Assembly: GCA_001897435.1 (NCBI GenBank) | Contig: MKSV01000008.1 | Location: forward strand, 1-64,000 | Direction: 5' to 3' | DNA length: 64,000 nt | DNA from: Acidobacteriales bacterium 59-55 | Lineage (GTDB): Bacteria; Acidobacteriota; Terriglobia; Terriglobales; Acidobacteriaceae | Notes under the pieces: generated by a model | What the model was told of the DNA's origin: nothing | Database searches by the model: none | What the model saw: the letters and a program-made list of their open reading frames with translations, nothing else | Position numbers and translations under genes: made by a program | Shown here: piece after piece, positions 1 to 64,000 of the stretch | Layout: every line of letters begins with the position of its first letter | Position numbering within the stretch: the first letter of the stretch is position 1

Positions 1-66
1 GCCCCTGCACCCCCATCCCGGCTTCCAGAAACGGAATCAAACATATAGAGAAAATCGCTTAGATAA

Positions 67-459
67 TGGCTGGATCTCGGAAACAACGCGGCCAGCGGCC
101 AATATATCCTGGGCCAGCCCCTCAATGACCGCAATCGACGCAAACTATCTAGGCTCCGCACCGTGGTCGAGTTGTACCCGGAGATTGCATCACCCTGGGC
201 CGGAGAAGATCCTCTTCCAAGCTGTAGCGCTCTCGAGGCTCTCCAGCGGCAGGAACCCTACACCAATCAGGTCCTGGCGGCCAGCGCGTTGGCGATGCTG
301 GCGCGGCTCTTCCGATATGGGACGATCGGGCACCACGGGGCCTTTTACAATGCAGAGACCGGACGCATGCATGTCATGCCGGTCGATCCTGAATTGCGGA
401 GACGCACGCAGCGCCGTTCGCGTGGATTATTAAAGAAATTCCAACCCGAGGCAGCGTAA
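67..459 (+). pseudogene. PRTRC system ThiF family protein, C-terminal part (5' end not intact in this window)
   Basis: Frame from 67 reads WLDLGNNAASGQYILGQPLNDRNRRKLSRLRTVVELYPEIA...CSALEALQRQEPYTNQVLAASALAMLARLFRYGTIGHHGAFYNAETGRMHVMPVDP, which I recognise as the C-terminal half of PRTRC ThiF. In-frame stops TAG (46-48) and TAA (64-66) lie just upstream. Confidence 0.65.
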
Positions 460-482
460 GGTGATCTCTAAAGGCGGTCACC

Positions 483-773
483 ATGAAGATCAGACTCGAC
501 AAGGCGCGTGCGATCGAAGCGAAAGCGATTGTTGCCCGCGCCTTTCGTAACGGCCCTATCGAAGACCTGCATGCGGGCAAGGTTTGCCCGGTGTGCAGCG
601 CCGATCCAAACTACTCCCGAATCTCCGACGCGGAGATGAAAGCTCTCATGAAAGCCGCAGTGAACCAGATCTATAAGCTGCTCTGGCTGCGTGACCATGA
701 CATCGATGGTTACGCCGAGGCGGTGGGTCACGGTCATCGTTATTCGCGGCACTGGGACGATCCCGATATTTAG
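483..773 (+). CDS. Small conserved hypothetical protein with CPVC motif, PRTRC-linked
   Basis: 96 aa ORF between ThiF C-terminus and PRTRC E, same strand; contains AGKVCPVCSADPNY. Confidence 0.6.
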   Translation: MKIRLDKARAIEAKAIVARAFRNGPIEDLHAGKVCPVCSADPNYSRISDAEMKALMKAAVNQIYKLLWLRDHDIDGYAEAVGHGHRYSRHWDDPDI

Positions 774-818
774 CATCTCGTAGCACCTCTCACATCCCCA
801 ATACAGGAAGGTAGAACC

Positions 819-1382
819 ATGTTCAAGGAACTGGCGCCGCTGCTCCGGCAGCGGCCTGTCGTTTTGCTGCTCAATCCTCTTGAAGGCGATAGCCTTCGTG
901 TTCTCGTCATGCCCAAGAAGTTGAACGACACGGAAGATGCTGCGCTCGCTACACCTGTCAGCGTGACCGGCACTCCCGAGGAACTCGACGAACAGCTACC
1001 GGCGACGCTCTCGCAGTTCGTCGGCGCGCATATCGAGTTAAAGAACACGCTTGAGATCGCGAAGGAAGAGATGGCTGCGGCGGCAAAGACGGCAAGGGCA
1101 AAGAACAACTCCAAGACCAGCAATACAGCCACGCCTACATCGAAGGCGGCTGACAAGGTGTCTGCGAATGCTGCCTCAAAGCCTGCCGAGGAAAAGAAGC
1201 CCGCTCCCGCAATGACGGCCAACCTCTTCAACTTCGATGAGAGTCCGGCACCTGCCGATGCTCCGAAACCGGCGGAAATTCAGGCTCCGCCAGATGGCAA
1301 AGCGACGGATGAAGAGAGTGAGATCCTCGCCGAGATTGACGAGAGCGACCAGCAAAGTACCGCTGTCGAGGATGCGGCGTAA
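819..1382 (+). CDS. PRTRC system protein E
   Basis: 187 aa; MFKELAPLLRQRPVVLLLNPLEGDSLRVLVMPKKLNDTEDAALATPVSVTGTPEELDEQLPATLSQFVGAH matches the PRTRC E N-terminal pattern; low-complexity acidic/Ala-Pro tail. Confidence 0.75.
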   Translation: MFKELAPLLRQRPVVLLLNPLEGDSLRVLVMPKKLNDTEDAALATPVSVTGTPEELDEQLPATLSQFVGAHIELKNTLEIAKEEMAAAAKTARAKNNSKTSNTATPTSKAADKVSANAASKPAEEKKPAPAMTANLFNFDESPAPADAPKPAEIQAPPDGKATDEESEILAEIDESDQQSTAVEDAA

Positions 1383-1484
1383 GCAACAAATGCACGGGTG
1401 GAGCGCTGTCAGATCCACCTCTGTGCGGTGTGGAGTTTACTCCTCGAAAACACTTCAGACAGCACTTCCAGCGGAGGTCTTCCC

Positions 1485-2321
1485 ATGCGCCTTGCATCGC
1501 GTTCCCCGGAAGGCCTCCCGGAGCTTGATATCAACCGGTTTGTGCTTAAACACGGCCGCATGCCATTTCTGAGCGATCCTGTTCCACCATGGCATTATCG
1601 CGGATGGCTCCTCTTTCAGGTACAGATGGCCGATAACCACCCAGGTGCAACCGGCCGCTGGGATCATTACCTGCGCACCTTAGAGGCCGGCCATCTGCTT
1701 GATGAACCTATCCCTCAGGTGCAATTTGCAGCAACTCCTTCGCCTGCGGGGGTGAAGATGCTCCAAAAGTGTGTCGATCTCCTCGCCTATCGAGAGTCCC
1801 ACTGGTCCGCCTTCGAGTCTCTCGTCCAATGGCTTGCGTGGGGACTGGCCGTGTCGAGGCGGACACCTCAACTGGAAGAGGCAAGCTCCGAGGCTCTTTA
1901 TTGCAGCTTCAACTTTGAACAGTTGCTCCTCGAACCTCATGACTACCTGGGACATTTGCTCTCCGAACGGAGAGGCAAAGGCTGGAATCCTCACGCCTAT
2001 TATCCGACTCCACACGCCGTCTGTGAGTTGATGGCGCAGATAACGTTCGACAAAAGTGATAGTAGTGAGCGCGTCCAAAACGGGAGTGACGATCCACGGC
2101 TCCAACTGATCGGTGAACCTGCAGCAGGGACTGGCCGGATGCTCTTGCATGCCAGTAACTTCTCCTATCGACTGTACGGCATGGATATTGATCCGCTGGC
2201 TGTAACGATTTGTCTCTGCAACGGTGCTTTCTACGCGCCTTGGCTTGCGTTTCCTTTTCCAGACTCAGTTCTTGGAAATGGCTCGCATCCGGAAGAGGAG
2301 CGACCAGACAAGGCAGCGTAA
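1485..2321 (+). CDS. N6-type DNA methyltransferase-like protein (motif I present, no NPPY/F seen)
   Basis: ATG at 1485 with GGAGG at 1473-1477; YYPTPHAVCELMAQI then GEPAAGTGRMLLHASN and YGMDIDPLAVTICLCNGAFY as in N-6 methylase SAM-binding folds. Confidence 0.65.
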   Translation: MRLASRSPEGLPELDINRFVLKHGRMPFLSDPVPPWHYRGWLLFQVQMADNHPGATGRWDHYLRTLEAGHLLDEPIPQVQFAATPSPAGVKMLQKCVDLLAYRESHWSAFESLVQWLAWGLAVSRRTPQLEEASSEALYCSFNFEQLLLEPHDYLGHLLSERRGKGWNPHAYYPTPHAVCELMAQITFDKSDSSERVQNGSDDPRLQLIGEPAAGTGRMLLHASNFSYRLYGMDIDPLAVTICLCNGAFYAPWLAFPFPDSVLGNGSHPEEERPDKAA

Positions 2322-2629
2322 TGCCAACGAAGCAGGCTCTGCGTGCGCCCGTCTCATTCATGCTTCGCTCTTCCAATGACACACGTTTTGAATGCTGGGG
2401 GATAAGCCAGCAATACTTTATCCCGGAAAGCAGGACCATTGTGCTCAAGCAGCGTATGCAGAGATCTCGCGGGATTTTCATGGGGCTGGAACCTTTGATC
2501 GGCAACACTATCTGGAGTGGCGTAGCCTGGGTCGCGGTAGACCGTCATCTGTATGGTTTCCTGGCTGCGATCGTAGTGTTCAAGATTCTCAATGAACTGA
2601 CCTTGATCCAATATCAACAAAGCTCATAA
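2321..2629 (+). CDS. Hypothetical protein, C-terminal hydrophobic segment
   Basis: TAATG overlap with the stop of the preceding gene; 102 aa ending GFLAAIVVFKILNELTLIQYQQSS. Confidence 0.4.
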   Translation: MPTKQALRAPVSFMLRSSNDTRFECWGISQQYFIPESRTIVLKQRMQRSRGIFMGLEPLIGNTIWSGVAWVAVDRHLYGFLAAIVVFKILNELTLIQYQQSS

Positions 2630-2722
2630 ATGCCTCTTGCTGATGTAAGGGGCGAGGACAGCTTTCGCCTGCGACACTGCATTCTGCCTGCCGGTTGCCG
2701 ATCATAAATATCGCCGCTACGC

Positions 2723-2755
2723 CCCTGAGGCCCAAAAGCTTCAGGGTTTTTCTTT
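2723..2755 (+). terminator. Intrinsic terminator-like hairpin immediately upstream of an SD
   Basis: CCCTGAGGC-CCAAAA-GCTTCAGGG (8/9 bp paired) followed by TTTTTCTTT. Confidence 0.7.
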
Positions 2756-2768
2756 GCAGGAGGAAACT

Positions 2769-3386
2769 ATGGGCTGGCTTTACATGAGCTCTATGAAGGG
2801 GCATGCGACCCCAAAACAATATCTCGACCACCAACTCACTTACGAGGGCGAGTTTTTCGTGCAGAAGGTCTTAGACTCAGCGGTCGTCTGTATGAGGAGA
2901 TACTATGCCGCTGTCGAAAAGGTGGAGAAGGATACGGGGGCAAGATGTGTCGTATGCGTCATCTGCCTCGTCAACTTCAATCCCCGCAATAAAGAGGGAA
3001 TGATCTTTGGATACAAGGACGCCGACGAGACGATGGGGGTATGCCAGACAGACTGTCCCGCGCGCATTCTCGATCTGTTGACAGAAACCGAATCCCAATC
3101 GGCGCTCGAATGGCGTGCGGAGTGCCGGCGGCGTCTCGCCAAAGTGCTCCCAAAGGCCGGACAGACGATCGTTCTGAAGGAGCGGATGCGATTCAAAGAC
3201 GGCAGCTCCCAGTCGAAATTCAAAGTACTGGAACGAAAGGTTCGAGGACGAAAGAGGTTGGTCTTCCACGGGGAACGAGGCGGTTATTACCGGCTCGGCA
3301 ACCTGAGAGACCTCGATTTCACCATTGAACCAACCCCAGTTTGTCCATCTCAATCCGAGATCGCTGAGACCCTCCCGTTGTTTTAG
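2769..3386 (+). CDS. Hypothetical protein, DUF6927-like
   Basis: SD AGGAGGAAACT then ATG at 2769; MGWLYMSSMKGHATPKQYLDHQLTYEGEF start resembles DUF6927-type proteins. Confidence 0.55.
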   Translation: MGWLYMSSMKGHATPKQYLDHQLTYEGEFFVQKVLDSAVVCMRRYYAAVEKVEKDTGARCVVCVICLVNFNPRNKEGMIFGYKDADETMGVCQTDCPARILDLLTETESQSALEWRAECRRRLAKVLPKAGQTIVLKERMRFKDGSSQSKFKVLERKVRGRKRLVFHGERGGYYRLGNLRDLDFTIEPTPVCPSQSEIAETLPLF

Positions 3387-3489
3387 CGGATTACACCGGC
3401 TCGCAGCTTCGCCAATAAGCGACCGCCTGGATGGGTCCCTCTAACCCGGTATCATTCTTCACCCTCCTCATCGAAAGGAAACCACTTCT

Positions 3490-4644
3490 ATGGCTTCTTC
3501 CAAGACAATTACCGATGCACCAGCAATGGAGTTCAGCGCGGACCGCGATACGATGCTTGCAGAGGTCACGGCTGCCGCGCGCGTGAGCGAAAGTAAGAGC
3601 ACGCAACCCATTCTCACCCACCTTCTTCTCGATGCGAGCGGAACCGGAGCCGTTACGATTACCGGCACCGATCTCAACCGGACGATCCGGACAGAGTGCC
3701 CCGCGCAGGTCACCACCGCCGGGACCGTGGCTGTGCCGTCACAGAAGTTTCTGAGCTATCTGAAACTTCTTCCATCGGGTCCAGTTCATCTCAAAGGGCT
3801 TGCGAACGACCATGTTCAAGTTCATGCCGGCAAATCCAAGACCCGCATGGCGAGCCGCGCAGCCTCCGGATTTCCAACCATCTCCACACCGCCTGCCAAT
3901 TCTGTACAGCTAAGCAGCCGAGTTCTGAGGACGCTGATCCGCCAGAGCATCTTTGCCGTGGCGACCGCGGACGACCGTCACCTTCTCAAGGCCGCCTTAT
4001 TGCTACTGCGCCCTGACCGGGCAGGCATGGTTGCGACGGACGGACATCGCCTGTCCTTCGTCGTTGTCCCCGATGATGGCATAGCGGTTCAGGGCGTGCA
4101 GAAGTCGCTTCTTCCTCGAGAGTGCCTCACCGATCTGCTCTCCTTGCTGTCCTCAACCAAGGAGGAAGCGGTGTACTTCAGCGAAGACGATGCAACCCTC
4201 TACTTCCAGATTGGGCCAAGGCTGTTGAGCGTACGCAAGCTTGTTGGACGTTTTCCGGACTATGAAGCCATCTTGCCGAAGGGTATGCCTAACTCGATGG
4301 TGCTCCGTTCCGCCGAACTGATGAGCTCGATTCAACGTGTGCTGGAATTTTCGGACGAGCGTTCTAATGGAGTGAAGTTCCATCTGGCTGACAACACGCT
4401 CAAGATCAGCTCTTCCGCTCCAGATCGCGGCGAATCAGAGGAGACGCTGGCCGTCAGTTATAGTGCCGAGCCCATCACTATCGGATTCAACGGCAACTAT
4501 CTGGTCGAGTTTCTGCGCACCATTGGGGACAAAGGGTCTATGCGATTGTCCCTCAAAGACTCGATCTCGGCAGGCTTGCTTGTGCCCGAGAATTTGAGTG
4601 GAGAGTTCCAGCAACAGTATGTCGTCATGCCGATGCGCATCTGA
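3490..4644 (+). CDS. dnaN: DNA polymerase III beta subunit (sliding clamp), accessory copy
   Basis: 384 aa with three-domain clamp pattern; PILTHLLLDASGTGAVTITGTDLNRTIRT, ATDGHRLSFVVVP, and C-terminal QQQYVVMPMRI. Confidence 0.9.
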   Translation: MASSKTITDAPAMEFSADRDTMLAEVTAAARVSESKSTQPILTHLLLDASGTGAVTITGTDLNRTIRTECPAQVTTAGTVAVPSQKFLSYLKLLPSGPVHLKGLANDHVQVHAGKSKTRMASRAASGFPTISTPPANSVQLSSRVLRTLIRQSIFAVATADDRHLLKAALLLLRPDRAGMVATDGHRLSFVVVPDDGIAVQGVQKSLLPRECLTDLLSLLSSTKEEAVYFSEDDATLYFQIGPRLLSVRKLVGRFPDYEAILPKGMPNSMVLRSAELMSSIQRVLEFSDERSNGVKFHLADNTLKISSSAPDRGESEETLAVSYSAEPITIGFNGNYLVEFLRTIGDKGSMRLSLKDSISAGLLVPENLSGEFQQQYVVMPMRI

Positions 4645-4764
4645 GATCCGCATCGGTGTGACACTTCCAGAAGTTAGGTAGAGCGCACCCGGCTTTCCAA
4701 CATTCGGAGCCCCTGCAAAGCGACTCGAATTTATCTCCATTGTCATGAGGAGAGATAGAAAACT

Positions 4765-5064
4765 ATGTCAAAAACGAAGCCTCATCCAAAGATCCGTTAC
4801 GATGGGAACGCGGCCCAGACGTCCGAGGCAGCTTCCAAACATCTTCGCATTGTCCTCGACTTCAGCCTTGATCTCACGCTGCTTCGAAAACAGAAACGTG
4901 CGCTGATCGGGATATACGAAGGAGCGACGGTCAGCTATGAACAGGAAGACGCAGCGGAAGGGCTGCTCAATCTCATCGACTTCATCCAGGATTCGATCCT
5001 CGAACAAGGACTCGCGACGGAAGAGCAAGTCTTTCCTCGGCTAAGCAAGCAATCTGCGTCGTGA
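4765..5064 (+). CDS. Hypothetical protein
   Basis: 99 aa ORF with GAGGAGAG upstream, co-directional with dnaN block. Confidence 0.5.
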   Translation: MSKTKPHPKIRYDGNAAQTSEAASKHLRIVLDFSLDLTLLRKQKRALIGIYEGATVSYEQEDAAEGLLNLIDFIQDSILEQGLATEEQVFPRLSKQSAS

Positions 5065-5158
5065 AATGAAGGAGTGACATAAATTCTTATAGGCACTATG
5101 AGTTGCTTTCCTCCATTTTACGAACGTACTTTTCAGGCAAGTTAGAGATCACCAGTTT

Positions 5159-5332
5159 TCAACGCGATACACGCTTCTTTGCCTGAGAACGCTTTGCATC
5201 AGTCTTGGCGGGCGTTCCTAATCCTTCAAGAAGCTTGCTGGGACTAACGTCGAAGACGCTAGCAACTCGCAATAAGGAAGGAAGCGACATTCCGCGGTTG
5301 CCTTTTTCAAAGGCTTGCCAATGGTTCGTCTT
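5159..5332 (-). pseudogene. XRE-family HTH regulator, C-terminal relic
   Basis: Minus frame reads KTNHWQAFEKGNRGMSLPSLLRVASVFDVSPSKLLEGLGTPAKTDAKRSQAKKRVSR*; second half of an XRE HTH, no N-terminal half and no start. Confidence 0.6.
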
Positions 5333-5339
5333 CTAGTCA

Positions 5340-6482
5340 TCAAACCACCGACTCCATCAGCGGCTTAAACATTGAAAGAAACGCCGACTCGGGCACCATT
5401 CGCATCACCGAGTCGCGCACCCCGGTAACAATCGGATTGCGCGGACGAATCATCCACATCAGTTGCCGCGATTGTCGCTGAACTCGGTCTACCCTCGTTC
5501 TTCGCCTCTGCTCATATCGGCGCAGAGCATCCGGAATGCGTCCCGAAGGTGCACGCGAAAGCTCGTCTGCCAGAACATACGCCGACTCGATGGCCATCGA
5601 CGCTCCTACCCCGGCCGAGGGCAGAAGCGCATGTGCTGCATCGCCCACCAGCGCAACCCGTCCGTTTGTCCAGCGAGACATGCGCAGATCCAGAAAGTCA
5701 TCGTGCCAGATCGTCGGATCGGTGCTCGAATTAAGTGCCGCCCTTGCCCACTCCGGAAAGCCGGCAAACATCGCCTCCAGCCGTCCGCGTCGCGTCGCGG
5801 CATCATCAGGTGCGGAGCGTGGAGCGCTCGCCGCGGCAAAGCAGCATGGTCTCTCTCGTGAAGGATAGAAACCCATAAACCGCCCCGGCCCGTAGATCTC
5901 GCGTGTTTCGCTGCCGATATCGATGCCCGTCCAGAACGCCCATCCGGTAACGCCGTGATACGTGAGCGGCACCTCTCCGAACGCCAGCCGCCGTGTCTCC
6001 GACCGCAATCCGTCTGCTCCAATCACCGCATCGTACTCCGCAGTTGTGCCATCGTTGAACGTCACGGCGACACTCTGCTCAGACTGGCGCAGGCCTGTAA
6101 TGAAGCGGCCAAAATGAATCGGACTCGCTACAGCTTTACGCAGCACATCGATCAGTTCTGCGCGGCCCAGATAAAAATTGTCGCCATACTGCGCAGAGAA
6201 CTCTCCGAACTTCGCCTGAATCAGGGCGCTCCCATTTGGACGAGCCGCATAGTACATCCCCGGTCGAACACCGATGCGCTCCAGCTCCGAGCGAAGGCCA
6301 AGACTGTTCAGCACATTCAGTCCCGCAGGCCATATTCCAAGGACATAACCAACGCCGCCGTAGTTCTTCGCTCGCTCCACAATCTCGGCACGCATTCCGC
6401 GCTGCTCCAGCGTCGCGGCAATCGTCAGGCCCGCAATGCCTCCACCTGCGATAAGTATCTTCAGCTCGTTCCCATAACGCAT
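5340..6482 (-). CDS. FAD-dependent monooxygenase (PHBH/UbiH-like)
   Basis: MRYGNELKILIAGGGIAGLTIAATLEQRGMRAEIVERA (GxGxxG) and GRVALVGDAAHALLPSAGVGASMAIESA (GD motif). Confidence 0.9.
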   Translation of the reverse strand: MRYGNELKILIAGGGIAGLTIAATLEQRGMRAEIVERAKNYGGVGYVLGIWPAGLNVLNSLGLRSELERIGVRPGMYYAARPNGSALIQAKFGEFSAQYGDNFYLGRAELIDVLRKAVASPIHFGRFITGLRQSEQSVAVTFNDGTTAEYDAVIGADGLRSETRRLAFGEVPLTYHGVTGWAFWTGIDIGSETREIYGPGRFMGFYPSRERPCCFAAASAPRSAPDDAATRRGRLEAMFAGFPEWARAALNSSTDPTIWHDDFLDLRMSRWTNGRVALVGDAAHALLPSAGVGASMAIESAYVLADELSRAPSGRIPDALRRYEQRRRTRVDRVQRQSRQLMWMIRPRNPIVTGVRDSVMRMVPESAFLSMFKPLMESVV

Positions 6483-6492
6483 TCCGTCCTCC

Positions 6493-7113
6493 TTATTTCT
6501 TTTTTCCCTGTCCTCTGCGCTTCAGCCCATCGCAGAGCATCTGCGCCGCTTGCGGCCCCAGCGTCTTCCAGTCAACTGTCTTTGGCGAGATCGCCCACAC
6601 TAGCCCCAGTCCTTCGTAGATACCCAATAGCAGCGTCGCCGCCTGCCTCGGGTCTACGCCATCATCGAGTTCTCCATTGCGGATGCCTTCTTCGATCAGC
6701 GGAACAATAATGGCCAGAATTTCGTCGTACATGGTGGCAAGATGCTTGCGCACCTTTCGCTGTCGCAGCGCAACCGCATAAAACTCCAACGCAATCGGCA
6801 TCAGCCGCGACATCGACTCATAGTCGCGCGAGGTCTGCTCGCCCATTGCCGCCAACCGGTCGAGCACGCTGCCTGCGCGTGCCGCTTCCGCGCGCATCGA
6901 CTCGATGTTGCGCCGGAATACACGGTCCAGAAGCGCGGCAATAATGTCGTCCTTCTTTTTGAAGTACCAATAGATGGCGCCCTTGCTCAGCCCCGAGCGC
7001 TCAGCAATATCATCCATGCGCGCTTCATCAAAGCCACGCTCAGCAAACACATCTTCGGCGGTGTTAAGAATCTGGTCTTTGCGCTCAGCGCTTACATCAG
7101 GTCGCGGCGTCAT
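6493..7113 (-). CDS. TetR/AcrR family transcriptional regulator
   Basis: KDQILNTAEDVFAERGFDEARMDDIAERSGLSKGAIYWYFKKKDDIIAAL HTH. Confidence 0.92.
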   Translation of the reverse strand: MTPRPDVSAERKDQILNTAEDVFAERGFDEARMDDIAERSGLSKGAIYWYFKKKDDIIAALLDRVFRRNIESMRAEAARAGSVLDRLAAMGEQTSRDYESMSRLMPIALEFYAVALRQRKVRKHLATMYDEILAIIVPLIEEGIRNGELDDGVDPRQAATLLLGIYEGLGLVWAISPKTVDWKTLGPQAAQMLCDGLKRRGQGKKK

Positions 7114-7129
7114 GCATTAATAATAACAG

Positions 7130-7143
7130 ACTGACCAGTCAGT
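7130..7143. promoter_or_regulatory. Candidate TetR operator (inverted repeat)
   Basis: ACTGAC-CA-GTCAGT, 6-bp perfect arms, 17 bp upstream of the tetR start. Confidence 0.65.
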
Positions 7144-7364
7144 TTACAGTGACAGCAGGGATTTCGACATTTGTTAGTTCTTACTATGTCCGTCGCCGCA
7201 ATTCGTCTTCAGGTCGAAACCCACGCCCTCAAAATGAATGTCTGAGGCTCAAGATGAGTGGGCTTGCCCGGAGCTGTTCTCTAGCATCCGAATCATCCTC
7301 AACCGCATATCATCTTAAAGAGTATGATCGCGGTCGACGCAACCAAATTTCAGGCGGGCAGGGT

Positions 7365-7727
7365 CTACTTGTGCACGACGCTTGAGAACAATATTCCTTC
7401 ACGTAGTTCCAATACATGGTTTATCAGGTTCGAGAACCACTCCCATTGGCGAGTAGCCGCAGTCAATTGCATGCGCCCTGGCTTTGTGATTTCGTAAAAT
7501 TTCGCCTTTCGGTTGTTTTCGGAGGTCCCCCACTCTGATTGAATCCAACCACGCCTCTTAAGACGAATCAGCGAAGCATGTATTGTTCCTTGATTCAGTT
7601 GCAGCTCATTGCTGCTTATTTTCTCAATAGAGCGAGCAACCCCGAACCCGTGTTGACGCCCTCCCGCAAGAAATACCTGCAATACCACCAGATCCAGGGT
7701 TCCGGGAATCAGGGTGCGTTTGGCCAT
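7365..7727 (-). CDS. PadR family transcriptional regulator
   Basis: MAKRTLIPGTLDLVVLQVFLAGGRQHGFGVARSIEKIS...LNQGTIHASLIRLKRRGWIQSEWGTSENNRKAKFYEIT. Confidence 0.88.
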   Translation of the reverse strand: MAKRTLIPGTLDLVVLQVFLAGGRQHGFGVARSIEKISSNELQLNQGTIHASLIRLKRRGWIQSEWGTSENNRKAKFYEITKPGRMQLTAATRQWEWFSNLINHVLELREGILFSSVVHK

Positions 7728-7783
7728 ATCCGATTTAGATAAACGCGTTTCCATCTAGTCCATCAGAGGTATTTACGTGCGAT

Positions 7784-9154
7784 CTAATCGCTTGAAAATA
7801 GTCCGAGCGAAATAGCATTTGCTTGAGCGACGTTGCCAGCATCGTTGACGTGCAGATGGTCCCCACTGTCATATGCAGGCAGCAGCTGTGCGGGATGATT
7901 CGGGTCACACACCGCCTTGTCGAAATCAATCACGCCATCGAATTCGCCGCTGCTGCGAATCCACATGTTGATCTCTTGACGCGTTTTCTCATTCTCAACA
8001 CTGTAAAAGCCATCGAAGAAAGGAGCAGGCCAGATTGCGTGCTCGAAGGGAGGAATGGTCGTGCCGATCACACGGATTTCTTGCTTGTGAGCACGAGTGA
8101 CGATTTGGCGATAACCGCTAATCAGCTGTTGGGAGGTGACTCGTTCGGTCTGAGGGATAAACGATCCGGGAAAGAGAATGTCGTTTACGCCAAGGCCGAC
8201 AACAACATACTTTACCCCCGCTTGCGCAAGGACATCACGCTCAAAGCGCGCCAGACCGGCTTGGCCAAGAGCTGGTCCATATTGCTCAAATACGGCTCTT
8301 AGCGGAGGCGGACCACCCGTCTGTCGCGGGCTTCGATTGTCGCTCAACAATCGATTTCCGATAATTCCTTCATTCAAAATACCCAGTTCCGCTTTGTTGC
8401 CTCCAGCTTTTTGTAGCCGCTCTGCAAGCACATCGGGCCAGCGACGGTTGGCGTCCTGAGTGGACCCAACGCCGTCCGTGAGTGAGGATCCCAATGCGAT
8501 GATTGTGGCTCCATGAGGCATTGCCGCAACGTCCACTCCAGTCAGGAATGGCCAGGACGCAATTGTCCTGGCGACCGGAAACTTTATCTCTGCACTCAAA
8601 TCTCCGGTTTCAGGCGAGACATAGTTCGTTTGAAAGGCTCTGAGATGGACGGTTGTCGCGTGAGTGCTCTGCGGCAGAAAGATACTGATCGCCAGATCCG
8701 AGAGAGCGGGCACGTCAAGTTTCACAGGATCACTTATCAGCATTGATCGCGCGGGAACGGTTGTGGATTTGTGTCCGCTGAAGGTTACTGTTCGGTCTGA
8801 TCCCGGAACGAGGTCCGCCCCGGTTGCGCGACGTGCGAGATGACCCGCCCCGATCACCAAAGGCTCATCTCCGAAGGTGTTGGAGATCCTAATTCTTACC
8901 TTGGTACCACCGGCGCTGGTATGCACGATTAAGCGTAATGTCTGATTGTGAAATGTCTGAACTCGTCCGGGGATTTGAGCCTGGGCAGCGGTTGCCCATG
9001 TACCGATCCACCCCTCGTTATTTCCTGCGGTACGTTTACTTAGACCGTGCGATGGCACAATCAAGACGAGAATTGCAAGCATGGTGAGAAGTGCCAAATA
9101 GTACCGGCGACAAGGTGCGTTAATACGTGAATGCATAGGTCCTCGCTCTCGCAC
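7784..9154 (-). CDS. SGNH/GDSL-type hydrolase (secreted lipase/esterase-like)
   Basis: Signal peptide; IIALGSSLTDGVGSTQDANRRWPDVLAERL, VVVGLGVNDI, DHLHVNDAGN blocks. Confidence 0.88.
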   Translation of the reverse strand: MRERGPMHSRINAPCRRYYLALLTMLAILVLIVPSHGLSKRTAGNNEGWIGTWATAAQAQIPGRVQTFHNQTLRLIVHTSAGGTKVRIRISNTFGDEPLVIGAGHLARRATGADLVPGSDRTVTFSGHKSTTVPARSMLISDPVKLDVPALSDLAISIFLPQSTHATTVHLRAFQTNYVSPETGDLSAEIKFPVARTIASWPFLTGVDVAAMPHGATIIALGSSLTDGVGSTQDANRRWPDVLAERLQKAGGNKAELGILNEGIIGNRLLSDNRSPRQTGGPPPLRAVFEQYGPALGQAGLARFERDVLAQAGVKYVVVGLGVNDILFPGSFIPQTERVTSQQLISGYRQIVTRAHKQEIRVIGTTIPPFEHAIWPAPFFDGFYSVENEKTRQEINMWIRSSGEFDGVIDFDKAVCDPNHPAQLLPAYDSGDHLHVNDAGNVAQANAISLGLFSSD

Positions 9155-9371
9155 AGCTTGACGGAATAGTGCAAATCAATTAACCATCGAGAGCCTCTTT
9201 TACATCTCCGCAGTTACAATTGCGATCTGTAATCAGCCAACGGATATCGCGATGTCGATGAACGGTCTCGAAATGCAGTCAATGGCTGTTTTCTAGATGA
9301 ACAATCGGTTCATAATGGACTAAAAGCAAGCAAGTGTTTCGCCAGCGGTGCATTCCAACGGGCAGTATCTG

Positions 9372-10484
9372 ATGGCCAGAATCATGAAAAAATTGTGGTC
9401 ATTTGGGCGACTGGAGATCGGCTACCGTAACGCTGTCTCTATTTCCGTCTTTTTTATCGTTCCGGCTGCGCTGTCTGTCTTTCAGGTCTATGTCCAATCG
9501 AAGCTCGAACAGCACCCGGTAAGATGGCAAGAGTTGGTTTATGCAGGGAGCCACTGGCTCCTCGTTGGCATCTTCACGCCGCTCATCTACCGTCTGGGCA
9601 AGCGCTTCCCATTTTCGCGAGCGCGCCTGACCGGCTGGCTTTTCGTCCATTCAGCGGGTGCCCTCGGATTGTGCATCGGCCTAACGTCGCTAGGCTTCTT
9701 CATGGCAGCGATGTTGAAGCTTCTTCCCCACTACACCTCTTTGCTGCGTGCCTTTATCCCCTGGATGCTGAGCGGCTTGCCATTTGCAGTGTCCATCTAC
9801 TTCGCGATCCTTGGCTGCGTCTATGCTTACTCGTATTTCATTGAAGCGAGGAAACGGGAGGCGGATGCGGCACGACTCGAAGCTCAGCTCTCAGAGGCTA
9901 GACTGGGCGCTTTGCGTATGCAGCTGAATCCGCACTTCCTGTTCAACAGCCTCAATGCGCTTTCCGTTCTTGTACGAGAGGAAGATACGCAATCCGCTTC
10001 TCGCATGCTTGAACTCATCGCCGACGTACTCCGCCAGGTACTCCGCTCTGATCAACCCAATGAAATCCCGCTGTCGGAAGAGATAGCCTTTGTTGCGCAA
10101 TATCTTGAGATCGAGCAGGTGCGATTTTCCGATCGACTTGATGTCCGGTGGAATATCGAGCAGAGCGCAATGTCTGCTTTTGTGCCCTGCTTTATCATGC
10201 AGCCCCTCGTCGAGAACGCAATCAAACATGGCGTGCTCAAAACGGCCGAGTCAGGTGTCATTGATATCTTCGCGAGAGTTAGGGGAGAGCTCTTGGAGCT
10301 AAAGGTGCTTGATAACGGAGAAGGGGGCGAGAGGGCCACGAAGACACTCGGTGTTGGCCTATCGAATACGAGAGAACGATTGCACGCGCTTTATGGCGAC
10401 AGTGCGGGGCTTTCTCTCGATGTTCGACTTGCCGGCGGTGCTGAGGCCACAATTACCTTGCCACTCCGGGTGCAATTGCCATGA
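9372..10484 (+). CDS. LytS/YehU-type sensor histidine kinase
   Basis: Membrane N-terminus; LRMQLNPHFLFNSLNALSVLVRE, PLVENAIKHGV, NTRERLHALYG. Start 9348 or 9372 ambiguous. Confidence 0.9.
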   Translation: MARIMKKLWSFGRLEIGYRNAVSISVFFIVPAALSVFQVYVQSKLEQHPVRWQELVYAGSHWLLVGIFTPLIYRLGKRFPFSRARLTGWLFVHSAGALGLCIGLTSLGFFMAAMLKLLPHYTSLLRAFIPWMLSGLPFAVSIYFAILGCVYAYSYFIEARKREADAARLEAQLSEARLGALRMQLNPHFLFNSLNALSVLVREEDTQSASRMLELIADVLRQVLRSDQPNEIPLSEEIAFVAQYLEIEQVRFSDRLDVRWNIEQSAMSAFVPCFIMQPLVENAIKHGVLKTAESGVIDIFARVRGELLELKVLDNGEGGERATKTLGVGLSNTRERLHALYGDSAGLSLDVRLAGGAEATITLPLRVQLP

Positions 10485-11266
10485 TTCCCCTTCGTATTCT
10501 GATCGTCGATGATGAACCTCTCGGGCGTAGAGCCGTTCGGCAACTTTTACTTGCGCACAATGACTGTGAGGTAGTTGCTGAAGCGCGAAATGGCCGAGAG
10601 GCGATCCGGCTGATCGATAACTTAAAACCTGATCTTGTCTTCTTAGACATACAAATGCCCGAGATTGACGGGTTTGCTGTGCTAAGAGCCTTGGCGCCTG
10701 CACATTTGCCGTGGGTAATATTTATCACGGCGTATGACACATTCGCTGTACGCGCCTTCGAATCAAACGCGCTTGACTATCTCGTAAAACCGCTTCATGA
10801 GACAAGATTCAAAGACGCCTTGGCCAGAGTTCGCGAGAGATGTCGCTCGAAAGAGGCCATCGAGCTTTCGAAACGATTGTCAGCACTCCTTGCTAACGAG
10901 CCACCCATTCCTGAGACGCAAATCGAACCTGTGAGACGAATTTTGGTCGGCACAGGCGAGGGAGCAGTAATCCTTGATCTCTCAGAGATTGATTGGATGA
11001 GTGCTGAAGACTATTACGTCGCAATTCACTCCCAAGGGCACAAATATCTCGTGCGTGAGTCTCTCTCATCGCTCGAGAGCCGATTGGACCATTCACAATT
11101 CCTCCGGGTTCATCGAAAAGTCATTGTTAATTTTGCTCAGATCCAAAAGACAATCGCTCATTCCGAAGACGGCTCATTTTTGCTACTACGCACTGGAGAC
11201 AAGCTGCCCGTAAGCCGGAGGCATCGCTCGCGGGTCGCAGATGCCCTTCGTCGGCTAAAAACATAG
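10481..11266 (+). CDS. LytTR family response regulator
   Basis: ATGA overlap with kinase; RILIVDDEPLGRRAVRQLL receiver and C-terminal LytTR (SQFLRVHRKVIVNFAQI). Confidence 0.92.
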   Translation: MIPLRILIVDDEPLGRRAVRQLLLAHNDCEVVAEARNGREAIRLIDNLKPDLVFLDIQMPEIDGFAVLRALAPAHLPWVIFITAYDTFAVRAFESNALDYLVKPLHETRFKDALARVRERCRSKEAIELSKRLSALLANEPPIPETQIEPVRRILVGTGEGAVILDLSEIDWMSAEDYYVAIHSQGHKYLVRESLSSLESRLDHSQFLRVHRKVIVNFAQIQKTIAHSEDGSFLLLRTGDKLPVSRRHRSRVADALRRLKT

Positions 11267-11312
11267 TTGTGCCGCAATGGATGTTAGGGCTTGCCTTCTG
11301 GTGATTGCAAAT

Positions 11313-12566
11313 TCAATCTCTGGAAGGAACGATGGTAAAGCGCCGTTTGAGACGAAGAAATGGCCGTTCGTAAAACTGATAAGACAGGTGCGCCACCAGG
11401 ATCGTAAAAAGGAAGGACAGGATTGTTCCCACTCCGCCACGCCAGCCTATCAGACGAAGCAATTCGCAGAAGCGGGTGAGCCACGTCTTGCCCAGGTGAA
11501 AGACAAGGTAGTAGACGAGCTCATGAAAGACATAGAGGCCATAGGAGATGCGGCCAAGGTAGACGACCAATCGCGGCAGAAAGCGCTCCGGCGTGCCCAA
11601 CAGGCTGAGAAAAAGCAGCGCCGTTCCAACCAGCACGAGTGCCCAGCCGATAGGTGCCTGTAAAACAGTGGACTGCGGCGTATCCGCCTGAACGCCGAAG
11701 TGGACCGAGGCGACAAACCAGCATGCAATGGCCCCCACGATGCCGAGTATGCGAAGAACAGGATGCCAGTCAGGAACACGTCCGCGCAGAAAGAGCGAGA
11801 GCAACACCCCGGCGGAGAAGAACTGAAACTCGACGAAGCTGTTGGTCCACTGGCTGCTGAAGCCGTGAAAGCCATGCCGCGCATAGACGATCACGCAGAT
11901 GTACGAGACGGCCATAAGGCCCAGCGAGATAATCTTGAGCCCTTTGCGCCCTCCGAATCGCGCAATCAGCGGAATCACGATGTAGAACTGCTCTTCGACC
12001 GAGATGCTCCAAAGCGGATTGACTGGATAGGAGTGAATCCAGCCAAACTTGCATATGTACCAGTTGCCGACGAAGAAGGTGAAGGCAAGCCACGATCTGG
12101 GGTCTCTTGGGCCGGCGCTATGAACGAAGTGCCCGAAGAGGACCAGCCCATAGAAGGCGGCAAAGTAGAGAGGCCAGATGCGCAGAATGCGGCGCATGTA
12201 GAAGGCGCCGGAATTAATAGTCCCCACCTGGTCTTTTTCACGCATCAGTAATTCTGTGATGAGGAAGGCGCTGAGCAGGAAGAAGACAGGCACACCGAAA
12301 TCGCCGAGCAGGCAAAGGTTGTAAGCCCAGTAGTGCTGCGCAGGATCAAGGGGAAGAAAGTCCATGCGGTGCACGATGAACACAATCAGAAACGCGAGAA
12401 AGCGTAGCGCATCCAGCTCGGGACGATAGTAGCGATTGCTGGCCGTGTGTTGAAGACTTCTCTCTGGCTTGGGTGTGGCGAGAGTCGGAATACGCGTCCC
12501 CCCGGCGGGAAAGTGTGCGACATCTTTTTTTGAAAAATAACTATACCACCAGCCCCTCACCTTCAC
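11313..12566 (-). CDS. Acyltransferase family protein (OafA/YrhL type)
   Basis: YYRPELDALRFLAFLIVFIVH, FFLLSAFLITELLMREK, LWSISVEEQFYIVIPLI. Confidence 0.9.
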   Translation of the reverse strand: MKVRGWWYSYFSKKDVAHFPAGGTRIPTLATPKPERSLQHTASNRYYRPELDALRFLAFLIVFIVHRMDFLPLDPAQHYWAYNLCLLGDFGVPVFFLLSAFLITELLMREKDQVGTINSGAFYMRRILRIWPLYFAAFYGLVLFGHFVHSAGPRDPRSWLAFTFFVGNWYICKFGWIHSYPVNPLWSISVEEQFYIVIPLIARFGGRKGLKIISLGLMAVSYICVIVYARHGFHGFSSQWTNSFVEFQFFSAGVLLSLFLRGRVPDWHPVLRILGIVGAIACWFVASVHFGVQADTPQSTVLQAPIGWALVLVGTALLFLSLLGTPERFLPRLVVYLGRISYGLYVFHELVYYLVFHLGKTWLTRFCELLRLIGWRGGVGTILSFLFTILVAHLSYQFYERPFLRLKRRFTIVPSRD

Positions 12567-12588
12567 CGCTAATGCCTAAAAAATGGTC

Positions 12589-12631
12589 TTGACTTTAAGT
12601 ATCAACAAGCGTTATATCGATTACTGATATA
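12589..12631 (+). promoter_or_regulatory. Sigma70-like promoter overlapped by inverted-repeat operator for padR
   Basis: TTGACT-17 bp-TTATAT; TATATC-GATTACT-GATATA (12613-12631) overlaps the -10; padR ATG at 12643. Confidence 0.65.
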
Positions 12632-12642
12632 CGGGGTGAAAC

Positions 12643-13020
12643 ATGGCCAAAGCTCCTAACCAGGTTCCGGACGAGTTGAAGCATCTTTTTCCGCTCACAC
12701 CTGCGGTGTTTTTTATTCTTTTCGCTCTCGCCGACGGCGAAAAGCATGGGTACGCCATCATGCAGAGTGTTTCTGAGCTTTCCGCCGACCAATTTCGGAT
12801 GGGTCCCGGCACCCTTTACAGCACGATCCAAAGGCTGGAAGAGATGGAGTTAATTGAAGAGACAGAGGGAACGGGCGAACCGTCTGATCACGAGAGCAGA
12901 CGAAGATATTACAAGCTGACCAGTATCGGGCGGACGGTTCTTAAGGCGGACATCGGCCGCATGGAGTCTGTGATACGTCTTGCGCGCGAGAGAAAACTTA
13001 CGCCGAGCACGGCAGGGTGA
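12643..13020 (+). CDS. PadR family transcriptional regulator
   Basis: FFILFALADGEKHGYAIMQSVSELSADQFRMGPGTLYSTIQRLEEMELIEE...RRRYYKLTSIG. Confidence 0.9.
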   Translation: MAKAPNQVPDELKHLFPLTPAVFFILFALADGEKHGYAIMQSVSELSADQFRMGPGTLYSTIQRLEEMELIEETEGTGEPSDHESRRRYYKLTSIGRTVLKADIGRMESVIRLARERKLTPSTAG

Positions 13021-13031
13021 GGAACAACGCC

Positions 13032-13340
13032 ATGAGCACACTTCAAAGAAGTTGTTCTCTTTACGAAATTTTGCTTTTTGCATATCCGAGCGAATTTCGC
13101 CAGCACTTTAGCGACGAGATGAAAGAGACGTTTGTCTATCAAATGAGACGCGAGCGTGGTCGCAGCGGTCTTGCCGGAGCATTTCGGGTCTGGAGTCTCG
13201 TCTTTTGGGAGTTGCTTTCTGTGGCAGTCCCCCTTCAGTTACAGAATTCCATCGTGATTGCTACAGCAGCGTCGCTTCTGGGATCGTCTGGCTTGTCAAT
13301 CTTGTTCTTTCGTGCAGTCGCTCATCATTGCAGTAAATAG
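13032..13340 (+). CDS. Short permease-prefix-like membrane protein
   Basis: YEILLFAYPSEFRQHFSDEMKETFVYQMRRERGRSGLAGAFRVWSLVFWELL resembles the N-terminal prefix domain of ADOP-type permeases; no permease follows. Confidence 0.5.
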   Translation: MSTLQRSCSLYEILLFAYPSEFRQHFSDEMKETFVYQMRRERGRSGLAGAFRVWSLVFWELLSVAVPLQLQNSIVIATAASLLGSSGLSILFFRAVAHHCSK

Positions 13341-13389
13341 CGATTTTTGAACAATACCGGACATGCTTCTGCGCTATGGGGAGAGCTTT

Positions 13390-14412
13390 GTCTCCGTGGA
13401 GGTCGAAATGGAACAACAGATTGAACCGGAACATCAGATCACAAGAAGCGTCTGGATGTATCTAGTCCTCGCATATGGGTTCGCTTGGACCGCATGGATC
13501 GTTTCCATCAAGCTGCACGCCTCCGAAGAATTTCTCAATATTGGAACCGCGGGGCCAGCGCTTGCAGCGATGGTGCTCTCATACCGGCGTCATAGCGATC
13601 ATTCTTACCGGCTCTTGCCACGAAGCCTGACTTTTCTAGCGTTGCTGGCGTCCTGCTGGATTGTGCTCTCGCTCTACTATGCGTGGCGGGTTAGTTCCCA
13701 TTTATCTTTTCGATTGGATCCCTGGTTGATTATTCCTTCCATTCTGCCAGCGTGGATCATTTCAGGAGTTTTTTCAGGTGACTCAGGAGTGCGCAGCCTT
13801 CTGCGGCGGCTTGTGCATCGACCAGACCGCTGGTCGCTCATCGGGTTTCTGCTTTTTCCTGCGATCCTTCTCTTAGGAACGCTTGTCGCCAAGCTGTTGC
13901 ATCAGCCGCTGGTAAAGCCAATTGGCCACGGATCGATAACAAGCGCGATCGCATTCGGGGTCATATTTTTTCTATATAACTTGCTCTTTGTTGCCGCGCT
14001 TGAAGAGCCTGGATGGCGCGGGCTCCTTCTCGACCGTCTCCAGAAGAAACGGTCGCCTCTGGTTGCAAGTGTGCTGGTCTGGTTACCGTGGGCGTTGTGG
14101 CACGCACCTCTCGATTACTATCGCCCAGCACGGTTTTCGCTGGCCACGTACCTCGAAATACGCGTCATCTTCCTGATACCCCTTGTCATCATCCTGACAT
14201 GGCTCTATAACCGGTCTGCCCGATCGATACAGGCAAGTGCGATGTTTCATGCCAGTATGAATACCTTTCCGTTTGTGCTCCCCTACTTCATGGCTGGCTT
14301 TGTATTGCTCTTCGTAGTCGCAGGCTACGTCATCGTTGCGGATCGTATGTGGCGGGTTGGTCTCAGCCCTATCGGACAAAACCGGGGAGACATCACGACA
14401 ATCCGGGGATGA
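13390..14412 (+). CDS. CPBP family intramembrane metalloprotease
   Basis: Multi-TM; FVAALEEPGWRGLLLDRLQKK and WLPWALWHAPLDYY are CPBP motifs. In-frame starts 13363, 13390 or 13408; start uncertain. Confidence 0.82.
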   Translation, partial: VSVEVEMEQQIEPEHQITRSVWMYLVLAYGFAWTAWIVSIKLHASEEFLNIGTAGPALAAMVLSYRRHSDHSYRLLPRSLTFLALLASCWIVLSLYYAWRVSSHLSFRLDPWLIIPSILPAWIISGVFSGDSGVRSLLRRLVHRPDRWSLIGFLLFPAILLLGTLVAKLLHQPLVKPIGHGSITSAIAFGVIFFLYNLLFVAALEEPGWRGLLLDRLQKKRSPLVASVLVWLPWALWHAPLDYYRPARFSLATYLEIRVIFLIPLVIILTWLYNRSARSIQASAMFHASMNTFPFVLPYFMAGFVLLFVVAGYVIVADRMWRVGLSPIGQNRGDITTIRG

Positions 14413-14515
14413 AATTAGCCCGGTTTTGGCAGGAATCTTGTACCGCTTTCTCACGTAAGCTTCGCTCTGGCAGAATTGGATTGCCTATCAGCCCCGAGTG
14501 GAAGAGACTGACACG

Positions 14516-15085
14516 ATGAAGGTCCCCTATGCAAAGAAGTGGCAGAAGGAAACCGACAACCTGCGCAAAATCGCACTCGACTGTGATTTGAGGGAGGAGT
14601 TGAAGTGGGGCAAGCCCTGCTTCACTTTCCTGAAGAAGAATGTGGTTATCGTCATCCCGCTTAAGGAGTCGTGCGCGCTCGCGTTCTTCAAAGGCGCGCT
14701 ACTCAAGGACCCGAAGCGCATCCTTCAAAGGGCCGGGGGACACAGCCAGGCAGGACGGTGGATCAAATTCACCTCGGTCAAAGAGATTACGTCTCTGCGG
14801 TCAACTCTGACGGATTACATTTATGAGGCCATCGAAATCGAGGAGTCCGGCAAGAAAGTAGAACTCAAGAAAGCTTCTGAGTACGTTGTTCCGGAGGAGT
14901 TGCAGGCCAAGCTCAATGAGAACGCGATTCTCAAAGCAGCGTTCGAAGCGCTGACACCAGGTCGGAGAAAGTCTTACATCTTTCACATCTCAAGCGCGAA
15001 ACAGTCAAAGACCAGGGCTGCGCGGACAGATAAGTGCGTGCCGATGATCCTGAGCGGGCGAGGGTTCAACGAACGTCCGAACTAA
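14516..15085 (+). CDS. YdeI/OmpD-associated (DUF1801-like) family protein
   Basis: WQKETDNLRKIALDCDLREELKWGKPCFTFLKKNVVIVIPLKESCALAFFKGALLKDP. Confidence 0.8.
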   Translation: MKVPYAKKWQKETDNLRKIALDCDLREELKWGKPCFTFLKKNVVIVIPLKESCALAFFKGALLKDPKRILQRAGGHSQAGRWIKFTSVKEITSLRSTLTDYIYEAIEIEESGKKVELKKASEYVVPEELQAKLNENAILKAAFEALTPGRRKSYIFHISSAKQSKTRAARTDKCVPMILSGRGFNERPN

Positions 15086-15153
15086 TATACGCTTCGGGAA
15101 TACGGCACTAGTCCCATTAGCGCGGTTGCGGTTGGAGCTAAACTTGTAGCGTG

Positions 15154-15714
15154 ATGCCACATCCATCATGGAATGAGAGCTATGCCTTCCGGACAGTTGC
15201 CTGGGACACCGGACAACCGGAGCCTCTGCTCGTCGAGTTTGTCACGTCGGGAGCGGTCACACCGGGTCCGGCGCTTGAGATCGGGGCGGGTACTGGCACG
15301 AATGCAATTTGGATGGCGGAACGCGGTTTCGACGTGTTTGGAGTCGATGTTTCGCCGCTCGCCGTCGAAAGCGCCCAAGCCAAGATAGAGGGACGCACTC
15401 TGAGCTGCCGCTTCGCTGTGTGGGACATTCTCGCCGCGCCTCCGCCCGACGGCTCGTTCCAGTTCGTGTTCGACCGTAGTTACTTTCATGTGTTCGATGA
15501 ACCAGGCGAGAGACAGCGGCTCGCGTCACAAGTTGCCGGCGCATTGGCATCGGGTGGCTTGTGGCTGAGCTTGATCGGGAGCACTGAAAATCCCCCACGC
15601 GAAGTCGGTCCGCCACGCCGCTCGGCGCGGGAGGTCACCCTCGCCATCGAGCCAGTGCTGGAGATCGTCGAGTTGCGATCAGCCGAGTTCCGCGATCACA
15701 ACACAAAGGCGTAG
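15154..15714 (+). pseudogene. Class I SAM-dependent methyltransferase, copy 1 (probably degraded)
   Basis: LEIGAGTGTNAIWMAERGFDVFGVDVSPLAVESAQ; near-identical to 18613-19233 but truncated by TAG after HNTKA and with SYAFRTVAWD in place of SYASGQLPWD. Confidence 0.75.
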
Positions 15715-15985
15715 TTCCGCCTGTCGCGCCGGCGTACGCAGCCCTCCACGCAGCACGATTGAGATTCAGAGGCGAATGCGCTACCGTTCTGGATGAGTGC
15801 CAAGTCGCCGAACATCAGATCAAACTGGACTGGCGCTGAGCCGTTGCTAGATGAGTGTATTGCCCTGTTCGCGACAATTGTGACCGGAGCACCCATCGCC
15901 AACGCGGTCATGACGACTACCCGAGGCAGAGAGAGGAAGTCAGCACGTTTCATGGAAAGTTTCATGGTCTTCAGCGGTACCGTTT

Positions 15986-17359
15986 TCAGCGATACCCGAA
16001 CAGAGGTGGGAACACGAGAACCACCACCGCCGCCCAGGCGGAGAACACCGGCAGGTACGCCATCTGCCATCGCTCCAGAACGGCAAACGAGCTCCTGTGA
16101 CCGAGGAAGCGCGCGTACAACCACGCCGACCACGTCAGGTTGACGAGCAGAATGATGTTCTCGCCAAGGGCCGCCACCCGGTTGGGCGTGAAGCCAAATT
16201 CAGAGATGCGGGCAGCAATCGCATAGAGCGCCACCCCGTCGATCACGAGCGCGCTGACTACGAGCGCCAGTTGCAGACCGTCGAAGAAGTCGGGTGGTGC
16301 CTGCGGGTCGCGCGCCGACGCGGCGTACAGTACCAGTCCCACCACGACTGCCAGCAGTAGATCGAAGCCGATCAGCACTTCCCGCCTAACGTTGATTGGG
16401 TTGCCCGTCCATGCCATCGTCGCCAGAAAGGCGAGGAACAGCAGCGTGAAGAGCGGCGTGAACAGCCTGGTCAACACCGGCGCCATGTTTTCGATGACGC
16501 TTTGCTTCGCCTCCACCAGCCAGGATCCGATGAGGACAGCCCCTGCCGCCCCGCACGGGATCAGCCACCCTGCGACGAACCAGCCGGGGTTCATCCCGAT
16601 GGCTCTGAACATCATGAACGTAAATAAAATCGCGACGAACCCGCCAAGCGCGATGAGCACGTAGTAGATCGCCAGCTCGCCGGAGAACCGGACGAAGTTC
16701 ATGCGCCCGCCGTCGTCGAACCATCGGCCCCCGGCATAGGCAAAGCCCACGATGAGCCAGAGAGCGATTGGCAAGTGGAGAGCGGTCAGCATCTCCGTCT
16801 CGCTGCCGCTCGGAAAAGGAAACACGTTGGCCAGCACAGCCGCGGCTGCGAAGGCCATCGCAAACCAGAGACCACGGACACGGTCCGATCCGCGCTTCCA
16901 CAGGAAGTACACGGTGAGCAGCGGAAAGACAAAGAGGCTGGCGTTTTTGGCGTAGAACAGCGGGAATTCCGCGCTCGGGTTGATCCAATGGCCGAAGAGC
17001 GCCGGCAGCTTGACGGCGATCGCCGCCGCAACTGCGAGGCCCAGGACGATGAAGAGTTCGTCGCGTCCGGTCTGTGTCGACGCTTCGGTCTCGGGCGTAA
17101 TCACCAATTGCTTCCACAGCCGCTCGGAATGCGCACGTGCGAACTCGCGCGACAGCTCATCGAGGCTGCCCATGCGCTTGACGGCGACCAGGAATGCTTC
17201 ATCCCCTGTCAGACCCGCCTCGGTAAGCGCCGCCAGCTGGTGGCGAAGATGTCCCTCGAGTTCCTCCGCATCGGGACGGTAAAGTGCCTGCCGGCGGCGC
17301 ACGTAGGTCCGCCACTCTGCGATTTGGTCTTCAAGCTGCTGGTCGGCGAATGTCGTCAT
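15986..17359 (-). CDS. Permease prefix domain 1-containing membrane protein
   Basis: N-terminus QLEDQIAEWRTYVRRRQALYRPDAEELEGHLRHQLAALTEAGLTGDEAFLVAVKRMGS then many TM helices; overlaps PadR stop by 4 bp. Confidence 0.75.
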   Translation of the reverse strand: MTTFADQQLEDQIAEWRTYVRRRQALYRPDAEELEGHLRHQLAALTEAGLTGDEAFLVAVKRMGSLDELSREFARAHSERLWKQLVITPETEASTQTGRDELFIVLGLAVAAAIAVKLPALFGHWINPSAEFPLFYAKNASLFVFPLLTVYFLWKRGSDRVRGLWFAMAFAAAAVLANVFPFPSGSETEMLTALHLPIALWLIVGFAYAGGRWFDDGGRMNFVRFSGELAIYYVLIALGGFVAILFTFMMFRAIGMNPGWFVAGWLIPCGAAGAVLIGSWLVEAKQSVIENMAPVLTRLFTPLFTLLFLAFLATMAWTGNPINVRREVLIGFDLLLAVVVGLVLYAASARDPQAPPDFFDGLQLALVVSALVIDGVALYAIAARISEFGFTPNRVAALGENIILLVNLTWSAWLYARFLGHRSSFAVLERWQMAYLPVFSAWAAVVVLVFPPLFGYR

Positions 17360-17694
17360 ACGGTGCTTTCCCCCATCCAGATTCCCCGCAGTGTGTCATC
17401 GACGGCCTTCCATTGTTGACGCTGCGCAGTAAGCTCCGCCTGGCCTTCTTCCGTGATTCGGTAATACTTCCGCCTGCGGCCAGTCTCGGACGCGTCCCAC
17501 TTCGCCGCCACATAACCCTGGCGTTCGAGACGATGCAGTACGGGATATAGCATGCCGTCGGTCCATTGCAGGTGTCCGCCTGACAACTCGGCGACGCGCT
17601 TGATGATGGCGTAGCCGTAGCTCTCGCCTTCGGCAAGGATGGCGAGTACCAGCGGAGTCGAGGAAGCCGCAACGAGGTCTTTTGCTACATCCAT
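17356..17694 (-). CDS. PadR family transcriptional regulator
   Basis: LVLAILAEGESYGYAIIKRVAELSGGHLQWTDGMLYPVLHRLERQGYVAAKW...RRRKYYRIT. Confidence 0.92.
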   Translation of the reverse strand: MDVAKDLVAASSTPLVLAILAEGESYGYAIIKRVAELSGGHLQWTDGMLYPVLHRLERQGYVAAKWDASETGRRRKYYRITEEGQAELTAQRQQWKAVDDTLRGIWMGESTV

Positions 17695-17704
17695 ACGTAG
17701 AAGT

Positions 17705-17733
17705 CTTATACATTGCACCTCTATGTATGTCAA
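17705..17733 (-). promoter_or_regulatory. Promoter with ATACAT/ATGTAT operator for padR
   Basis: On minus strand TTGACA-17 bp-TATAAG, with ATACAT-9 bp-ATGTAT (17708-17728) between the boxes. Confidence 0.7.
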
Positions 17734-17819
17734 TCCTGCGCTCATGCCTCGTCTGCACTCAGCGGAACTCGACACTTCGGGCTTGATTCCACAACGGGTG
17801 CCGTCCGTATAGACCGGCG

Positions 17820-18425
17820 TTACCGAATCTTGATGAACGAATGACCACCGAAACGAATCATCAACGCTCCAATCAGGCCGCCGACAAAGATCGACGGACC
17901 ATGGATATCGGAACGCAATGCTAGGACCAGAACGCCAAAGAGTATCAGCCCACCGCCGAATTTGGCTTGCCAGGCGGGAACTCTTGAAATCATCCAAGCG
18001 GCCAAGCCCCCGAGAAGCCCCGCACCAGCAACCGACATGCCGGCGTCGTAAGGTTGCCACATGTAACCCGCGATCTCGCCTGCGAGGCCACCAGCCAAGT
18101 AGAGGCTCAGCCAGGCGGCTTTCGTCCACAGTCGCTCACTCAGGATTCCAACGACCAGAAACAGAAAGAACACGGAGAGCGCCTGTGGCCATGGATCCGG
18201 CTGGACGAGCAAAGGGCTGAGCAGACGCCACCATTGGTGGGAAAGCGCTACAGGATTGCGCCACAGCAAGAGAAGCAGTGTCGGATATGAGCGTTCCAAA
18301 CAGCTCAGCTTGGCCGTGATCAAAAAAGCGCTGAGCGTCAGCACTGGAACCGCTCCGAATCGTTCGCGAAATGGTGGTGACGACCTCTGAGCCATCTCTG
18401 CTGAGTCTAACTTCACTTCTCTCAT
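17820..18425 (-). CDS. Rhomboid-like multi-pass membrane protein
   Basis: HQWWRLLSPLLVQPDPWPQALSVFFLFLVVGILSERLWTKAAWLSLYLAGGLAGEIAGYMWQPYDAGMSVAGAGLLGG; G-x-x-G pattern like rhomboid TMs, catalytic Ser uncertain. Confidence 0.65.
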   Translation of the reverse strand: MREVKLDSAEMAQRSSPPFRERFGAVPVLTLSAFLITAKLSCLERSYPTLLLLLWRNPVALSHQWWRLLSPLLVQPDPWPQALSVFFLFLVVGILSERLWTKAAWLSLYLAGGLAGEIAGYMWQPYDAGMSVAGAGLLGGLAAWMISRVPAWQAKFGGGLILFGVLVLALRSDIHGPSIFVGGLIGALMIRFGGHSFIKIR

Positions 18426-18612
18426 GGCTCTCCTGTATTGCTCTTCTGAAACGCGAGCGATCCAATCAACTATTCTGCCGTCTTTACAGGGGTAGTCAAT
18501 TCGCCCCGTCATTGCCAATGCACCCAGTGAGTCGAACCTGTGTTCGGTCTAATTGCGGAAATGGGAAGCAACTCGAGTAACGCCTTTGCAGATGAACTAA
18601 ACTTGGAGCGCG

Positions 18613-19233
18613 ATGCCACACCCATCATGGAATGATAGCTACGCCTCGGGACAGCTGCCTTGGGACACGGGGCAACCAGAACCTTTACTCGTGGACTTCG
18701 TCACTTCGGGCGCGGTCACGCCATGTCCAGTGCTTGAGATCGGGGCGGGCACTGGCACGAATGCAATTTGGATGGCCGAGCGAGGGTTCGACGTGGTTGG
18801 AGTCGATGTCTCGACGCTTGCCGTCGAAAGAGCTCAAGCGAAGATGGCGGGACATACTCTGAGCTGCCGCTTCGCTGAATGGGACGTTCTCACCAAGGCT
18901 CCGCCTGACGACTCGTTCCAGTTCGTGTTCGACCGCGGTTGCTTTCATGTGTTTGATGAACCGCACGAGAGACAGCATTTTGCGGCACAAGTCGCTGCCG
19001 CACTGATACCCGGAGGCTTGTGGCTGAGCTTGATCGGCAGCACGGAAGGTCCGCCACATGAGGTTGGCCCTCCGCGCCGCTCGGCCCGCGAGGTCACTCT
19101 CGCCATCGAAGCAGCGCTGGAGATCGTGGAGTTGCGATCGGCTGAGTTCCGCGACCACAATACAAAGGCGTGGCTCTGCCTGTCACGTCGACGCAAGATG
19201 TCGGCGCAGCCGTCCACGGCCTCTGGAGTCTAA
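18613..19233 (+). CDS. Class I SAM-dependent methyltransferase, copy 2 (apparently intact)
   Basis: PHPSWNDSYASGQLPWDTGQPEPLL and LEIGAGTGTNAIWMAERGFDVVGVDVS; 206 aa. Confidence 0.88.
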   Translation: MPHPSWNDSYASGQLPWDTGQPEPLLVDFVTSGAVTPCPVLEIGAGTGTNAIWMAERGFDVVGVDVSTLAVERAQAKMAGHTLSCRFAEWDVLTKAPPDDSFQFVFDRGCFHVFDEPHERQHFAAQVAAALIPGGLWLSLIGSTEGPPHEVGPPRRSAREVTLAIEAALEIVELRSAEFRDHNTKAWLCLSRRRKMSAQPSTASGV

Positions 19234-19333
19234 CTTCTGACTGCGAGTGGACTGATCGAAGCTGCCACGAAACATAATTGTAAAGTCGATAGAATTCCTG
19301 ATGGATACCTTATCGAGTGGTCCAAGGACAACA

Positions 19334-20323
19334 ATGACCTGGAAGACAATTCGATTGGTTTTGGGGGGCGCGACTCTGATCACAGCTCTTGCTGGGGCTG
19401 CGCAGTCGTCTTCTCCGGAGCCCACACCTTTGGGCAAGATGGTTGACCTCGGTGGGTATCGCATTCACCTGAACTGCACAGGAAAGGGGAAGCAGACGGT
19501 CGTCCTGTCGCCGGGAGGGGGAGATTTTTCGTTTGCCTGGTACCTCGTACAGCAAAAACTTCAGTTGTCCGCACGGGTGTGCTCGTACGATCGTGCCGGT
19601 TACGCATGGAGCGATCCCGGTCCCCAGCCATCGACCTTCAGGCAGGAAGCATATGAGTTGGAACTGGCGCTGAAGCTCTCCGGCGAAAGAGGGCCATACA
19701 TTCTTGTAGGACATTCACTTGGCGGGTTGGTCGCCGAAACCTTCGCAGAAGGATATCCGGATGAGACAGCGGGTTTGGTTCTGGTCGATGCGCCGGGCCC
19801 GGATGATACGTTGGGTTATTTCGGAAAACTGGTTCGTGTTCGAACCCTTGCGCATCGAACGATTCCGCCTGTTCAGACGATGAAGACTAGCCCTCCTGTT
19901 CCAATCAGTGATGCGGAGCGCGAGCAGGCCATGAAATACAAAAGCCACAAAATTAGCCCGCCGTATGACCGTCTGCCGGCGGAGATTCAAAAGCTGCAAC
20001 TATGGGCGCAGCTATTGCCGCCTAAGGTCGCGATCGACGAGAAGACCGATTACATTCCCGAGGAGTTCCAGCTTCTTTACGAGATTCAGCAGTTTGGGCA
20101 TCCGCTTGGTAGAAAACCGCTCATTACCATGATCGGCATGCAAGGAGCAGGCGAGGAAAAGATCGAAGAAAAAAAGGCGTTTCAGGTCCTTTCAACCAAT
20201 AGCAAAGTTGTCGAAGTTCAGGATTCCGGTCACGCAATTCACCTTCAAGACCCAGATGCCGTAGTTGCGGCAATTCGCGATGTGATGAACGCGGCCCTTC
20301 ACCACACTCAGTTGAAAAAATAG
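19334..20323 (+). CDS. Alpha/beta hydrolase
   Basis: VVLSPGGGDFSFAWYLVQ, ILVGHSLGGLVAETFAEGYP (GHSLGG nucleophile elbow), catalytic His context DSGHAIHLQDP. Confidence 0.9.
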   Translation: MTWKTIRLVLGGATLITALAGAAQSSSPEPTPLGKMVDLGGYRIHLNCTGKGKQTVVLSPGGGDFSFAWYLVQQKLQLSARVCSYDRAGYAWSDPGPQPSTFRQEAYELELALKLSGERGPYILVGHSLGGLVAETFAEGYPDETAGLVLVDAPGPDDTLGYFGKLVRVRTLAHRTIPPVQTMKTSPPVPISDAEREQAMKYKSHKISPPYDRLPAEIQKLQLWAQLLPPKVAIDEKTDYIPEEFQLLYEIQQFGHPLGRKPLITMIGMQGAGEEKIEEKKAFQVLSTNSKVVEVQDSGHAIHLQDPDAVVAAIRDVMNAALHHTQLKK

Positions 20324-20590
20324 CGGGCTGTCGGTTCCGCGATTGTCGACAATGATCGGTTGGCGTCCAGGCTCGCTGAAAGATGAGGATTCCCGACCAT
20401 TCTTAGGCGATGGGTGCATCACCACCAACGCGCTCATTGCTTGAGGGTTTCAATATCGGGACCGGTAACGGCTCCTCATGAAATCCGCAACAGAAGTCCT
20501 GCTCGAGAGAGTGAAGGTGTTTGCGAAGTCCGCTTCAAAGGCAAGAGGCGGGACAGCAAATCCCACCCCTTGCTCGCAAGTCCGCTTGAG

Positions 20591-20965
20591 CTACTCAGAT
20601 TTCGCTGTCTGTTTCTGCTTGGCCCATCGCTTCTTCTGGGCATCAGCAATCCTCTTTCTTGCTTCGGGAGACATCGTCCGCTTCCTTGGGGCAACTGTCT
20701 TCTTTTCATAAATTGCCCTTTTTGCCCCAGCGGCTTTCTTCACGCTTGCTGTTTTCTTCACTGGTTTAGCCTTGTTCGCTGGGCGACCGGATTTCCTGCC
20801 AGGCTTGCCTCTCTTGACTGCGACTCCACCACCCCCTCGATCCTCCTTGAGGAGAGCATCTCGGTGTGTAACCAGGCGTGCCTTCGTTCGCTCCGCTTCG
20901 GTGATGATTTTATCCAGCACCACAATCTCTTTGTTCAGCTCAGCCACTGCTGCCGAGATACTCAT
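20591..20965 (-). CDS. Lys/Ala-rich basic protein (histone-H1-like tail)
   Basis: 124 aa; KPGRKSGRPANKAKPVKKTASVKKAAGAKRA and MSPEARKRIADAQKKRWAKQKQ. Confidence 0.6.
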   Translation of the reverse strand: MSISAAVAELNKEIVVLDKIITEAERTKARLVTHRDALLKEDRGGGGVAVKRGKPGRKSGRPANKAKPVKKTASVKKAAGAKRAIYEKKTVAPRKRTMSPEARKRIADAQKKRWAKQKQTAKSE

Positions 20966-21016
20966 TCTTCCTCCATGGTTGGAACTAGAGCCAGCCTATC
21001 ACTCCCGAGAGACTCC

Positions 21017-21775
21017 ATGGATATTTGTCCCTATTGTGGTGATTCCGCATATCTGGATGTGTCAGACGTACTGATTCACACGCGCGAGATAAACCTTGAT
21101 GCCTGTTGCGAGTGGAATCTTGCTGGATGGATCGACTCCATTCAGAGCTTCAACCGGCGAGAGCGTGCGCAATGGGCACTCGAAGCGACCGGACTCGTCG
21201 TCCACGACATTCTTACAAAAGACGGCGCGTTACGCTGGACGTTGCACTATGGTCTGGAAATTGGCGAAGTCATGTTTTCGGACGTTAAGGAGTTCATCCG
21301 AGAGCATCATCGCCACTGCGATCCACCCTCCGGCTGGAAATATGGAGCGGCGCTCTTTAATGGGGACGATATGGTGGCTGTCATGGCGGCCGGTCGTCCC
21401 GGGTCGCGTCATCTGGATGCGCAAGGCTGCATGGAGATCACAAGGGTCTGCGTGAAGGACATGGAGCCTCATGGTCTTGTGGCCAATGCGTGTTCCATCC
21501 TCTATGGGTACGGCTGTCGCGAAGCATTCAAACGAGGCTACAAGCGGGTTGTTACCTACACCAAGAAAGGCGAATCAGGAGCTTCGCTGCGAGCCGCCGG
21601 CTTCGCTCCGGTGGCCGTTTCGGACGGCGGAGAATGGGACCGTCCTGGTCGGCCCAGGAGACCCGGACGGAACACGGTTCCGAAGGTTCGATGGGAGCGA
21701 TGGCAAGGGAAGGTTATTCCTGTACAAAGAAGCTTGCAATTCGAGCCGCCAAATCGCTTATCGATTGCCGCCTAA
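21017..21775 (+). CDS. XF1762-like phage/plasmid protein (N-acetyltransferase-like)
   Basis: N-terminal CPYCGD; GCMEITRVCVKDMEPHGLVANACSILYGYGCREAFKRGYKRVVTYTKKGESGASLRAAGFAPV. Confidence 0.6.
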   Translation: MDICPYCGDSAYLDVSDVLIHTREINLDACCEWNLAGWIDSIQSFNRRERAQWALEATGLVVHDILTKDGALRWTLHYGLEIGEVMFSDVKEFIREHHRHCDPPSGWKYGAALFNGDDMVAVMAAGRPGSRHLDAQGCMEITRVCVKDMEPHGLVANACSILYGYGCREAFKRGYKRVVTYTKKGESGASLRAAGFAPVAVSDGGEWDRPGRPRRPGRNTVPKVRWERWQGKVIPVQRSLQFEPPNRLSIAA

Positions 21776-21861
21776 TACGGTGCAAGGATTCAATGTCGGC
21801 GAAGTAGGCGAATAAGAGGCGAACGTGACAAAATACAAAGGTGAAGGGCTGAAGAGCAGCG

Positions 21862-22095
21862 ATGATCGTTAATAATGCGGACGGAGAATTCAATCATCTT
21901 TTCCGGGGTGGCTCGACATCTCTCTGCAAGCAGGGATCCGAATTGTTGCGCGCATTTGCGGAAGCACGTCCAACGGACCTCTCTTTTCTTCAGGCGGACG
22001 ACTTGAGCGGCCACTCCAACTCGGCCTTTGTCGGGATCGAGGAGTGGGATGCTCTTGTTCAGCATTATGCGTCCTGTAAACGGTGCAATGTCTAA
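21862..22095 (+). CDS. Small hypothetical protein upstream of dinB
   Basis: 77 aa ending EEWDALVQHYASCKRCNV; overlaps the dinB start by a few bases. Confidence 0.45.
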   Translation: MIVNNADGEFNHLFRGGSTSLCKQGSELLRAFAEARPTDLSFLQADDLSGHSNSAFVGIEEWDALVQHYASCKRCNV

Positions 22096-23200
22096 TGCGC
22101 TCGTCAAACGCGAAGTATCGGACGTCCGCGATCTGATTGGATTTCGCAAGATCTCGCACATCGACATGGATGCCTTCTACGCATCGGTCGAACAACGCGA
22201 CAATCCTTCCTTAAAAGGAAAACCGGTTGTCGTCGCCTGGAAAGGCAAACGATCGGTCGTCTGCGCAGCTTCCTATGAAGCGCGGCGCTATGGGGTTCGA
22301 TCAGCAATGCCCGCCGTTCAGGCCGAACGACTCTGCCCGGACGCGATTTTCCTTCCACCAGACTTTCCGCGTTATCAGGCTGTCTCTCAGGCGATTCGTG
22401 AAATATTCCGACGCCACACAGATCTGGTCGAGCCGCTGTCCCTCGATGAAGCCTACCTCGACGTCACGACGAACAAAATGGGCTTGCCAACGGCGACGCT
22501 TGTCGCCAAGACAATTCGTCGGCAGATCTGGGAAGAACTGAATCTCACCGCCTCTGCCGGTGTTGCACCTAACAAGTTTCTGGCAAAGATCGCATCGGAC
22601 TGGAAGAAACCCAACGGCCTTTTCGTCATCCAACCGCATGAGGTTCAAGACTTTCTGATGCCTCTGCCTGTAGGCCGTATTCCCGGCGTCGGCAAGGTCA
22701 CGGAAGCACGTATGACGCAGGTCGGCATCAAAACTGTCGGTGATACCTTCCGGATGGACATCGAGACCCTTGAGAAGCAATTTGGCCGTTGGGGAACGCG
22801 CCTGTACGAACTTGCTCGTGGTATCGATCACAATCCTGTAGTGCCAAATCGCATTCGGAAACAGATCTCCGCGGAAGACACCTTTCAGGAGGATGTTCCA
22901 CTTGAGGCTTGTGAACCCCACATCCGCAGGCTTGCGGAAAAGGTTTGGACCGCATCCCGTGAGAATGTCCGAGGCGCTCGCACCATTGGATTAAAGCTGA
23001 AGACGAAGGAGTTCAACTCGCTCACCCGCAGCTTGACCTTACCCGCGCCACCAACCTCCTACGAGGAGTTCACTCGCGTCGCGCTTGGACTTTGTGATCG
23101 GGTGCAACTTGCACCAGGCCAACTCTACCGACTCGTTGGCGTGGGTTTGAGTAACTTCCAAGACGAAGACGTTCCATCCTCGTGTCTATTCTTCGAATAG
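22088..23200 (+). CDS. dinB: DNA polymerase IV (Y-family)
   Basis: SHIDMDAFYASVEQRDNPSLKGKPVVVAWKGKRSVVCAASYEARRYGV, PLSLDEAYLDVT, SAGVAPNKFLAKIASDWKKPNG. Confidence 0.95.
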   Translation: MSNALVKREVSDVRDLIGFRKISHIDMDAFYASVEQRDNPSLKGKPVVVAWKGKRSVVCAASYEARRYGVRSAMPAVQAERLCPDAIFLPPDFPRYQAVSQAIREIFRRHTDLVEPLSLDEAYLDVTTNKMGLPTATLVAKTIRRQIWEELNLTASAGVAPNKFLAKIASDWKKPNGLFVIQPHEVQDFLMPLPVGRIPGVGKVTEARMTQVGIKTVGDTFRMDIETLEKQFGRWGTRLYELARGIDHNPVVPNRIRKQISAEDTFQEDVPLEACEPHIRRLAEKVWTASRENVRGARTIGLKLKTKEFNSLTRSLTLPAPPTSYEEFTRVALGLCDRVQLAPGQLYRLVGVGLSNFQDEDVPSSCLFFE

Positions 23201-23303
23201 CTCATTGGTCATGCAAGAGATCAGGGGAGGAATTGCCTCTTGGATCGGCAATACCCAAAAGAGCCGGTGATCACAATAATCCTCAATCGCATCTCACCCA
23301 TCA

Positions 23304-23570
23304 GTGTCCTCTAAGAAGAAACCACTGGTAATGACGGAGTGCGAGGTCAAAGTACGCGGCCGTTGGCTTCCATGCACCCTTTACGAAGCTCTCACTGAAC
23401 GCAGCGAGCTCATGCGCTGCAAATATTGCCACGGCCCAGTACAAGCGTTGAAAGAATCGATCACCGGTGCCCGAGCCCACATTGAACACCTGCAAAGCCA
23501 CCCAGGTTGTAGATTTCCGGTCACCAAGTTCTGCGGAGTTGAATCCAAACATCCATTGGCACTGAAGTAA
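23304..23570 (+). CDS. Small protein with CxxC...HxxxHxxC putative zinc site
   Basis: 88 aa; MRCKYCHGPVQALKESITGARAHIEHLQSHPGC. Confidence 0.5.
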   Translation: MSSKKKPLVMTECEVKVRGRWLPCTLYEALTERSELMRCKYCHGPVQALKESITGARAHIEHLQSHPGCRFPVTKFCGVESKHPLALK

Positions 23571-23768
23571 ATTGTCCCCGTAAAACGCCTTGGTCATCAC
23601 AAGCAGATCACTGACGGTAGGCCGATATATCATTACTAATCTGGCTCGGTGAGCGTATTGGCGATAATGCGCTCGCTGGCGCCTCTGCGATTTCCGTGAT
23701 CCGCGCGCAGCTGGTCCGCGGCGTGAACTTCATCACGGTGAGCAACTCGCCATGGAAGGCCGTTAACC

Positions 23769-24239
23769 TTACTTAATGTGCTTCACGTATTGGAGCGCAG
23801 GAACGCCAGCTATTTTGTCGGTGACTTCTTTTGGGCTGTCCGAGATTAACTGCTCTGCTACGCGCTGGGAGGCCCTATTCTGCGCGTCGATGATTGCTTC
23901 GATGTAGAACTCAGGTACACGGCGCTTCATCCCAGACGTGAATTCTTTGACCGCTGCGGCGACGATTTCCTTCGCGCGGCCCTGCTTCTGATACCGCCTG
24001 GGAACTGCATAGCCAATCTGATAGCAAGGTTTCCCCTCGTAGTGTTGGACCTGGGTAAACATGACCATCGCTGTGACCGTCCTACCCTTCATTCGCGCGA
24101 ACGTCAACCTTGTCACGCCTTCACCAGGTCTATCGAGATGAAAGAGCAAGTTTCGATCGGTCGCGGAGGAATGCAGATCCGCGGCATTAGCGCGGACCGC
24201 CTGCTGGAAGGATCTAAGGGAAAACGATACGTCGGTCAC
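23769..24239 (-). CDS. GNAT-like acetyltransferase domain protein
   Basis: KPCYQIGYAVPRRYQKQGRAKEIVAAAVKEF...EFYIEAIIDAQNRASQRVAEQL fits GNAT motif A and B. Confidence 0.6.
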   Translation of the reverse strand: MTDVSFSLRSFQQAVRANAADLHSSATDRNLLFHLDRPGEGVTRLTFARMKGRTVTAMVMFTQVQHYEGKPCYQIGYAVPRRYQKQGRAKEIVAAAVKEFTSGMKRRVPEFYIEAIIDAQNRASQRVAEQLISDSPKEVTDKIAGVPALQYVKHIK

Positions 24240-24298
24240 GATATCTCAATTAACGCAAATCAAAGGAGCCCTTCGCAAACCGGAGAACCAACTCTCTT

Positions 24299-24718
24299 TC
24301 ACTTGGAGTACCCATCAATGACTTTCAGCGTCCCTTGCTTCCACAGTTCCCAGAGTTTGAATGTCATATAGCAGTCGCGTTCAGTAGACCCCTCATGCGT
24401 ATCAGGAAACGCGGGGCATTCTGTGTAGTGGCGGTAGTAGGTTCCCGGAAGGTCGCTTCCCCATATCCTGTCGCTCCAACAAATGCTGCGCATGTCACTG
24501 TGAACCCCATTCAGAGGAAGATCGCCGACTAGTCCCGCGAATGCACCAAGCTTCTCCAGGTCGTAATTATTGCCATTGAATGTCACGACTTCGTCCGCCA
24601 CTTGAATCAACCGAATGGCGGTCTGAATCCCGTCATCTCGGTACGGGACGTAGGAGTTCTCCTCAACAGAAAAGACTCCTACGAGATTTATGCCGGTATC
24701 AACAATTAACGTTGCCAT
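24299..24718 (-). CDS. RNase H-like (DEDD/YprB-type) nuclease-fold protein
   Basis: LIVDTGINLVGVFS, DEVVTFNGNNYDLEKLGAFAG, ERDCYMTFKLWELW resemble ExoI/II/III motifs. Confidence 0.55.
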   Translation of the reverse strand: MATLIVDTGINLVGVFSVEENSYVPYRDDGIQTAIRLIQVADEVVTFNGNNYDLEKLGAFAGLVGDLPLNGVHSDMRSICWSDRIWGSDLPGTYYRHYTECPAFPDTHEGSTERDCYMTFKLWELWKQGTLKVIDGYSK

Positions 24719-24893
24719 GATTTACCCGAGTCTCAGTTTCATATGGACTATATCGAGATACCTCGATACTGCTTCGTATTCTGGCATGAGATCAACCTTG
24801 TAATGGTCACCCATCTGCTGCCGCCTTCTACATTCGGATTTCTAATCAAGCTCACTCTAAGGTCACGTAATTGCAATTTAGAAGTGATTGCAT

Positions 24894-24930
24894 GATCGGT
24901 ACCGAGAAACGCCGTTCGCGGAAGTAAAAG
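24894..24930. repeat. 37-bp dispersed repeat, copy 1
   Basis: GATCGGTACCGAGAAACGCCGTTCGCGGAAGTAAAAG, identical to 30004-30040. Confidence 0.9.
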
Positions 24931-25046
24931 CCGTATCCCATCCGTTGGGTCAATGAGTGCACTGTCCTGCTCTCGCCAAGTGAAGATTTGGCTCGCTCGC
25001 GATAAGTGAACAGAAGTCGCTTTCCGGTACCCAACCCAACACGCCG

Positions 25047-25931
25047 TCAGGACCGTAGAACGTTCACGAGTGCGGTAAGCGCCGCAGGCTGTTGCCGCCG
25101 GCTGGGGTAATAGATAAAAAAGCCGGGATAGGGCTGGCACCAGTCCTCAAGCACGCGAACGAGCCGACCTTCTCCAAGATATGGAGCCGCATCGTGCTCT
25201 GAGACGAATGCCAATCCCACGCCGTCGAGTGCTCCCCGGAACACAAGTTCCAGATCATCCACTACGAGAGGGCCGCTCACGGCAACGGAAAGCTCTTTCT
25301 TTCCTTTCTCGAACTCCCATCGATAAAGGCCAGCAGTTCCGTGGCGGAAGTTGATGCAACTGTGCTGTAGCAGATCACGTGGTTCCTTCGGCTTCGGGTG
25401 CGACTTGAAGTACTCACGAGAACCGACGATGGCCGGCCGGTGGTCCGGCGACACGCGAACCGCGATCATGTCCTTGGCAATGTATTCACCAAAGTGGATG
25501 CCGGCATCGAAGCCGTCGGCGACGATGTCCCGCCGACTGTCATCTGTAGCGACATCGAGTAGGATCTCGGGATATTCCCTGTGCAACCTGCCTAGCTTCG
25601 GCGCAACAACAGACGAGATCGCAAGCCGCGGGAGTAATAGCCGAATCCGCCCTGCGGCTCTATGTGTTTGGCCGGAGATCTGAGCTAGCGTATCCTCAAC
25701 GTCCGTCAGCGCGGGTTTTAGACGGAGAAGCAGCTGTTCCCCTGCCTCAGTGAGCGCGACGCTGCGCGTCGTTCGCGAGAGCAGCCGGACACCGACATCT
25801 TCTTCGAGGACACGCATGGCATGGCTGACGGCCGATGGAGAGACGCCCTGACGTTTCGCGGCACGGGTAAAGCTCCGCTCTTCAGCAACGGCCAGGAAGG
25901 TTGCAAGCGCGTTTAAGTCCGAAGGCAGCAT
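25047..25931 (-). CDS. LysR family transcriptional regulator
   Basis: MLPSDLNALATFLAVAEERSFTRAAKRQGVSPSAVSHAMRVLEEDVGVRLLSRTTRSVALTEAG. Confidence 0.95.
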   Translation of the reverse strand: MLPSDLNALATFLAVAEERSFTRAAKRQGVSPSAVSHAMRVLEEDVGVRLLSRTTRSVALTEAGEQLLLRLKPALTDVEDTLAQISGQTHRAAGRIRLLLPRLAISSVVAPKLGRLHREYPEILLDVATDDSRRDIVADGFDAGIHFGEYIAKDMIAVRVSPDHRPAIVGSREYFKSHPKPKEPRDLLQHSCINFRHGTAGLYRWEFEKGKKELSVAVSGPLVVDDLELVFRGALDGVGLAFVSEHDAAPYLGEGRLVRVLEDWCQPYPGFFIYYPSRRQQPAALTALVNVLRS

Positions 25932-26045
25932 TTGTGAATTGTACTCACAAGCCCTTGTTGATTTCAGCGGATTGTCAAACGAATTGGAAGGAGTCAATCT
26001 AAGAGAGTCGATGTTAGGCGACAGCAGCGAGGAGAGGAGGCCGTC

Positions 26046-26273
26046 ATGCCCCACGTGATTGTGAAGCTCTGGCCTGGAAAGAGCGAGAAGCAGAAAACGC
26101 AACTCGCAGAAGAGATCACCCTGAGCGTGATGGGCACGCTCAACTATGAAGAAGAGTCCGTCTCGGTCGCATTCGAGGAGATAGAAGCCGAGGACTGGGC
26201 TGCAAAGGTGTACCGGACGGACATTGTCGGAAACGAGGAGAAGCTCTACAAGAAACCCGGTTATACGATGTGA
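26046..26273 (+). CDS. Tautomerase (4-oxalocrotonate tautomerase-like)
   Basis: [32 protein letters not shown]; catalytic Pro after Met. Confidence 0.85.
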
Positions 26274-26302
26274 GATTTTTCCGAACGAGAAGAGGAAACA
26301 GA

Positions 26303-27076
26303 ATGAAAAACCCATTTGACTTCACAGGCAAGGTAGCGCTCGTCACGGGTGCAGCGTCAGGACTCGGATTTGCAACAGCAAAGGCTTTTGCAGAATCGGG
26401 AGCCTCCGTGGCTTTGGCGGATGTGAATGAGAAGGACGTGCAGGCCGCCGCCAAGGAACTGGCTGACAAAGGCTTCAAAGCTCTGCCGATCCGCTGCGAC
26501 GTCTCGAAGGACGATGAAGTGGAAGCAATGGTCAAGCAGACGTTTGCCAGGTTCGGCCGCCTGGACATAGCGTTCAACAACGCGGGCATTCAGAACGTCC
26601 TTGCCGAGACCGCCGATTCACCTCGCGATGACTACGACCGTGTCATGGCGGTCAATCTGCGGGGCGTTTGGAGCTCGATGAAGTTTGAGCTGCAGGTGAT
26701 GCGGGAACAAGGCAGTGGCGCCATCGTCAACTGTTCTTCTTTGGGAGGTCTTGTTGGGGGCAATCAGCGCGGGACGTATCACGCGGCGAAGCATGGCGTG
26801 ATCGGTCTCACGAAGAGTGCAGCTCTCGAGTATGCAACTCGCGGCATTCGTGTGAACGCTGTATGCCCCGGTCTCATCCGTACTCCGATGGTCGACAAGA
26901 TGGAGGCCGGCGGCCAGGGAGAGGCATTGAAAATGATGCGCGAGATGTTCGTTCCCATGCAGCGCGAAGGCCGCCCCGAAGAGATTGCGAACGCCGTTCT
27001 GTTCCTGTGCAGCGATGCGGCCAGCTACATCACCGGTCAGTCGATCTCGGTCGATGGTGGCTTCGTCATGCGCTAG
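26303..27076 (+). CDS. SDR family oxidoreductase
   Basis: KVALVTGAASGLGFATAKAFAESG, NNAGIQN, YHAAKHGVIGLTKSAALEYA. Confidence 0.95.
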   Translation: MKNPFDFTGKVALVTGAASGLGFATAKAFAESGASVALADVNEKDVQAAAKELADKGFKALPIRCDVSKDDEVEAMVKQTFARFGRLDIAFNNAGIQNVLAETADSPRDDYDRVMAVNLRGVWSSMKFELQVMREQGSGAIVNCSSLGGLVGGNQRGTYHAAKHGVIGLTKSAALEYATRGIRVNAVCPGLIRTPMVDKMEAGGQGEALKMMREMFVPMQREGRPEEIANAVLFLCSDAASYITGQSISVDGGFVMR

Positions 27077-27207
27077 AGAGGGAAGCAGATGGGGCAAAGT
27101 CCAAATCTGTGAATAGAGCGCCACCTTGGACGGTGCCATGACCGTCGTTTGAGCGGACTTCGCGAGTACGTCTCACATGGAAACAAGCTTTCACGGAAGG
27201 AGAAGAT

Positions 27208-28224
27208 ATGCGTGGAACAGTTCTTTATGGAACCAAGGACATCCGGTTCGAGGAAGTGCCGGAATCAAAGATCGAAAGTCCTACGGATGCAATCATCCGG
27301 ATGGCAGCTACATGCGTTTGTGGATCGGACCTTTGGCCATATCGCGGGCTACAGCCGCTGAATGGGGCCACACCCATGGGGCACGAGTACTGCGGCTTTG
27401 TAGAAGAGGTCGGCAGTGCGGTGACCTCGGTCAAGCCCGGCCAATTTGTAGTCGGCTCTTTCGCGACCTCCGACAACACTTGCCCTCATTGCCAGTTTGG
27501 TTATCAGTCCTCATGCGTGCAGCGTGAGTTCATGACGAGGGCGCAAGCTCCCTATCTCCGCGTGCCATTGGCCGACGGAACACTCGTGGCAACCTCTGAC
27601 ACACCTTCAGACGATCTCGTGCCCAGCCTGCTGGCGGCCTCCGACGTGCTAGGCACGGGCTGGTTCGCTGCCGACGCAGCCAACGTAAAGCTGGGCGCGA
27701 CCGTCGTGGTCGTGGGTGACGGCGCTGTTGGGCTGCACGGCGTGCTCTCCGCGAAGCAAATGGGAGCGGAGCGAATTATTGCGATGAGCCGCCATGAGAC
27801 TCGACAGAAACTTGCACGTGAGTTCGGTGCGACCGACATCGTGACAGAACGCGGCGATGAAGGTGTCGCTCGCATAAAGGAATTGACCAACGGCATCGGA
27901 GCAGATTCCGTGCTCGAGTGCGTCGGAACTCCGGAGTCGATGCAGCAGGCGATCCGGTCCACGCGGCCGGGTGGTTTTGTGTCGTATGTCGGGGTGCCAC
28001 ACGGCGTTGAACTGGATGGACAGCAACTCTTCTTCTCGCATGTTCATCTGCACGGAGGTCCTGCTCCCGTGCGCCGCTATCTTCCGAAACTGATTGATCT
28101 CATCTTGAAGGGCAGCATTCAACCCGGCAAAGTGTTCGATCTTGAGCTGCCGTTGGAGAAGGTAGCGGAGGGCTACGCCGCAATGGATGAGCGGCGAGCC
28201 ATCAAGGCTCTGCTTCGCCCATAA
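27208..28224 (+). CDS. Zinc-dependent alcohol dehydrogenase family protein
   Basis: CVCGSDLWPYRG, GHEYCGFVEEVGSAV, structural-zinc Cys run CPHCQFGYQSSC, GDGAVGLHGV. Confidence 0.95.
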   Translation: MRGTVLYGTKDIRFEEVPESKIESPTDAIIRMAATCVCGSDLWPYRGLQPLNGATPMGHEYCGFVEEVGSAVTSVKPGQFVVGSFATSDNTCPHCQFGYQSSCVQREFMTRAQAPYLRVPLADGTLVATSDTPSDDLVPSLLAASDVLGTGWFAADAANVKLGATVVVVGDGAVGLHGVLSAKQMGAERIIAMSRHETRQKLAREFGATDIVTERGDEGVARIKELTNGIGADSVLECVGTPESMQQAIRSTRPGGFVSYVGVPHGVELDGQQLFFSHVHLHGGPAPVRRYLPKLIDLILKGSIQPGKVFDLELPLEKVAEGYAAMDERRAIKALLRP

Positions 28225-28283
28225 GTACACCAGCCAAGACCATTCGAATCGACGAAGCATGTCGCCGTTCCAAGGAGAAGCAA

Positions 28284-28678
28284 ATGGAAATTAAGAGAGT
28301 TGGCTCGCAGCAATCAGCGAAGGGCCGGCAGACTGGTTCACCGGAACTGTACGAATCGATCCGCTCTTTACCGCGCCCGATCCAGCGCTGGTCGCAGGCG
28401 CAAGCGTAACGTTTGAACCGGGAGCACGTACAGCCTGGCACACGCATCCGTTGGGTCAAACCTTGATCGTCACGGCTGGAGCCGGCTGGGTACAGCGGGA
28501 AGGCGGATCAGTCGAGGAGATTCGTCCCGGAGATGTGGTCTGGTTCCCACCAAACGAGAAGCACTGGCATGGTGCCACGTCGACGACGGCTATGACCCAC
28601 ATCGCCATCCAGGAGAGGACGGACGGAAAGGTAGTCGACTGGATGGAACAAGTTACTGACGGGCAATATCGCCGCTAG
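28284..28678 (+). pseudogene. Cupin domain protein with single-base frameshift near the N-terminus
   Basis: Starts [14 protein letters not shown], then the next frame continues [52 protein letters not shown]...; one missing base around 28324-28326. Confidence 0.75.
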
Positions 28679-28771
28679 TGAGATGGCTGACTCAACCAGG
28701 CAGCCATCCTGATTGCCTCTGAGGTACGGCATCGGTGCGGGGATAAGCGCCGTCAGTGACGATTCTGGATA

Positions 28772-28799
28772 GACGCTAAATCGCCAACTCGCTTATTGA
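28772..28799. repeat. Short dispersed repeat, copy 1 (imperfect)
   Basis: GACGCTAAATCGCCAACTCGCTTATTGA compared with GACGCCAAATCGCCGAGGCGCTTATTGA at 33173-33200. Confidence 0.45.
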
Positions 28800-28953
28800 C
28801 GCAAGAATTCCTTCCGAGAAGCCGACTTCTGGGGGAGTAATCCTGGCAAGAACTGCGGCTGGCGTGTCGGGTAGTGCACAAGTAGTAATTGCCGAATAGG
28901 CGGCCATTCGACCGGAGCGCACCAAGATCAAATCGGGATCTTACAATTTCGGT

Positions 28954-29787
28954 TCAACGAACAACGTGGAAAGTCCGTCTCCAGCGCGTGTCCGGGAAGA
29001 AATGCACCAGAACATGGCCGATCCACGCGAGCTTGTTACCGATTCCTGTTTGTTCAAGTTCTCCATCAGTGGCCTCGAACGACCAATAGTTGAACAGCGG
29101 ACGGCCAATTATGTTGGCGCGCGGCACGAAGCCCCAGAAGCGCGAGTCCAGGCTGTTGTGCCGGTTGTCGCCCATCATGAAGTACATGCCGGGTGGAACC
29201 ACCAGGTCGCCGTCGCGCACATAATTTGGGAAGTTCAGAGCCCACGACTCTGTGGACCCATTCGCCTCCGTCGGAGGAACTGCGGGAAAATCATCGAGGA
29301 ATTCGTTGAAGTTATCCGTCGTCGTCGGCTGCGCAAATCCAACAGGCTGCGCGACGCCATTCACAATCACAATGCCGTTGCGCAGGTGGATATGATCGCC
29401 AGGTACGCCAATTAATCTCTTCACCAGGGGAGTGTACTGAGGAGTCCCATCGGCGTCAGTCGCATCAATACCAGACTGATAAACGGGCTTGTAGAACACC
29501 ACTATGTCGCCGCGCCTCGGCTCGCGGGATCTTATCAGCGGCATCCACGAAGCGGCTGGCATTAGCGTGATCCGGTCGACCACCAGGTGATCACCTATAA
29601 GCAGAGTGTTCTTCATCGAGCCTGACGGAATGACGTAGTTCTGAGCTAAGAAGGTCATGATGAACAGGCCCACCACTAGAACTGAACAGATGCTGGCCAG
29701 CGTTTCGAAAGGAGTCTCTTCTCGATTGATGTTGGCAGACGCCGCGGGCTCTGTTGGGACAGGAGATCTCTTTCTTGCTGAACTCAT
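28954..29787 (-). CDS. lepB: Signal peptidase I
   Basis: NYVIPSGSMKNTLLIGDHLVVDR (Ser), PLVKRLIGVPGDHIHLRNG (Lys), YFMMGDNRHNSLDSRFWGFV. Confidence 0.95.
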   Translation of the reverse strand: MSSARKRSPVPTEPAASANINREETPFETLASICSVLVVGLFIMTFLAQNYVIPSGSMKNTLLIGDHLVVDRITLMPAASWMPLIRSREPRRGDIVVFYKPVYQSGIDATDADGTPQYTPLVKRLIGVPGDHIHLRNGIVIVNGVAQPVGFAQPTTTDNFNEFLDDFPAVPPTEANGSTESWALNFPNYVRDGDLVVPPGMYFMMGDNRHNSLDSRFWGFVPRANIIGRPLFNYWSFEATDGELEQTGIGNKLAWIGHVLVHFFPDTRWRRTFHVVR

Positions 29788-30003
29788 CCAAAGGCTCCTC
29801 AGGAAGGCTGGCGAGCCCCAGGCGTTCGCAGCGGTCACTTCAAAAGCGATGATTTCATCTATGTTCGACTGTCGTCGGTTTGCGTCTTGACCAGAGTCTA
29901 TCAAATCCCTGCCGCGTAGAAATCCCCGGATGATTCAGCGTGCGAGCGGTTAGTGGCCGATCCGGAAGTTGCATAGGAGTAAACACTTCCGAGTCATTTT
30001 CAG

Positions 30004-30040
30004 GATCGGTACCGAGAAACGCCGTTCGCGGAAGTAAAAG
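30004..30040. repeat. 37-bp dispersed repeat, copy 2
   Basis: Identical to 24894-24930; both followed by a diverged CCGTTGGGyCAATGAGTGCAyTGyCCTG segment. Confidence 0.9.
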
Positions 30041-30105
30041 GCAGTTTGATCCGTTGGGCCAATGAGTGCATTGCCCTGTCGTCCCTAATCGAGATCTCGG
30101 GCTTC

Positions 30106-30159
30106 CCATAGAAGTTCTAGTGGTATATGATCCTCTCCATAGAAGTTCGAGTGGAGAGG
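30106..30159 (+). promoter_or_regulatory. Direct plus inverted repeat operator/SD hairpin upstream of padR
   Basis: CCATAGAAGTTCTAGTGG (30106-30123) and CCATAGAAGTTCGAGTGG (30137-30154), 31-bp period; CCTCTCCA...TGGAGAGG arms (30132-30139/30152-30159), the right arm containing the SD. Confidence 0.7.
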
Positions 30160-30162
30160 TAG

Positions 30163-30513
30163 ATGCGCAAAAGCAGCGAACCGCAGAATGAAATGCTCAA
30201 AGGCACCCTGGACATGATGATCCTGCGGACCCTTGTCGGCGGTGATGCCCACGGGCATACGATCGCCAAAATCATTGAGCGCACCTCTGAGGATCTTCTG
30301 GAGGTGGAGCAAGGCTCCCTCTATCCGGGCCTGCACAGGCTCGAGGACCGCGGGTGGGTTTCTTCCTATTGGGGTGCGAGCGAGAACAATCGCAAGGCCA
30401 AGTTCTACCGATTGACGGCAGAGGGCCGTAAGCAATTGGTTCGCGAAACCAGCCGCTGGCGGCAAATGACGCGGGCGATTGGACTGGTGATGGGCGAAGA
30501 GACCCAGGGCTGA
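30163..30513 (+). CDS. PadR family transcriptional regulator
   Basis: MLKGTLDMMILRTLVGGDAHGHTIAKIIERTSEDLLEVEQGSLYPGLHRLEDRGWVSSYWGASENNRKAKFYRLT. Confidence 0.95.
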   Translation: MRKSSEPQNEMLKGTLDMMILRTLVGGDAHGHTIAKIIERTSEDLLEVEQGSLYPGLHRLEDRGWVSSYWGASENNRKAKFYRLTAEGRKQLVRETSRWRQMTRAIGLVMGEETQG

Positions 30514-30522
30514 GGAGGCGAT

Positions 30523-33153
30523 ATGAGCTGGCGCAGGTTCTTTCGACGGGGACAGGCCGACGCTGATATACAGCGCGAAATGGAGTCGTACGTGGAAGAA
30601 GAGACGGCGGAGAACGTGGCGCGCGGAATGGAACCCGATGAGGCGCGGCGGCGGGCGCGGGTGAAGCTGGGCAATGCGCAGAGGGTGAGGGAGACAGCGT
30701 GGCGGCAGAACTCGATGGGAATTTTGGAGAGCGCGTGGGGGGATCTGCGATACGCGACGCGGTTGCTGCGTCGGACGCCGGGATTCACGGTGACGGCCGT
30801 GCTGGTGATGGCACTGGGGATCGGAGCTACGGTGGCGCTGTTCACGGTAGTGCATTCGGTGGTGATGAAGCCGCTACCGTTCCGCAATTCAGGGCGGCTG
30901 ATGGATATTGCCGAAACGGACACGCACAGCGCGATGCCAGAGCATAATTTCGTTGCCAGCGCGGATTTTTTCGATTGGCAGAAGCAGGCGCGCGGGTTCG
31001 AACAGATGGCTCTCTATGGAGAGACGATTTATAGCCTCTCGGGGTCGGCGGGGCAGCTACCAGAGCAGGTAGACGCGCAGGAGACAAGCTGGAACTTGTT
31101 TCCGACGCTTGGAGTGGAGGCAGTGTTCGGCCGCTTGTTTACTGCGAGCGATGACAATGCCGAAGCCAACGGGACAGTGGTGATCACATGGGGATTGTGG
31201 AAACGGCGATACAGCGGCGATCCGTCTGTGGTAGGGAGGACGATCTTGCTGAACAGCAAACCATATACGGTGATTGGCGTGCTGCCGGCGTGGTTCGCTT
31301 ATCCGAATGCGAAGGCGCAACTGTGGACGGCGGTGCGGCACGAAGAGACTAAGACGTGGTTCACGAGATCGCATGGCGCGCATAACTTCCAGGTGGTGGG
31401 GCGGATCGCGCCTGGTGTTTCGCCAGCTCAGTCGCAGGCCGAGCTGAGTGCAATTCAGGCGCGCATCCGCCAACAATTTCCTGTGGGGCCGATTTCCGAC
31501 GCTGCGGTGCTGACGCCACTGCTAGAGTCGGAAGTGGGCAAGATCAAACCTGCGCTCTACGTGCTGTTTGCGGCGACCGGATGCCTGCTGCTGATTGCCT
31601 GCCTGAATATAGCGAATCTGCTGGTGGCACGAGCCGCCTCACGCCGCAAGGAGTCGGCGATTCGGACCGCGCTGGGCGGGAACCGGTGGCGGCTGATCCG
31701 GGAACAGGTGATGGAGAGTCTGCTGCTTTCTCTTGCTGGGGGAGGGCTGGGACTGGTGCTGGCGTGGGGCGTAGTGGAGTGGCTGGTGAAGGTGCGGACA
31801 GACCTGCCGCGAGTTTCCTCAATCCAATTGGACGGGGCCGCGATTCTGTTCGGACTGGGAGCAATGACGTTATGCGGGTTGATCGCAGGATTGGTCCCGG
31901 CTCTTTCACTGGACGACCGACAGATGCTGAACACATTGCAGGACGCATCGCGTTCGCACGCGGGAAGCAGAGACAAGGTTCGCCTGCGCCGCGCGTTGCT
32001 GACAGCGGAGGTGGCGCTGACGATGATTCTGCTGACGTCGGCCGGGCTGCTACTGAAGAGCTATCAGCGGCTGCGCGCGGTGAACCTGGGCTGCGCCACG
32101 CACAACGTGCTGACCATGAAGCTGGGATTATCCGAGGCGCGCTATGGAACTCCCACGGAACGGCTGGCATTTTTTGAGCAGCTGTTGGACCGGGTGCGGG
32201 CAATGCCGGGCGTGGAGGCGGCCGGGCTGGATACAACCCTGCCGGGGACCGGTCACCAGCGAGACGATGCTTTCACGCTCAAAGAGGCTCCGCCACCAGC
32301 GACTGGAACGTATCTCGGCGCCACCGTGCGCATCGTCGATCCGGGCTTTTTCCAGACGATGCAGATCCCGCTGATCCGCGGACGATTCTTCCAGAACAAG
32401 GAGCGGCTCAATAACGCGAACGTTGCGATTGTGACACCGGCATTCGCGCACAAGTTTTTTCCCAACTCCGATCCGATTGGGAAACACGTCGACGATGGTA
32501 ACTTCGATGGTCCGCATGTTTTCGAAATCGTAGGAGTGGTCGGCGATACGCGGGAGACCTTAGCCGGCCAGATGCAGCCGACGATTTATTACCCGCTGTA
32601 TCGCGGGAGCAACGGGTTTGCTTATCTTGTGATTCGTGGCCGAGGCGATGTGGAGGATTTCGCGCTTCCGGCTCAGAAGATCATTGCGAGCATGGACCCA
32701 GATCTGGCTGTGGGTGACATTCTGACGATGGAGCAGATTCTGGGGAAGGCCTCGCTGGATGCGAACTTCAATGCGACATTGCTGGTTTTCTTTGCGTTGC
32801 TCTCGCTGGTGCTGGCGGGGGTGGGCATCTTCGGGGTCCTGTCGTACCTGGTGGCGCAGCGAACGCAGGAGATTGGAATTCGGATGGCGTTGGGCGCTCA
32901 GCGCGATCGGGTACTAGGGCATGTGTTGCTGGATGGGCTGAAACCTGCACTGATCGGATTAATGCTAGGGCTCGTGGGGAGCGTCGTGGCGGGGCGCCTT
33001 ATTCGCTCTATGCTGTATGCGACGCGTCCGCTCGATCCTATCGTGTTTGTGTTGGTGAGTGTGGTACTGCTGACGGTGGCGGGTGCAGCGTGCATGGCAC
33101 CGGCGTGGCGTGCTTCCCGGCTAGATCCGATGCAAGCGCTTCGAACCGAGTAG
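30523..33153 (+). CDS. ADOP-type ABC transporter permease (MacB-like, with permease prefix)
   Basis: 876 aa; prefix EMESYVEEETAENVARGMEPDEARRRARVKLGN, WGDLRYATRLLRRTPGFTVTAVLVMALGIGA, C-terminal FtsX repeat. Confidence 0.95.
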   Translation: MSWRRFFRRGQADADIQREMESYVEEETAENVARGMEPDEARRRARVKLGNAQRVRETAWRQNSMGILESAWGDLRYATRLLRRTPGFTVTAVLVMALGIGATVALFTVVHSVVMKPLPFRNSGRLMDIAETDTHSAMPEHNFVASADFFDWQKQARGFEQMALYGETIYSLSGSAGQLPEQVDAQETSWNLFPTLGVEAVFGRLFTASDDNAEANGTVVITWGLWKRRYSGDPSVVGRTILLNSKPYTVIGVLPAWFAYPNAKAQLWTAVRHEETKTWFTRSHGAHNFQVVGRIAPGVSPAQSQAELSAIQARIRQQFPVGPISDAAVLTPLLESEVGKIKPALYVLFAATGCLLLIACLNIANLLVARAASRRKESAIRTALGGNRWRLIREQVMESLLLSLAGGGLGLVLAWGVVEWLVKVRTDLPRVSSIQLDGAAILFGLGAMTLCGLIAGLVPALSLDDRQMLNTLQDASRSHAGSRDKVRLRRALLTAEVALTMILLTSAGLLLKSYQRLRAVNLGCATHNVLTMKLGLSEARYGTPTERLAFFEQLLDRVRAMPGVEAAGLDTTLPGTGHQRDDAFTLKEAPPPATGTYLGATVRIVDPGFFQTMQIPLIRGRFFQNKERLNNANVAIVTPAFAHKFFPNSDPIGKHVDDGNFDGPHVFEIVGVVGDTRETLAGQMQPTIYYPLYRGSNGFAYLVIRGRGDVEDFALPAQKIIASMDPDLAVGDILTMEQILGKASLDANFNATLLVFFALLSLVLAGVGIFGVLSYLVAQRTQEIGIRMALGAQRDRVLGHVLLDGLKPALIGLMLGLVGSVVAGRLIRSMLYATRPLDPIVFVLVSVVLLTVAGAACMAPAWRASRLDPMQALRTE

Positions 33154-33172
33154 CACCGACTAAACGGCGGTC

Positions 33173-33200
33173 GACGCCAAATCGCCGAGGCGCTTATTGA
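33173..33200. repeat. Short dispersed repeat, copy 2 (imperfect)
   Basis: See 28772-28799. Confidence 0.45.
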
Positions 33201-33906
33201 GCGACTCGGGTCAAGAAGTCTGAGGGCTACAGCAGGACCCAAAGCGTGCTCGATTTCGGTGACAGAAGTCGAAACCGTTCCGGTTTGCCTCGACCGTTGA
33301 GCAGTAGTCCAGCGAGCTTTCGGTACGTGTTTTGGGCCGCTTCACACCGGCATAATTCGTTCGGTGACATTTCTATCTAACTCGTCCGAACACCACGTAA
33401 ATTGGAGGAATGAAAATCTCAATTGCCGCCCATAATGGCACATTTCGATTCGGATCTTGCCAGTCGCTCAGAACGTTGGCCCTGCTTGCCAGTTTATCGA
33501 TAACATTGCGGGCTGCCGAACCGCAAAAGCTTGGGACCATGTTTAATGAGCGTATTGCTCTGACGTGAGTGACCGTGTCAACTCTGCGAGATCGGTAGGG
33601 TTGGCTTTCGTAATTGTGGTTGTTTCCCGAGGTCAGAGCGAGCAACAGCCTCAGCAGTTTCATCGCCGGCCTCCTTGTCTCCCGCGCTTCAAGCGCGTCG
33701 ATAACTTGGAAGCTCAACGCATCCCGCTGGAGACAAGCCTTCTCGTCCCATCTGTTATCGCCGGAAGAGCGCGGTCCATTAGCATTGCCTCGAACGTGTT
33801 CGCTGCAGGATTGTCAAGATTCCCTGCAAATTTTTCCCTTTTTGCGGGGATTAGTGAACACTGGAAGCATGACCCCTGTAGGTCAGTCGATTCAGGAGGA
33901 ACCCTC

Positions 33907-35040
33907 ATGGCAGCTTCCTTGAGCCCAACATCATATCCAGAGTCCAGATGTGTGACAAGCGCCTCTGGCAGGGATGGTAGGAATTACCCAGGCGCTTTCG
34001 CTCCGTATTTTGTCATTTCATCCGTGACGGCTGCGCTCGCTCTTGTGACGGCGAGCGAATGTAGTTCCGTGACACACCTCCCATCGCTGCTTTACGGTGT
34101 TGTGCTTTGGGGATGGTGGGGTCTGCTTGCAAGTTTTTTTTGGATGATCGGGAGAGAACTTCCATCCATGACGCCGTTTTCTCCCCGTTTTGCGATAGCT
34201 CACCTATTCGCCGCTCCGCTGGCGGCATATGTTCATCTCATTCTCCTATGGAGTCTTGGCTACACGGTGGTCGCTGCACAGCGTGCTAGCGTCTTAGAAG
34301 CGGACTGGCATCGATTGATTGAACTCAATCGCTTCGGAACCGAGATCCTCATCTACGGCTTCATTGTCGGAGTGATCGGAGCGATCCAGTACCACATCCG
34401 TTCTCAACGTGATGCCATCCATTCCTCAGAGTTGCAGAGACAACTGGCTTCGGCTCAGCTACAGGCACTGCAGATGCAGATGGAGCCGCACTTTCTATTC
34501 AATACCTTGAACGCGATCACGACGCTGGTGGAGCTTGGACGGCAGCATGAAGCGGCACAAATGTTGACACATCTGAACAATATTCTGAGAACCACGCTGG
34601 CCAGAACTACGCCGCAGAAGGTTCCGCTCTCGCAGGAACTTGAAATTGTAGAAGATTATCTCGCCATAGAACGTGTCCGTTTCGCCGACAGACTGCAGTT
34701 GGACATCCGTATCGAGCAAGGAGCACTCTCGGGCCTCGTGCCAAGTTTTCTTCTCCAACCCATCGTAGAAAATGCCATTCGGCATGGGATTGCGCATTGT
34801 GAAGATCAGGGCGTGATTGAGACCGTGATCCGCCGCGATGGCGCAAGCCTGCACATGCGTATTCGCGATACTGGTCCGGGAGCGCCAGCGTTGAAGCAAG
34901 ATGGAAACGGTATAGGACTGAAAAACACGAGGGAGCGCCTCCACCACTTCTATCAGGACCGATTTGAGATGACAGCGGCACCTATGGAAGCAGGAGGATT
35001 TGAGGTGGCGATCTCCATCCCATACGAAGCATGCGCCTAA
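33907..35040 (+). CDS. LytS-type sensor histidine kinase
   Basis: SD AGGAGGAACCCTC then ATG 33907; LQMQMEPHFLFNTLNAITTLVELG, PIVENAIRHGIAH, NTRERLHHFYQ. Confidence 0.92.
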   Translation: MAASLSPTSYPESRCVTSASGRDGRNYPGAFAPYFVISSVTAALALVTASECSSVTHLPSLLYGVVLWGWWGLLASFFWMIGRELPSMTPFSPRFAIAHLFAAPLAAYVHLILLWSLGYTVVAAQRASVLEADWHRLIELNRFGTEILIYGFIVGVIGAIQYHIRSQRDAIHSSELQRQLASAQLQALQMQMEPHFLFNTLNAITTLVELGRQHEAAQMLTHLNNILRTTLARTTPQKVPLSQELEIVEDYLAIERVRFADRLQLDIRIEQGALSGLVPSFLLQPIVENAIRHGIAHCEDQGVIETVIRRDGASLHMRIRDTGPGAPALKQDGNGIGLKNTRERLHHFYQDRFEMTAAPMEAGGFEVAISIPYEACA

Positions 35041-35804
35041 AAGCCCTGATTGCCGATGACGAACCTCTGGCGCGAGAGCGTCTGAGACTCTTGTTGGCAA
35101 GCGATCCTGATGTCTCAGTCACCTCCGAATGCCGCAACGGTAAGGAGGTGATTGCTGCGCTCAATCACTCCACATTTGATGTGCTTTTCCTGGATATTCA
35201 GATGCCCGGCCGAGGCGGCTTCGAAGTCCTGCAAGAAGTCGATGCTGAGAGGAGACCCGCGACCATCTTCGTGACAGCACACAACCAATATGCCGTTCAG
35301 GCCTTTGAGGTCAATGCGCTGGATTACCTGACCAAACCTGTCGAGTTGTCTCGCCTCCAGGCAACGCTGGCGCGCGTCAAGGATGGTATCGCATCCCGAT
35401 CTCCCCTGAATGATCCGCGGCAATGGCAATCCGTGCTTGCGTATCTCGAACGAGCCCTCTCGGCTCGATCCGATTACCCGAAGAGGCTTCTCGTGCCCAA
35501 CGGGAGTAAAGACATCTTCGTTGCTGTCGATGATATCGACTGGATCGAAGCAGCGGACTACTACGCTTGCCTTCACGTCGGTCCAAAGCGGCACATGATT
35601 CGGGAGACCATCAAAGACCTCGCTCAGACGCTCGATCCGCAAAAGTTTGTTCGCATACATCGCTCGGTTATTGTGAATGCCACCAAAGTCTCCGAGATCT
35701 TCCGCGAGGGGCGAGGCGAGGGCGTTGTCGTTCTGGTCAACGGGGAGCGCCTCCGCATGAGCAAAGGTGGGTGGCATAGTCTGCTAGCCATCAGCCATAA
35801 GTAG
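35031..35804 (+). CDS. LytTR family response regulator
   Basis: MRLKALIADDEPLARERLRLLL and LytTR C-terminus; 10-bp overlap with kinase. Confidence 0.93.
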   Translation: MRLKALIADDEPLARERLRLLLASDPDVSVTSECRNGKEVIAALNHSTFDVLFLDIQMPGRGGFEVLQEVDAERRPATIFVTAHNQYAVQAFEVNALDYLTKPVELSRLQATLARVKDGIASRSPLNDPRQWQSVLAYLERALSARSDYPKRLLVPNGSKDIFVAVDDIDWIEAADYYACLHVGPKRHMIRETIKDLAQTLDPQKFVRIHRSVIVNATKVSEIFREGRGEGVVVLVNGERLRMSKGGWHSLLAISHK

Positions 35805-35930
35805 GAAGACCGCACCGCTTGCTTGGAACGGTGCTACCGCTATCGTCTTCCCTGCAATATCTATGCGCTTAGCTGCAAATCTCTCGAATTGCGAAACAGA
35901 TCCCTTGACCCTCATTACGAGGGCAACTAT

Positions 35931-38738
35931 ATGTTTGGTCATTTTGGAAGAGCCTGGAGCGCACGAAGATCGGTAGTGCTGTTCGCGTGCATTGTTCTGC
36001 TGCATGCGAGGTCTGGTTTGGCGCAGCAGTCTTGCCTCAACGGTATACGTATCGAAGGGATGGTGAACGATCCATCGGGTGCCGCTATCGTTGGAGCTCA
36101 TATCGGCATACCAGACGGTGAAGAGGCCATCTCAGACGCCACGGGTGCCTTTCTTTTCGCCTGCGTTGCCGGATCTTCCATGCCGCTTCAGATCGAGGCG
36201 AAAGGCTTCACGCCAACGACGCTTACAGCCGCAGCACCGGCGGGAAGCACCGCGAGGGTTTCGGCCCGCTTGGCAATCGCGGCCGTGACGACCGATGTCC
36301 AGGTGAACGCCAACGCGACCGATGCTCTTGACACGAACAGCGGAGCCGGCACGACAACCCTTAATGAGGACGACATCCGGCAGTTGCCCGACGACCCGGA
36401 CGATCTTTTGCAGCAGTTGCAACTGCTGGCCTCGACCGGAGGGGGCGCCGCTACCTCCGCGAACGTGGTCGTGGATGGTTTCCAGAATGGAAGCGCGTTA
36501 CCTCCTAAGAGTTCGATCGCCTCCATCCGCGTCAACCCGGACCCCATCTCGCCCGAGTACGAAAAGCCGGATTCTCAAGGAGGCCGGATCGAGATCACCA
36601 CGAAGCCGGGCGCGTCCTCGCTTCACGGCGCTCTTTTTCTGACTGATAGCGACGGCAGCTTTAATGCCACTGATCCCTTTTCCGTCACCGTGACCCCAGC
36701 TGGAAGGAGGAGATACGGGTTTGAGCTAAGTGGCCCGATTCGGATGAACAAGAGCGGTTTCGCGTTGGCGCTGGAGAAACGCGACATCGATGAATTCAAC
36801 GTCGTCAATGCACTCCAGCTCGGACCCAATGGTGATCTAGGCCCGAACGGTAACGGCGTTCCTCTCCTCGAGACGGTTCCGGCGGCACAACGGCTCTGGA
36901 TTGCATCAGCCAGATCCGATGTCCAGCTCGGACCGAAAGATATGGCAACCGTCTCCTATGATGCAAACGTGAACAACCGCACCAACCAGGGAGTCGGCGG
37001 CCTCGTGACAGCCGACGCTGGCTACACCAGCAGAGTCGCGGAGTATGATTTGCGCTTTTCGAACACCTATACCGTCAACGCGAACGTGCTCCAGGAGACT
37101 CGAATCGGATACACATGGAAACGAACCGATGAGGCGCCGAACTCTTCGAGCCCCTCCCTGCAAGTGGCCGGATACTTTAACAGCGGTGGCGCACCTAGCC
37201 AGAATCTCAATGATCGCGAGCGGGACCTGGAGATCGATGACGATGTGATGATTGTGCGGGGAAAGCACCAGATCAAGATCGGTGCCCAGTCCCTTGGCAT
37301 CTTCGTTCACAACTACAACCCGAATACGTTCAATGGCGCTTATGTCTTTGGCGGCGGGGCTGCTCCTGAGCTTGACAGCAGCGGCAATCCAACCGGGCAG
37401 ACAGTAACGATTACTCCGCTCGAACAATATCGGCGTGCCCTGGATGACCTGCCAGGCGGGACACCGACTACGTATCAGATCACGATGGGAAACCCACTGG
37501 TGCCCTATACCCAATGGAGATTGGGCCTATTCGCTGAAGACACCATCAAGTTGCAGCCACGATTGGCGGTGACGGCCGGTCTTCGTTACAGCTTTCAGAC
37601 TTCGCCCAGCACCTTTGCGAACTTCGGTCCGAGGCTTGGGCTAGCGTGGTCGCCTGACAGAAAATCGAGCTGGACCCTCCACGCTAGAGCCGGCATCTTC
37701 AACATTCCCGTCGACATTGCCGACGCAGACCAGGCTTACCGGCTGAACGGTGTCCGCCAAGCTCAAACGACCGTGTATTCGCCCAGCTATTCCGTTCCCC
37801 TGGTGCCGATCGCTGGGTCGGCGCAGGTGGGAACACGCTGGCAGTTCCCGCATGCGTACGAACAAATTCCCGTAGGTGAGCTTGCTGTAGGGCTTGAGCG
37901 TGATCTACCCCATCACTGGCATCCAGATGTCTGGTTCACTTGGTCCTCTGCGTGGGGTGATCCGCTGACGGTTAACATCAATGCTCCCTACGTTGCCTCG
38001 AGCACTGGGTCGGCGCCCAATCCCATCGCTGCCCTCGATGCGCCGCGCCCCGGAGCGCCGAACTTGAATATCTTCGAGTTTCAGAACTCCGCGCACAACC
38101 GTGGCAGCGTCTTCTGGGCTGGAATTGAACAGAAAAGCTATAAGCACTGGACGTTAAACCTCGGACTTTGGAACTGCAACTTTCGATCCAATGGCGGAAC
38201 GTCGCAACCGATTGGAATCACTCCGCAGTCTACATATTCTAAGCACGGAGAGTATTCACGTCCGGACTGGCAATCAAGTGGCGCTCTTATCGAAAGCGAT
38301 CTGCGATTTCCGTTCAAGCTTGTCCTTTCCACGCAGGTCTACTGGCACTACGGCACACCCTACAACCTCACGACGGGCGTCGACGCAAACGGTGACGGCA
38401 CATTTAATGACCGCCCTTCCTTTGCTTCGACTACGGGAAATGGCGATTATCAGACTCCCTTTGGATTAATGACAGTCAACACGGTAAACGGGAACGCTCC
38501 ACGAAACCTGGGGACGATGCCCGTGATCGTGCATATGTACTCGAACCTGAGTCGCGTCTTCGAGTTCGGAGACAAAGATCACGTGCGGACCCTCACGTTC
38601 AATGCCCGAGCCGTTAATTTGCTGAACCACACGAACGTGACCGCCGTCGGGACCGTTGTTTCATCGTCGAGCCTTGGTCAGCCATTGGCGGCTGAGGCCG
38701 CCAGGCGGATTGAGCTTGGAACGAGATTCTCGTTTTGA
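35931..38738 (+). CDS. TonB-dependent receptor with carboxypeptidase-regulatory-like N-terminal domain
   Basis: IEGMVNDPSGAAIVGAHIGIPDGEEAISDATGAFLF; plug-like and long beta-barrel; C-terminal aromatic GTRFSF. Confidence 0.9.
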   Translation: MFGHFGRAWSARRSVVLFACIVLLHARSGLAQQSCLNGIRIEGMVNDPSGAAIVGAHIGIPDGEEAISDATGAFLFACVAGSSMPLQIEAKGFTPTTLTAAAPAGSTARVSARLAIAAVTTDVQVNANATDALDTNSGAGTTTLNEDDIRQLPDDPDDLLQQLQLLASTGGGAATSANVVVDGFQNGSALPPKSSIASIRVNPDPISPEYEKPDSQGGRIEITTKPGASSLHGALFLTDSDGSFNATDPFSVTVTPAGRRRYGFELSGPIRMNKSGFALALEKRDIDEFNVVNALQLGPNGDLGPNGNGVPLLETVPAAQRLWIASARSDVQLGPKDMATVSYDANVNNRTNQGVGGLVTADAGYTSRVAEYDLRFSNTYTVNANVLQETRIGYTWKRTDEAPNSSSPSLQVAGYFNSGGAPSQNLNDRERDLEIDDDVMIVRGKHQIKIGAQSLGIFVHNYNPNTFNGAYVFGGGAAPELDSSGNPTGQTVTITPLEQYRRALDDLPGGTPTTYQITMGNPLVPYTQWRLGLFAEDTIKLQPRLAVTAGLRYSFQTSPSTFANFGPRLGLAWSPDRKSSWTLHARAGIFNIPVDIADADQAYRLNGVRQAQTTVYSPSYSVPLVPIAGSAQVGTRWQFPHAYEQIPVGELAVGLERDLPHHWHPDVWFTWSSAWGDPLTVNINAPYVASSTGSAPNPIAALDAPRPGAPNLNIFEFQNSAHNRGSVFWAGIEQKSYKHWTLNLGLWNCNFRSNGGTSQPIGITPQSTYSKHGEYSRPDWQSSGALIESDLRFPFKLVLSTQVYWHYGTPYNLTTGVDANGDGTFNDRPSFASTTGNGDYQTPFGLMTVNTVNGNAPRNLGTMPVIVHMYSNLSRVFEFGDKDHVRTLTFNARAVNLLNHTNVTAVGTVVSSSSLGQPLAAEAARRIELGTRFSF

Positions 38739-38846
38739 CAGAAGAAATCGATGGTTCGCTGCCGATGTGTGAAGGTTCCCTGCAAAATGCTGGCATCCCC
38801 TCCTTTAAGAGGTCATGGTAAACGTGGCTCGACATTGGAGGGCAGG

Positions 38847-39809
38847 ATGGCATTAGCGTCATTCTTCAGTCAGACAGGATCGACAGGTGTTCCCTACGTC
38901 GTGTCGGAGATCCACGCGTTGCTGGAAAGGCTGGGCCTTCGTCATGGCGTTTCCGTCTCCACAATGTGGGTGTTCTTTTCAGGCTGTGGCCTAGCTGAGT
39001 TGCTTTTGAGCTTTTTGGTCTGTACACCGCTCGAGCGGTTCTGGCCTCTCACGACCTGGCCGAAGCGTCATTCCATTGCGGCGGACGTTGCCTATGCGTT
39101 GTTTGTTCGAACCGTCTTGTTTCCCCTCATCGCGTTCTTCGAATACGATTGGCTACGTCATACCCTCGATGGCTTCCTGTCTGCACATGGAGCTCCGGTG
39201 CCGACGCTTTCATGGCTCTTGCCGTGGCCTCCACTCGCCTTCCTGCTGAGTTTCGCAATACTCGACTTCGCGGACTATTGGCGCCATCGCCTCTCCCATC
39301 GATATGGGTGGTGGTACGGCATCCATTCCCTCCACCATGCCGAAGATCAAATGACGTTCTGGTCGGATGACCGGTCGCACATCCTCGAGGACGCGATTAC
39401 CTATGTATGGCTGATCGCTGTGGGCCTATGCATCGGGGTCCCGTCGATGCAATTCCCATTTCTTATCCTGGGCTTCCGCTTCCTGGGTAGCATCACGCAC
39501 GCGAACACCAGAGTGAGCTACGGAAGAGTTGGAGAGCGGATCGTCATCTCTCCGCAATTCCACAGAACGCATCATGCTCTGAAAGCTGCAGGCCGACGCA
39601 GCTCGAACTATGGAACGGCTCTGCCGTGGTGGGACATGCTGTTTGGTACCGCAAGGTTCCATGACTCAACTGTCGAAACAGGAGACGCTGGTGCCGAGCC
39701 GGCACTGGTGAGCGGTTCTTGGGGCGAGCAGCAGGCCGCAGGCTTTCGACGGATGATCCGCTTGGGCCGGCGCGGCAGAGGTTTGCTGGCCGGGAAGAGC
39801 GGATCGTGA
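38847..39809 (+). CDS. Sterol desaturase/fatty acid hydroxylase family protein
   Basis: DFADYWRHRLSHRYGWWYGIHSLHHAEDQMTFWSDDRSH histidine boxes; QFHRTHHAL. Confidence 0.92.
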   Translation: MALASFFSQTGSTGVPYVVSEIHALLERLGLRHGVSVSTMWVFFSGCGLAELLLSFLVCTPLERFWPLTTWPKRHSIAADVAYALFVRTVLFPLIAFFEYDWLRHTLDGFLSAHGAPVPTLSWLLPWPPLAFLLSFAILDFADYWRHRLSHRYGWWYGIHSLHHAEDQMTFWSDDRSHILEDAITYVWLIAVGLCIGVPSMQFPFLILGFRFLGSITHANTRVSYGRVGERIVISPQFHRTHHALKAAGRRSSNYGTALPWWDMLFGTARFHDSTVETGDAGAEPALVSGSWGEQQAAGFRRMIRLGRRGRGLLAGKSGS

Positions 39810-40537
39810 CGGCGGCTATCATCGCGGATTGGACCACCCGGGTCCTCCAGCACGGCGAATTGGGAGCGAGTCAACTCGACGGTTGGGAGATCGAGGCCTA
39901 CGAACAATACAGCGCGAAGGTCCGCACTCCGGACTATCCATGCTTCTTTGGGCAGGGCGCAGAAGCTCGCGGGGAGATGCTCTATTGCTTTTCAAATAAA
40001 GATAACAACGACGACCTTACGGTGAATCTCACCACGTTTGTAAACCTGATCGCCGTTGCGCCCTATGAGCGCTCCAGCTTAGCCGCCTTCTTCGAGCCCG
40101 ATCCGACGATCTCGAATCATGAATCTTTTGTTACGCGTTTCTGGGAAGTGCTTCAGACTCTTCATGAACACGATCCCCTTCCGGTCGGCACCCGGGCGCC
40201 CGATGATCCGCTCTGGGAGTTCTCCTTTCAGCAATGCGAGATGTTCGTCGTGGGCGCCTCGCCAACTTACCAGCGCCGACGCAGCAGAGATCTCGGCCCG
40301 GGCATGGTCCTGGTCTTCCAACCAAGATCTCTTTTTATCGATCCAGCTACATTGCAGCCGATCGCGGCTCCCATGCGGCAACGTCTTCACAAGCGCATGT
40401 TGGCTTACGACGGAATGCCCGTACATCCGGATATCGGTTTCTATGGGCAATCGACAAACCGCGAGTGGAAGCAGTATGCATTGCCGGATGACAACGAGCC
40501 GCTCATGGGGATGTGTCCATTTCACACACGCTTATAG
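39806..40537 (+). CDS. YqcI/YcgG family protein
   Basis: GTG start overlapping previous stop (GTGA); TPDYPCFFGQGAEARGEMLYCF. Confidence 0.7.
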   Translation: MTAAIIADWTTRVLQHGELGASQLDGWEIEAYEQYSAKVRTPDYPCFFGQGAEARGEMLYCFSNKDNNDDLTVNLTTFVNLIAVAPYERSSLAAFFEPDPTISNHESFVTRFWEVLQTLHEHDPLPVGTRAPDDPLWEFSFQQCEMFVVGASPTYQRRRSRDLGPGMVLVFQPRSLFIDPATLQPIAAPMRQRLHKRMLAYDGMPVHPDIGFYGQSTNREWKQYALPDDNEPLMGMCPFHTRL

Positions 40538-40699
40538 ATAAGCACTTCAAGTATCATCAACTGGCCTACAGCTGTTATGACTCGAATCAGACTTGCATCA
40601 TCCTGCGATTCGCCGCTTCAGACCAGAAATCGTGGTCGAGCAGTTGACCTAGAAATCAAGAGGCTAATACCAACGTCTCATATGCAGGAAAGGGGCTAT

Positions 40700-40835
40700 T
40701 GAGATTGCTGAGATCTGTCTGCTAGCTCCGTCGCTGGCAGTGGCCTGGCAGACCTGACTCAACGGAATGCCCATCGAAGGAACGATTACCAATCTACTGG
40801 TGCCTTGATCTCCGGCACAAAACTGACACACTGCA
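40700..40835 (+). pseudogene. Relic of a TonB-receptor N-terminus
   Basis: LAPSLAVAWQT*LNGMPIEGTITN, then a shifted frame GALISGTKL; parallels GLAQQSCLNGIRIEGMVNDPSGAAIVGAHI of the receptor at 35931. Confidence 0.4.
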
Positions 40836-40871
40836 AGCGCACTATCGCTCTAAATGCCACTCATCTCTCAT

Positions 40872-41390
40872 CTACGAGTCTTGAACTCGGCTGCACCAAG
40901 CAAGGTTCATCATCGTCTGCACGACTTGGCCGATGATCTGAACTTCTTCGGTGTTAAACATCTCCGGAGGCCTACTCTCGCCATATTCGTAGGGAATGAT
41001 GGTCCATCTACCTCCATTCCCGTCGGTGCTGCACCAACAGCATCGCCTTCCGAGTAGGGTGTTCAGCACAAAAATTGGCCGGTCAGTCTCCTCCATATCC
41101 TCACTATTAGTCGGGACCACTTTCCTTTCGCTGTCCACGATGAGGATTGTGCCAGGCAGAACAAATGGGTAGAGAGTTCGGTCTGACACATCGACCTCTA
41201 TACGTTGATAGCGAACAGAATTCATGAGCGGATCTCCTAGCAATACGGATGGACCGGCTTGCCAGGATTGTAGTCCGGATCCAACATTCTTCCACTCTGA
41301 AAGCTCCCCGCGGTTCGCCAAGCATACGCTCAGGAACGACTCACCCGCATCACGGTATTGCCGGAATGCTTCTCCCTCCGTCTCTTCCAT
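40872..41390 (-). CDS. S24/LexA-like C-terminal domain protein lacking a recognisable HTH
   Basis: VDVSDRTLYPFVLPGTILIVDSERKVVPTNSEDMEETDRPIFVLNTLLGRRCCWCSTDGNGGRWTIIPY...EEVQIIGQVV; pattern seen in acidobacterial XRE-S24-like regulators. Confidence 0.5.
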   Translation of the reverse strand: MEETEGEAFRQYRDAGESFLSVCLANRGELSEWKNVGSGLQSWQAGPSVLLGDPLMNSVRYQRIEVDVSDRTLYPFVLPGTILIVDSERKVVPTNSEDMEETDRPIFVLNTLLGRRCCWCSTDGNGGRWTIIPYEYGESRPPEMFNTEEVQIIGQVVQTMMNLAWCSRVQDS

Positions 41391-41414
41391 CCATCAACAA
41401 TCAAAGGAAAATCC

Positions 41415-42410
41415 ATGAAGCCATCCGTGCTTGTAGAAGCACTTCTCCTGCTCATCGAACAGCGTGTACCTGTCCACATCTGGGGCGCATGTGGAATCGG
41501 CAAGTCCCAGATCGTTGCCCAGGTCGCGAAACGTCTCAGTTGGGACTTCCGCGACATCCGCGCGGTCCAGCTTGATCCAGTCGACCTGCGAGGTCTACCC
41601 CGAATTACGGCGAATTGGACCGAGTGGGTGCCCCCCAAATTTCTGCCGACAGAAGGTAAGGGCATCTTGCTCCTCGATGAACTTACGTCTGCACCTCAAT
41701 TGACTCAGTCGGGCTGCTATCAGCTTGTCCTGGACGGAAAACTTGGAGAGTACGTCCTGCCAGAGGGTTGGATTGTCGTCGCAGCAGGAAATCCGGCCTC
41801 CGAACGGGGAGTGCACTTTTCCATGCCGCGGCCGCTGCGCAACCGCTTCGAACACCTTGTGCTTGAACCGGAACCGACGGAGTGGTGCCAATGGGCGATC
41901 CAGGGAAACATTCGGAACGAGATCATCGCGCTTCTGCGTTTCAAACCGGACCTATTACACGATTCCGATACAACCACCGATCAGAACGCCTGGCCCACTC
42001 CCCGTACCTGGGAGATGGCCTCGAAGATCTTGGATGGTCTCAGCAAGAGATCAATTGCTTTGGATTCCGCCCTGGCATTTGGGATGTTCGAGGGCGCCAT
42101 CGGACCTGGGGCTGCCGCGGAGCTTGTCGGCTTCCTGCAACTCTTCCGCCAACTTCCATCTATCGACGAGGTTCTCCTCAATCCAGATTCCGCACCCCTG
42201 CCGAGCGATCCCTCGTCGCAGATCGCAATTGCGACTGCTCTCGGGCGAGTCCTCAACGATCAGTCCATCACAAAGGGAATGAAGTATCTCAAGCGAATGG
42301 CAACAGAGATGAGAGTTCTTGCCATGCGTGACGCAGCTGTTCGGGACCGATCTATCACCCACACCGCTGAATTCATCGAGTTCGGGCTACAACACGCGGA
42401 GGTCATTTGA
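41415..42410 (+). CDS. MoxR-type AAA+ ATPase
   Basis: VHIWGACGIGKSQIVAQVAKRL (Walker A), KGILLLDELTSAPQ (Walker B), IVVAAGNPASERGVHFSMPRPLRNRFEHLVLE. Confidence 0.88.
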   Translation: MKPSVLVEALLLLIEQRVPVHIWGACGIGKSQIVAQVAKRLSWDFRDIRAVQLDPVDLRGLPRITANWTEWVPPKFLPTEGKGILLLDELTSAPQLTQSGCYQLVLDGKLGEYVLPEGWIVVAAGNPASERGVHFSMPRPLRNRFEHLVLEPEPTEWCQWAIQGNIRNEIIALLRFKPDLLHDSDTTTDQNAWPTPRTWEMASKILDGLSKRSIALDSALAFGMFEGAIGPGAAAELVGFLQLFRQLPSIDEVLLNPDSAPLPSDPSSQIAIATALGRVLNDQSITKGMKYLKRMATEMRVLAMRDAAVRDRSITHTAEFIEFGLQHAEVI

Positions 42411-43351
42411 TGATTACTCACAAAGCAATGCTGGCGGCTGTTCACATTAGCGTGTGGACGGCCACGAAACATGACCGCAAGGTCAGCCGCGAGGTCGCCG
42501 ACCAGAATGGCGCCCGCGAGCGCGCTGGCCGTTACAACAAACAGCTCCTGATGGGCGCGAGCAAGCTGGAGGAATTACGTTCGCTTGCCGGCCAGATCCG
42601 GCAACACTTCTATAAGGTCACATTGCCATGGTCGGACGAAGGGCTCCGGCTTTTGCCAAGCCACTTCCTCTTTGAGCTTAAAGCGAAGATGCGCAAGTTC
42701 GAGCGCGAGTTCAACGAGGGGGTGGAATCGTTCCTTGCTGTATATCCGGCCTACATCCAGGAGGCGCGATCGGAGTTGGGAGGTCTCTTTTGCGAAGAAG
42801 ACTATCCGTCCGCGGAGAAGCTTCGCGACAAGTTCAATGTAAAACTCGACGTTCTGCCATTTCCGGCGGGCGAGGATTTTCGTGTCGAGATGTCTGCCGA
42901 AGAGCAGTCTCGTATGGCCCGCGAGATCGACGCCAATGCGAAAGAGAAGCTCGCCAAGGGAACCGAAGAACTCTGGAAGCGCTTGCGGCAGGTGGTCTCG
43001 AACATGGTCGAGCGACTCAACGAGCCAGAATCTCGTTTTCACAAGACGCTCGTTACCAACATCGACGAGCTCGTCTCGGTCCTCCCGCAGCTGAACGTCA
43101 ACCAGGACCCCGACCTGGAGCGCTTCGCATCTGCGATCCGAGAGCGCCTCTGCGCATATTCCGCGAAGGAGTTAAAGCAAGACAACCTGTTGAGGGCGGT
43201 AACAGCGATAGAGGCCGCGGGTATCGTGCGCGAGATCGACGACGTGCTGCAGAGCCGCAGTGCGGAGACTGCCGCGTTTTCCAGGGATCAGGCACAAACC
43301 GGGGACATCTTTGCTCACATGTCGGTGTACATGGAGGCACCAGCGGCATGA
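42410..43351 (+). CDS. DUF3150-like protein
   Basis: 314 aa coiled-coil/charged protein between MoxR and VWA genes; KVSREVADQNGARERAGRYNKQLLMGASKLEELRSLAGQIRQHFYKVTLPWSDEGLRLLPSHFLFEL. Confidence 0.7.
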   Translation: MITHKAMLAAVHISVWTATKHDRKVSREVADQNGARERAGRYNKQLLMGASKLEELRSLAGQIRQHFYKVTLPWSDEGLRLLPSHFLFELKAKMRKFEREFNEGVESFLAVYPAYIQEARSELGGLFCEEDYPSAEKLRDKFNVKLDVLPFPAGEDFRVEMSAEEQSRMAREIDANAKEKLAKGTEELWKRLRQVVSNMVERLNEPESRFHKTLVTNIDELVSVLPQLNVNQDPDLERFASAIRERLCAYSAKELKQDNLLRAVTAIEAAGIVREIDDVLQSRSAETAAFSRDQAQTGDIFAHMSVYMEAPAA

Positions 43352-44529
43352 ACGCCAGAACTTCTATCGAGGTCTGCCTCCAAAGAGCGCGGACCTCGCT
43401 CCTCCTCGATCATCCATTCTTTGGATGTCTGCTCTTTCGACTGAAGGGCTGTGAGGCTTCGTCGATCGAAACCATGGCTACGGACGGAGTATCTCTCTTC
43501 TATAACCCGCAGTTTGTAATGGAACTGACGGCAGCTGAACTGGTTGGCGTGCTGGCCCATGAAGTTCTTCATCCCGCACTCCAGCATCATCTTCGAAGGC
43601 GAACACGCTGTCCGAACCGTTGGAACCGCGCCTGCGACTACGCAATCAATCTACTCGTTCTGGACGCTGGCCTGTCTTTGCCGAAGGGAGGCTTGGTAGA
43701 TGAGCAGTACCGCGGCATGAGCGCGGAGGAGATCTACAACCTGCTCGAAGGCAGCGAGAGTGAGGGTCCGAATGGATCACCTTTGCCCATGAACAATAGC
43801 ACGGAGAAGGATGGAGAACTTCAAGCTCCGCGCACTCCCGGTGGATTCGGCCAAGTCCTCGATGCTCCCACTCCGGAAGAGAACGAGGGCAAGGGCGCTG
43901 AAGAACAGTCAGCGGAATGGAATGTTGCTGTTAGCCGGGCACAAACGATCTCGAAGTTGGCTGGAAAGCTCCCGGCTGGTGTTGCACGGAGCCTCGAGAG
44001 TGCGGCGGAAGCCTGCGTTGACTGGCGTGCGCTGTTGCGCCGCGCATGGTCGGATAGCACTCCTTCCGATTACTCGTGGATGCGCCCGAATCGAAGACAC
44101 ATCTGGCAAGGCCTGTACCTGCCAGGTATCCACCGAGAAGGTGTCGGTGAAGTGGTCATCTTCGTCGATTGTTCGGGATCAATCAACGGCCGGCAACTCT
44201 CCCTGTTCGAAGCGGAGATCCGTTCCATTCTAGATGGCGAAAGACCGGAAAGGGTCTACGTCGTCTACTTCGACGCGCACGTACACAAGGTTGATTGCTT
44301 TGTGCCGGGACAGCCTCTTCGCCTCTTACCACTTGGAGGTGGGGGCACGGACTTCTGCCCTTGCTTCTTATGGGTCGAACAGCAAGGAATACACCCACAA
44401 CTCCTCGTCTTTCTCACGGACCTATACGGCACGCTTCCAGACGTAGAGCCAAAATTCCCTGTGATCTGGGCCTCCACTGGAGCCAGGTCTGCGCCGTTCG
44501 GGCAGATCGTTCCGATGCAAGCTGCTTAA
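43348..44529 (+). CDS. DUF2201-type putative metallopeptidase plus VWA-like domain protein
   Basis: AHEVLHPALQHH (HExxH); VVIFVDCSGSINGRQLSLFEAEI (MIDAS DxSxS), GGGGTDF, LTDLYG. Confidence 0.85.
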   Translation: MNARTSIEVCLQRARTSLLLDHPFFGCLLFRLKGCEASSIETMATDGVSLFYNPQFVMELTAAELVGVLAHEVLHPALQHHLRRRTRCPNRWNRACDYAINLLVLDAGLSLPKGGLVDEQYRGMSAEEIYNLLEGSESEGPNGSPLPMNNSTEKDGELQAPRTPGGFGQVLDAPTPEENEGKGAEEQSAEWNVAVSRAQTISKLAGKLPAGVARSLESAAEACVDWRALLRRAWSDSTPSDYSWMRPNRRHIWQGLYLPGIHREGVGEVVIFVDCSGSINGRQLSLFEAEIRSILDGERPERVYVVYFDAHVHKVDCFVPGQPLRLLPLGGGGTDFCPCFLWVEQQGIHPQLLVFLTDLYGTLPDVEPKFPVIWASTGARSAPFGQIVPMQAA

Positions 44530-44545
44530 GTCATTTTTCTTCCCA

Positions 44546-44577
44546 GGCGGCCGACGTCTCGGCCGCCATCCTTTTTT
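44546..44577 (+). terminator. Intrinsic terminator abutting the SD of the next gene
   Basis: GGCGGCCGA-CGTC-TCGGCCGCC, ATCC, TTTTTT, then CAAGGAGATACCTATG. Confidence 0.85.
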
Positions 44578-44590
44578 CAAGGAGATACCT

Positions 44591-45202
44591 ATGTCCACTT
44601 CTGGATCGAATCCTTCGCTCTTTGAGCTGGATCGTGAGCTGGATCTGCTTCTTGATCAGATTCAGGAGCAGTCCGAAACAAACGCAGAGGGTTGTGTGCC
44701 TCCCATGCTCATTGAGCAGTTCCAGTATTTCTGTCACGCATACAACCAGAAGGTCGATCGGATCGGTCACTTCCTCTTGGCTCTGGATGCTCGCGCTGCA
44801 CATTGCCGGGGCGAAGCCGCCCGGCTCACTGACCGTGCTCGAGTCGCCGAAAACAAAGCGGCAAGAACGAAGAACATGGTCCTGTACTATCTTGAGAGTC
44901 GCGGACTCAAGAAGGTGGAGGGGTTGGAAGTCACGCTTAGGAAGCACGCAAATAGTCAGCCCACCTTAGTAATCCACGATGAGACTCAATTACCGCTCAC
45001 GTATCAACAGGTGGAAGCCAAGGTTCCCGGTTCCTTTTGGCAGAGCCTTCAGGCATATCTACCTGATACGGAGAAGCAGAAACTGAATTCATATGTACAG
45101 CATTCTGAACCCAGTGCTTCTTCGATCAAGGCAGCGATTTCAGCGAATGAGTCGGTGCCAGGGGTCGAACTCAAGCGAAACAATCATTTGCGTGTGGAAT
45201 AA
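44591..45202 (+). CDS. Siphovirus Gp157-like protein
   Basis: FELDRELDLLLDQIQEQSETN...FCHAYNQKVDRIGHFLLALDARAAHCRGEAARLTDRARVAENKAARTKNMVLYYLESRGLKKVEG. Confidence 0.78.
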   Translation: MSTSGSNPSLFELDRELDLLLDQIQEQSETNAEGCVPPMLIEQFQYFCHAYNQKVDRIGHFLLALDARAAHCRGEAARLTDRARVAENKAARTKNMVLYYLESRGLKKVEGLEVTLRKHANSQPTLVIHDETQLPLTYQQVEAKVPGSFWQSLQAYLPDTEKQKLNSYVQHSEPSASSIKAAISANESVPGVELKRNNHLRVE

Positions 45203-45293
45203 GTTGCTGAGTGGTTGCACTAGCTTAAGAAATAGGTGCCTCGTCCAATGCGAATCGTGGCATGCTTCTAAATGCGGGTGTTCATCAGTGACC

Positions 45294-45797
45294 ATGGATA
45301 TGCACTCTGTCCATTCTCTTGAGCAACTCATTGCCAGAGCTAAACTATGTCCAAAGGGTCCTTCTCGAGAGCGTCAGTGGAACATGCTGATCGCGAAGCT
45401 TCAGCCGATCGCCGCGATCAATTTTGAGCGAGTCGTCAGAGACATGCTGGATTCCAGCGGAGAACGAAGACGAGATGAAGAATCATTCCAGCTATCGAAA
45501 AAGGAACTAATTGAGCTTTTGGGAGGATTCGAAGGCATCAAGCGCCTGGAAAGGAATGCTCTGATCTTGACTCATTTGGCTTATCTGCTTCAGCAGGAGT
45601 TCCACTTGACGGAGAACATCTCTGAGCAGCAGTTCCTCGATTTTCGCAGTCTGTGGTGGCACGTCGATCGGCTCCGTACATCGACCACAGATCGTCTTGA
45701 GGATTCCTTCGACATGTACGGGCGGAATATAGTGATTGAGTATTGTCGAATGGTGCGCCAGCCTTCTCTAGCTCCGTTTGCTGTCAGCCAACAGTAA
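45294..45797 (+). CDS. Hypothetical protein downstream of Gp157-like gene
   Basis: 167 aa, start uncertain (ATG 45294 or GTG just upstream). Confidence 0.5.
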   Translation: MDMHSVHSLEQLIARAKLCPKGPSRERQWNMLIAKLQPIAAINFERVVRDMLDSSGERRRDEESFQLSKKELIELLGGFEGIKRLERNALILTHLAYLLQQEFHLTENISEQQFLDFRSLWWHVDRLRTSTTDRLEDSFDMYGRNIVIEYCRMVRQPSLAPFAVSQQ

Positions 45798-45884
45798 AAG
45801 GAATCCTGTTTGAGGGTGGTGCGGGAACGCCGAAAGTTATTAGGAATTACGAACTATAGAGTCGTTTCGCATTGGAGTCCAAAG

Positions 45885-46079
45885 TCAATGGCTGTCGAAG
45901 AGACTCACTTGCCGATTCGTAATGGGCGACTTTTCGATCAGAGCTGCGCGCATATTTTCCGAAGGAAGGATGCGGAGCAGATGGAACGGCGGCCTGTCGG
46001 AAGGGTCTAAATACTCGGCATAGTCACGCGGTTCCAGAAAGGTCGTCATGCGGTCGTGGATATGAGTTAAGTGGAATGC
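45885..46079 (-). pseudogene. SOS response-associated peptidase (SRAP/YedK) C-terminal relic
   Basis: Minus frame AFHLTHIHDRMTTFLEPRDYAEYLDPSDRPPFHLLRILPSENMRAALIEKSPITNRQVSLFDSH*; the IHDRM and following segment match SRAP C-termini. Confidence 0.6.
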
Positions 46080-46087
46080 TTAACTCA
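46063..46087. repeat. Inverted repeat
   Basis: TGAGTTAAG-TGGAATG-CTTAACTCA, 9-bp perfect arms. Confidence 0.8.
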
Positions 46088-46094
46088 ATCAGGC

Positions 46095-46110
46095 AAGAAT
46101 GATCATTCTT
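46095..46110. repeat. 16-bp perfect palindrome
   Basis: AAGAATGATCATTCTT. Confidence 0.85.
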
Positions 46111-46487
46111 TAATTTAATCTCATCAGAATGACTGTGCCGTTCCATGCGAACCATGTACCGAGGGTGCCTAACGGAAGACCGAGGAGCGCGTACCGGAAG
46201 ACCCGTCGTCCAAAGGGCAAAGGGCTCAGCAAAGCCCCGATGCCAAGCGCCACTAGGCAAACCGTGATATTTGCTCCGATCACATCGCCCAGGGCGATCG
46301 CCAGCAATTTGCGAATGGAGGCCGCTATTGCTGTCGCCAGTTCCTCCGGCTCCGCGCCAGCGAGCAGCAAGGCCAGCGCGAAACTGCTGACACCCAATCG
46401 CGCCGCGGCGGTAGCTAAGTGCTTGGCAAATGATTCCGCTCCCCATACGATGGCGCCCACACCCACGAGGAGAGCGGTAAGCCACAC
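46110..46487 (-). pseudogene. Truncated CaCA-family cation exchanger (one alpha-repeat only)
   Basis: GAEPEELATAIAASIRKLLAIALGDVIGANITVCLVALGIGALL resembles a CaCA alpha repeat; only 125 aa. Confidence 0.6.
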
Positions 46488-46567
46488 AAGCGTTCCTCCG
46501 ATTGCCTCTCAAATCCTTCCTGTCTCTGCGCCACAAAGTGCCTCCTCCGCTGATGCTATCTGGCTCC

Positions 46568-48637
46568 TTAAGCGAGCTTCAGGCGGCGAAGAGTTTGCGC
46601 ATTGAGGGCAACGACAATGGTCGAAATACTCATGGCCATCGCGCCCACACTCATTGGGAGATCGATATTCCAGCGGATAAAGAGTCCGGCTGCCACGGGG
46701 ATGGCGATGAGGTTATATATAGTTGCCCAAAATAGGTTCTGCACCATCTTTCGGTATGTCGCCCGCGATAACTCAATCGCACGAACGACGTCTCGGGGAT
46801 CACTGCGGACGAGAACAATTCCCGCCGATTCCACGGCAACATCCGTTCCAGCACCTATGGCAATTCCGACGTCTGCTGTCGCGAGCGCTGGTGCATCATT
46901 CACACCGTCGCCAACCATTGCCACTTTCTTGCCCCCAGCCTGGAAGCGTTTTACCGCCGACGCCTTATCGGCGGGCAGAACCTGTGCAGCGACCTCATCA
47001 ATACCGAGTCTGCTCGCAACCGAATCTGCCACTGCTTGTGAATCGCCGGTGATCATTGCTACGCGCACACCGAGCTTGTGCAATGCCTGTATCGCTTTGG
47101 CTGACTCTGCTCGAATCTCATCTTCTACCGCAAGGATACCTATCACGCTGTTTTGCTGCATAACGTAAAGCACAGTCTTTCCTTGGGAGGACCACATATT
47201 CGCAGTCTTCTCCAACTCTGAAGGAACGGCAGCCTTTGCATCATCAATCAAGTGCGGCCCTCCAATTGCGACAGTTTGTCCGTCGACAGTTGCGCGCGCA
47301 CCACGCCCCGGCAGCGCCTCGAAATCCGTAGATCGGCTAGAGGTAACACCGCGGTCATGCGCGCCGGAAACAACAGCTTTGGCGATTGGATGTTCCGAGT
47401 CCGCTTCTACTCCCGAGGCAAGCGCTAGCACTTGTTGTTCGCTCATGCCAGCATTCACTGCTATTGCTGAAAGAACAGGCGAACCCTTGGTGAGTGTTCC
47501 TGTCTTATCAAAGATCACAACATTTAGTTCTCGTGCCCGCTCGAGTGCAAGACGGTCTTTGATGAGCAAGCCGTTCTTCGCGCCAAGAGACGTGGAAATC
47601 GCAATGACGAGCGGGATTGCTAGGCCAAGCGCATGCGGACATGCAATCACCAGTACAGTGGCGGTACGGATGAAAGCATGTTCTTTGTCGCCCGTGAACC
47701 ACCAATAGACCCACGTCAGGATGCCGGATATAAGTGCAACATAGAACAGCAAAGCCGCAGCGCGGTCAGCCAAAGCTTGAGCTCTGGAGCCGGAAGCCTG
47801 CGCTGAAGCGACCATCCGCATGATGCCAGAGAGTGCGGTCTGCTCTCCGACCTCCTTAACCTGGACCCGCAGACTTCCGCCGGCAATAACCGTTCCAGCC
47901 ACCACTGCTGATCTCTCTCCCTTCGAGACCGCCCGAGACTCGCCAGTAATCATGGATTCGTCAACGTCGGCCGTACCTTCGATAATGATTCCGTCGGCAG
48001 GCACGCGCGATCCGGGGCGCACTAGTACTACATCACCAGAGCGTAATTCTGAGAGTGGGATTTTCTCAGTGCCTGACTCTGTCACACGCTCGGCACTGTC
48101 TGGCAACAGCGCGGCAAGAGCACTGATGGCGCCTTGAGCCTGGGTAATTGCTTTCATCTCCAGCCAATGGCCGAGAATCATGATGGTAATCAGGGTTGCA
48201 AGCTCCCACCAGACATCAACCTTGAAGAAGCCAAGCGTCGCCGCGAATGATGCTGTGAAAGCAACGATGATAGCCAGACTGATTAGAGTCATCATGCCGG
48301 GACGGCGATCGGAAAGTTCTCTCCATGCGCCCCGAATGAACACACTTCCGCCATAGACAAAGATAATGGTGCCAAGAATTGCGGGAATAAATCGTGATCC
48401 TGGAAATGTCGGAGCGTTGTAGCCAAGCCAATGTTCCACCTCAGCCGACCAGAAGACCACTGGAAGGGTGAGAGCCAAACTCAACCAGAATTTCTCTCGG
48501 AACGTAGCGACAGAGTGACCAGCGTGCTGGTCATGACCCGTATGAGGACCCGTGTTTCCTACCTGTGAGGCGTGCCCCTCATGCATATCGTGCACGCCCC
48601 CATGTTGTCTGTGATCGCCTGTAGCAAGTTTCATCAT
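46568..48637 (-). CDS. Copper-translocating P1B-type ATPase with His-rich N-terminus
   Basis: MMKLATGDHRQHGGVHDMHEGHASQVGNTGPHTGHDQHAGHS; CPHALGLAIPLV, DKTGTLTKG, GDGVNDAPALATADVGIAIG. Confidence 0.95.
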   Translation of the reverse strand: MMKLATGDHRQHGGVHDMHEGHASQVGNTGPHTGHDQHAGHSVATFREKFWLSLALTLPVVFWSAEVEHWLGYNAPTFPGSRFIPAILGTIIFVYGGSVFIRGAWRELSDRRPGMMTLISLAIIVAFTASFAATLGFFKVDVWWELATLITIMILGHWLEMKAITQAQGAISALAALLPDSAERVTESGTEKIPLSELRSGDVVLVRPGSRVPADGIIIEGTADVDESMITGESRAVSKGERSAVVAGTVIAGGSLRVQVKEVGEQTALSGIMRMVASAQASGSRAQALADRAAALLFYVALISGILTWVYWWFTGDKEHAFIRTATVLVIACPHALGLAIPLVIAISTSLGAKNGLLIKDRLALERARELNVVIFDKTGTLTKGSPVLSAIAVNAGMSEQQVLALASGVEADSEHPIAKAVVSGAHDRGVTSSRSTDFEALPGRGARATVDGQTVAIGGPHLIDDAKAAVPSELEKTANMWSSQGKTVLYVMQQNSVIGILAVEDEIRAESAKAIQALHKLGVRVAMITGDSQAVADSVASRLGIDEVAAQVLPADKASAVKRFQAGGKKVAMVGDGVNDAPALATADVGIAIGAGTDVAVESAGIVLVRSDPRDVVRAIELSRATYRKMVQNLFWATIYNLIAIPVAAGLFIRWNIDLPMSVGAMAMSISTIVVALNAQTLRRLKLA

Positions 48638-48658
48638 TCGTCTCCATGAGCCATATCT

Positions 48659-48802
48659 TCAGAGTCTTAGAGCCAGGGGCGAATTCCATTCGATGACCTC
48701 TTCCGCAATCTGCGCGCCGCGTTGCGGAGGCATGAAGTGCGGAATTCCGAAAAAAACTCCATGATTCAACGCGGCGGCAGCCATCGAAGCATAAAAAGCC
48801 AT
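48659..48802 (-). CDS. Small ORF of unknown function
   Basis: MAFYASMAAAALNHGVFFGIPHFMPPQRGAQIAEEVIEWNSPLALRL*, in the gap between the ATPase and DUF5666-like genes. Confidence 0.25.
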   Translation of the reverse strand: MAFYASMAAAALNHGVFFGIPHFMPPQRGAQIAEEVIEWNSPLALRL

Positions 48803-48857
48803 GAGAAGGATGTGTGAGGATCAAATGTCGTGCTAGACCGCCCAATACTCCGCACAC

Positions 48858-49166
48858 CTAATGAGTTGTCACCTCACTGAATTGCACGGTGTGTGCCTGA
48901 AGAACGCCCTTCATCTTCATGGCATGGATGACGACACGATCACCGATCTTGAGGTCTGCGCGAGTCGCGGCTTTCTTGGCTTTCTCGTAGGTCGTTGTGT
49001 CGGCCAATACGACTTCGACGCTTTTCTTGTCTGTGGTCTCGACCGTTACCGATTTATGGCTCAATGCAGTCACGACTCCCATGACGTGGATCATGCCCTC
49101 ATGGGCGCGCGCTATCAGTGTGATGCAGGAGAGAAGCAAAACTGTAACCAGGATGCGACGTTTCAT
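48858..49166 (-). CDS. Secreted DUF5666-like small protein
   Basis: Signal peptide then HVMGVVTALSHKSVTVETTDKKSVEVVLADTTTYEKAKKAATRADLKIGDRVVIHAMKM. Confidence 0.7.
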   Translation of the reverse strand: MKRRILVTVLLLSCITLIARAHEGMIHVMGVVTALSHKSVTVETTDKKSVEVVLADTTTYEKAKKAATRADLKIGDRVVIHAMKMKGVLQAHTVQFSEVTTH

Positions 49167-49182
49167 GACTCATAATTCCTTT

Positions 49183-49797
49183 CTAGTGGTGAGGTTGTTG
49201 TGGTGCAGAAGAGCCGCCGCGCAGGAAATCCTCTTCCTGCTGCTCTTCCTGCCGTTCATCAGGTGATTTAGGATTGAGCTTTTCCATCTCCAGTTCCTCG
49301 TCTTGGGTAAGAGAAGGGAGATGACGGATAAACGCGACGAGCTTCCAACTATCAAGATCGCCATCGCCAGGGCCTCCGAATGCGGGCATGCCGCTAAGCC
49401 TGACGCCATTCTTGATGGTGTAGTAGAGTTCGCCATCTGACATCTCCTGTGTGTCCTTCTGGCGCATATCCGGCGGCTTCGGATACATGGTCCTTCCGTA
49501 CATCGTGTCCCCGCTGCCATTGTTGGCATGGCAAGTGGCACAGTGGTCGGCCCAATGCGCCATGCCTTCATGGATCGCCTTGGGAGTGACCGCAACAGGG
49601 TTCTTCATCGCCTTGTAGCGCTCTGGGATCGCCACGTCGCGCATAGACATGGCAAGCGATGCTTCTACCCCGCTTGGCTTGTCTCGCGTGCTGAAGCCGC
49701 GATGGATAAGGCGGTCAGCCACAAGGATGCAAGCGAAGATGACGAGAAGGATGATGGCCGAAAATGAGATGATGAACTTGCGTCTCATCCTGTTCAC
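49183..49797 (-). CDS. Cytochrome c family protein
   Basis: Single N-terminal TM; HWADHCATCHANNGSGDTMYGRTMYPKPPDMRQ (CxxCH) and distal Met. Confidence 0.88.
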   Translation of the reverse strand: MNRMRRKFIISFSAIILLVIFACILVADRLIHRGFSTRDKPSGVEASLAMSMRDVAIPERYKAMKNPVAVTPKAIHEGMAHWADHCATCHANNGSGDTMYGRTMYPKPPDMRQKDTQEMSDGELYYTIKNGVRLSGMPAFGGPGDGDLDSWKLVAFIRHLPSLTQDEELEMEKLNPKSPDERQEEQQEEDFLRGGSSAPQQPHH

Positions 49798-51389
49798 TCC
49801 TGTGCTCCACCGGCATTCGGCAAGTTAATCGTTGTAGTTGGTGTATCGGTTGACACGGGAGCATGGAGTCCACCGCTCAGCGTATAGTTCTGGAGCGCAA
49901 TTGCATTCCGCCACACTTCACGGAGAGCCATGACGTAGCCAACCCGCAACTGGAAGAGCGTGCGCTGTGAAACCAGCACCTGGGGATAGGCTTGCGCCAT
50001 GCTCTGGTACTTCTTCAGATAGAGTTCATAGGCTCGCGTCGAACGGGGGATGAGCTGGGTTTTATAGCGGTCCGCCTCGAATTTCGCAGATTCATACGAT
50101 TGCGCCAGTGGAGCTGCTGCCTGACGAAGCGACAACTGCTCGCGGAGAAGATCCTGATTTGCACGTTCGATTTCGACCTTTGCAGCCTGAACATTCCCTT
50201 GGTTTCGGTTCCAGAGAGGAATGTTGATGCCGGCGCTGGCAAAGCTTTGCGGACCTGTTGCTTTGACAGGTCTCTCGCTGACTTGTTCAAAGTTATATTG
50301 CTCGCCAGCACGCAACGTGAGATCGGGAATCGGCTCGCGCTTCGCGTCTTTCAGGCGCGCCTGAGCAACCACAATCTCCTGGTGCGCCCGCTTTACCGTA
50401 GGACTGTCAGAGACGACTGACTCAACCATCTGCTCAGCATTCAGGTCGGGTGTCTTCTCTAAATCGCCCTGCAACGGGCTCGCAGGCAAATCGCCTTTGC
50501 CCGCAAGCGAAGCAAGGACGCGGAAAGTTTCAAGATAGTGGCGCTGGGCGGTTACGTAGTCCACCTTTGCCTGTTCCGCTTCCACTTCTGTCTGCAGGAT
50601 GTCTGGCGCGTCCGCCTGTCCCACGTTGGCAAGCTGATGCACCGTTTCGACCGCGTCCAGCGCTATGCCGAGCAATTGCTGCCGGAGATGGACAGTCACC
50701 TGAGCAGCCAACGCATCATAAAATGCCTGCTGCACATCAGCGTGAACCCGGTAAGTCTGTTCTTCTACCCCGATCTGCTCAGAGCGGCTTTCCTGTTCAT
50801 GAATGTTGCGCCGGAGTCCCAGTTTTCCGCCCAGCACGATGGTTTGCTGCACAAAACCGCCGTGTTCTCCGCCACCATAAGAACCGCCGCGAATCTGCTC
50901 TCCCTGATAGCCAACAGAAGGATTTGGATATAAACCTGCTTGTCGGGCCTTGGCCTGTGAACGACGTACAAAGGCGCCGGCTTCTTTAAGGGTGGGATTG
51001 TTCGCATCGGCCAACTGCGTGAAGTCGTTGAGACTCATAGTCGGCCGCGTGACGACCTCTTTCAGAAGTTCGGGGGCAGGCAGATTGGCCCCCGTCTTGT
51101 TTGCAGGGCTTTCTGGTTCCTGCAAAGTCATCGTCGCATGGGTATCCGGACTTTGCGGATTCTGCTGCTGCCCCATCTGCATTCCCGGCATGTTGTTCAT
51201 GTCCTGGGGCTGATCGTGCTGCATCCCAGGCTTGTTCTGTTTTTGTAGTGGCTGCTGCTTCTTTGCTGGTGTGCAGCCGGGCATGACCATGCCTTCCATG
51301 CACGGCATGGATTTCTGTTGGGCGTCTTGTGCAAACACTGCGGCACCGAAAAGGCCCATCATCGCGAATGTAAGAAGTCTCAATTTCAT
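49794..51389 (-). CDS. TolC-family outer membrane efflux protein with Met-rich N-terminal extension
   Basis: NNPTLKEAGAFVRRSQAKARQAGLYPNPSVGYQGEQ; GMQHDQPQDMNNMPGMQMGQQQ extension. Confidence 0.88.
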   Translation of the reverse strand: MKLRLLTFAMMGLFGAAVFAQDAQQKSMPCMEGMVMPGCTPAKKQQPLQKQNKPGMQHDQPQDMNNMPGMQMGQQQNPQSPDTHATMTLQEPESPANKTGANLPAPELLKEVVTRPTMSLNDFTQLADANNPTLKEAGAFVRRSQAKARQAGLYPNPSVGYQGEQIRGGSYGGGEHGGFVQQTIVLGGKLGLRRNIHEQESRSEQIGVEEQTYRVHADVQQAFYDALAAQVTVHLRQQLLGIALDAVETVHQLANVGQADAPDILQTEVEAEQAKVDYVTAQRHYLETFRVLASLAGKGDLPASPLQGDLEKTPDLNAEQMVESVVSDSPTVKRAHQEIVVAQARLKDAKREPIPDLTLRAGEQYNFEQVSERPVKATGPQSFASAGINIPLWNRNQGNVQAAKVEIERANQDLLREQLSLRQAAAPLAQSYESAKFEADRYKTQLIPRSTRAYELYLKKYQSMAQAYPQVLVSQRTLFQLRVGYVMALREVWRNAIALQNYTLSGGLHAPVSTDTPTTTINLPNAGGAQE

Positions 51390-51405
51390 GGCTTTGTTCC
51401 TCATC

Positions 51406-52884
51406 TCAGGCGCGCTCCAGAATGGCGGCATAGGGGTCTTTGGGACGGTTGGCCTTCTTCATGCGAGAAATGACCTCGTCGTATTTCTCGGGCGGCAGCA
51501 CGCGGACAAATGTCATCATGCCCTGCATGAATCCGCTCCAGCCCGGCTTCAGGCCGTAATTCTCAGGCCGTTCGACAGCCTTATCCATCGCCATCATTGG
51601 TCCTTCCATGTAGGCGTCTTGCGGGAAGTTCGGAACATCGTTCGCACTCTTCGCAATGTCTCCTTCCATACCGCCCATTTGCATGTTTCCCATCTCATGC
51701 TGCATTCCTGGCATTGCAGCCATGGCTTTCTCTTGAGAAAGGGGGCCGTTGGTTGTCGAAGTGTCGGTCGCGTTGCCAACGCCGCCGAGACCGCGGCCTA
51801 GAGTCGGACCGTAATCTTCACCCAGGGGAGCACCGGGTTCCCCTTGAAGCATCCCCATGCCGGTATTCATGTCACCTCCGGCTGGCATTCCTGCCATGCG
51901 CGTCATCTTTCCGGTGACAGACGACATCTGGTTCATCATGTGATGGGGCAAGTGGCAGTGAATCATCCAATCTCCGGGATTGTTGGCAACGAATTCCACA
52001 TTTCGCGCCTGTGCCACACCAACGAGAACCGTGTTCCCAGGCCACCAGGCCGATTCAGGAATGCGGCCTCCTTCTGTGCCTGTGGTGTAAAAGGTGTGGC
52101 CGTGCAAATGCATCGGATGGTGGTCCATGCCGAGGTTTACAAAGCGAATTCGCACGCGGTCTCCGAGCCGGACGACGAGAGGAGTGGTTGCCGGACCGGC
52201 CTTACCGTTGAAGACGAGCCAGTTGAATTCCATATTCATGGTGTTGGGAACGGTGTTGTTAGGAAGTACTGCATACTCTTGCAAATGAATCAGAAAGTCT
52301 TTGTCGCAATGGGGACGATATGGTTCTTTAGGGTGCATGATGAAAGCGCCCAGCATTCCCGCCATCTCCTGCATCGCCATGTGCGAGTGATAGAAGTACG
52401 TGCCTTCCTGATGGATGTCGAATTCATAGCTGAACTGCCCTCCAGGTTTTACCGGAGGCTGACTAATTACGGGTTGGCCATCGTTTTGAATCGTGTCTTC
52501 GAACCCGTGCCAGTGGATCGAAGTCGATTCAGGCAGATGGTTGTCGAAGACCACCCGCACATGATCGCCTTGATTGACCTGGATCGTGGGCCCTGGTGCG
52601 CTTCCGTTGAAACCCCACAGGTCAATGGTTTTCATCGGATGGATCTGCTGCTTTACGACCTCGGCAACAAGATGGAAAACTTTGGTGTTGCCGTCCATTG
52701 TGTACGGGAGGTCCCCGACGTCAGTCGTGACGACCGGCATGTTGAAGGCCGGACCGGGATGGGTTTGACGAACCCGCTTGTAGATTTTGGTGTTCTGCTC
52801 TGTCTGAGCGAAGGCTTTTGTGGAAGCCAGCCAGGCAGCACCTAATCCCAGTGTGTTCTGGAGAAAGGAACGACGATTACTCAT
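51406..52884 (-). CDS. Multicopper oxidase (CopA/CueO-like)
   Basis: Tat-like MSNRRSFLQNTLG; IHWHGFEDTIQND, TYFYHSHMAMQEM, HHPMHLHGHTFY, MIHCHLPHHMMNQM. Confidence 0.95.
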   Translation of the reverse strand: MSNRRSFLQNTLGLGAAWLASTKAFAQTEQNTKIYKRVRQTHPGPAFNMPVVTTDVGDLPYTMDGNTKVFHLVAEVVKQQIHPMKTIDLWGFNGSAPGPTIQVNQGDHVRVVFDNHLPESTSIHWHGFEDTIQNDGQPVISQPPVKPGGQFSYEFDIHQEGTYFYHSHMAMQEMAGMLGAFIMHPKEPYRPHCDKDFLIHLQEYAVLPNNTVPNTMNMEFNWLVFNGKAGPATTPLVVRLGDRVRIRFVNLGMDHHPMHLHGHTFYTTGTEGGRIPESAWWPGNTVLVGVAQARNVEFVANNPGDWMIHCHLPHHMMNQMSSVTGKMTRMAGMPAGGDMNTGMGMLQGEPGAPLGEDYGPTLGRGLGGVGNATDTSTTNGPLSQEKAMAAMPGMQHEMGNMQMGGMEGDIAKSANDVPNFPQDAYMEGPMMAMDKAVERPENYGLKPGWSGFMQGMMTFVRVLPPEKYDEVISRMKKANRPKDPYAAILERA

Positions 52885-53022
52885 GATGTCCTCAGTTAGA
52901 TAGGCATTCCGGCATAGGGGAATGCAGCCACAAATGTGAGCCACTGGCGCGAACTGAAGACTGAGTACAGAACAGCACAATCCGGCCCATGACAGAACGC
53001 ATTGGCGACAGTTGCGCCGGAG

Positions 53023-53460
53023 CTAGATTCTGAGGGCTACCGTGAGAGGAGGATGAGAATCGACAATGTCCGGAGGAGGAGCCTCGCTGACATAACGAAG
53101 AGGAACGATGCCCCCTTCCAAATTCGGAACCGGATGAATCACGGTCCATTTCAGTTGATCGGACTGGAACGCCTTTACAGGAAGGTTCACGCTCGCCACT
53201 TGTCTGCAGAGCAGATGGGTGCAATCAGGCGTAGCAGCTAGCTCGACGGCTGATACTCCCGATTCGTCGCGCTTGTTCATGTGCGCGCAATGCATATCGT
53301 GGGTATGCATTGCCGTCGCCGCATGATAGGAAGCAGGCTTCATATGACATTCCGACTGGGAAGCTAACGCGGCACAATTCGCATCGCAGACCGCCGCCCA
53401 CGAGGACGCAGTCAGGAGAATGACTGCCAGCAGCGCCGCGAATGTACTTCTCCACGTCAT
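53023..53460 (-). CDS. Small secreted Cys/His/Met-rich protein ending LRI
   Basis: Signal peptide; CDANCAALASQSECHMKPASYHAATAMHTHDMHCAHM; tail PPPDIVDSHPPLTVALRI. Confidence 0.6.
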   Translation of the reverse strand: MTWRSTFAALLAVILLTASSWAAVCDANCAALASQSECHMKPASYHAATAMHTHDMHCAHMNKRDESGVSAVELAATPDCTHLLCRQVASVNLPVKAFQSDQLKWTVIHPVPNLEGGIVPLRYVSEAPPPDIVDSHPPLTVALRI

Positions 53461-53516
53461 GGCCACATCATACTCTGTCGCAGGCATTCCCATGAAGGCC
53501 GGGACCGCAATGCTCC

Positions 53517-54209
53517 TCAATGACCGTGATGAAAACCGTGGCCCATAAGATGCATGGAGATAAGTGCGGCCAGTGCGAGGAATCCTATAACAAGCGCAGT
53601 GACGATTTGGAGTTTCCGGGGCCTTTCCTGGTTTGGGATCTGGTCATCAAAGCCGGGCAGACTGCCAGCGATGCCCGCCGCCGCGACCTTGTAGCGCAAC
53701 TCGCGCCGTTTGTCCTCTCCGTATGGGGTGAGCCCCCAGGGCTTGTAGACCGACAGTATGGTAATCACCGACAACACCAGAATGCCAATTCCGGAAGCAC
53801 GTGCCAGCACAAAACCGACGCTGCCAAGTTCGGCAGTGGGCATCGCTCCCGCCGTGGCCGTCGATACAAGCCTCACGGCCCTTGCCATCGCCGAGAACTG
53901 ATGCATCAGCAAGACAGCAACAGCAAGTACGGTCAAAATAAATTTGACCAACACCCAGTAGTGCCGGAATAGGCCCCATTGGGTGCAGAGGGACTGGATC
54001 AATCCGGTTCCAAGCGCCGCCAGGCTCAGAGGAATGATGCAATAGAGGCAGATCAAGTTCATCGAGAGATAGGCGCCGCGCATCATGGTCGCGTCTCGGC
54101 TGACGAGCCCGGCAATACTGAGTATGAAGAATGCGAACGCTGCGCCAATCCAACTCACAGAGAACGTGACGTGTGCGGTGAGGTTCAATTTGCGGAGGCT
54201 GGGTGTCAT
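53517..54209 (-). CDS. DUF2269-like integral membrane protein
   Basis: 230 aa, about five TM segments, C-terminal HLMGHGFHHGH; 4-bp overlap with marR. Confidence 0.6.
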   Translation of the reverse strand: MTPSLRKLNLTAHVTFSVSWIGAAFAFFILSIAGLVSRDATMMRGAYLSMNLICLYCIIPLSLAALGTGLIQSLCTQWGLFRHYWVLVKFILTVLAVAVLLMHQFSAMARAVRLVSTATAGAMPTAELGSVGFVLARASGIGILVLSVITILSVYKPWGLTPYGEDKRRELRYKVAAAGIAGSLPGFDDQIPNQERPRKLQIVTALVIGFLALAALISMHLMGHGFHHGH

Positions 54210-54718
54210 ATTTGGACACTTTCTTCATTGGTGGTTTGTCTGCCGCTGAGTGTTTGTGCCCGCAACAGCGCAATGTGGCGGTAGATGAGGTCGGTGCTCC
54301 GATTCATGAACTGAGTGATGCCGATGAGTTGTTGCGCGTCGAAATCCTTCAACATGACTGCAACGTCTTTTCGCAAGGGACCGATTACTTCATGGATCGG
54401 CGACTGTTTGAGCGCCAGATGGAGTATCTGTCTTCGGCCATCATGCGGGTCAGGTTCGCGGCGCAGATATCCTGCTCGTTCGAGTCTTGCGACGACACCC
54501 GTGATTGCACCGGTTGTCAGGCCAGTAACCGCAGCGAGCTCACTGCCTGTCATGTGACCGCGCTCGCGCAACAAATCGAGGCATTTGTAGTCAGTTGGCC
54601 CCACTCCCATGCGTTCGGCAATTGCATGATGAAACAACACGACTGCCGTGCTGTGACGACGGGCTAACTTTTCGACGATCTCTTTGGCAAGCTCCCTCTT
54701 TTTGAGGATCGATGGCAT
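54206..54718 (-). CDS. MarR family transcriptional regulator
   Basis: LDLLRERGHMTGSELAAVTGLTTGAITGVVARLERAGYLRREPDPHDGRRQILHL. Confidence 0.93.
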   Translation of the reverse strand: MPSILKKRELAKEIVEKLARRHSTAVVLFHHAIAERMGVGPTDYKCLDLLRERGHMTGSELAAVTGLTTGAITGVVARLERAGYLRREPDPHDGRRQILHLALKQSPIHEVIGPLRKDVAVMLKDFDAQQLIGITQFMNRSTDLIYRHIALLRAQTLSGRQTTNEESVQI

Positions 54719-54863
54719 CCCAAGATTATACTCATAAAATCGCTTAGATGCTAAGCTACTTTTATGTATCACATGAAATCAGCCCGTCTCGATCATTGGG
54801 GTAGAAAGAAACTATGCCTGGGCAACGATGGTCAACGTAGTTTATGGCAGGCGAAAGCAAGTC

Positions 54864-55190
54864 TCATTTCGCCCGGCTGATGGAATCTACAGAAATCGCA
54901 TCACCAGACACCTTGCCCTTTACTGTGGCATTCTGTCCTGCGAATCTGTCAAACTGCGCTTTGTCGCTTTTCAACGTATAGACCTTATCCCCGCTCGCAA
55001 GCGCGAACTCGGCTCCCTGCTTGACGCAGGCGCGCGTGCATTCGGCAGGAGTGGCGTTTTTCATCATGGTGTGGTGTGCGCCACACATCGCATCGGTCAC
55101 GGTTCCGCTTATGGTTTGTGTTTCCTGCGCGAGTAAGGTCACTGCACTCAGCGCCAGTGCCGCAGTCAGTATGAAATATTTGGTTCGCAT
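54864..55190 (-). CDS. Secreted small protein, OB-like/DUF
   Basis: Signal peptide; QTISGTVTDAMCGAHHTMMKNATPAECTRACVKQGAEFALASGDKVYTL. Confidence 0.65.
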   Translation of the reverse strand: MRTKYFILTAALALSAVTLLAQETQTISGTVTDAMCGAHHTMMKNATPAECTRACVKQGAEFALASGDKVYTLKSDKAQFDRFAGQNATVKGKVSGDAISVDSISRAK

Positions 55191-55204
55191 TGTTGTATCT
55201 CCAA

Positions 55205-58200
55205 TTAAGCAGAAGGTTGAACGGCAGAGCCGTTATTGCTGAAACGAGGAACGAGAGTTCCTCGTTTCAGCGCACGTTCCTTCATCATGACGAAGAAGAC
55301 AGGCACAAGAATCAAAACGTGAATGGTCGAAGTAATCATGCCGCCAACAATCGGCGCGGCAATCGGCTTCATCACATCCGAGCCGATGCCGGATTCCCAT
55401 AGGATCGGAACCAGACTGGCGAGGACCGCGCAGACGGTCATCAGCTTTGGCCGGAGACGATGTACAGCCCCTTCAATGGCAGCTTCCTCTATATCTACGT
55501 TGGTCAAAGGCTTACCAGCTTGCAATCTGCGTTCGAGCGATTCATGGAGGTAGACCACCATCACCACTCCGGTTTCCACAGCAATACCGAACAGCGCGAT
55601 GTAGCCAACCGCAACCGCCACGCTAAAGTTGTACTTCAGCAGCCACTGCAGCAGCAGGCCACCACTCATGGCATAGACCGTTGGAAAGATGAGCACGAGT
55701 GCTTCGGCAACAGACTTGAACACCAGGTACAGCAACAGAAAGATCAGGAAGAACACGACTGGAAGGATGAGCTGCAACCGTTGTTTCGCCCGCAACTCTA
55801 ATTGGTACTCTCCCGACCACTGGTACGAGTAGTTTGGAGGCAACGTGAGCTTATCGTGCAAGAGCTTGTCTGCTTTGGCGACGAAACCACCGTAGTCCGC
55901 GCTCTTGAGATCGATATAGATGTAGCCAGTGAGCGCACCGTCTTCGTCCCGGATCATCGCCGGGCCATGGCTGAAGGAAATACGCGCTACCTGTCCAAGT
56001 GGAATCTGCGCCCCGGAAGGCGTGCCGATCAGAACGCCACGCATTTTGTCGATATTGTCGCGGAAGTCGCGTTGATAACGGACATTGACGGGATAGCGTT
56101 CGCGGCCTTCGATGTTCTCTGCGATATTCTCGCCGCCAATGCCTGAAGCAACAGCCGTTTGAATATCCGTGACGGTGAGGCCATAACGTGCGGCCTCCGG
56201 CCGGTTGACCTCGACATTGACGTAGAAACCTTGTGCGACTTTTTCCGCAAAGACCGAACGTGTCTCCGGCAGGCTGGAGAGCACATTCTGGATCTGCGAC
56301 GCGAGTTGCTGAATGCCATTTACATCCGGTCCCTGCACCTTGAGACCCAAAGGTGTCTTAATACCGGTTAATTCCATATCGAGGCGGTTCTCGACTGGCA
56401 TGGTCCAGGTATTCGACAAGCCGGGAAACTGGAGCTTTTCGTCCATATCCTGAATGAGTTTTTCGTAGGTCATTCCTGTGGGCCATTGCTCGCGCGGTTT
56501 AAGCATAACGGTGGTGTCATACATATTGAGCGGTGCATTATCTGTTGCGCTGTCAGAACGCCCAACCGTACCGAAAACGCTGGCGACTTCCGGGAAGCCA
56601 CGAAGAATCCTGTCCTGCTCATGAAGAAGAACCTTCGCCTGCTCAATCGAGATGCCAGGAAGAGCGGTAGGCATGTACAGCGTGGAGCCTTCAAAGAGGG
56701 GAGGCATGAACTGGCTGCCCAGCTTAGTCGCCAATGGTAGCGTTGCAATCAGGAAGATCAGGTTGACAGCGATGGTGAGCCAGCGATGCCGCAGACACCA
56801 GCGAAGAATCGGCAGATAGACCGCCTGAGTGACACGCGAGATGGGGTTCGTGCGCTCCGGACGCAGCTTCCCACGAATCAGCATCACCATCAGGACCGGA
56901 ACCAGCGTGATGGCGAGGATAGAAGACGATCCGACCGCTAAGGTCTTTGTCCAGGCCAGCGGACGGAACATGCGTCCTTCCTGAGCTTCGAGAAGAAACA
57001 CCGGCAGGAACGATACAACAATAATTAACAGCGAGAAGAACAATGCAGGCCCAACCTGTTTCGCCGCATTGATGAGGATAGTTCTGCGCTCCGATTCCGA
57101 CACCGGCACCGAGCTGTTCTCCTGGCGGTCTGAGAGATGGCGATAGCCATTCTCGACCATCACAATCGAGGCATCGACAAGCACGCCGATTGCGAGCGCG
57201 ATGCCTCCCAATGACATGATGTTCGAGGTGACTCCCAGCCAGTACATTGGAATGAAGGCGACGAGCACGGCGATGGGCAGAGCAAGGATGGCGATCAATG
57301 CAGACCGGAAGTGGAAGAGGAAAACAATGATGACGACGCTGACGATGATGGCCTCTTCCAACAGGTCCCGTTGCAGGGTCTTGATCGAGGCGTCTATTAG
57401 GCCGGAGCGGTCATACCCCGGCATGATGACGACACCCGCAGGAAGCGATGGCGCGATCTCACGGAGCTTCTGCTTGACTCCGTTGATAACATCCAGCGCG
57501 TTCATGCCCTGGCGCATGACGATGATGCCGCCGACCGTTTCTCCTTCGCCGTTCCACTCGGCCACTCCTTCGCGGATGTCAGGACCGAAGCTGACCGTTC
57601 CCAGATCGCGAAGCAGAACGGGCGTGCCGTTCTTGCTGCCGACAGCAACACTTGCCAGATCATCGAGTGATCGAAGATAGCCAAGACCGCGAATCATGTA
57701 CTCCGCGCCGCTCAGATCGAGTACCCGTCCGCCAACTTCATTGGTACTTGCCTTCACACGGTCGATAACCGTGGAAAGTGGAATGCCGTAGGCCAGCAGC
57801 TTGTTGGGATCGAGTTGCACTTGATACTGGCGAACATAGCCGCCGATACTTGCGACTTCCGCAACGCCGGGAACAGTTTCGAGGGCATAGCGCAACCGCC
57901 AGTCCTGAAGGCTACGCAGGTCCGCGAGGCTGTGCTTTCCGCTCTTATCGACGATGGCATACTCGTAGACCCAGCCTGCGCCGGTCGCGTCAGGGCCAAT
58001 CGAGGGATGCACGTTCTCCGGCAAGCGTCCGCTGATCTGTTGCAGGTATTCGACAACGCGGGAACGTGCCCAATAAAGGTCAGTGCCATCCTGAAAGACC
58101 ACGTAAACGTAAGAGTCACCGAACATGGTCTGCGCGCGCACTGCTTTGACATGCGGCGCGGCAAGGAGACTGGTCACAATGGGGTATGTCACCTGATCCT

Positions 58201-58384
58201 CGATCACATCGGGAGGTCGCCCCATCCAGTTGGTGTGAACGACGACCTGAACATCGGAAATATCCGGCAGCGCGTCAAGAGGCATGTGCTGCAACGACCA
58301 GATGCCTGCCAGTGTCAGCATCAGAACTGCTGCAAAAACGAGAAAACGGTTGCGTGCGCAGACTTCGATAATTTTGGAAAGCAT
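55205..58384 (-). CDS. cusA: CusA/CzcA-type heavy-metal efflux RND permease
   Basis: MLSKIIEVCARNRFLVFAAVLMLTLAGIWSLQHMPLDALPDISDVQVVV; Met/Glu-rich RND core. Confidence 0.95.
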   Translation of the reverse strand: MLSKIIEVCARNRFLVFAAVLMLTLAGIWSLQHMPLDALPDISDVQVVVHTNWMGRPPDVIEDQVTYPIVTSLLAAPHVKAVRAQTMFGDSYVYVVFQDGTDLYWARSRVVEYLQQISGRLPENVHPSIGPDATGAGWVYEYAIVDKSGKHSLADLRSLQDWRLRYALETVPGVAEVASIGGYVRQYQVQLDPNKLLAYGIPLSTVIDRVKASTNEVGGRVLDLSGAEYMIRGLGYLRSLDDLASVAVGSKNGTPVLLRDLGTVSFGPDIREGVAEWNGEGETVGGIIVMRQGMNALDVINGVKQKLREIAPSLPAGVVIMPGYDRSGLIDASIKTLQRDLLEEAIIVSVVIIVFLFHFRSALIAILALPIAVLVAFIPMYWLGVTSNIMSLGGIALAIGVLVDASIVMVENGYRHLSDRQENSSVPVSESERRTILINAAKQVGPALFFSLLIIVVSFLPVFLLEAQEGRMFRPLAWTKTLAVGSSSILAITLVPVLMVMLIRGKLRPERTNPISRVTQAVYLPILRWCLRHRWLTIAVNLIFLIATLPLATKLGSQFMPPLFEGSTLYMPTALPGISIEQAKVLLHEQDRILRGFPEVASVFGTVGRSDSATDNAPLNMYDTTVMLKPREQWPTGMTYEKLIQDMDEKLQFPGLSNTWTMPVENRLDMELTGIKTPLGLKVQGPDVNGIQQLASQIQNVLSSLPETRSVFAEKVAQGFYVNVEVNRPEAARYGLTVTDIQTAVASGIGGENIAENIEGRERYPVNVRYQRDFRDNIDKMRGVLIGTPSGAQIPLGQVARISFSHGPAMIRDEDGALTGYIYIDLKSADYGGFVAKADKLLHDKLTLPPNYSYQWSGEYQLELRAKQRLQLILPVVFFLIFLLLYLVFKSVAEALVLIFPTVYAMSGGLLLQWLLKYNFSVAVAVGYIALFGIAVETGVVMVVYLHESLERRLQAGKPLTNVDIEEAAIEGAVHRLRPKLMTVCAVLASLVPILWESGIGSDVMKPIAAPIVGGMITSTIHVLILVPVFFVMMKERALKRGTLVPRFSNNGSAVQPSA

Positions 58385-59979
58385 CACATGCCTCCCGTCG
58401 CGTTCACCCGCAACTGTTTTGTGGCGATGATCTGTCTGTTCTTCTGCGTTGTAATCGTCACCTGCCAAGTGCCGCCGGAACCAAGTGCTCCAGTTCCTTC
58501 ATAGAGACCGTTGCCTTTGTCCGCGAGAGTTGCCGTCGTATTCATCGCGGCCATGCCCATTGCGGGCATCGCCGCCATGTAAAACGTGACTGTCACCGAT
58601 GCGCCTGTGACCGGCGTGTTTCCCGGCCCGGTCAGCCGAACGCGGAAGATGTTATTGCCTTTGGTCGGCGGATTTGGGTCGGTAGTGAAGTCGATATTGT
58701 CTTGTGGTTCGGCAGGAGTAGTAGCAGGCGCATTGTTGCTTCCCGCACCCGGAGGAGGAGGAGCGAATGAGCCTGCTGCCGCCTGTAACTGGCTCTCGGA
58801 GTCGATCAGGAAATTTGCCGAAGTGACGATCGATTGATGTGCTTCGAGTCCTTTGAGGACGACAAAGTCGTCTCCCACGCGAGGGCCGACAGCAATCTCC
58901 TTCGGTTCGAGGCTTCCATTGCCGTGATTCAAAAAGACGAGCTGCCGCGTTCCCGATTGGAATACTGCTGAGGCAGGCACGACGAGTTGGCGGCCCAGAT
59001 TGGTCTTCACATCGACGTTGACGAACATGCCCGGCTTCAACTTGAGGCCGGGATTAGCGATTGCCAGGCGCACCCGGACGGTGCGCGTCGCCATGTCCAC
59101 CTGCGGCAGAATCTCTTCGATCTGCCCAGTGAAGATGCGTCCTGGATATGAGTCCACCGTGATGGAAGCGGCATCTCCGGGCTTCAGCCGCCCAATGTCG
59201 TCCTGAAAGATTTGGGCATTCACCCAGACACGTGAGAGATCGGCAACCGTGTACAACCGAGTCGATGGCTCGACATAGAGATTGGGCAGAGCATTACGTT
59301 CGGTGATGTATCCCGAAACCGGAGAATAGATGGTGAGGTCGGTGACAGGCTTGCCCGTCTCTTTCAGCCTCGCGATTTCACTCGCCGGAACATCCCACTG
59401 CGCTAGACGCTGTTCGGCAGCAGCCGAAAGTGTATCTGCGCCAGCGGCGACACCGTCCACAGTGCTCGACTGAAGCGCCTTCTGGTTCTGCCGCGCGAGA
59501 AGGTATTCCTGCTGCGTCGCCACCAGATCGGGACTGTACACGGTGAACAGCGGTTCGCCCTTGCGAACATATTGATACGTTGCATTGGCGAAGACTTTGC
59601 GGATATATCCGGGAAAGCGTACCTGCACATAAGAAAGCAGTCGCTCGTCGATATCCACCGTGCCCGTAGCACGGACATCATCGCTCAGTTGCTTGTATTC
59701 GACTGTGCCGGTCTTCACACCGATGCTTTGCATCCGCTCCGGGGTAAGTTGTACCGGCACAAGAGCTGCATCCTTCGACTCTGGCATGGACATACCCGGC
59801 ATGGACGATTCGGGTTTTGCCACATCGGAAGTGGGCCCTGCGGCTACGGGCTGAACCTCGCTGGACATTGGCATTGGGTGAGGCTCATTCTTCAAATGAG
59901 AGCGGTAGGCCCAAATCCCCACCAAAACAGCCAGCACCGCTATCCAGACGAGAGAAGTTCTCAGGACATACTTATTCAT
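58384..59979 (-). CDS. cusB: CusB-type RND periplasmic adaptor
   Basis: GTVDIDERLLSYVQVRFPGYIRKVFANATYQYVRKGEPLFTVYSPDLVATQQEYL; MPGMSMPES N-terminal Met motif. Confidence 0.93.
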   Translation of the reverse strand: MNKYVLRTSLVWIAVLAVLVGIWAYRSHLKNEPHPMPMSSEVQPVAAGPTSDVAKPESSMPGMSMPESKDAALVPVQLTPERMQSIGVKTGTVEYKQLSDDVRATGTVDIDERLLSYVQVRFPGYIRKVFANATYQYVRKGEPLFTVYSPDLVATQQEYLLARQNQKALQSSTVDGVAAGADTLSAAAEQRLAQWDVPASEIARLKETGKPVTDLTIYSPVSGYITERNALPNLYVEPSTRLYTVADLSRVWVNAQIFQDDIGRLKPGDAASITVDSYPGRIFTGQIEEILPQVDMATRTVRVRLAIANPGLKLKPGMFVNVDVKTNLGRQLVVPASAVFQSGTRQLVFLNHGNGSLEPKEIAVGPRVGDDFVVLKGLEAHQSIVTSANFLIDSESQLQAAAGSFAPPPPGAGSNNAPATTPAEPQDNIDFTTDPNPPTKGNNIFRVRLTGPGNTPVTGASVTVTFYMAAMPAMGMAAMNTTATLADKGNGLYEGTGALGSGGTWQVTITTQKNRQIIATKQLRVNATGGM

Positions 59980-61235
59980 CGCAGTATCACTCCTGTCAGG
60001 GATTCGAGGTGGGCCAACGCCGTCTCATGATCGAGCAGCGTCTCGGCATATTCGAGCTTCAGATTGAGCAGATCGGTGAAGTACGAGAGCACATGCGTGA
60101 ACTGGTCTTTGTTCGAGGCATAGGCGCTCAAGGTTGCCCGGTAGGCTGCGTCGGATTGAGGAATCAAGCCTTCACGGAACTCCTTCAGTTGCTCCTCATC
60201 GCTCGATGCCTGCACATAGAGCTGCTGTGCCTGCGCGAGCTGTTGGGTGAGATGGGAGTCGAGTGTCTTCTGTGATGCGATGAGCTTTTCCTGCGCTTCG
60301 GCAATCTCCGCATTGACCCGCTTCTTGCGCGGAAAGCGGACATCGAAGGTGAGCATGTAGTAGTCCCGATACTTCCGGTCGGTGTTCTGATACATATAGC
60401 CCAGCTCAAAATCGGGTTTATCTTCGCGTTTTGCGGAGGCTACCTGCGCGTCTTGTCTCCGAATGGCACTCGCATCCACTTGAAGCTGGGGATTGTTTTT
60501 CTTCACCAGCGCCAGAAGCTCATCCGAGGTGGCCTTCAGTGGAGATTCCGTAAGGTCTTCCGTAACGATGTCCGGCGATTGCTGATCGCGGTTGAGCAGG
60601 CCCTTGAGATGAGCCTCTATCTGCCACATCTGCTGATGGTGCATGGTGATCTCGCGCACGATCTTGGTGCGGTTGAGCTGTGCTTCGAGCACGTCTTGCT
60701 GCATTCCCTGGCCAACCTGATAATGCGCGGTCGCATCCTGAATAAGCTGGTCGAGGATAGCTTGATTTTGTCGCAGGATGCCGAGCGTCTGTTGCAGATA
60801 CGCGAGTTGGAGATAGTCGGCCTTTACCGCGTCAGCAATGCCGCTGCCGATCACTCCGACTTCGGCTTGCTTGGTGTCGGCGTCGCGTTCCGCTACTTGT
60901 CCGCGCAGTCGCAGCTTCCCCGGATAGGGCAACTCCTGTGACGCTCCCACGCCGATATAGGCGAAGTCGCTATTGGTGTATCCCGCGAATGGCTTCGGGC
61001 TGCCAACGCTGAACTGCTGGTAAGTGAACTTCGGATCAGGCAGCGTCGTAACCTGGGGAGCTATTTGCCTCGCGGCTCGCGCCTCATGACCGGCTGCGGC
61101 GAGCTGCGGATTGTTGGCTTGTGCTTCAGCCAGAAGTTGGGACAAAGGGGTAGGCGTGCTTGCACCCGTCTCCTGCCCGAAGGCGGAGAACGTACTGGCA
61201 AGCACGAGCGTGGCGGTCCAAAAGACCACGTTCAT
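59976..61235 (-). CDS. cusC: CusC-type TolC-family outer membrane protein
   Basis: NNPQLAAAGHEARAARQIAPQVTTLPDPKFTYQQFS; overlaps cusB by 4 bp. Confidence 0.88.
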   Translation of the reverse strand: MNVVFWTATLVLASTFSAFGQETGASTPTPLSQLLAEAQANNPQLAAAGHEARAARQIAPQVTTLPDPKFTYQQFSVGSPKPFAGYTNSDFAYIGVGASQELPYPGKLRLRGQVAERDADTKQAEVGVIGSGIADAVKADYLQLAYLQQTLGILRQNQAILDQLIQDATAHYQVGQGMQQDVLEAQLNRTKIVREITMHHQQMWQIEAHLKGLLNRDQQSPDIVTEDLTESPLKATSDELLALVKKNNPQLQVDASAIRRQDAQVASAKREDKPDFELGYMYQNTDRKYRDYYMLTFDVRFPRKKRVNAEIAEAQEKLIASQKTLDSHLTQQLAQAQQLYVQASSDEEQLKEFREGLIPQSDAAYRATLSAYASNKDQFTHVLSYFTDLLNLKLEYAETLLDHETALAHLESLTGVILR

Positions 61236-61325
61236 ACTGACTCCAATCTCGATTGCTGTTGAAAACATCACCGGCGCGCAGACATGTATGCCCGCGCCCG
61301 GCGAACGCAGAGCGAGAGAGGAGGG

Positions 61326-61697
61326 CTAGATTCTGAGAATGGAGATCGAACCAGGTGGGGACTGTGGCGGCGAGTAGCCAAGATGCTCGATCCAGCCCGC
61401 AGTAGTCAAAACCGGATGAGACCAGTCGGAAATCGCTACCCAAACCGCCGCAATTACGACCGGATGATAGGTTGTCGCTTTTGTATCCAGCGCATTGTCC
61501 TGCGCACTCTGAGGAGCGTTTTGGCAACAATCGTGCGACGATTGCATCTCCATCTGCTCACAGTGGTGCTGCATCGTTCGACAGCAGGCTCGCTCCTCGG
61601 CATTCATCTGCACGTCGGAAACCATGCAGGCCATCGCCGGGGTCAGGTAGGACACTAGCAATAGCAGCACGATCCCGGATTGGCGAAATGCCTTCAT
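61326..61697 (-). CDS. Small secreted Cys/His/Met-rich protein ending LRI
   Basis: Signal peptide; MVSDVQMNAEERACCRTMQHHCEQMEMQSSHDCC; tail PPQSPPGSISILRI. Confidence 0.6.
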   Translation of the reverse strand: MKAFRQSGIVLLLLVSYLTPAMACMVSDVQMNAEERACCRTMQHHCEQMEMQSSHDCCQNAPQSAQDNALDTKATTYHPVVIAAVWVAISDWSHPVLTTAGWIEHLGYSPPQSPPGSISILRI

Positions 61698-61839
61698 ACG
61701 AGCACCTCCAGAATAGTCGATCGTAGGATCGGTTTCCAGAGGGATTATCGATTTCGCTTGGCATCTTCAGCAGTGGCTTCAACTTCAAACGGGACAACGG
61801 GCCACGGTGAACATGGAAAAATTGTTGAGGCACAATCGC

Positions 61840-62838
61840 TCATGGCTGCGGCATGTAAACACGAATTTCTGCAGGTTGTGGTCCATGTTCTCTTACCGCA
61901 AGGTATAGTCTGTCCAGATCCGGGGAGAAGTATCCTGTTCGCGCGCCCCTTACTGTTTTCATCCGGGCTATTTCACTGTAATGATCGATATCTTGTTGTT
62001 TGAAGATCGAGATGTCGCCTTCTCCTCCAATCGCATAAATTCGGTGACGCCGCTGGTCGAAGAAGAGATCGTCACAGTCACCAACCGCTGGAAGGCTGGC
62101 AATCCGGTGGCCATTCTCTGTGTCCAACACGATCAATCGTGCGGGAAGCCGCGTCACCACGAATAGCCGATGATCCTGTTCATCGAGTGCCATTGGGAAG
62201 TTGGCCAATGGGCCTCCAGTACCCCATGAACTCAACACGGTTCTTGTCTTACGATCTACGACATCAATCTTTCGTGATCCTGGCAGGTTAACGAAGATTC
62301 TCGATCCATTCTTCTCAAGCTGAAACGATTCAGGGTGAGCATCCAGTTTGATATCGGCGAGCTTCGTGCCTTTTTGATCGAACTCCCCCAAAGCGCCTCC
62401 TCCATAGCCAACCCAAGTGTGGCCGCTTCCCGGGTCATAGCGAAGATTGTCGGCATCGTCGCCATAGGAAATGGAGTTGAGTAGCTTCCATGAAGAGGCA
62501 TCGAATTCACGGACCGATCCATCCTTACCGTTTGCAACGAAGAGCAGATTCGAGGAAGGAATATAGGCAATACCCTGCGGTTCGTCCAAGCCTGGAATCG
62601 TATGAATCAGCTTATTGGCTTTCAGATCAATAACCTCGACTGAATTGTTCCCCAAGGCCGCGACGAAGAGCCGCCGTCCCTTCAAGTCGATGGCCAAGTG
62701 ATCGATGCGTCCCTGGACATCGGGCATTGCAATCGTCGATTCCAGCTTGAGAGGAACACTTGCGCTTGCCTGAGCGAAAGAGAGCCCAGAGTTAGCTGCG
62801 AGGGATAACAGAATGACGCCCAATATAATTTGTTTCAT
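61840..62838 (-). CDS. YncE-like beta-propeller protein
   Basis: IDHLAIDLKGRRLFVAALGNNSVEVIDLKANKLIHTIPGLDEPQGIAYIPSSNLLFVANGKDG repeats. Confidence 0.88.
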   Translation of the reverse strand: MKQIILGVILLSLAANSGLSFAQASASVPLKLESTIAMPDVQGRIDHLAIDLKGRRLFVAALGNNSVEVIDLKANKLIHTIPGLDEPQGIAYIPSSNLLFVANGKDGSVREFDASSWKLLNSISYGDDADNLRYDPGSGHTWVGYGGGALGEFDQKGTKLADIKLDAHPESFQLEKNGSRIFVNLPGSRKIDVVDRKTRTVLSSWGTGGPLANFPMALDEQDHRLFVVTRLPARLIVLDTENGHRIASLPAVGDCDDLFFDQRRHRIYAIGGEGDISIFKQQDIDHYSEIARMKTVRGARTGYFSPDLDRLYLAVREHGPQPAEIRVYMPQP

Positions 62839-62850
62839 GACTGATCTGCC

Positions 62851-63903
62851 TCAGAGAGCCTTACCCACAATGGGAGCCGGAAGTATTCCTACCTGTACGT
62901 TGAGTGCATAGCGCACGTCCTTTGCAACTTCGGCGGCAACTCCTTGCCGCCAAAAACGTACGAATAGATATTGAGGATGTTCGCCTACCGTGTGATTGCG
63001 GACAGATACTATTTCGATCTTTTTTGCGATGAGCGCCTTCAGGAGAGATTGAAGTTCGTCGGGAGTAGCTACGAACTCTCCCTGAGCCAAAGCACGCTTA
63101 TCCGTTCCGGCAAATGCGATCCAGGTCGCGAACCCCATCTCTCGTCCAATCATTTCGCCATGAAGAAGCCCGTGGCGGCCGATTGTTGCCTTGTATACAC
63201 CATCCGCCATCGAACCTCTTGTCGATAGGATATTGTTTAGCGGATCAGGGCTGATGGAACTATCGAGCTGCACATCAGGCAAAAAGAACTTTGATGAATG
63301 AAGCGTCGCTTCGGAACGAACACGCCTGATCTGAGCGTAAGCGTTGTGGAATGCGATAGCGAGACCTTGAAAGCTCCCCGCTCCTGTCACGTCGAGCGTC
63401 TTCAATCGAGGACCAGCGATAACGGAGCAGTCGGCCAGGCCGGTAACCTCCAGACCGTTTTGGAGCGCTGCGGATAACACAGGAGTTACTTCGTCTTCGC
63501 GGAGAAGCAATTGGCCGGTTAACAACGCCGGATGATGCACTGCAGAGGTGAATGCCGCCCACGAATTCAAGCCCAGATTTTGGGAGAAGGTCTGATAGTC
63601 CTGGACGATGGTCGCATCACCCCTTGGCATGAGGACCTTATAAACGCCTTCGCTATCGATATATGTACCCTTATTCCCCATGATGCGATCAATGGTGGTA
63701 CGAGCCTGCCCTGGCACCTCTGCAAAGGGCGTTGGCAAAGCCAGAACCAGAAAGGAAATTGCCATCAGACATCCTGTACAAGATCTTCGTCCGGCAATCA
63801 TCAATAGGGTGGTAGTGCCCCGTTGGATATAAGCAGCAATCGCTGCCGTGATCGACATTTCCAATAGGAAGGTGGACGGTAGACTGCGACAATCTGTGCT
63901 CAT
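62851..63903 (-). CDS. DUF1259 (LppY/LpqO-like) family protein
   Basis: GVYKATIGRHGLLHGEMIGREMGFATWIAFAGTDKRALAQGEFVATPDELQSLLKALIAKKIEIVSVRNH. Confidence 0.85.
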   Translation of the reverse strand: MSTDCRSLPSTFLLEMSITAAIAAYIQRGTTTLLMIAGRRSCTGCLMAISFLVLALPTPFAEVPGQARTTIDRIMGNKGTYIDSEGVYKVLMPRGDATIVQDYQTFSQNLGLNSWAAFTSAVHHPALLTGQLLLREDEVTPVLSAALQNGLEVTGLADCSVIAGPRLKTLDVTGAGSFQGLAIAFHNAYAQIRRVRSEATLHSSKFFLPDVQLDSSISPDPLNNILSTRGSMADGVYKATIGRHGLLHGEMIGREMGFATWIAFAGTDKRALAQGEFVATPDELQSLLKALIAKKIEIVSVRNHTVGEHPQYLFVRFWRQGVAAEVAKDVRYALNVQVGILPAPIVGKAL

Positions 63904-63923
63904 ATTTACCTCCGATCAGGAAG

Positions 63924-64000
63924 TCATTGCAGTGGTACTCCTTCTCGAACCTCGTCTGACGCGCGCTTGAGAACCCTTTCCCCTGGTTTGATGCTCCCGC
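63924..64000 (-). CDS. 3' end of a gene, possibly an efflux adaptor C-terminus (cut by window edge)
   Basis: Minus frame ...GSIKPGERVLKRASDEVREGVPLQ* resembles adaptor protein C-termini. Confidence 0.35.
   Translation of the reverse strand, partial: GSIKPGERVLKRASDEVREGVPLQ

What the first reader, a model, noticed from the sequence alone, without database searches (positions are those of the whole stretch)
41415..45797. MoxR AAA+ / DUF3150 / HExxH-VWA / Gp157-like operon as a candidate uncharacterised system
Seen: four tightly packed genes on one strand with overlapping starts and stops (42410, 43348-43351), then a terminator-SD junction, then a Gp157-like gene and a hypothetical. The VWA protein keeps the MIDAS motif (DCSGS...GGGGTDF) plus an HEVLH metallopeptidase-like motif; the ATPase keeps both Walker motifs. 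Known: MoxR-VWA pairs act as chaperone/maturation or conflict systems, and Gp157 is a phage protein family linked to resistance phenotypes. Inference: the cassette could be a phage- or plasmid-derived conflict or DNA-protection module. Function cannot be assigned from sequence.
Basis: partly seen in the sequence, partly recalled or inferred. Interest (0 to 1): 0.8.

Follow-up and report, generated by a model that had tools for sequence, protein, structure and literature searches.

The report
Mobile-element AAA+, DUF3150, VWA-peptidase cassette
Three overlapping genes encode a predicted ATP-driven protein-remodelling machine that plasmids and integrated elements carry beside a bacterial ubiquitin-like tagging system and that hundreds of phages carry in part, so it is probably a housekeeping machine of mobile DNA rather than a dedicated defence system.

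Summary
The operon is real. A MoxR/Midasin-type AAA+ ATPase, a DUF3150-family protein and a DUF2201 zincin-VWA protein overlap by 1 and 4 nt; a terminator follows, then Gp157 and a small protein. Selection is strongly purifying and the genome has a second copy (65% identity). The three genes stay together in Acidobacteria and on betaproteobacterial plasmids (39 listed plasmids carry all three; 38 have ATPase within 3 kb of DUF3150). The VWA protein is in 686 phage records; with the ATPase it is N4 gp24/gp25, core genes of unknown function. In Acidobacteriales and on Burkholderiales plasmids the trio is linked to PRTRC, a mobile ubiquitin-like conjugation cassette (UBL, E1, E2, JAB); the window keeps PRTRC remnants at 58-1382. 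In several phages it lies beside polymerase, helicase or RNase H genes. PADLOC finds no defence match, although the adjacent slot carries defence genes in four related loci. Best reading: an ATP-powered remodeller, possibly proteolytic, serving replication or maintenance of mobile elements; the substrate is unknown. 'Mobile-derived and uncharacterised' holds; 'conflict module' is unproven. The most novel open reading is that the machine processes PRTRC-tagged proteins.

The parts
41415..42410 (+). MoxR/Midasin-type AAA+ ATPase, 331 aa
   Evidence: phrog_1297 1.8e-86; Pfam AAA_3 23.4 bits, below the 27-bit cut-off; Walker A/B, sensor 1 and arginines conserved in 47 homologues; best PDB profile match Midasin 1e-32
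42410..43351 (+). DUF3150-family protein, 313 aa, long helices with an N-terminal strand region
   Evidence: PF11348 in 14 of 33 homologues, best 3.5e-8; model pLDDT 84.3; no solved fold match at E <= 0.001
43348..44529 (+). DUF2201 protein: zincin-like N-terminal domain (HEVLH, D97) and VWA domain (MIDAS), 393 aa
   Evidence: PF13203 1.9e-53, PF09967 9.2e-26; MIDAS DxSxS in 53/53 and HExxH in 48/53 homologues; model matches VWA folds
44546..44577 (+). Predicted intrinsic terminator between VWA and Gp157 (hairpin 44546-44567, then T run)
   Evidence: RNA fold MFE -23.7, z -3.8; sequence
44591..45202 (+). Gp157-family protein, 203 aa
   Evidence: PF05565 3.9e-24; phrog_253 5.4e-23; homologue near the trio in 12 clusters of Acidobacteria loci
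45294..45797 (+). Small protein of unknown family, probable start 45294
   Evidence: No Pfam match; homologues downstream of the trio in L004, L005, L006 and elsewhere on contig C8 (L071)
40872..41390 (-). Partial homologue of a backbone gene that sits after the small protein in L004-L006; accessory to the cassette
   Evidence: blastp 34-39% to L004/L005; tblastn covers residues 189-297 of the L004 protein; the L004 protein has a weak N-terminal HTH_31 match
58..390 (+). C-terminal part of PRTRC ThiF (E1-like), at the contig end, with one TAA in the stretch
   Evidence: TIGR03736 positions 134-245, 7.7e-27; tblastn
819..1382 (+). PRTRC system protein E
   Evidence: TIGR03741 6.7e-20, above cut-off
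3490..4644 (+). DNA polymerase III beta-clamp (DnaN) homologue, 384 aa, next to PRTRC and, in L005, next to the trio
   Evidence: TIGR00663 1.2e-56; Pfam domains; neighbour in L005 and contig C12

Best explanation
The cassette encodes an ATP-driven protein-remodelling machine of mobile elements. The AAA+ protein forms a MoxR/Midasin-type ring. The DUF2201 protein couples to it through its VWA (MIDAS) domain and carries a zincin-like domain. DUF3150 is an adaptor or scaffold, present in most plasmid and Acidobacteria versions and a minority of phage versions. The machine dismantles, matures or cleaves a protein complex on or around the element's DNA during its replication or maintenance. Shown: gene content, conserved active-site motifs, co-conservation, mobile-element location, PRTRC linkage, and replication-gene neighbours in several phages. 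Inferred: ring assembly, docking, the adaptor role, peptidase activity and the substrate.
For: Trio kept together in Acidobacteria loci and on plasmids. Walker, sensor and MIDAS residues near invariant over phages and bacteria. MoxR-VWA pairs are chaperone/cochaperone systems elsewhere (PMC7159879), and the ATPase profile is nearest Midasin. N4-like gp24/gp25 are core, middle-expressed genes (PMC4193335). Pair directly upstream of helicase and polymerase in LIT1 and SBP1; RNase H between ATPase and VWA in phiFa and next to VWA in many Acidobacteria loci; beta-clamp gene in the Acidobacteria backbone. Trio lies between PRTRC and conjugation genes on L063 and L102.
Against: No experiment. Neighbours are not replication genes in EdH4, PAC2 or CR8. 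Neighbourhood alone cannot name a substrate. The catalytic glutamate is replaced in L021, L024 and L025, so peptidase activity is not universal. DUF3150 was found in only 3 phage records.
Confidence: 0.45

Rival explanations
1. Ubiquitin-like-directed unfoldase/protease: PRTRC (UBL, E1, E2, JAB) tags proteins, the VWA MIDAS recognises the UBL as the Midasin MIDAS domain binds UBL domains, the AAA+ ring unfolds the target and the zincin cuts it.
For: Linkage of VWA and PRTRC ThiF in Acidobacteriales: 16 genomes with both against 26 and 33 singly, p 4.7e-10 uncorrected for relatedness; 15 of 34 VWA loci within 50 kb. Same linkage on Burkholderiales plasmids, whose clade is separate on the VWA tree. 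PRTRC C/B/A/ThiF are Prok_Ub, Prok-E2_D, Prok-JAB and ThiF. Midasin is the nearest solved ATPase relative; an MDN1 MIDAS-UBL complex is among the VWA fold matches (weak).
Against: The phage pair has no PRTRC linkage that I saw. PRTRC ThiF is on many plasmids (376 records) of which only some can carry the trio (72 with VWA). Linkage may reflect shared plasmid backbones. No interface was modelled.
Confidence: 0.15
2. Conflict or defence module carried by mobile elements.
For: Neighbouring slot carries Druantia-like, Avs3a, short Argonaute/SIR2 and Mokosh-like genes in L014, L012, L010 and L064. Other MoxR-vWA systems are predicted conflict systems (PMC7159879).
Against: No meaningful PADLOC match for the trio; no effector domain recognised; its pair is core in lytic phages (PMC4193335); the trio is constant while the cargo varies.
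Confidence: 0.15
3. Counter-defence or host-takeover machine that dismantles host complexes acting against incoming mobile DNA.
For: Shared by lytic phages and by plasmids with conjugation genes; middle-expressed in N4 (PMC4193335).
Against: It also persists in contigs that look chromosomal in Acidobacteria (contig sizes); no known anti-defence neighbour was identified.
Confidence: 0.13
4. Virion assembly chaperone, as proposed for the jumbo-phage pair.
For: Proposed by Iyer et al. 2021 by analogy with the Acidianus two-tailed virus system (PMC7824862); structural genes lie near gp24/25 homologues in some roseophages (PMC4193335).
Against: Present on plasmids without annotated virion genes nearby; lies beside replication genes in LIT1 and SBP1.
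Confidence: 0.12

Closest known systems
Phage N4 gp24/gp25 and the jumbo-phage MoxR-vWA(metallopeptidase) pair (PMC4193335, PMC7824862)
   Same: Homologous ATPase and zincin-VWA protein with the same Walker, MIDAS and HExxH motifs
   Different: Most phage versions seen lack a detectable DUF3150 gene and Gp157; proposed role there is virion assembly
PRTRC cassette, the row 6d ubiquitin-like operon of Iyer et al. 2006 (PMC1779556)
   Same: Genetically linked in Acidobacteriales and on Burkholderiales plasmids; the window keeps a ThiF part and protein E
   Different: A separate conjugation cassette; the trio is not part of its published gene list, and many PRTRC plasmids appear to lack the trio
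Midasin (Rea1/Mdn1)
   Same: Nearest solved relative of the ATPase profile; AAA+ plus MIDAS VWA logic
   Different: Single giant eukaryotic protein in ribosome assembly; no zincin domain known to me
RavA-ViaA
   Same: Bacterial MoxR ATPase with VWA partner (PMC7159879 and general knowledge)
   Different: No direct comparison made here; ViaA has no zincin domain (general knowledge)
MoxR-vWA ternary conflict systems (PMC7159879)
   Same: MoxR, vWA and a third conserved gene
   Different: Third gene here is DUF3150-like, not a recognised VMAP, iSTAND or FtsH component; no effector domain recognised

Membership tests
MoxR-type AAA+ ATPase | Walker A, Walker B, sensor 1 and arginine residues | tested here: met
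   Conserved in 47 homologues and in phage members
MoxR-type AAA+ ATPase | Pfam AAA_3 at gathering score | tested here: not met
   23.4 bits against 27; placed instead by phrog_1297 and the Midasin match
DUF2201 | PF13203 and PF09967 above cut-off | tested here: met
   182.3 and 90.8 bits against 23.2 and 26.4
Active zinc peptidase | Zn binding and proteolysis | not testable with these tools
   Motif only: HExxH in 48 of 53 and D97 in 51 of 53; activity needs an assay
DUF3150 | PF11348 match | tested here: inconclusive
   Window protein E 0.048, below cut-off; 14 of 33 homologues match, best 3.5e-8
Gp157 | PF05565 above cut-off | tested here: met
   85.9 bits against 28.6
PRTRC system | UBL, E2-like, JAB and E1-like genes together at this locus | tested here: not met
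   Window holds only a ThiF part and protein E; other PRTRC genes lie at ends of other contigs
MoxR-vWA ternary conflict system | VMAP, iSTAND or FtsH third component with effectors | tested here: not met
   Third gene belongs to the DUF3150 group and has no effector domain by Pfam, NCBIfam or PADLOC; VMAP models themselves were not run
Known anti-phage defence system | PADLOC match of the trio | tested here: not met
   None, apart from a marginal 0.0092 hit of the helical DUF3150 protein
RavA-ViaA | ViaA-type VWA protein and RavA C-terminal domains | not tested
   No direct comparison made

The most novel reading that the evidence does not exclude
The trio is the executive arm of a bacterial ubiquitin-like pathway on mobile elements: the VWA MIDAS domain reads the PRTRC ubiquitin-like protein or its conjugates, the AAA+ ring unfolds the tagged protein and the zincin cleaves it, a Cdc48/protease-like logic for clearing proteins from element DNA; phages use the machine without the tagging system.
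Probability: 0.12. Interest if true: 0.9.

Novelty: new variant of a known kind. Interest (0 to 1): 0.58.

Why it matters
PRTRC has been recognised as a mobile ubiquitin-like conjugation operon since 2006 without a known function, and N4 gp24/gp25 are core phage genes without one. Linking both to one AAA+/DUF3150/zincin-VWA machine gives each a testable partner, and N4 in laboratory E. coli makes the phage half directly testable. It also shows that many phage homologues are labelled 'HNH endonuclease' although Pfam and the motifs make them zincin-VWA proteins.

Tried and rejected
Chance ORFs: rejected by homology and dN/dS. Known defence system: no meaningful PADLOC match and no NCBIfam match. 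Solved structural relative of DUF3150: none convincing (the apolipoprotein hits look like coiled-coil similarity). Published function: no paper in the library names DUF3150; four name DUF2201, which I did not open and judged from titles and abstracts to be genome or omics papers. The CRISPRi-ART paper has transcriptome-wide screens for T4, T5, SUSP1 and PTXU04 only; the passages shown give no gp24/gp25 data. Gp157 or RNase H as universal partners: among fetched loci Gp157 was found only in Acidobacteria, RNase H in Acidobacteria and phiFa.

Full report
Observation. The ATPase (41415-42410) and DUF3150 gene (42410-43351) overlap by one base, and the DUF3150 and VWA genes (43348-44529) by four. 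A strong hairpin with a T run separates them from Gp157 (44591-45202), so the tight unit is three genes, not four. The last gene probably starts at 45294. Family scans give DUF2201_N 1.9e-53, DUF2201 9.2e-26 and Sipho_Gp157 3.9e-24. The ATPase is weak in Pfam but 1.8e-86 in PHROG 1297. DUF3150 is below cut-off for the window protein, but 14 of 33 aligned homologues match it, best 3.5e-8. Selection is strongly purifying: against L004, dN is 0.11-0.12 and dS 1.5-1.9 for ATPase and DUF3150.

Conserved sites. In 47 ATPase homologues the Walker A lysine, Walker B aspartate, sensor 1 asparagine and two arginines are invariant. In 53 VWA homologues the MIDAS DxSxS and threonine are always present, while HExxH is intact in 48; L021, L024 and L025 have A or T for the glutamate, and two others are unaligned or partial there. 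The N4-like, LIT1, EdH4, phiFa, PAC2, CR8, SBP1, phage G, MinM2 and pSYSA proteins carry the same HExxH and DxSxS motifs. In EdH4 the ATPase partner with Walker motifs is the MoxR gene about 3.6 kb upstream on the other strand, not the gene adjacent to VWA. The closest solved relative of the ATPase profile is Midasin (1e-32). The VWA model (pLDDT 83.5) matches VWA folds. The DUF3150 model (pLDDT 84.3) matches nothing solved at E <= 0.001, so its role as an adaptor is inference.

Where it occurs. The window's genome has a second, 65% identical copy on contig C11 with RNase H and Gp157. The trio is complete in most Acidobacteria loci long enough to show it. tblastn finds the VWA protein in 686 phage records and 72 plasmids, and DUF3150 in 42 plasmids but only 3 phages. 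Of 39 plasmids listed for all three proteins, 37 have VWA within 3 kb of DUF3150 and 38 have ATPase within 3 kb of it. The cassette is patchy: DUF3150 at E <= 1e-10 in 4 of 297 genomes of the phylum, VWA in 26 of 249 genomes of the order when weak hits are set aside by hand. That is the pattern of a mobile-element gene.

Neighbours. In six Acidobacteria loci (L009, L010, L012, L014, L015, L016) several PRTRC genes lie within about 6 kb upstream, and L008 has the end of that cassette. Burkholderiales plasmids L063 and L102 have PRTRC, then the trio, then a block of conjugation genes. By Pfam, PRTRC C is Prok_Ub, B is Prok-E2_D, A carries Prok-JAB and ThiF is E1-like; I equate this with the row 6d operon of Iyer et al. 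2006 by its gene content (PMC1779556). Co-occurrence of VWA and PRTRC ThiF in Acidobacteriales is 16 genomes against 26 and 33 singly (p 4.7e-10, relatedness not corrected), and 15 of 34 VWA loci have ThiF within 50 kb. On the VWA tree the Acidobacteria clade and the Burkholderiales plasmid clade are each well supported and separate, though the branches between them are weak. The window keeps the ThiF end and PRTRC E at 58-1382 and a beta-clamp homologue at 3490-4644, about 37 kb from the trio; in L005 the clamp gene ends under 5 kb from it. I infer insertion of cargo in the window copy.

Phage context. The pair is N4 gp24/gp25, both among 14 core genes of N4-like phages, without known function (PMC4193335). 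It lies directly before helicase and polymerase genes in LIT1 and SBP1, and around an RNase H gene in phiFa. RNase H near the trio in both Acidobacteria and phiFa is a recurring association. Iyer et al. 2021 noticed the pair in jumbo phages and proposed virion assembly (PMC7824862). Plasmid copies without annotated virion genes nearby speak against that as the general role. In EdH4, PAC2 and CR8 the neighbours are uninformative.

Defence. The trio has no meaningful PADLOC match. The stretch next to it does carry defence genes in four related loci: Druantia-like, Avs3a, short Argonaute with SIR2, and Mokosh-like. Two genes tested in a fifth locus, L009, had no match. These loci were picked for their large downstream genes, so four of five is not a rate. 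The cassette looks like the constant edge of a cargo slot, which may be why it resembles a conflict module.

Mechanism. The most likely reading is an AAA+ ring with a VWA/zincin cochaperone that remodels or cleaves a protein complex during replication or maintenance of the element (about 0.45). Rivals are a ubiquitin-like-directed unfoldase (0.15), a conflict module (0.15), counter-defence (0.13) and virion assembly (0.12). Shown: sequence, motifs, linkage and context. Inferred: assembly, activity and substrate. These probabilities are judgements, not computed values.

Noticed in passing
phage records; PHROG 1314: Many phage homologues of the VWA protein are annotated 'HNH endonuclease', the PHROG 1314 label, although Pfam makes the window protein DUF2201 (zincin-like plus VWA); the label looks like a propagated mis-annotation.
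   Followed up: partly
L014:10539-17226, L012:11228-17212, L010:11964-16002, L064:5757-10313: The stretch after the trio carries defence genes in related loci: Druantia-like, Avs3a, short Argonaute with SIR2, and Mokosh-like.
   Followed up: partly
window 58-390; G000 C3:22-417, C4:606177-606599, C12:19414-19740: PRTRC ThiF halves lie at four contig ends and split near the same residue (about 136), which suggests collapsed repeats or insertions inside ThiF.
   Followed up: partly
window 3490-4644: A beta-clamp (DnaN) homologue sits in the element backbone; relatives lie next to PRTRC or the trio on C12 and in L005.
   Followed up: partly
window 46568-62838: Genes that read like metal resistance (P-type ATPase, multicopper oxidase, outer-membrane and RND-type proteins) follow the cassette; identified by eye from translations, not by family search.
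   Followed up: no
L015:13188-16571: A DNA polymerase III alpha gene lies between the VWA and Gp157 genes, behind a 562-aa ORF that may be its mutasome partner.
   Followed up: no
L021, L024, L025: VWA homologues with the catalytic glutamate of HExxH replaced by A or T but both histidines kept.
   Followed up: no
L100:7001-9279: Synechocystis PCC 6803 plasmid pSYSA carries the ATPase-VWA pair with no annotated DUF3150 gene beside it, in a laboratory model organism.
   Followed up: no
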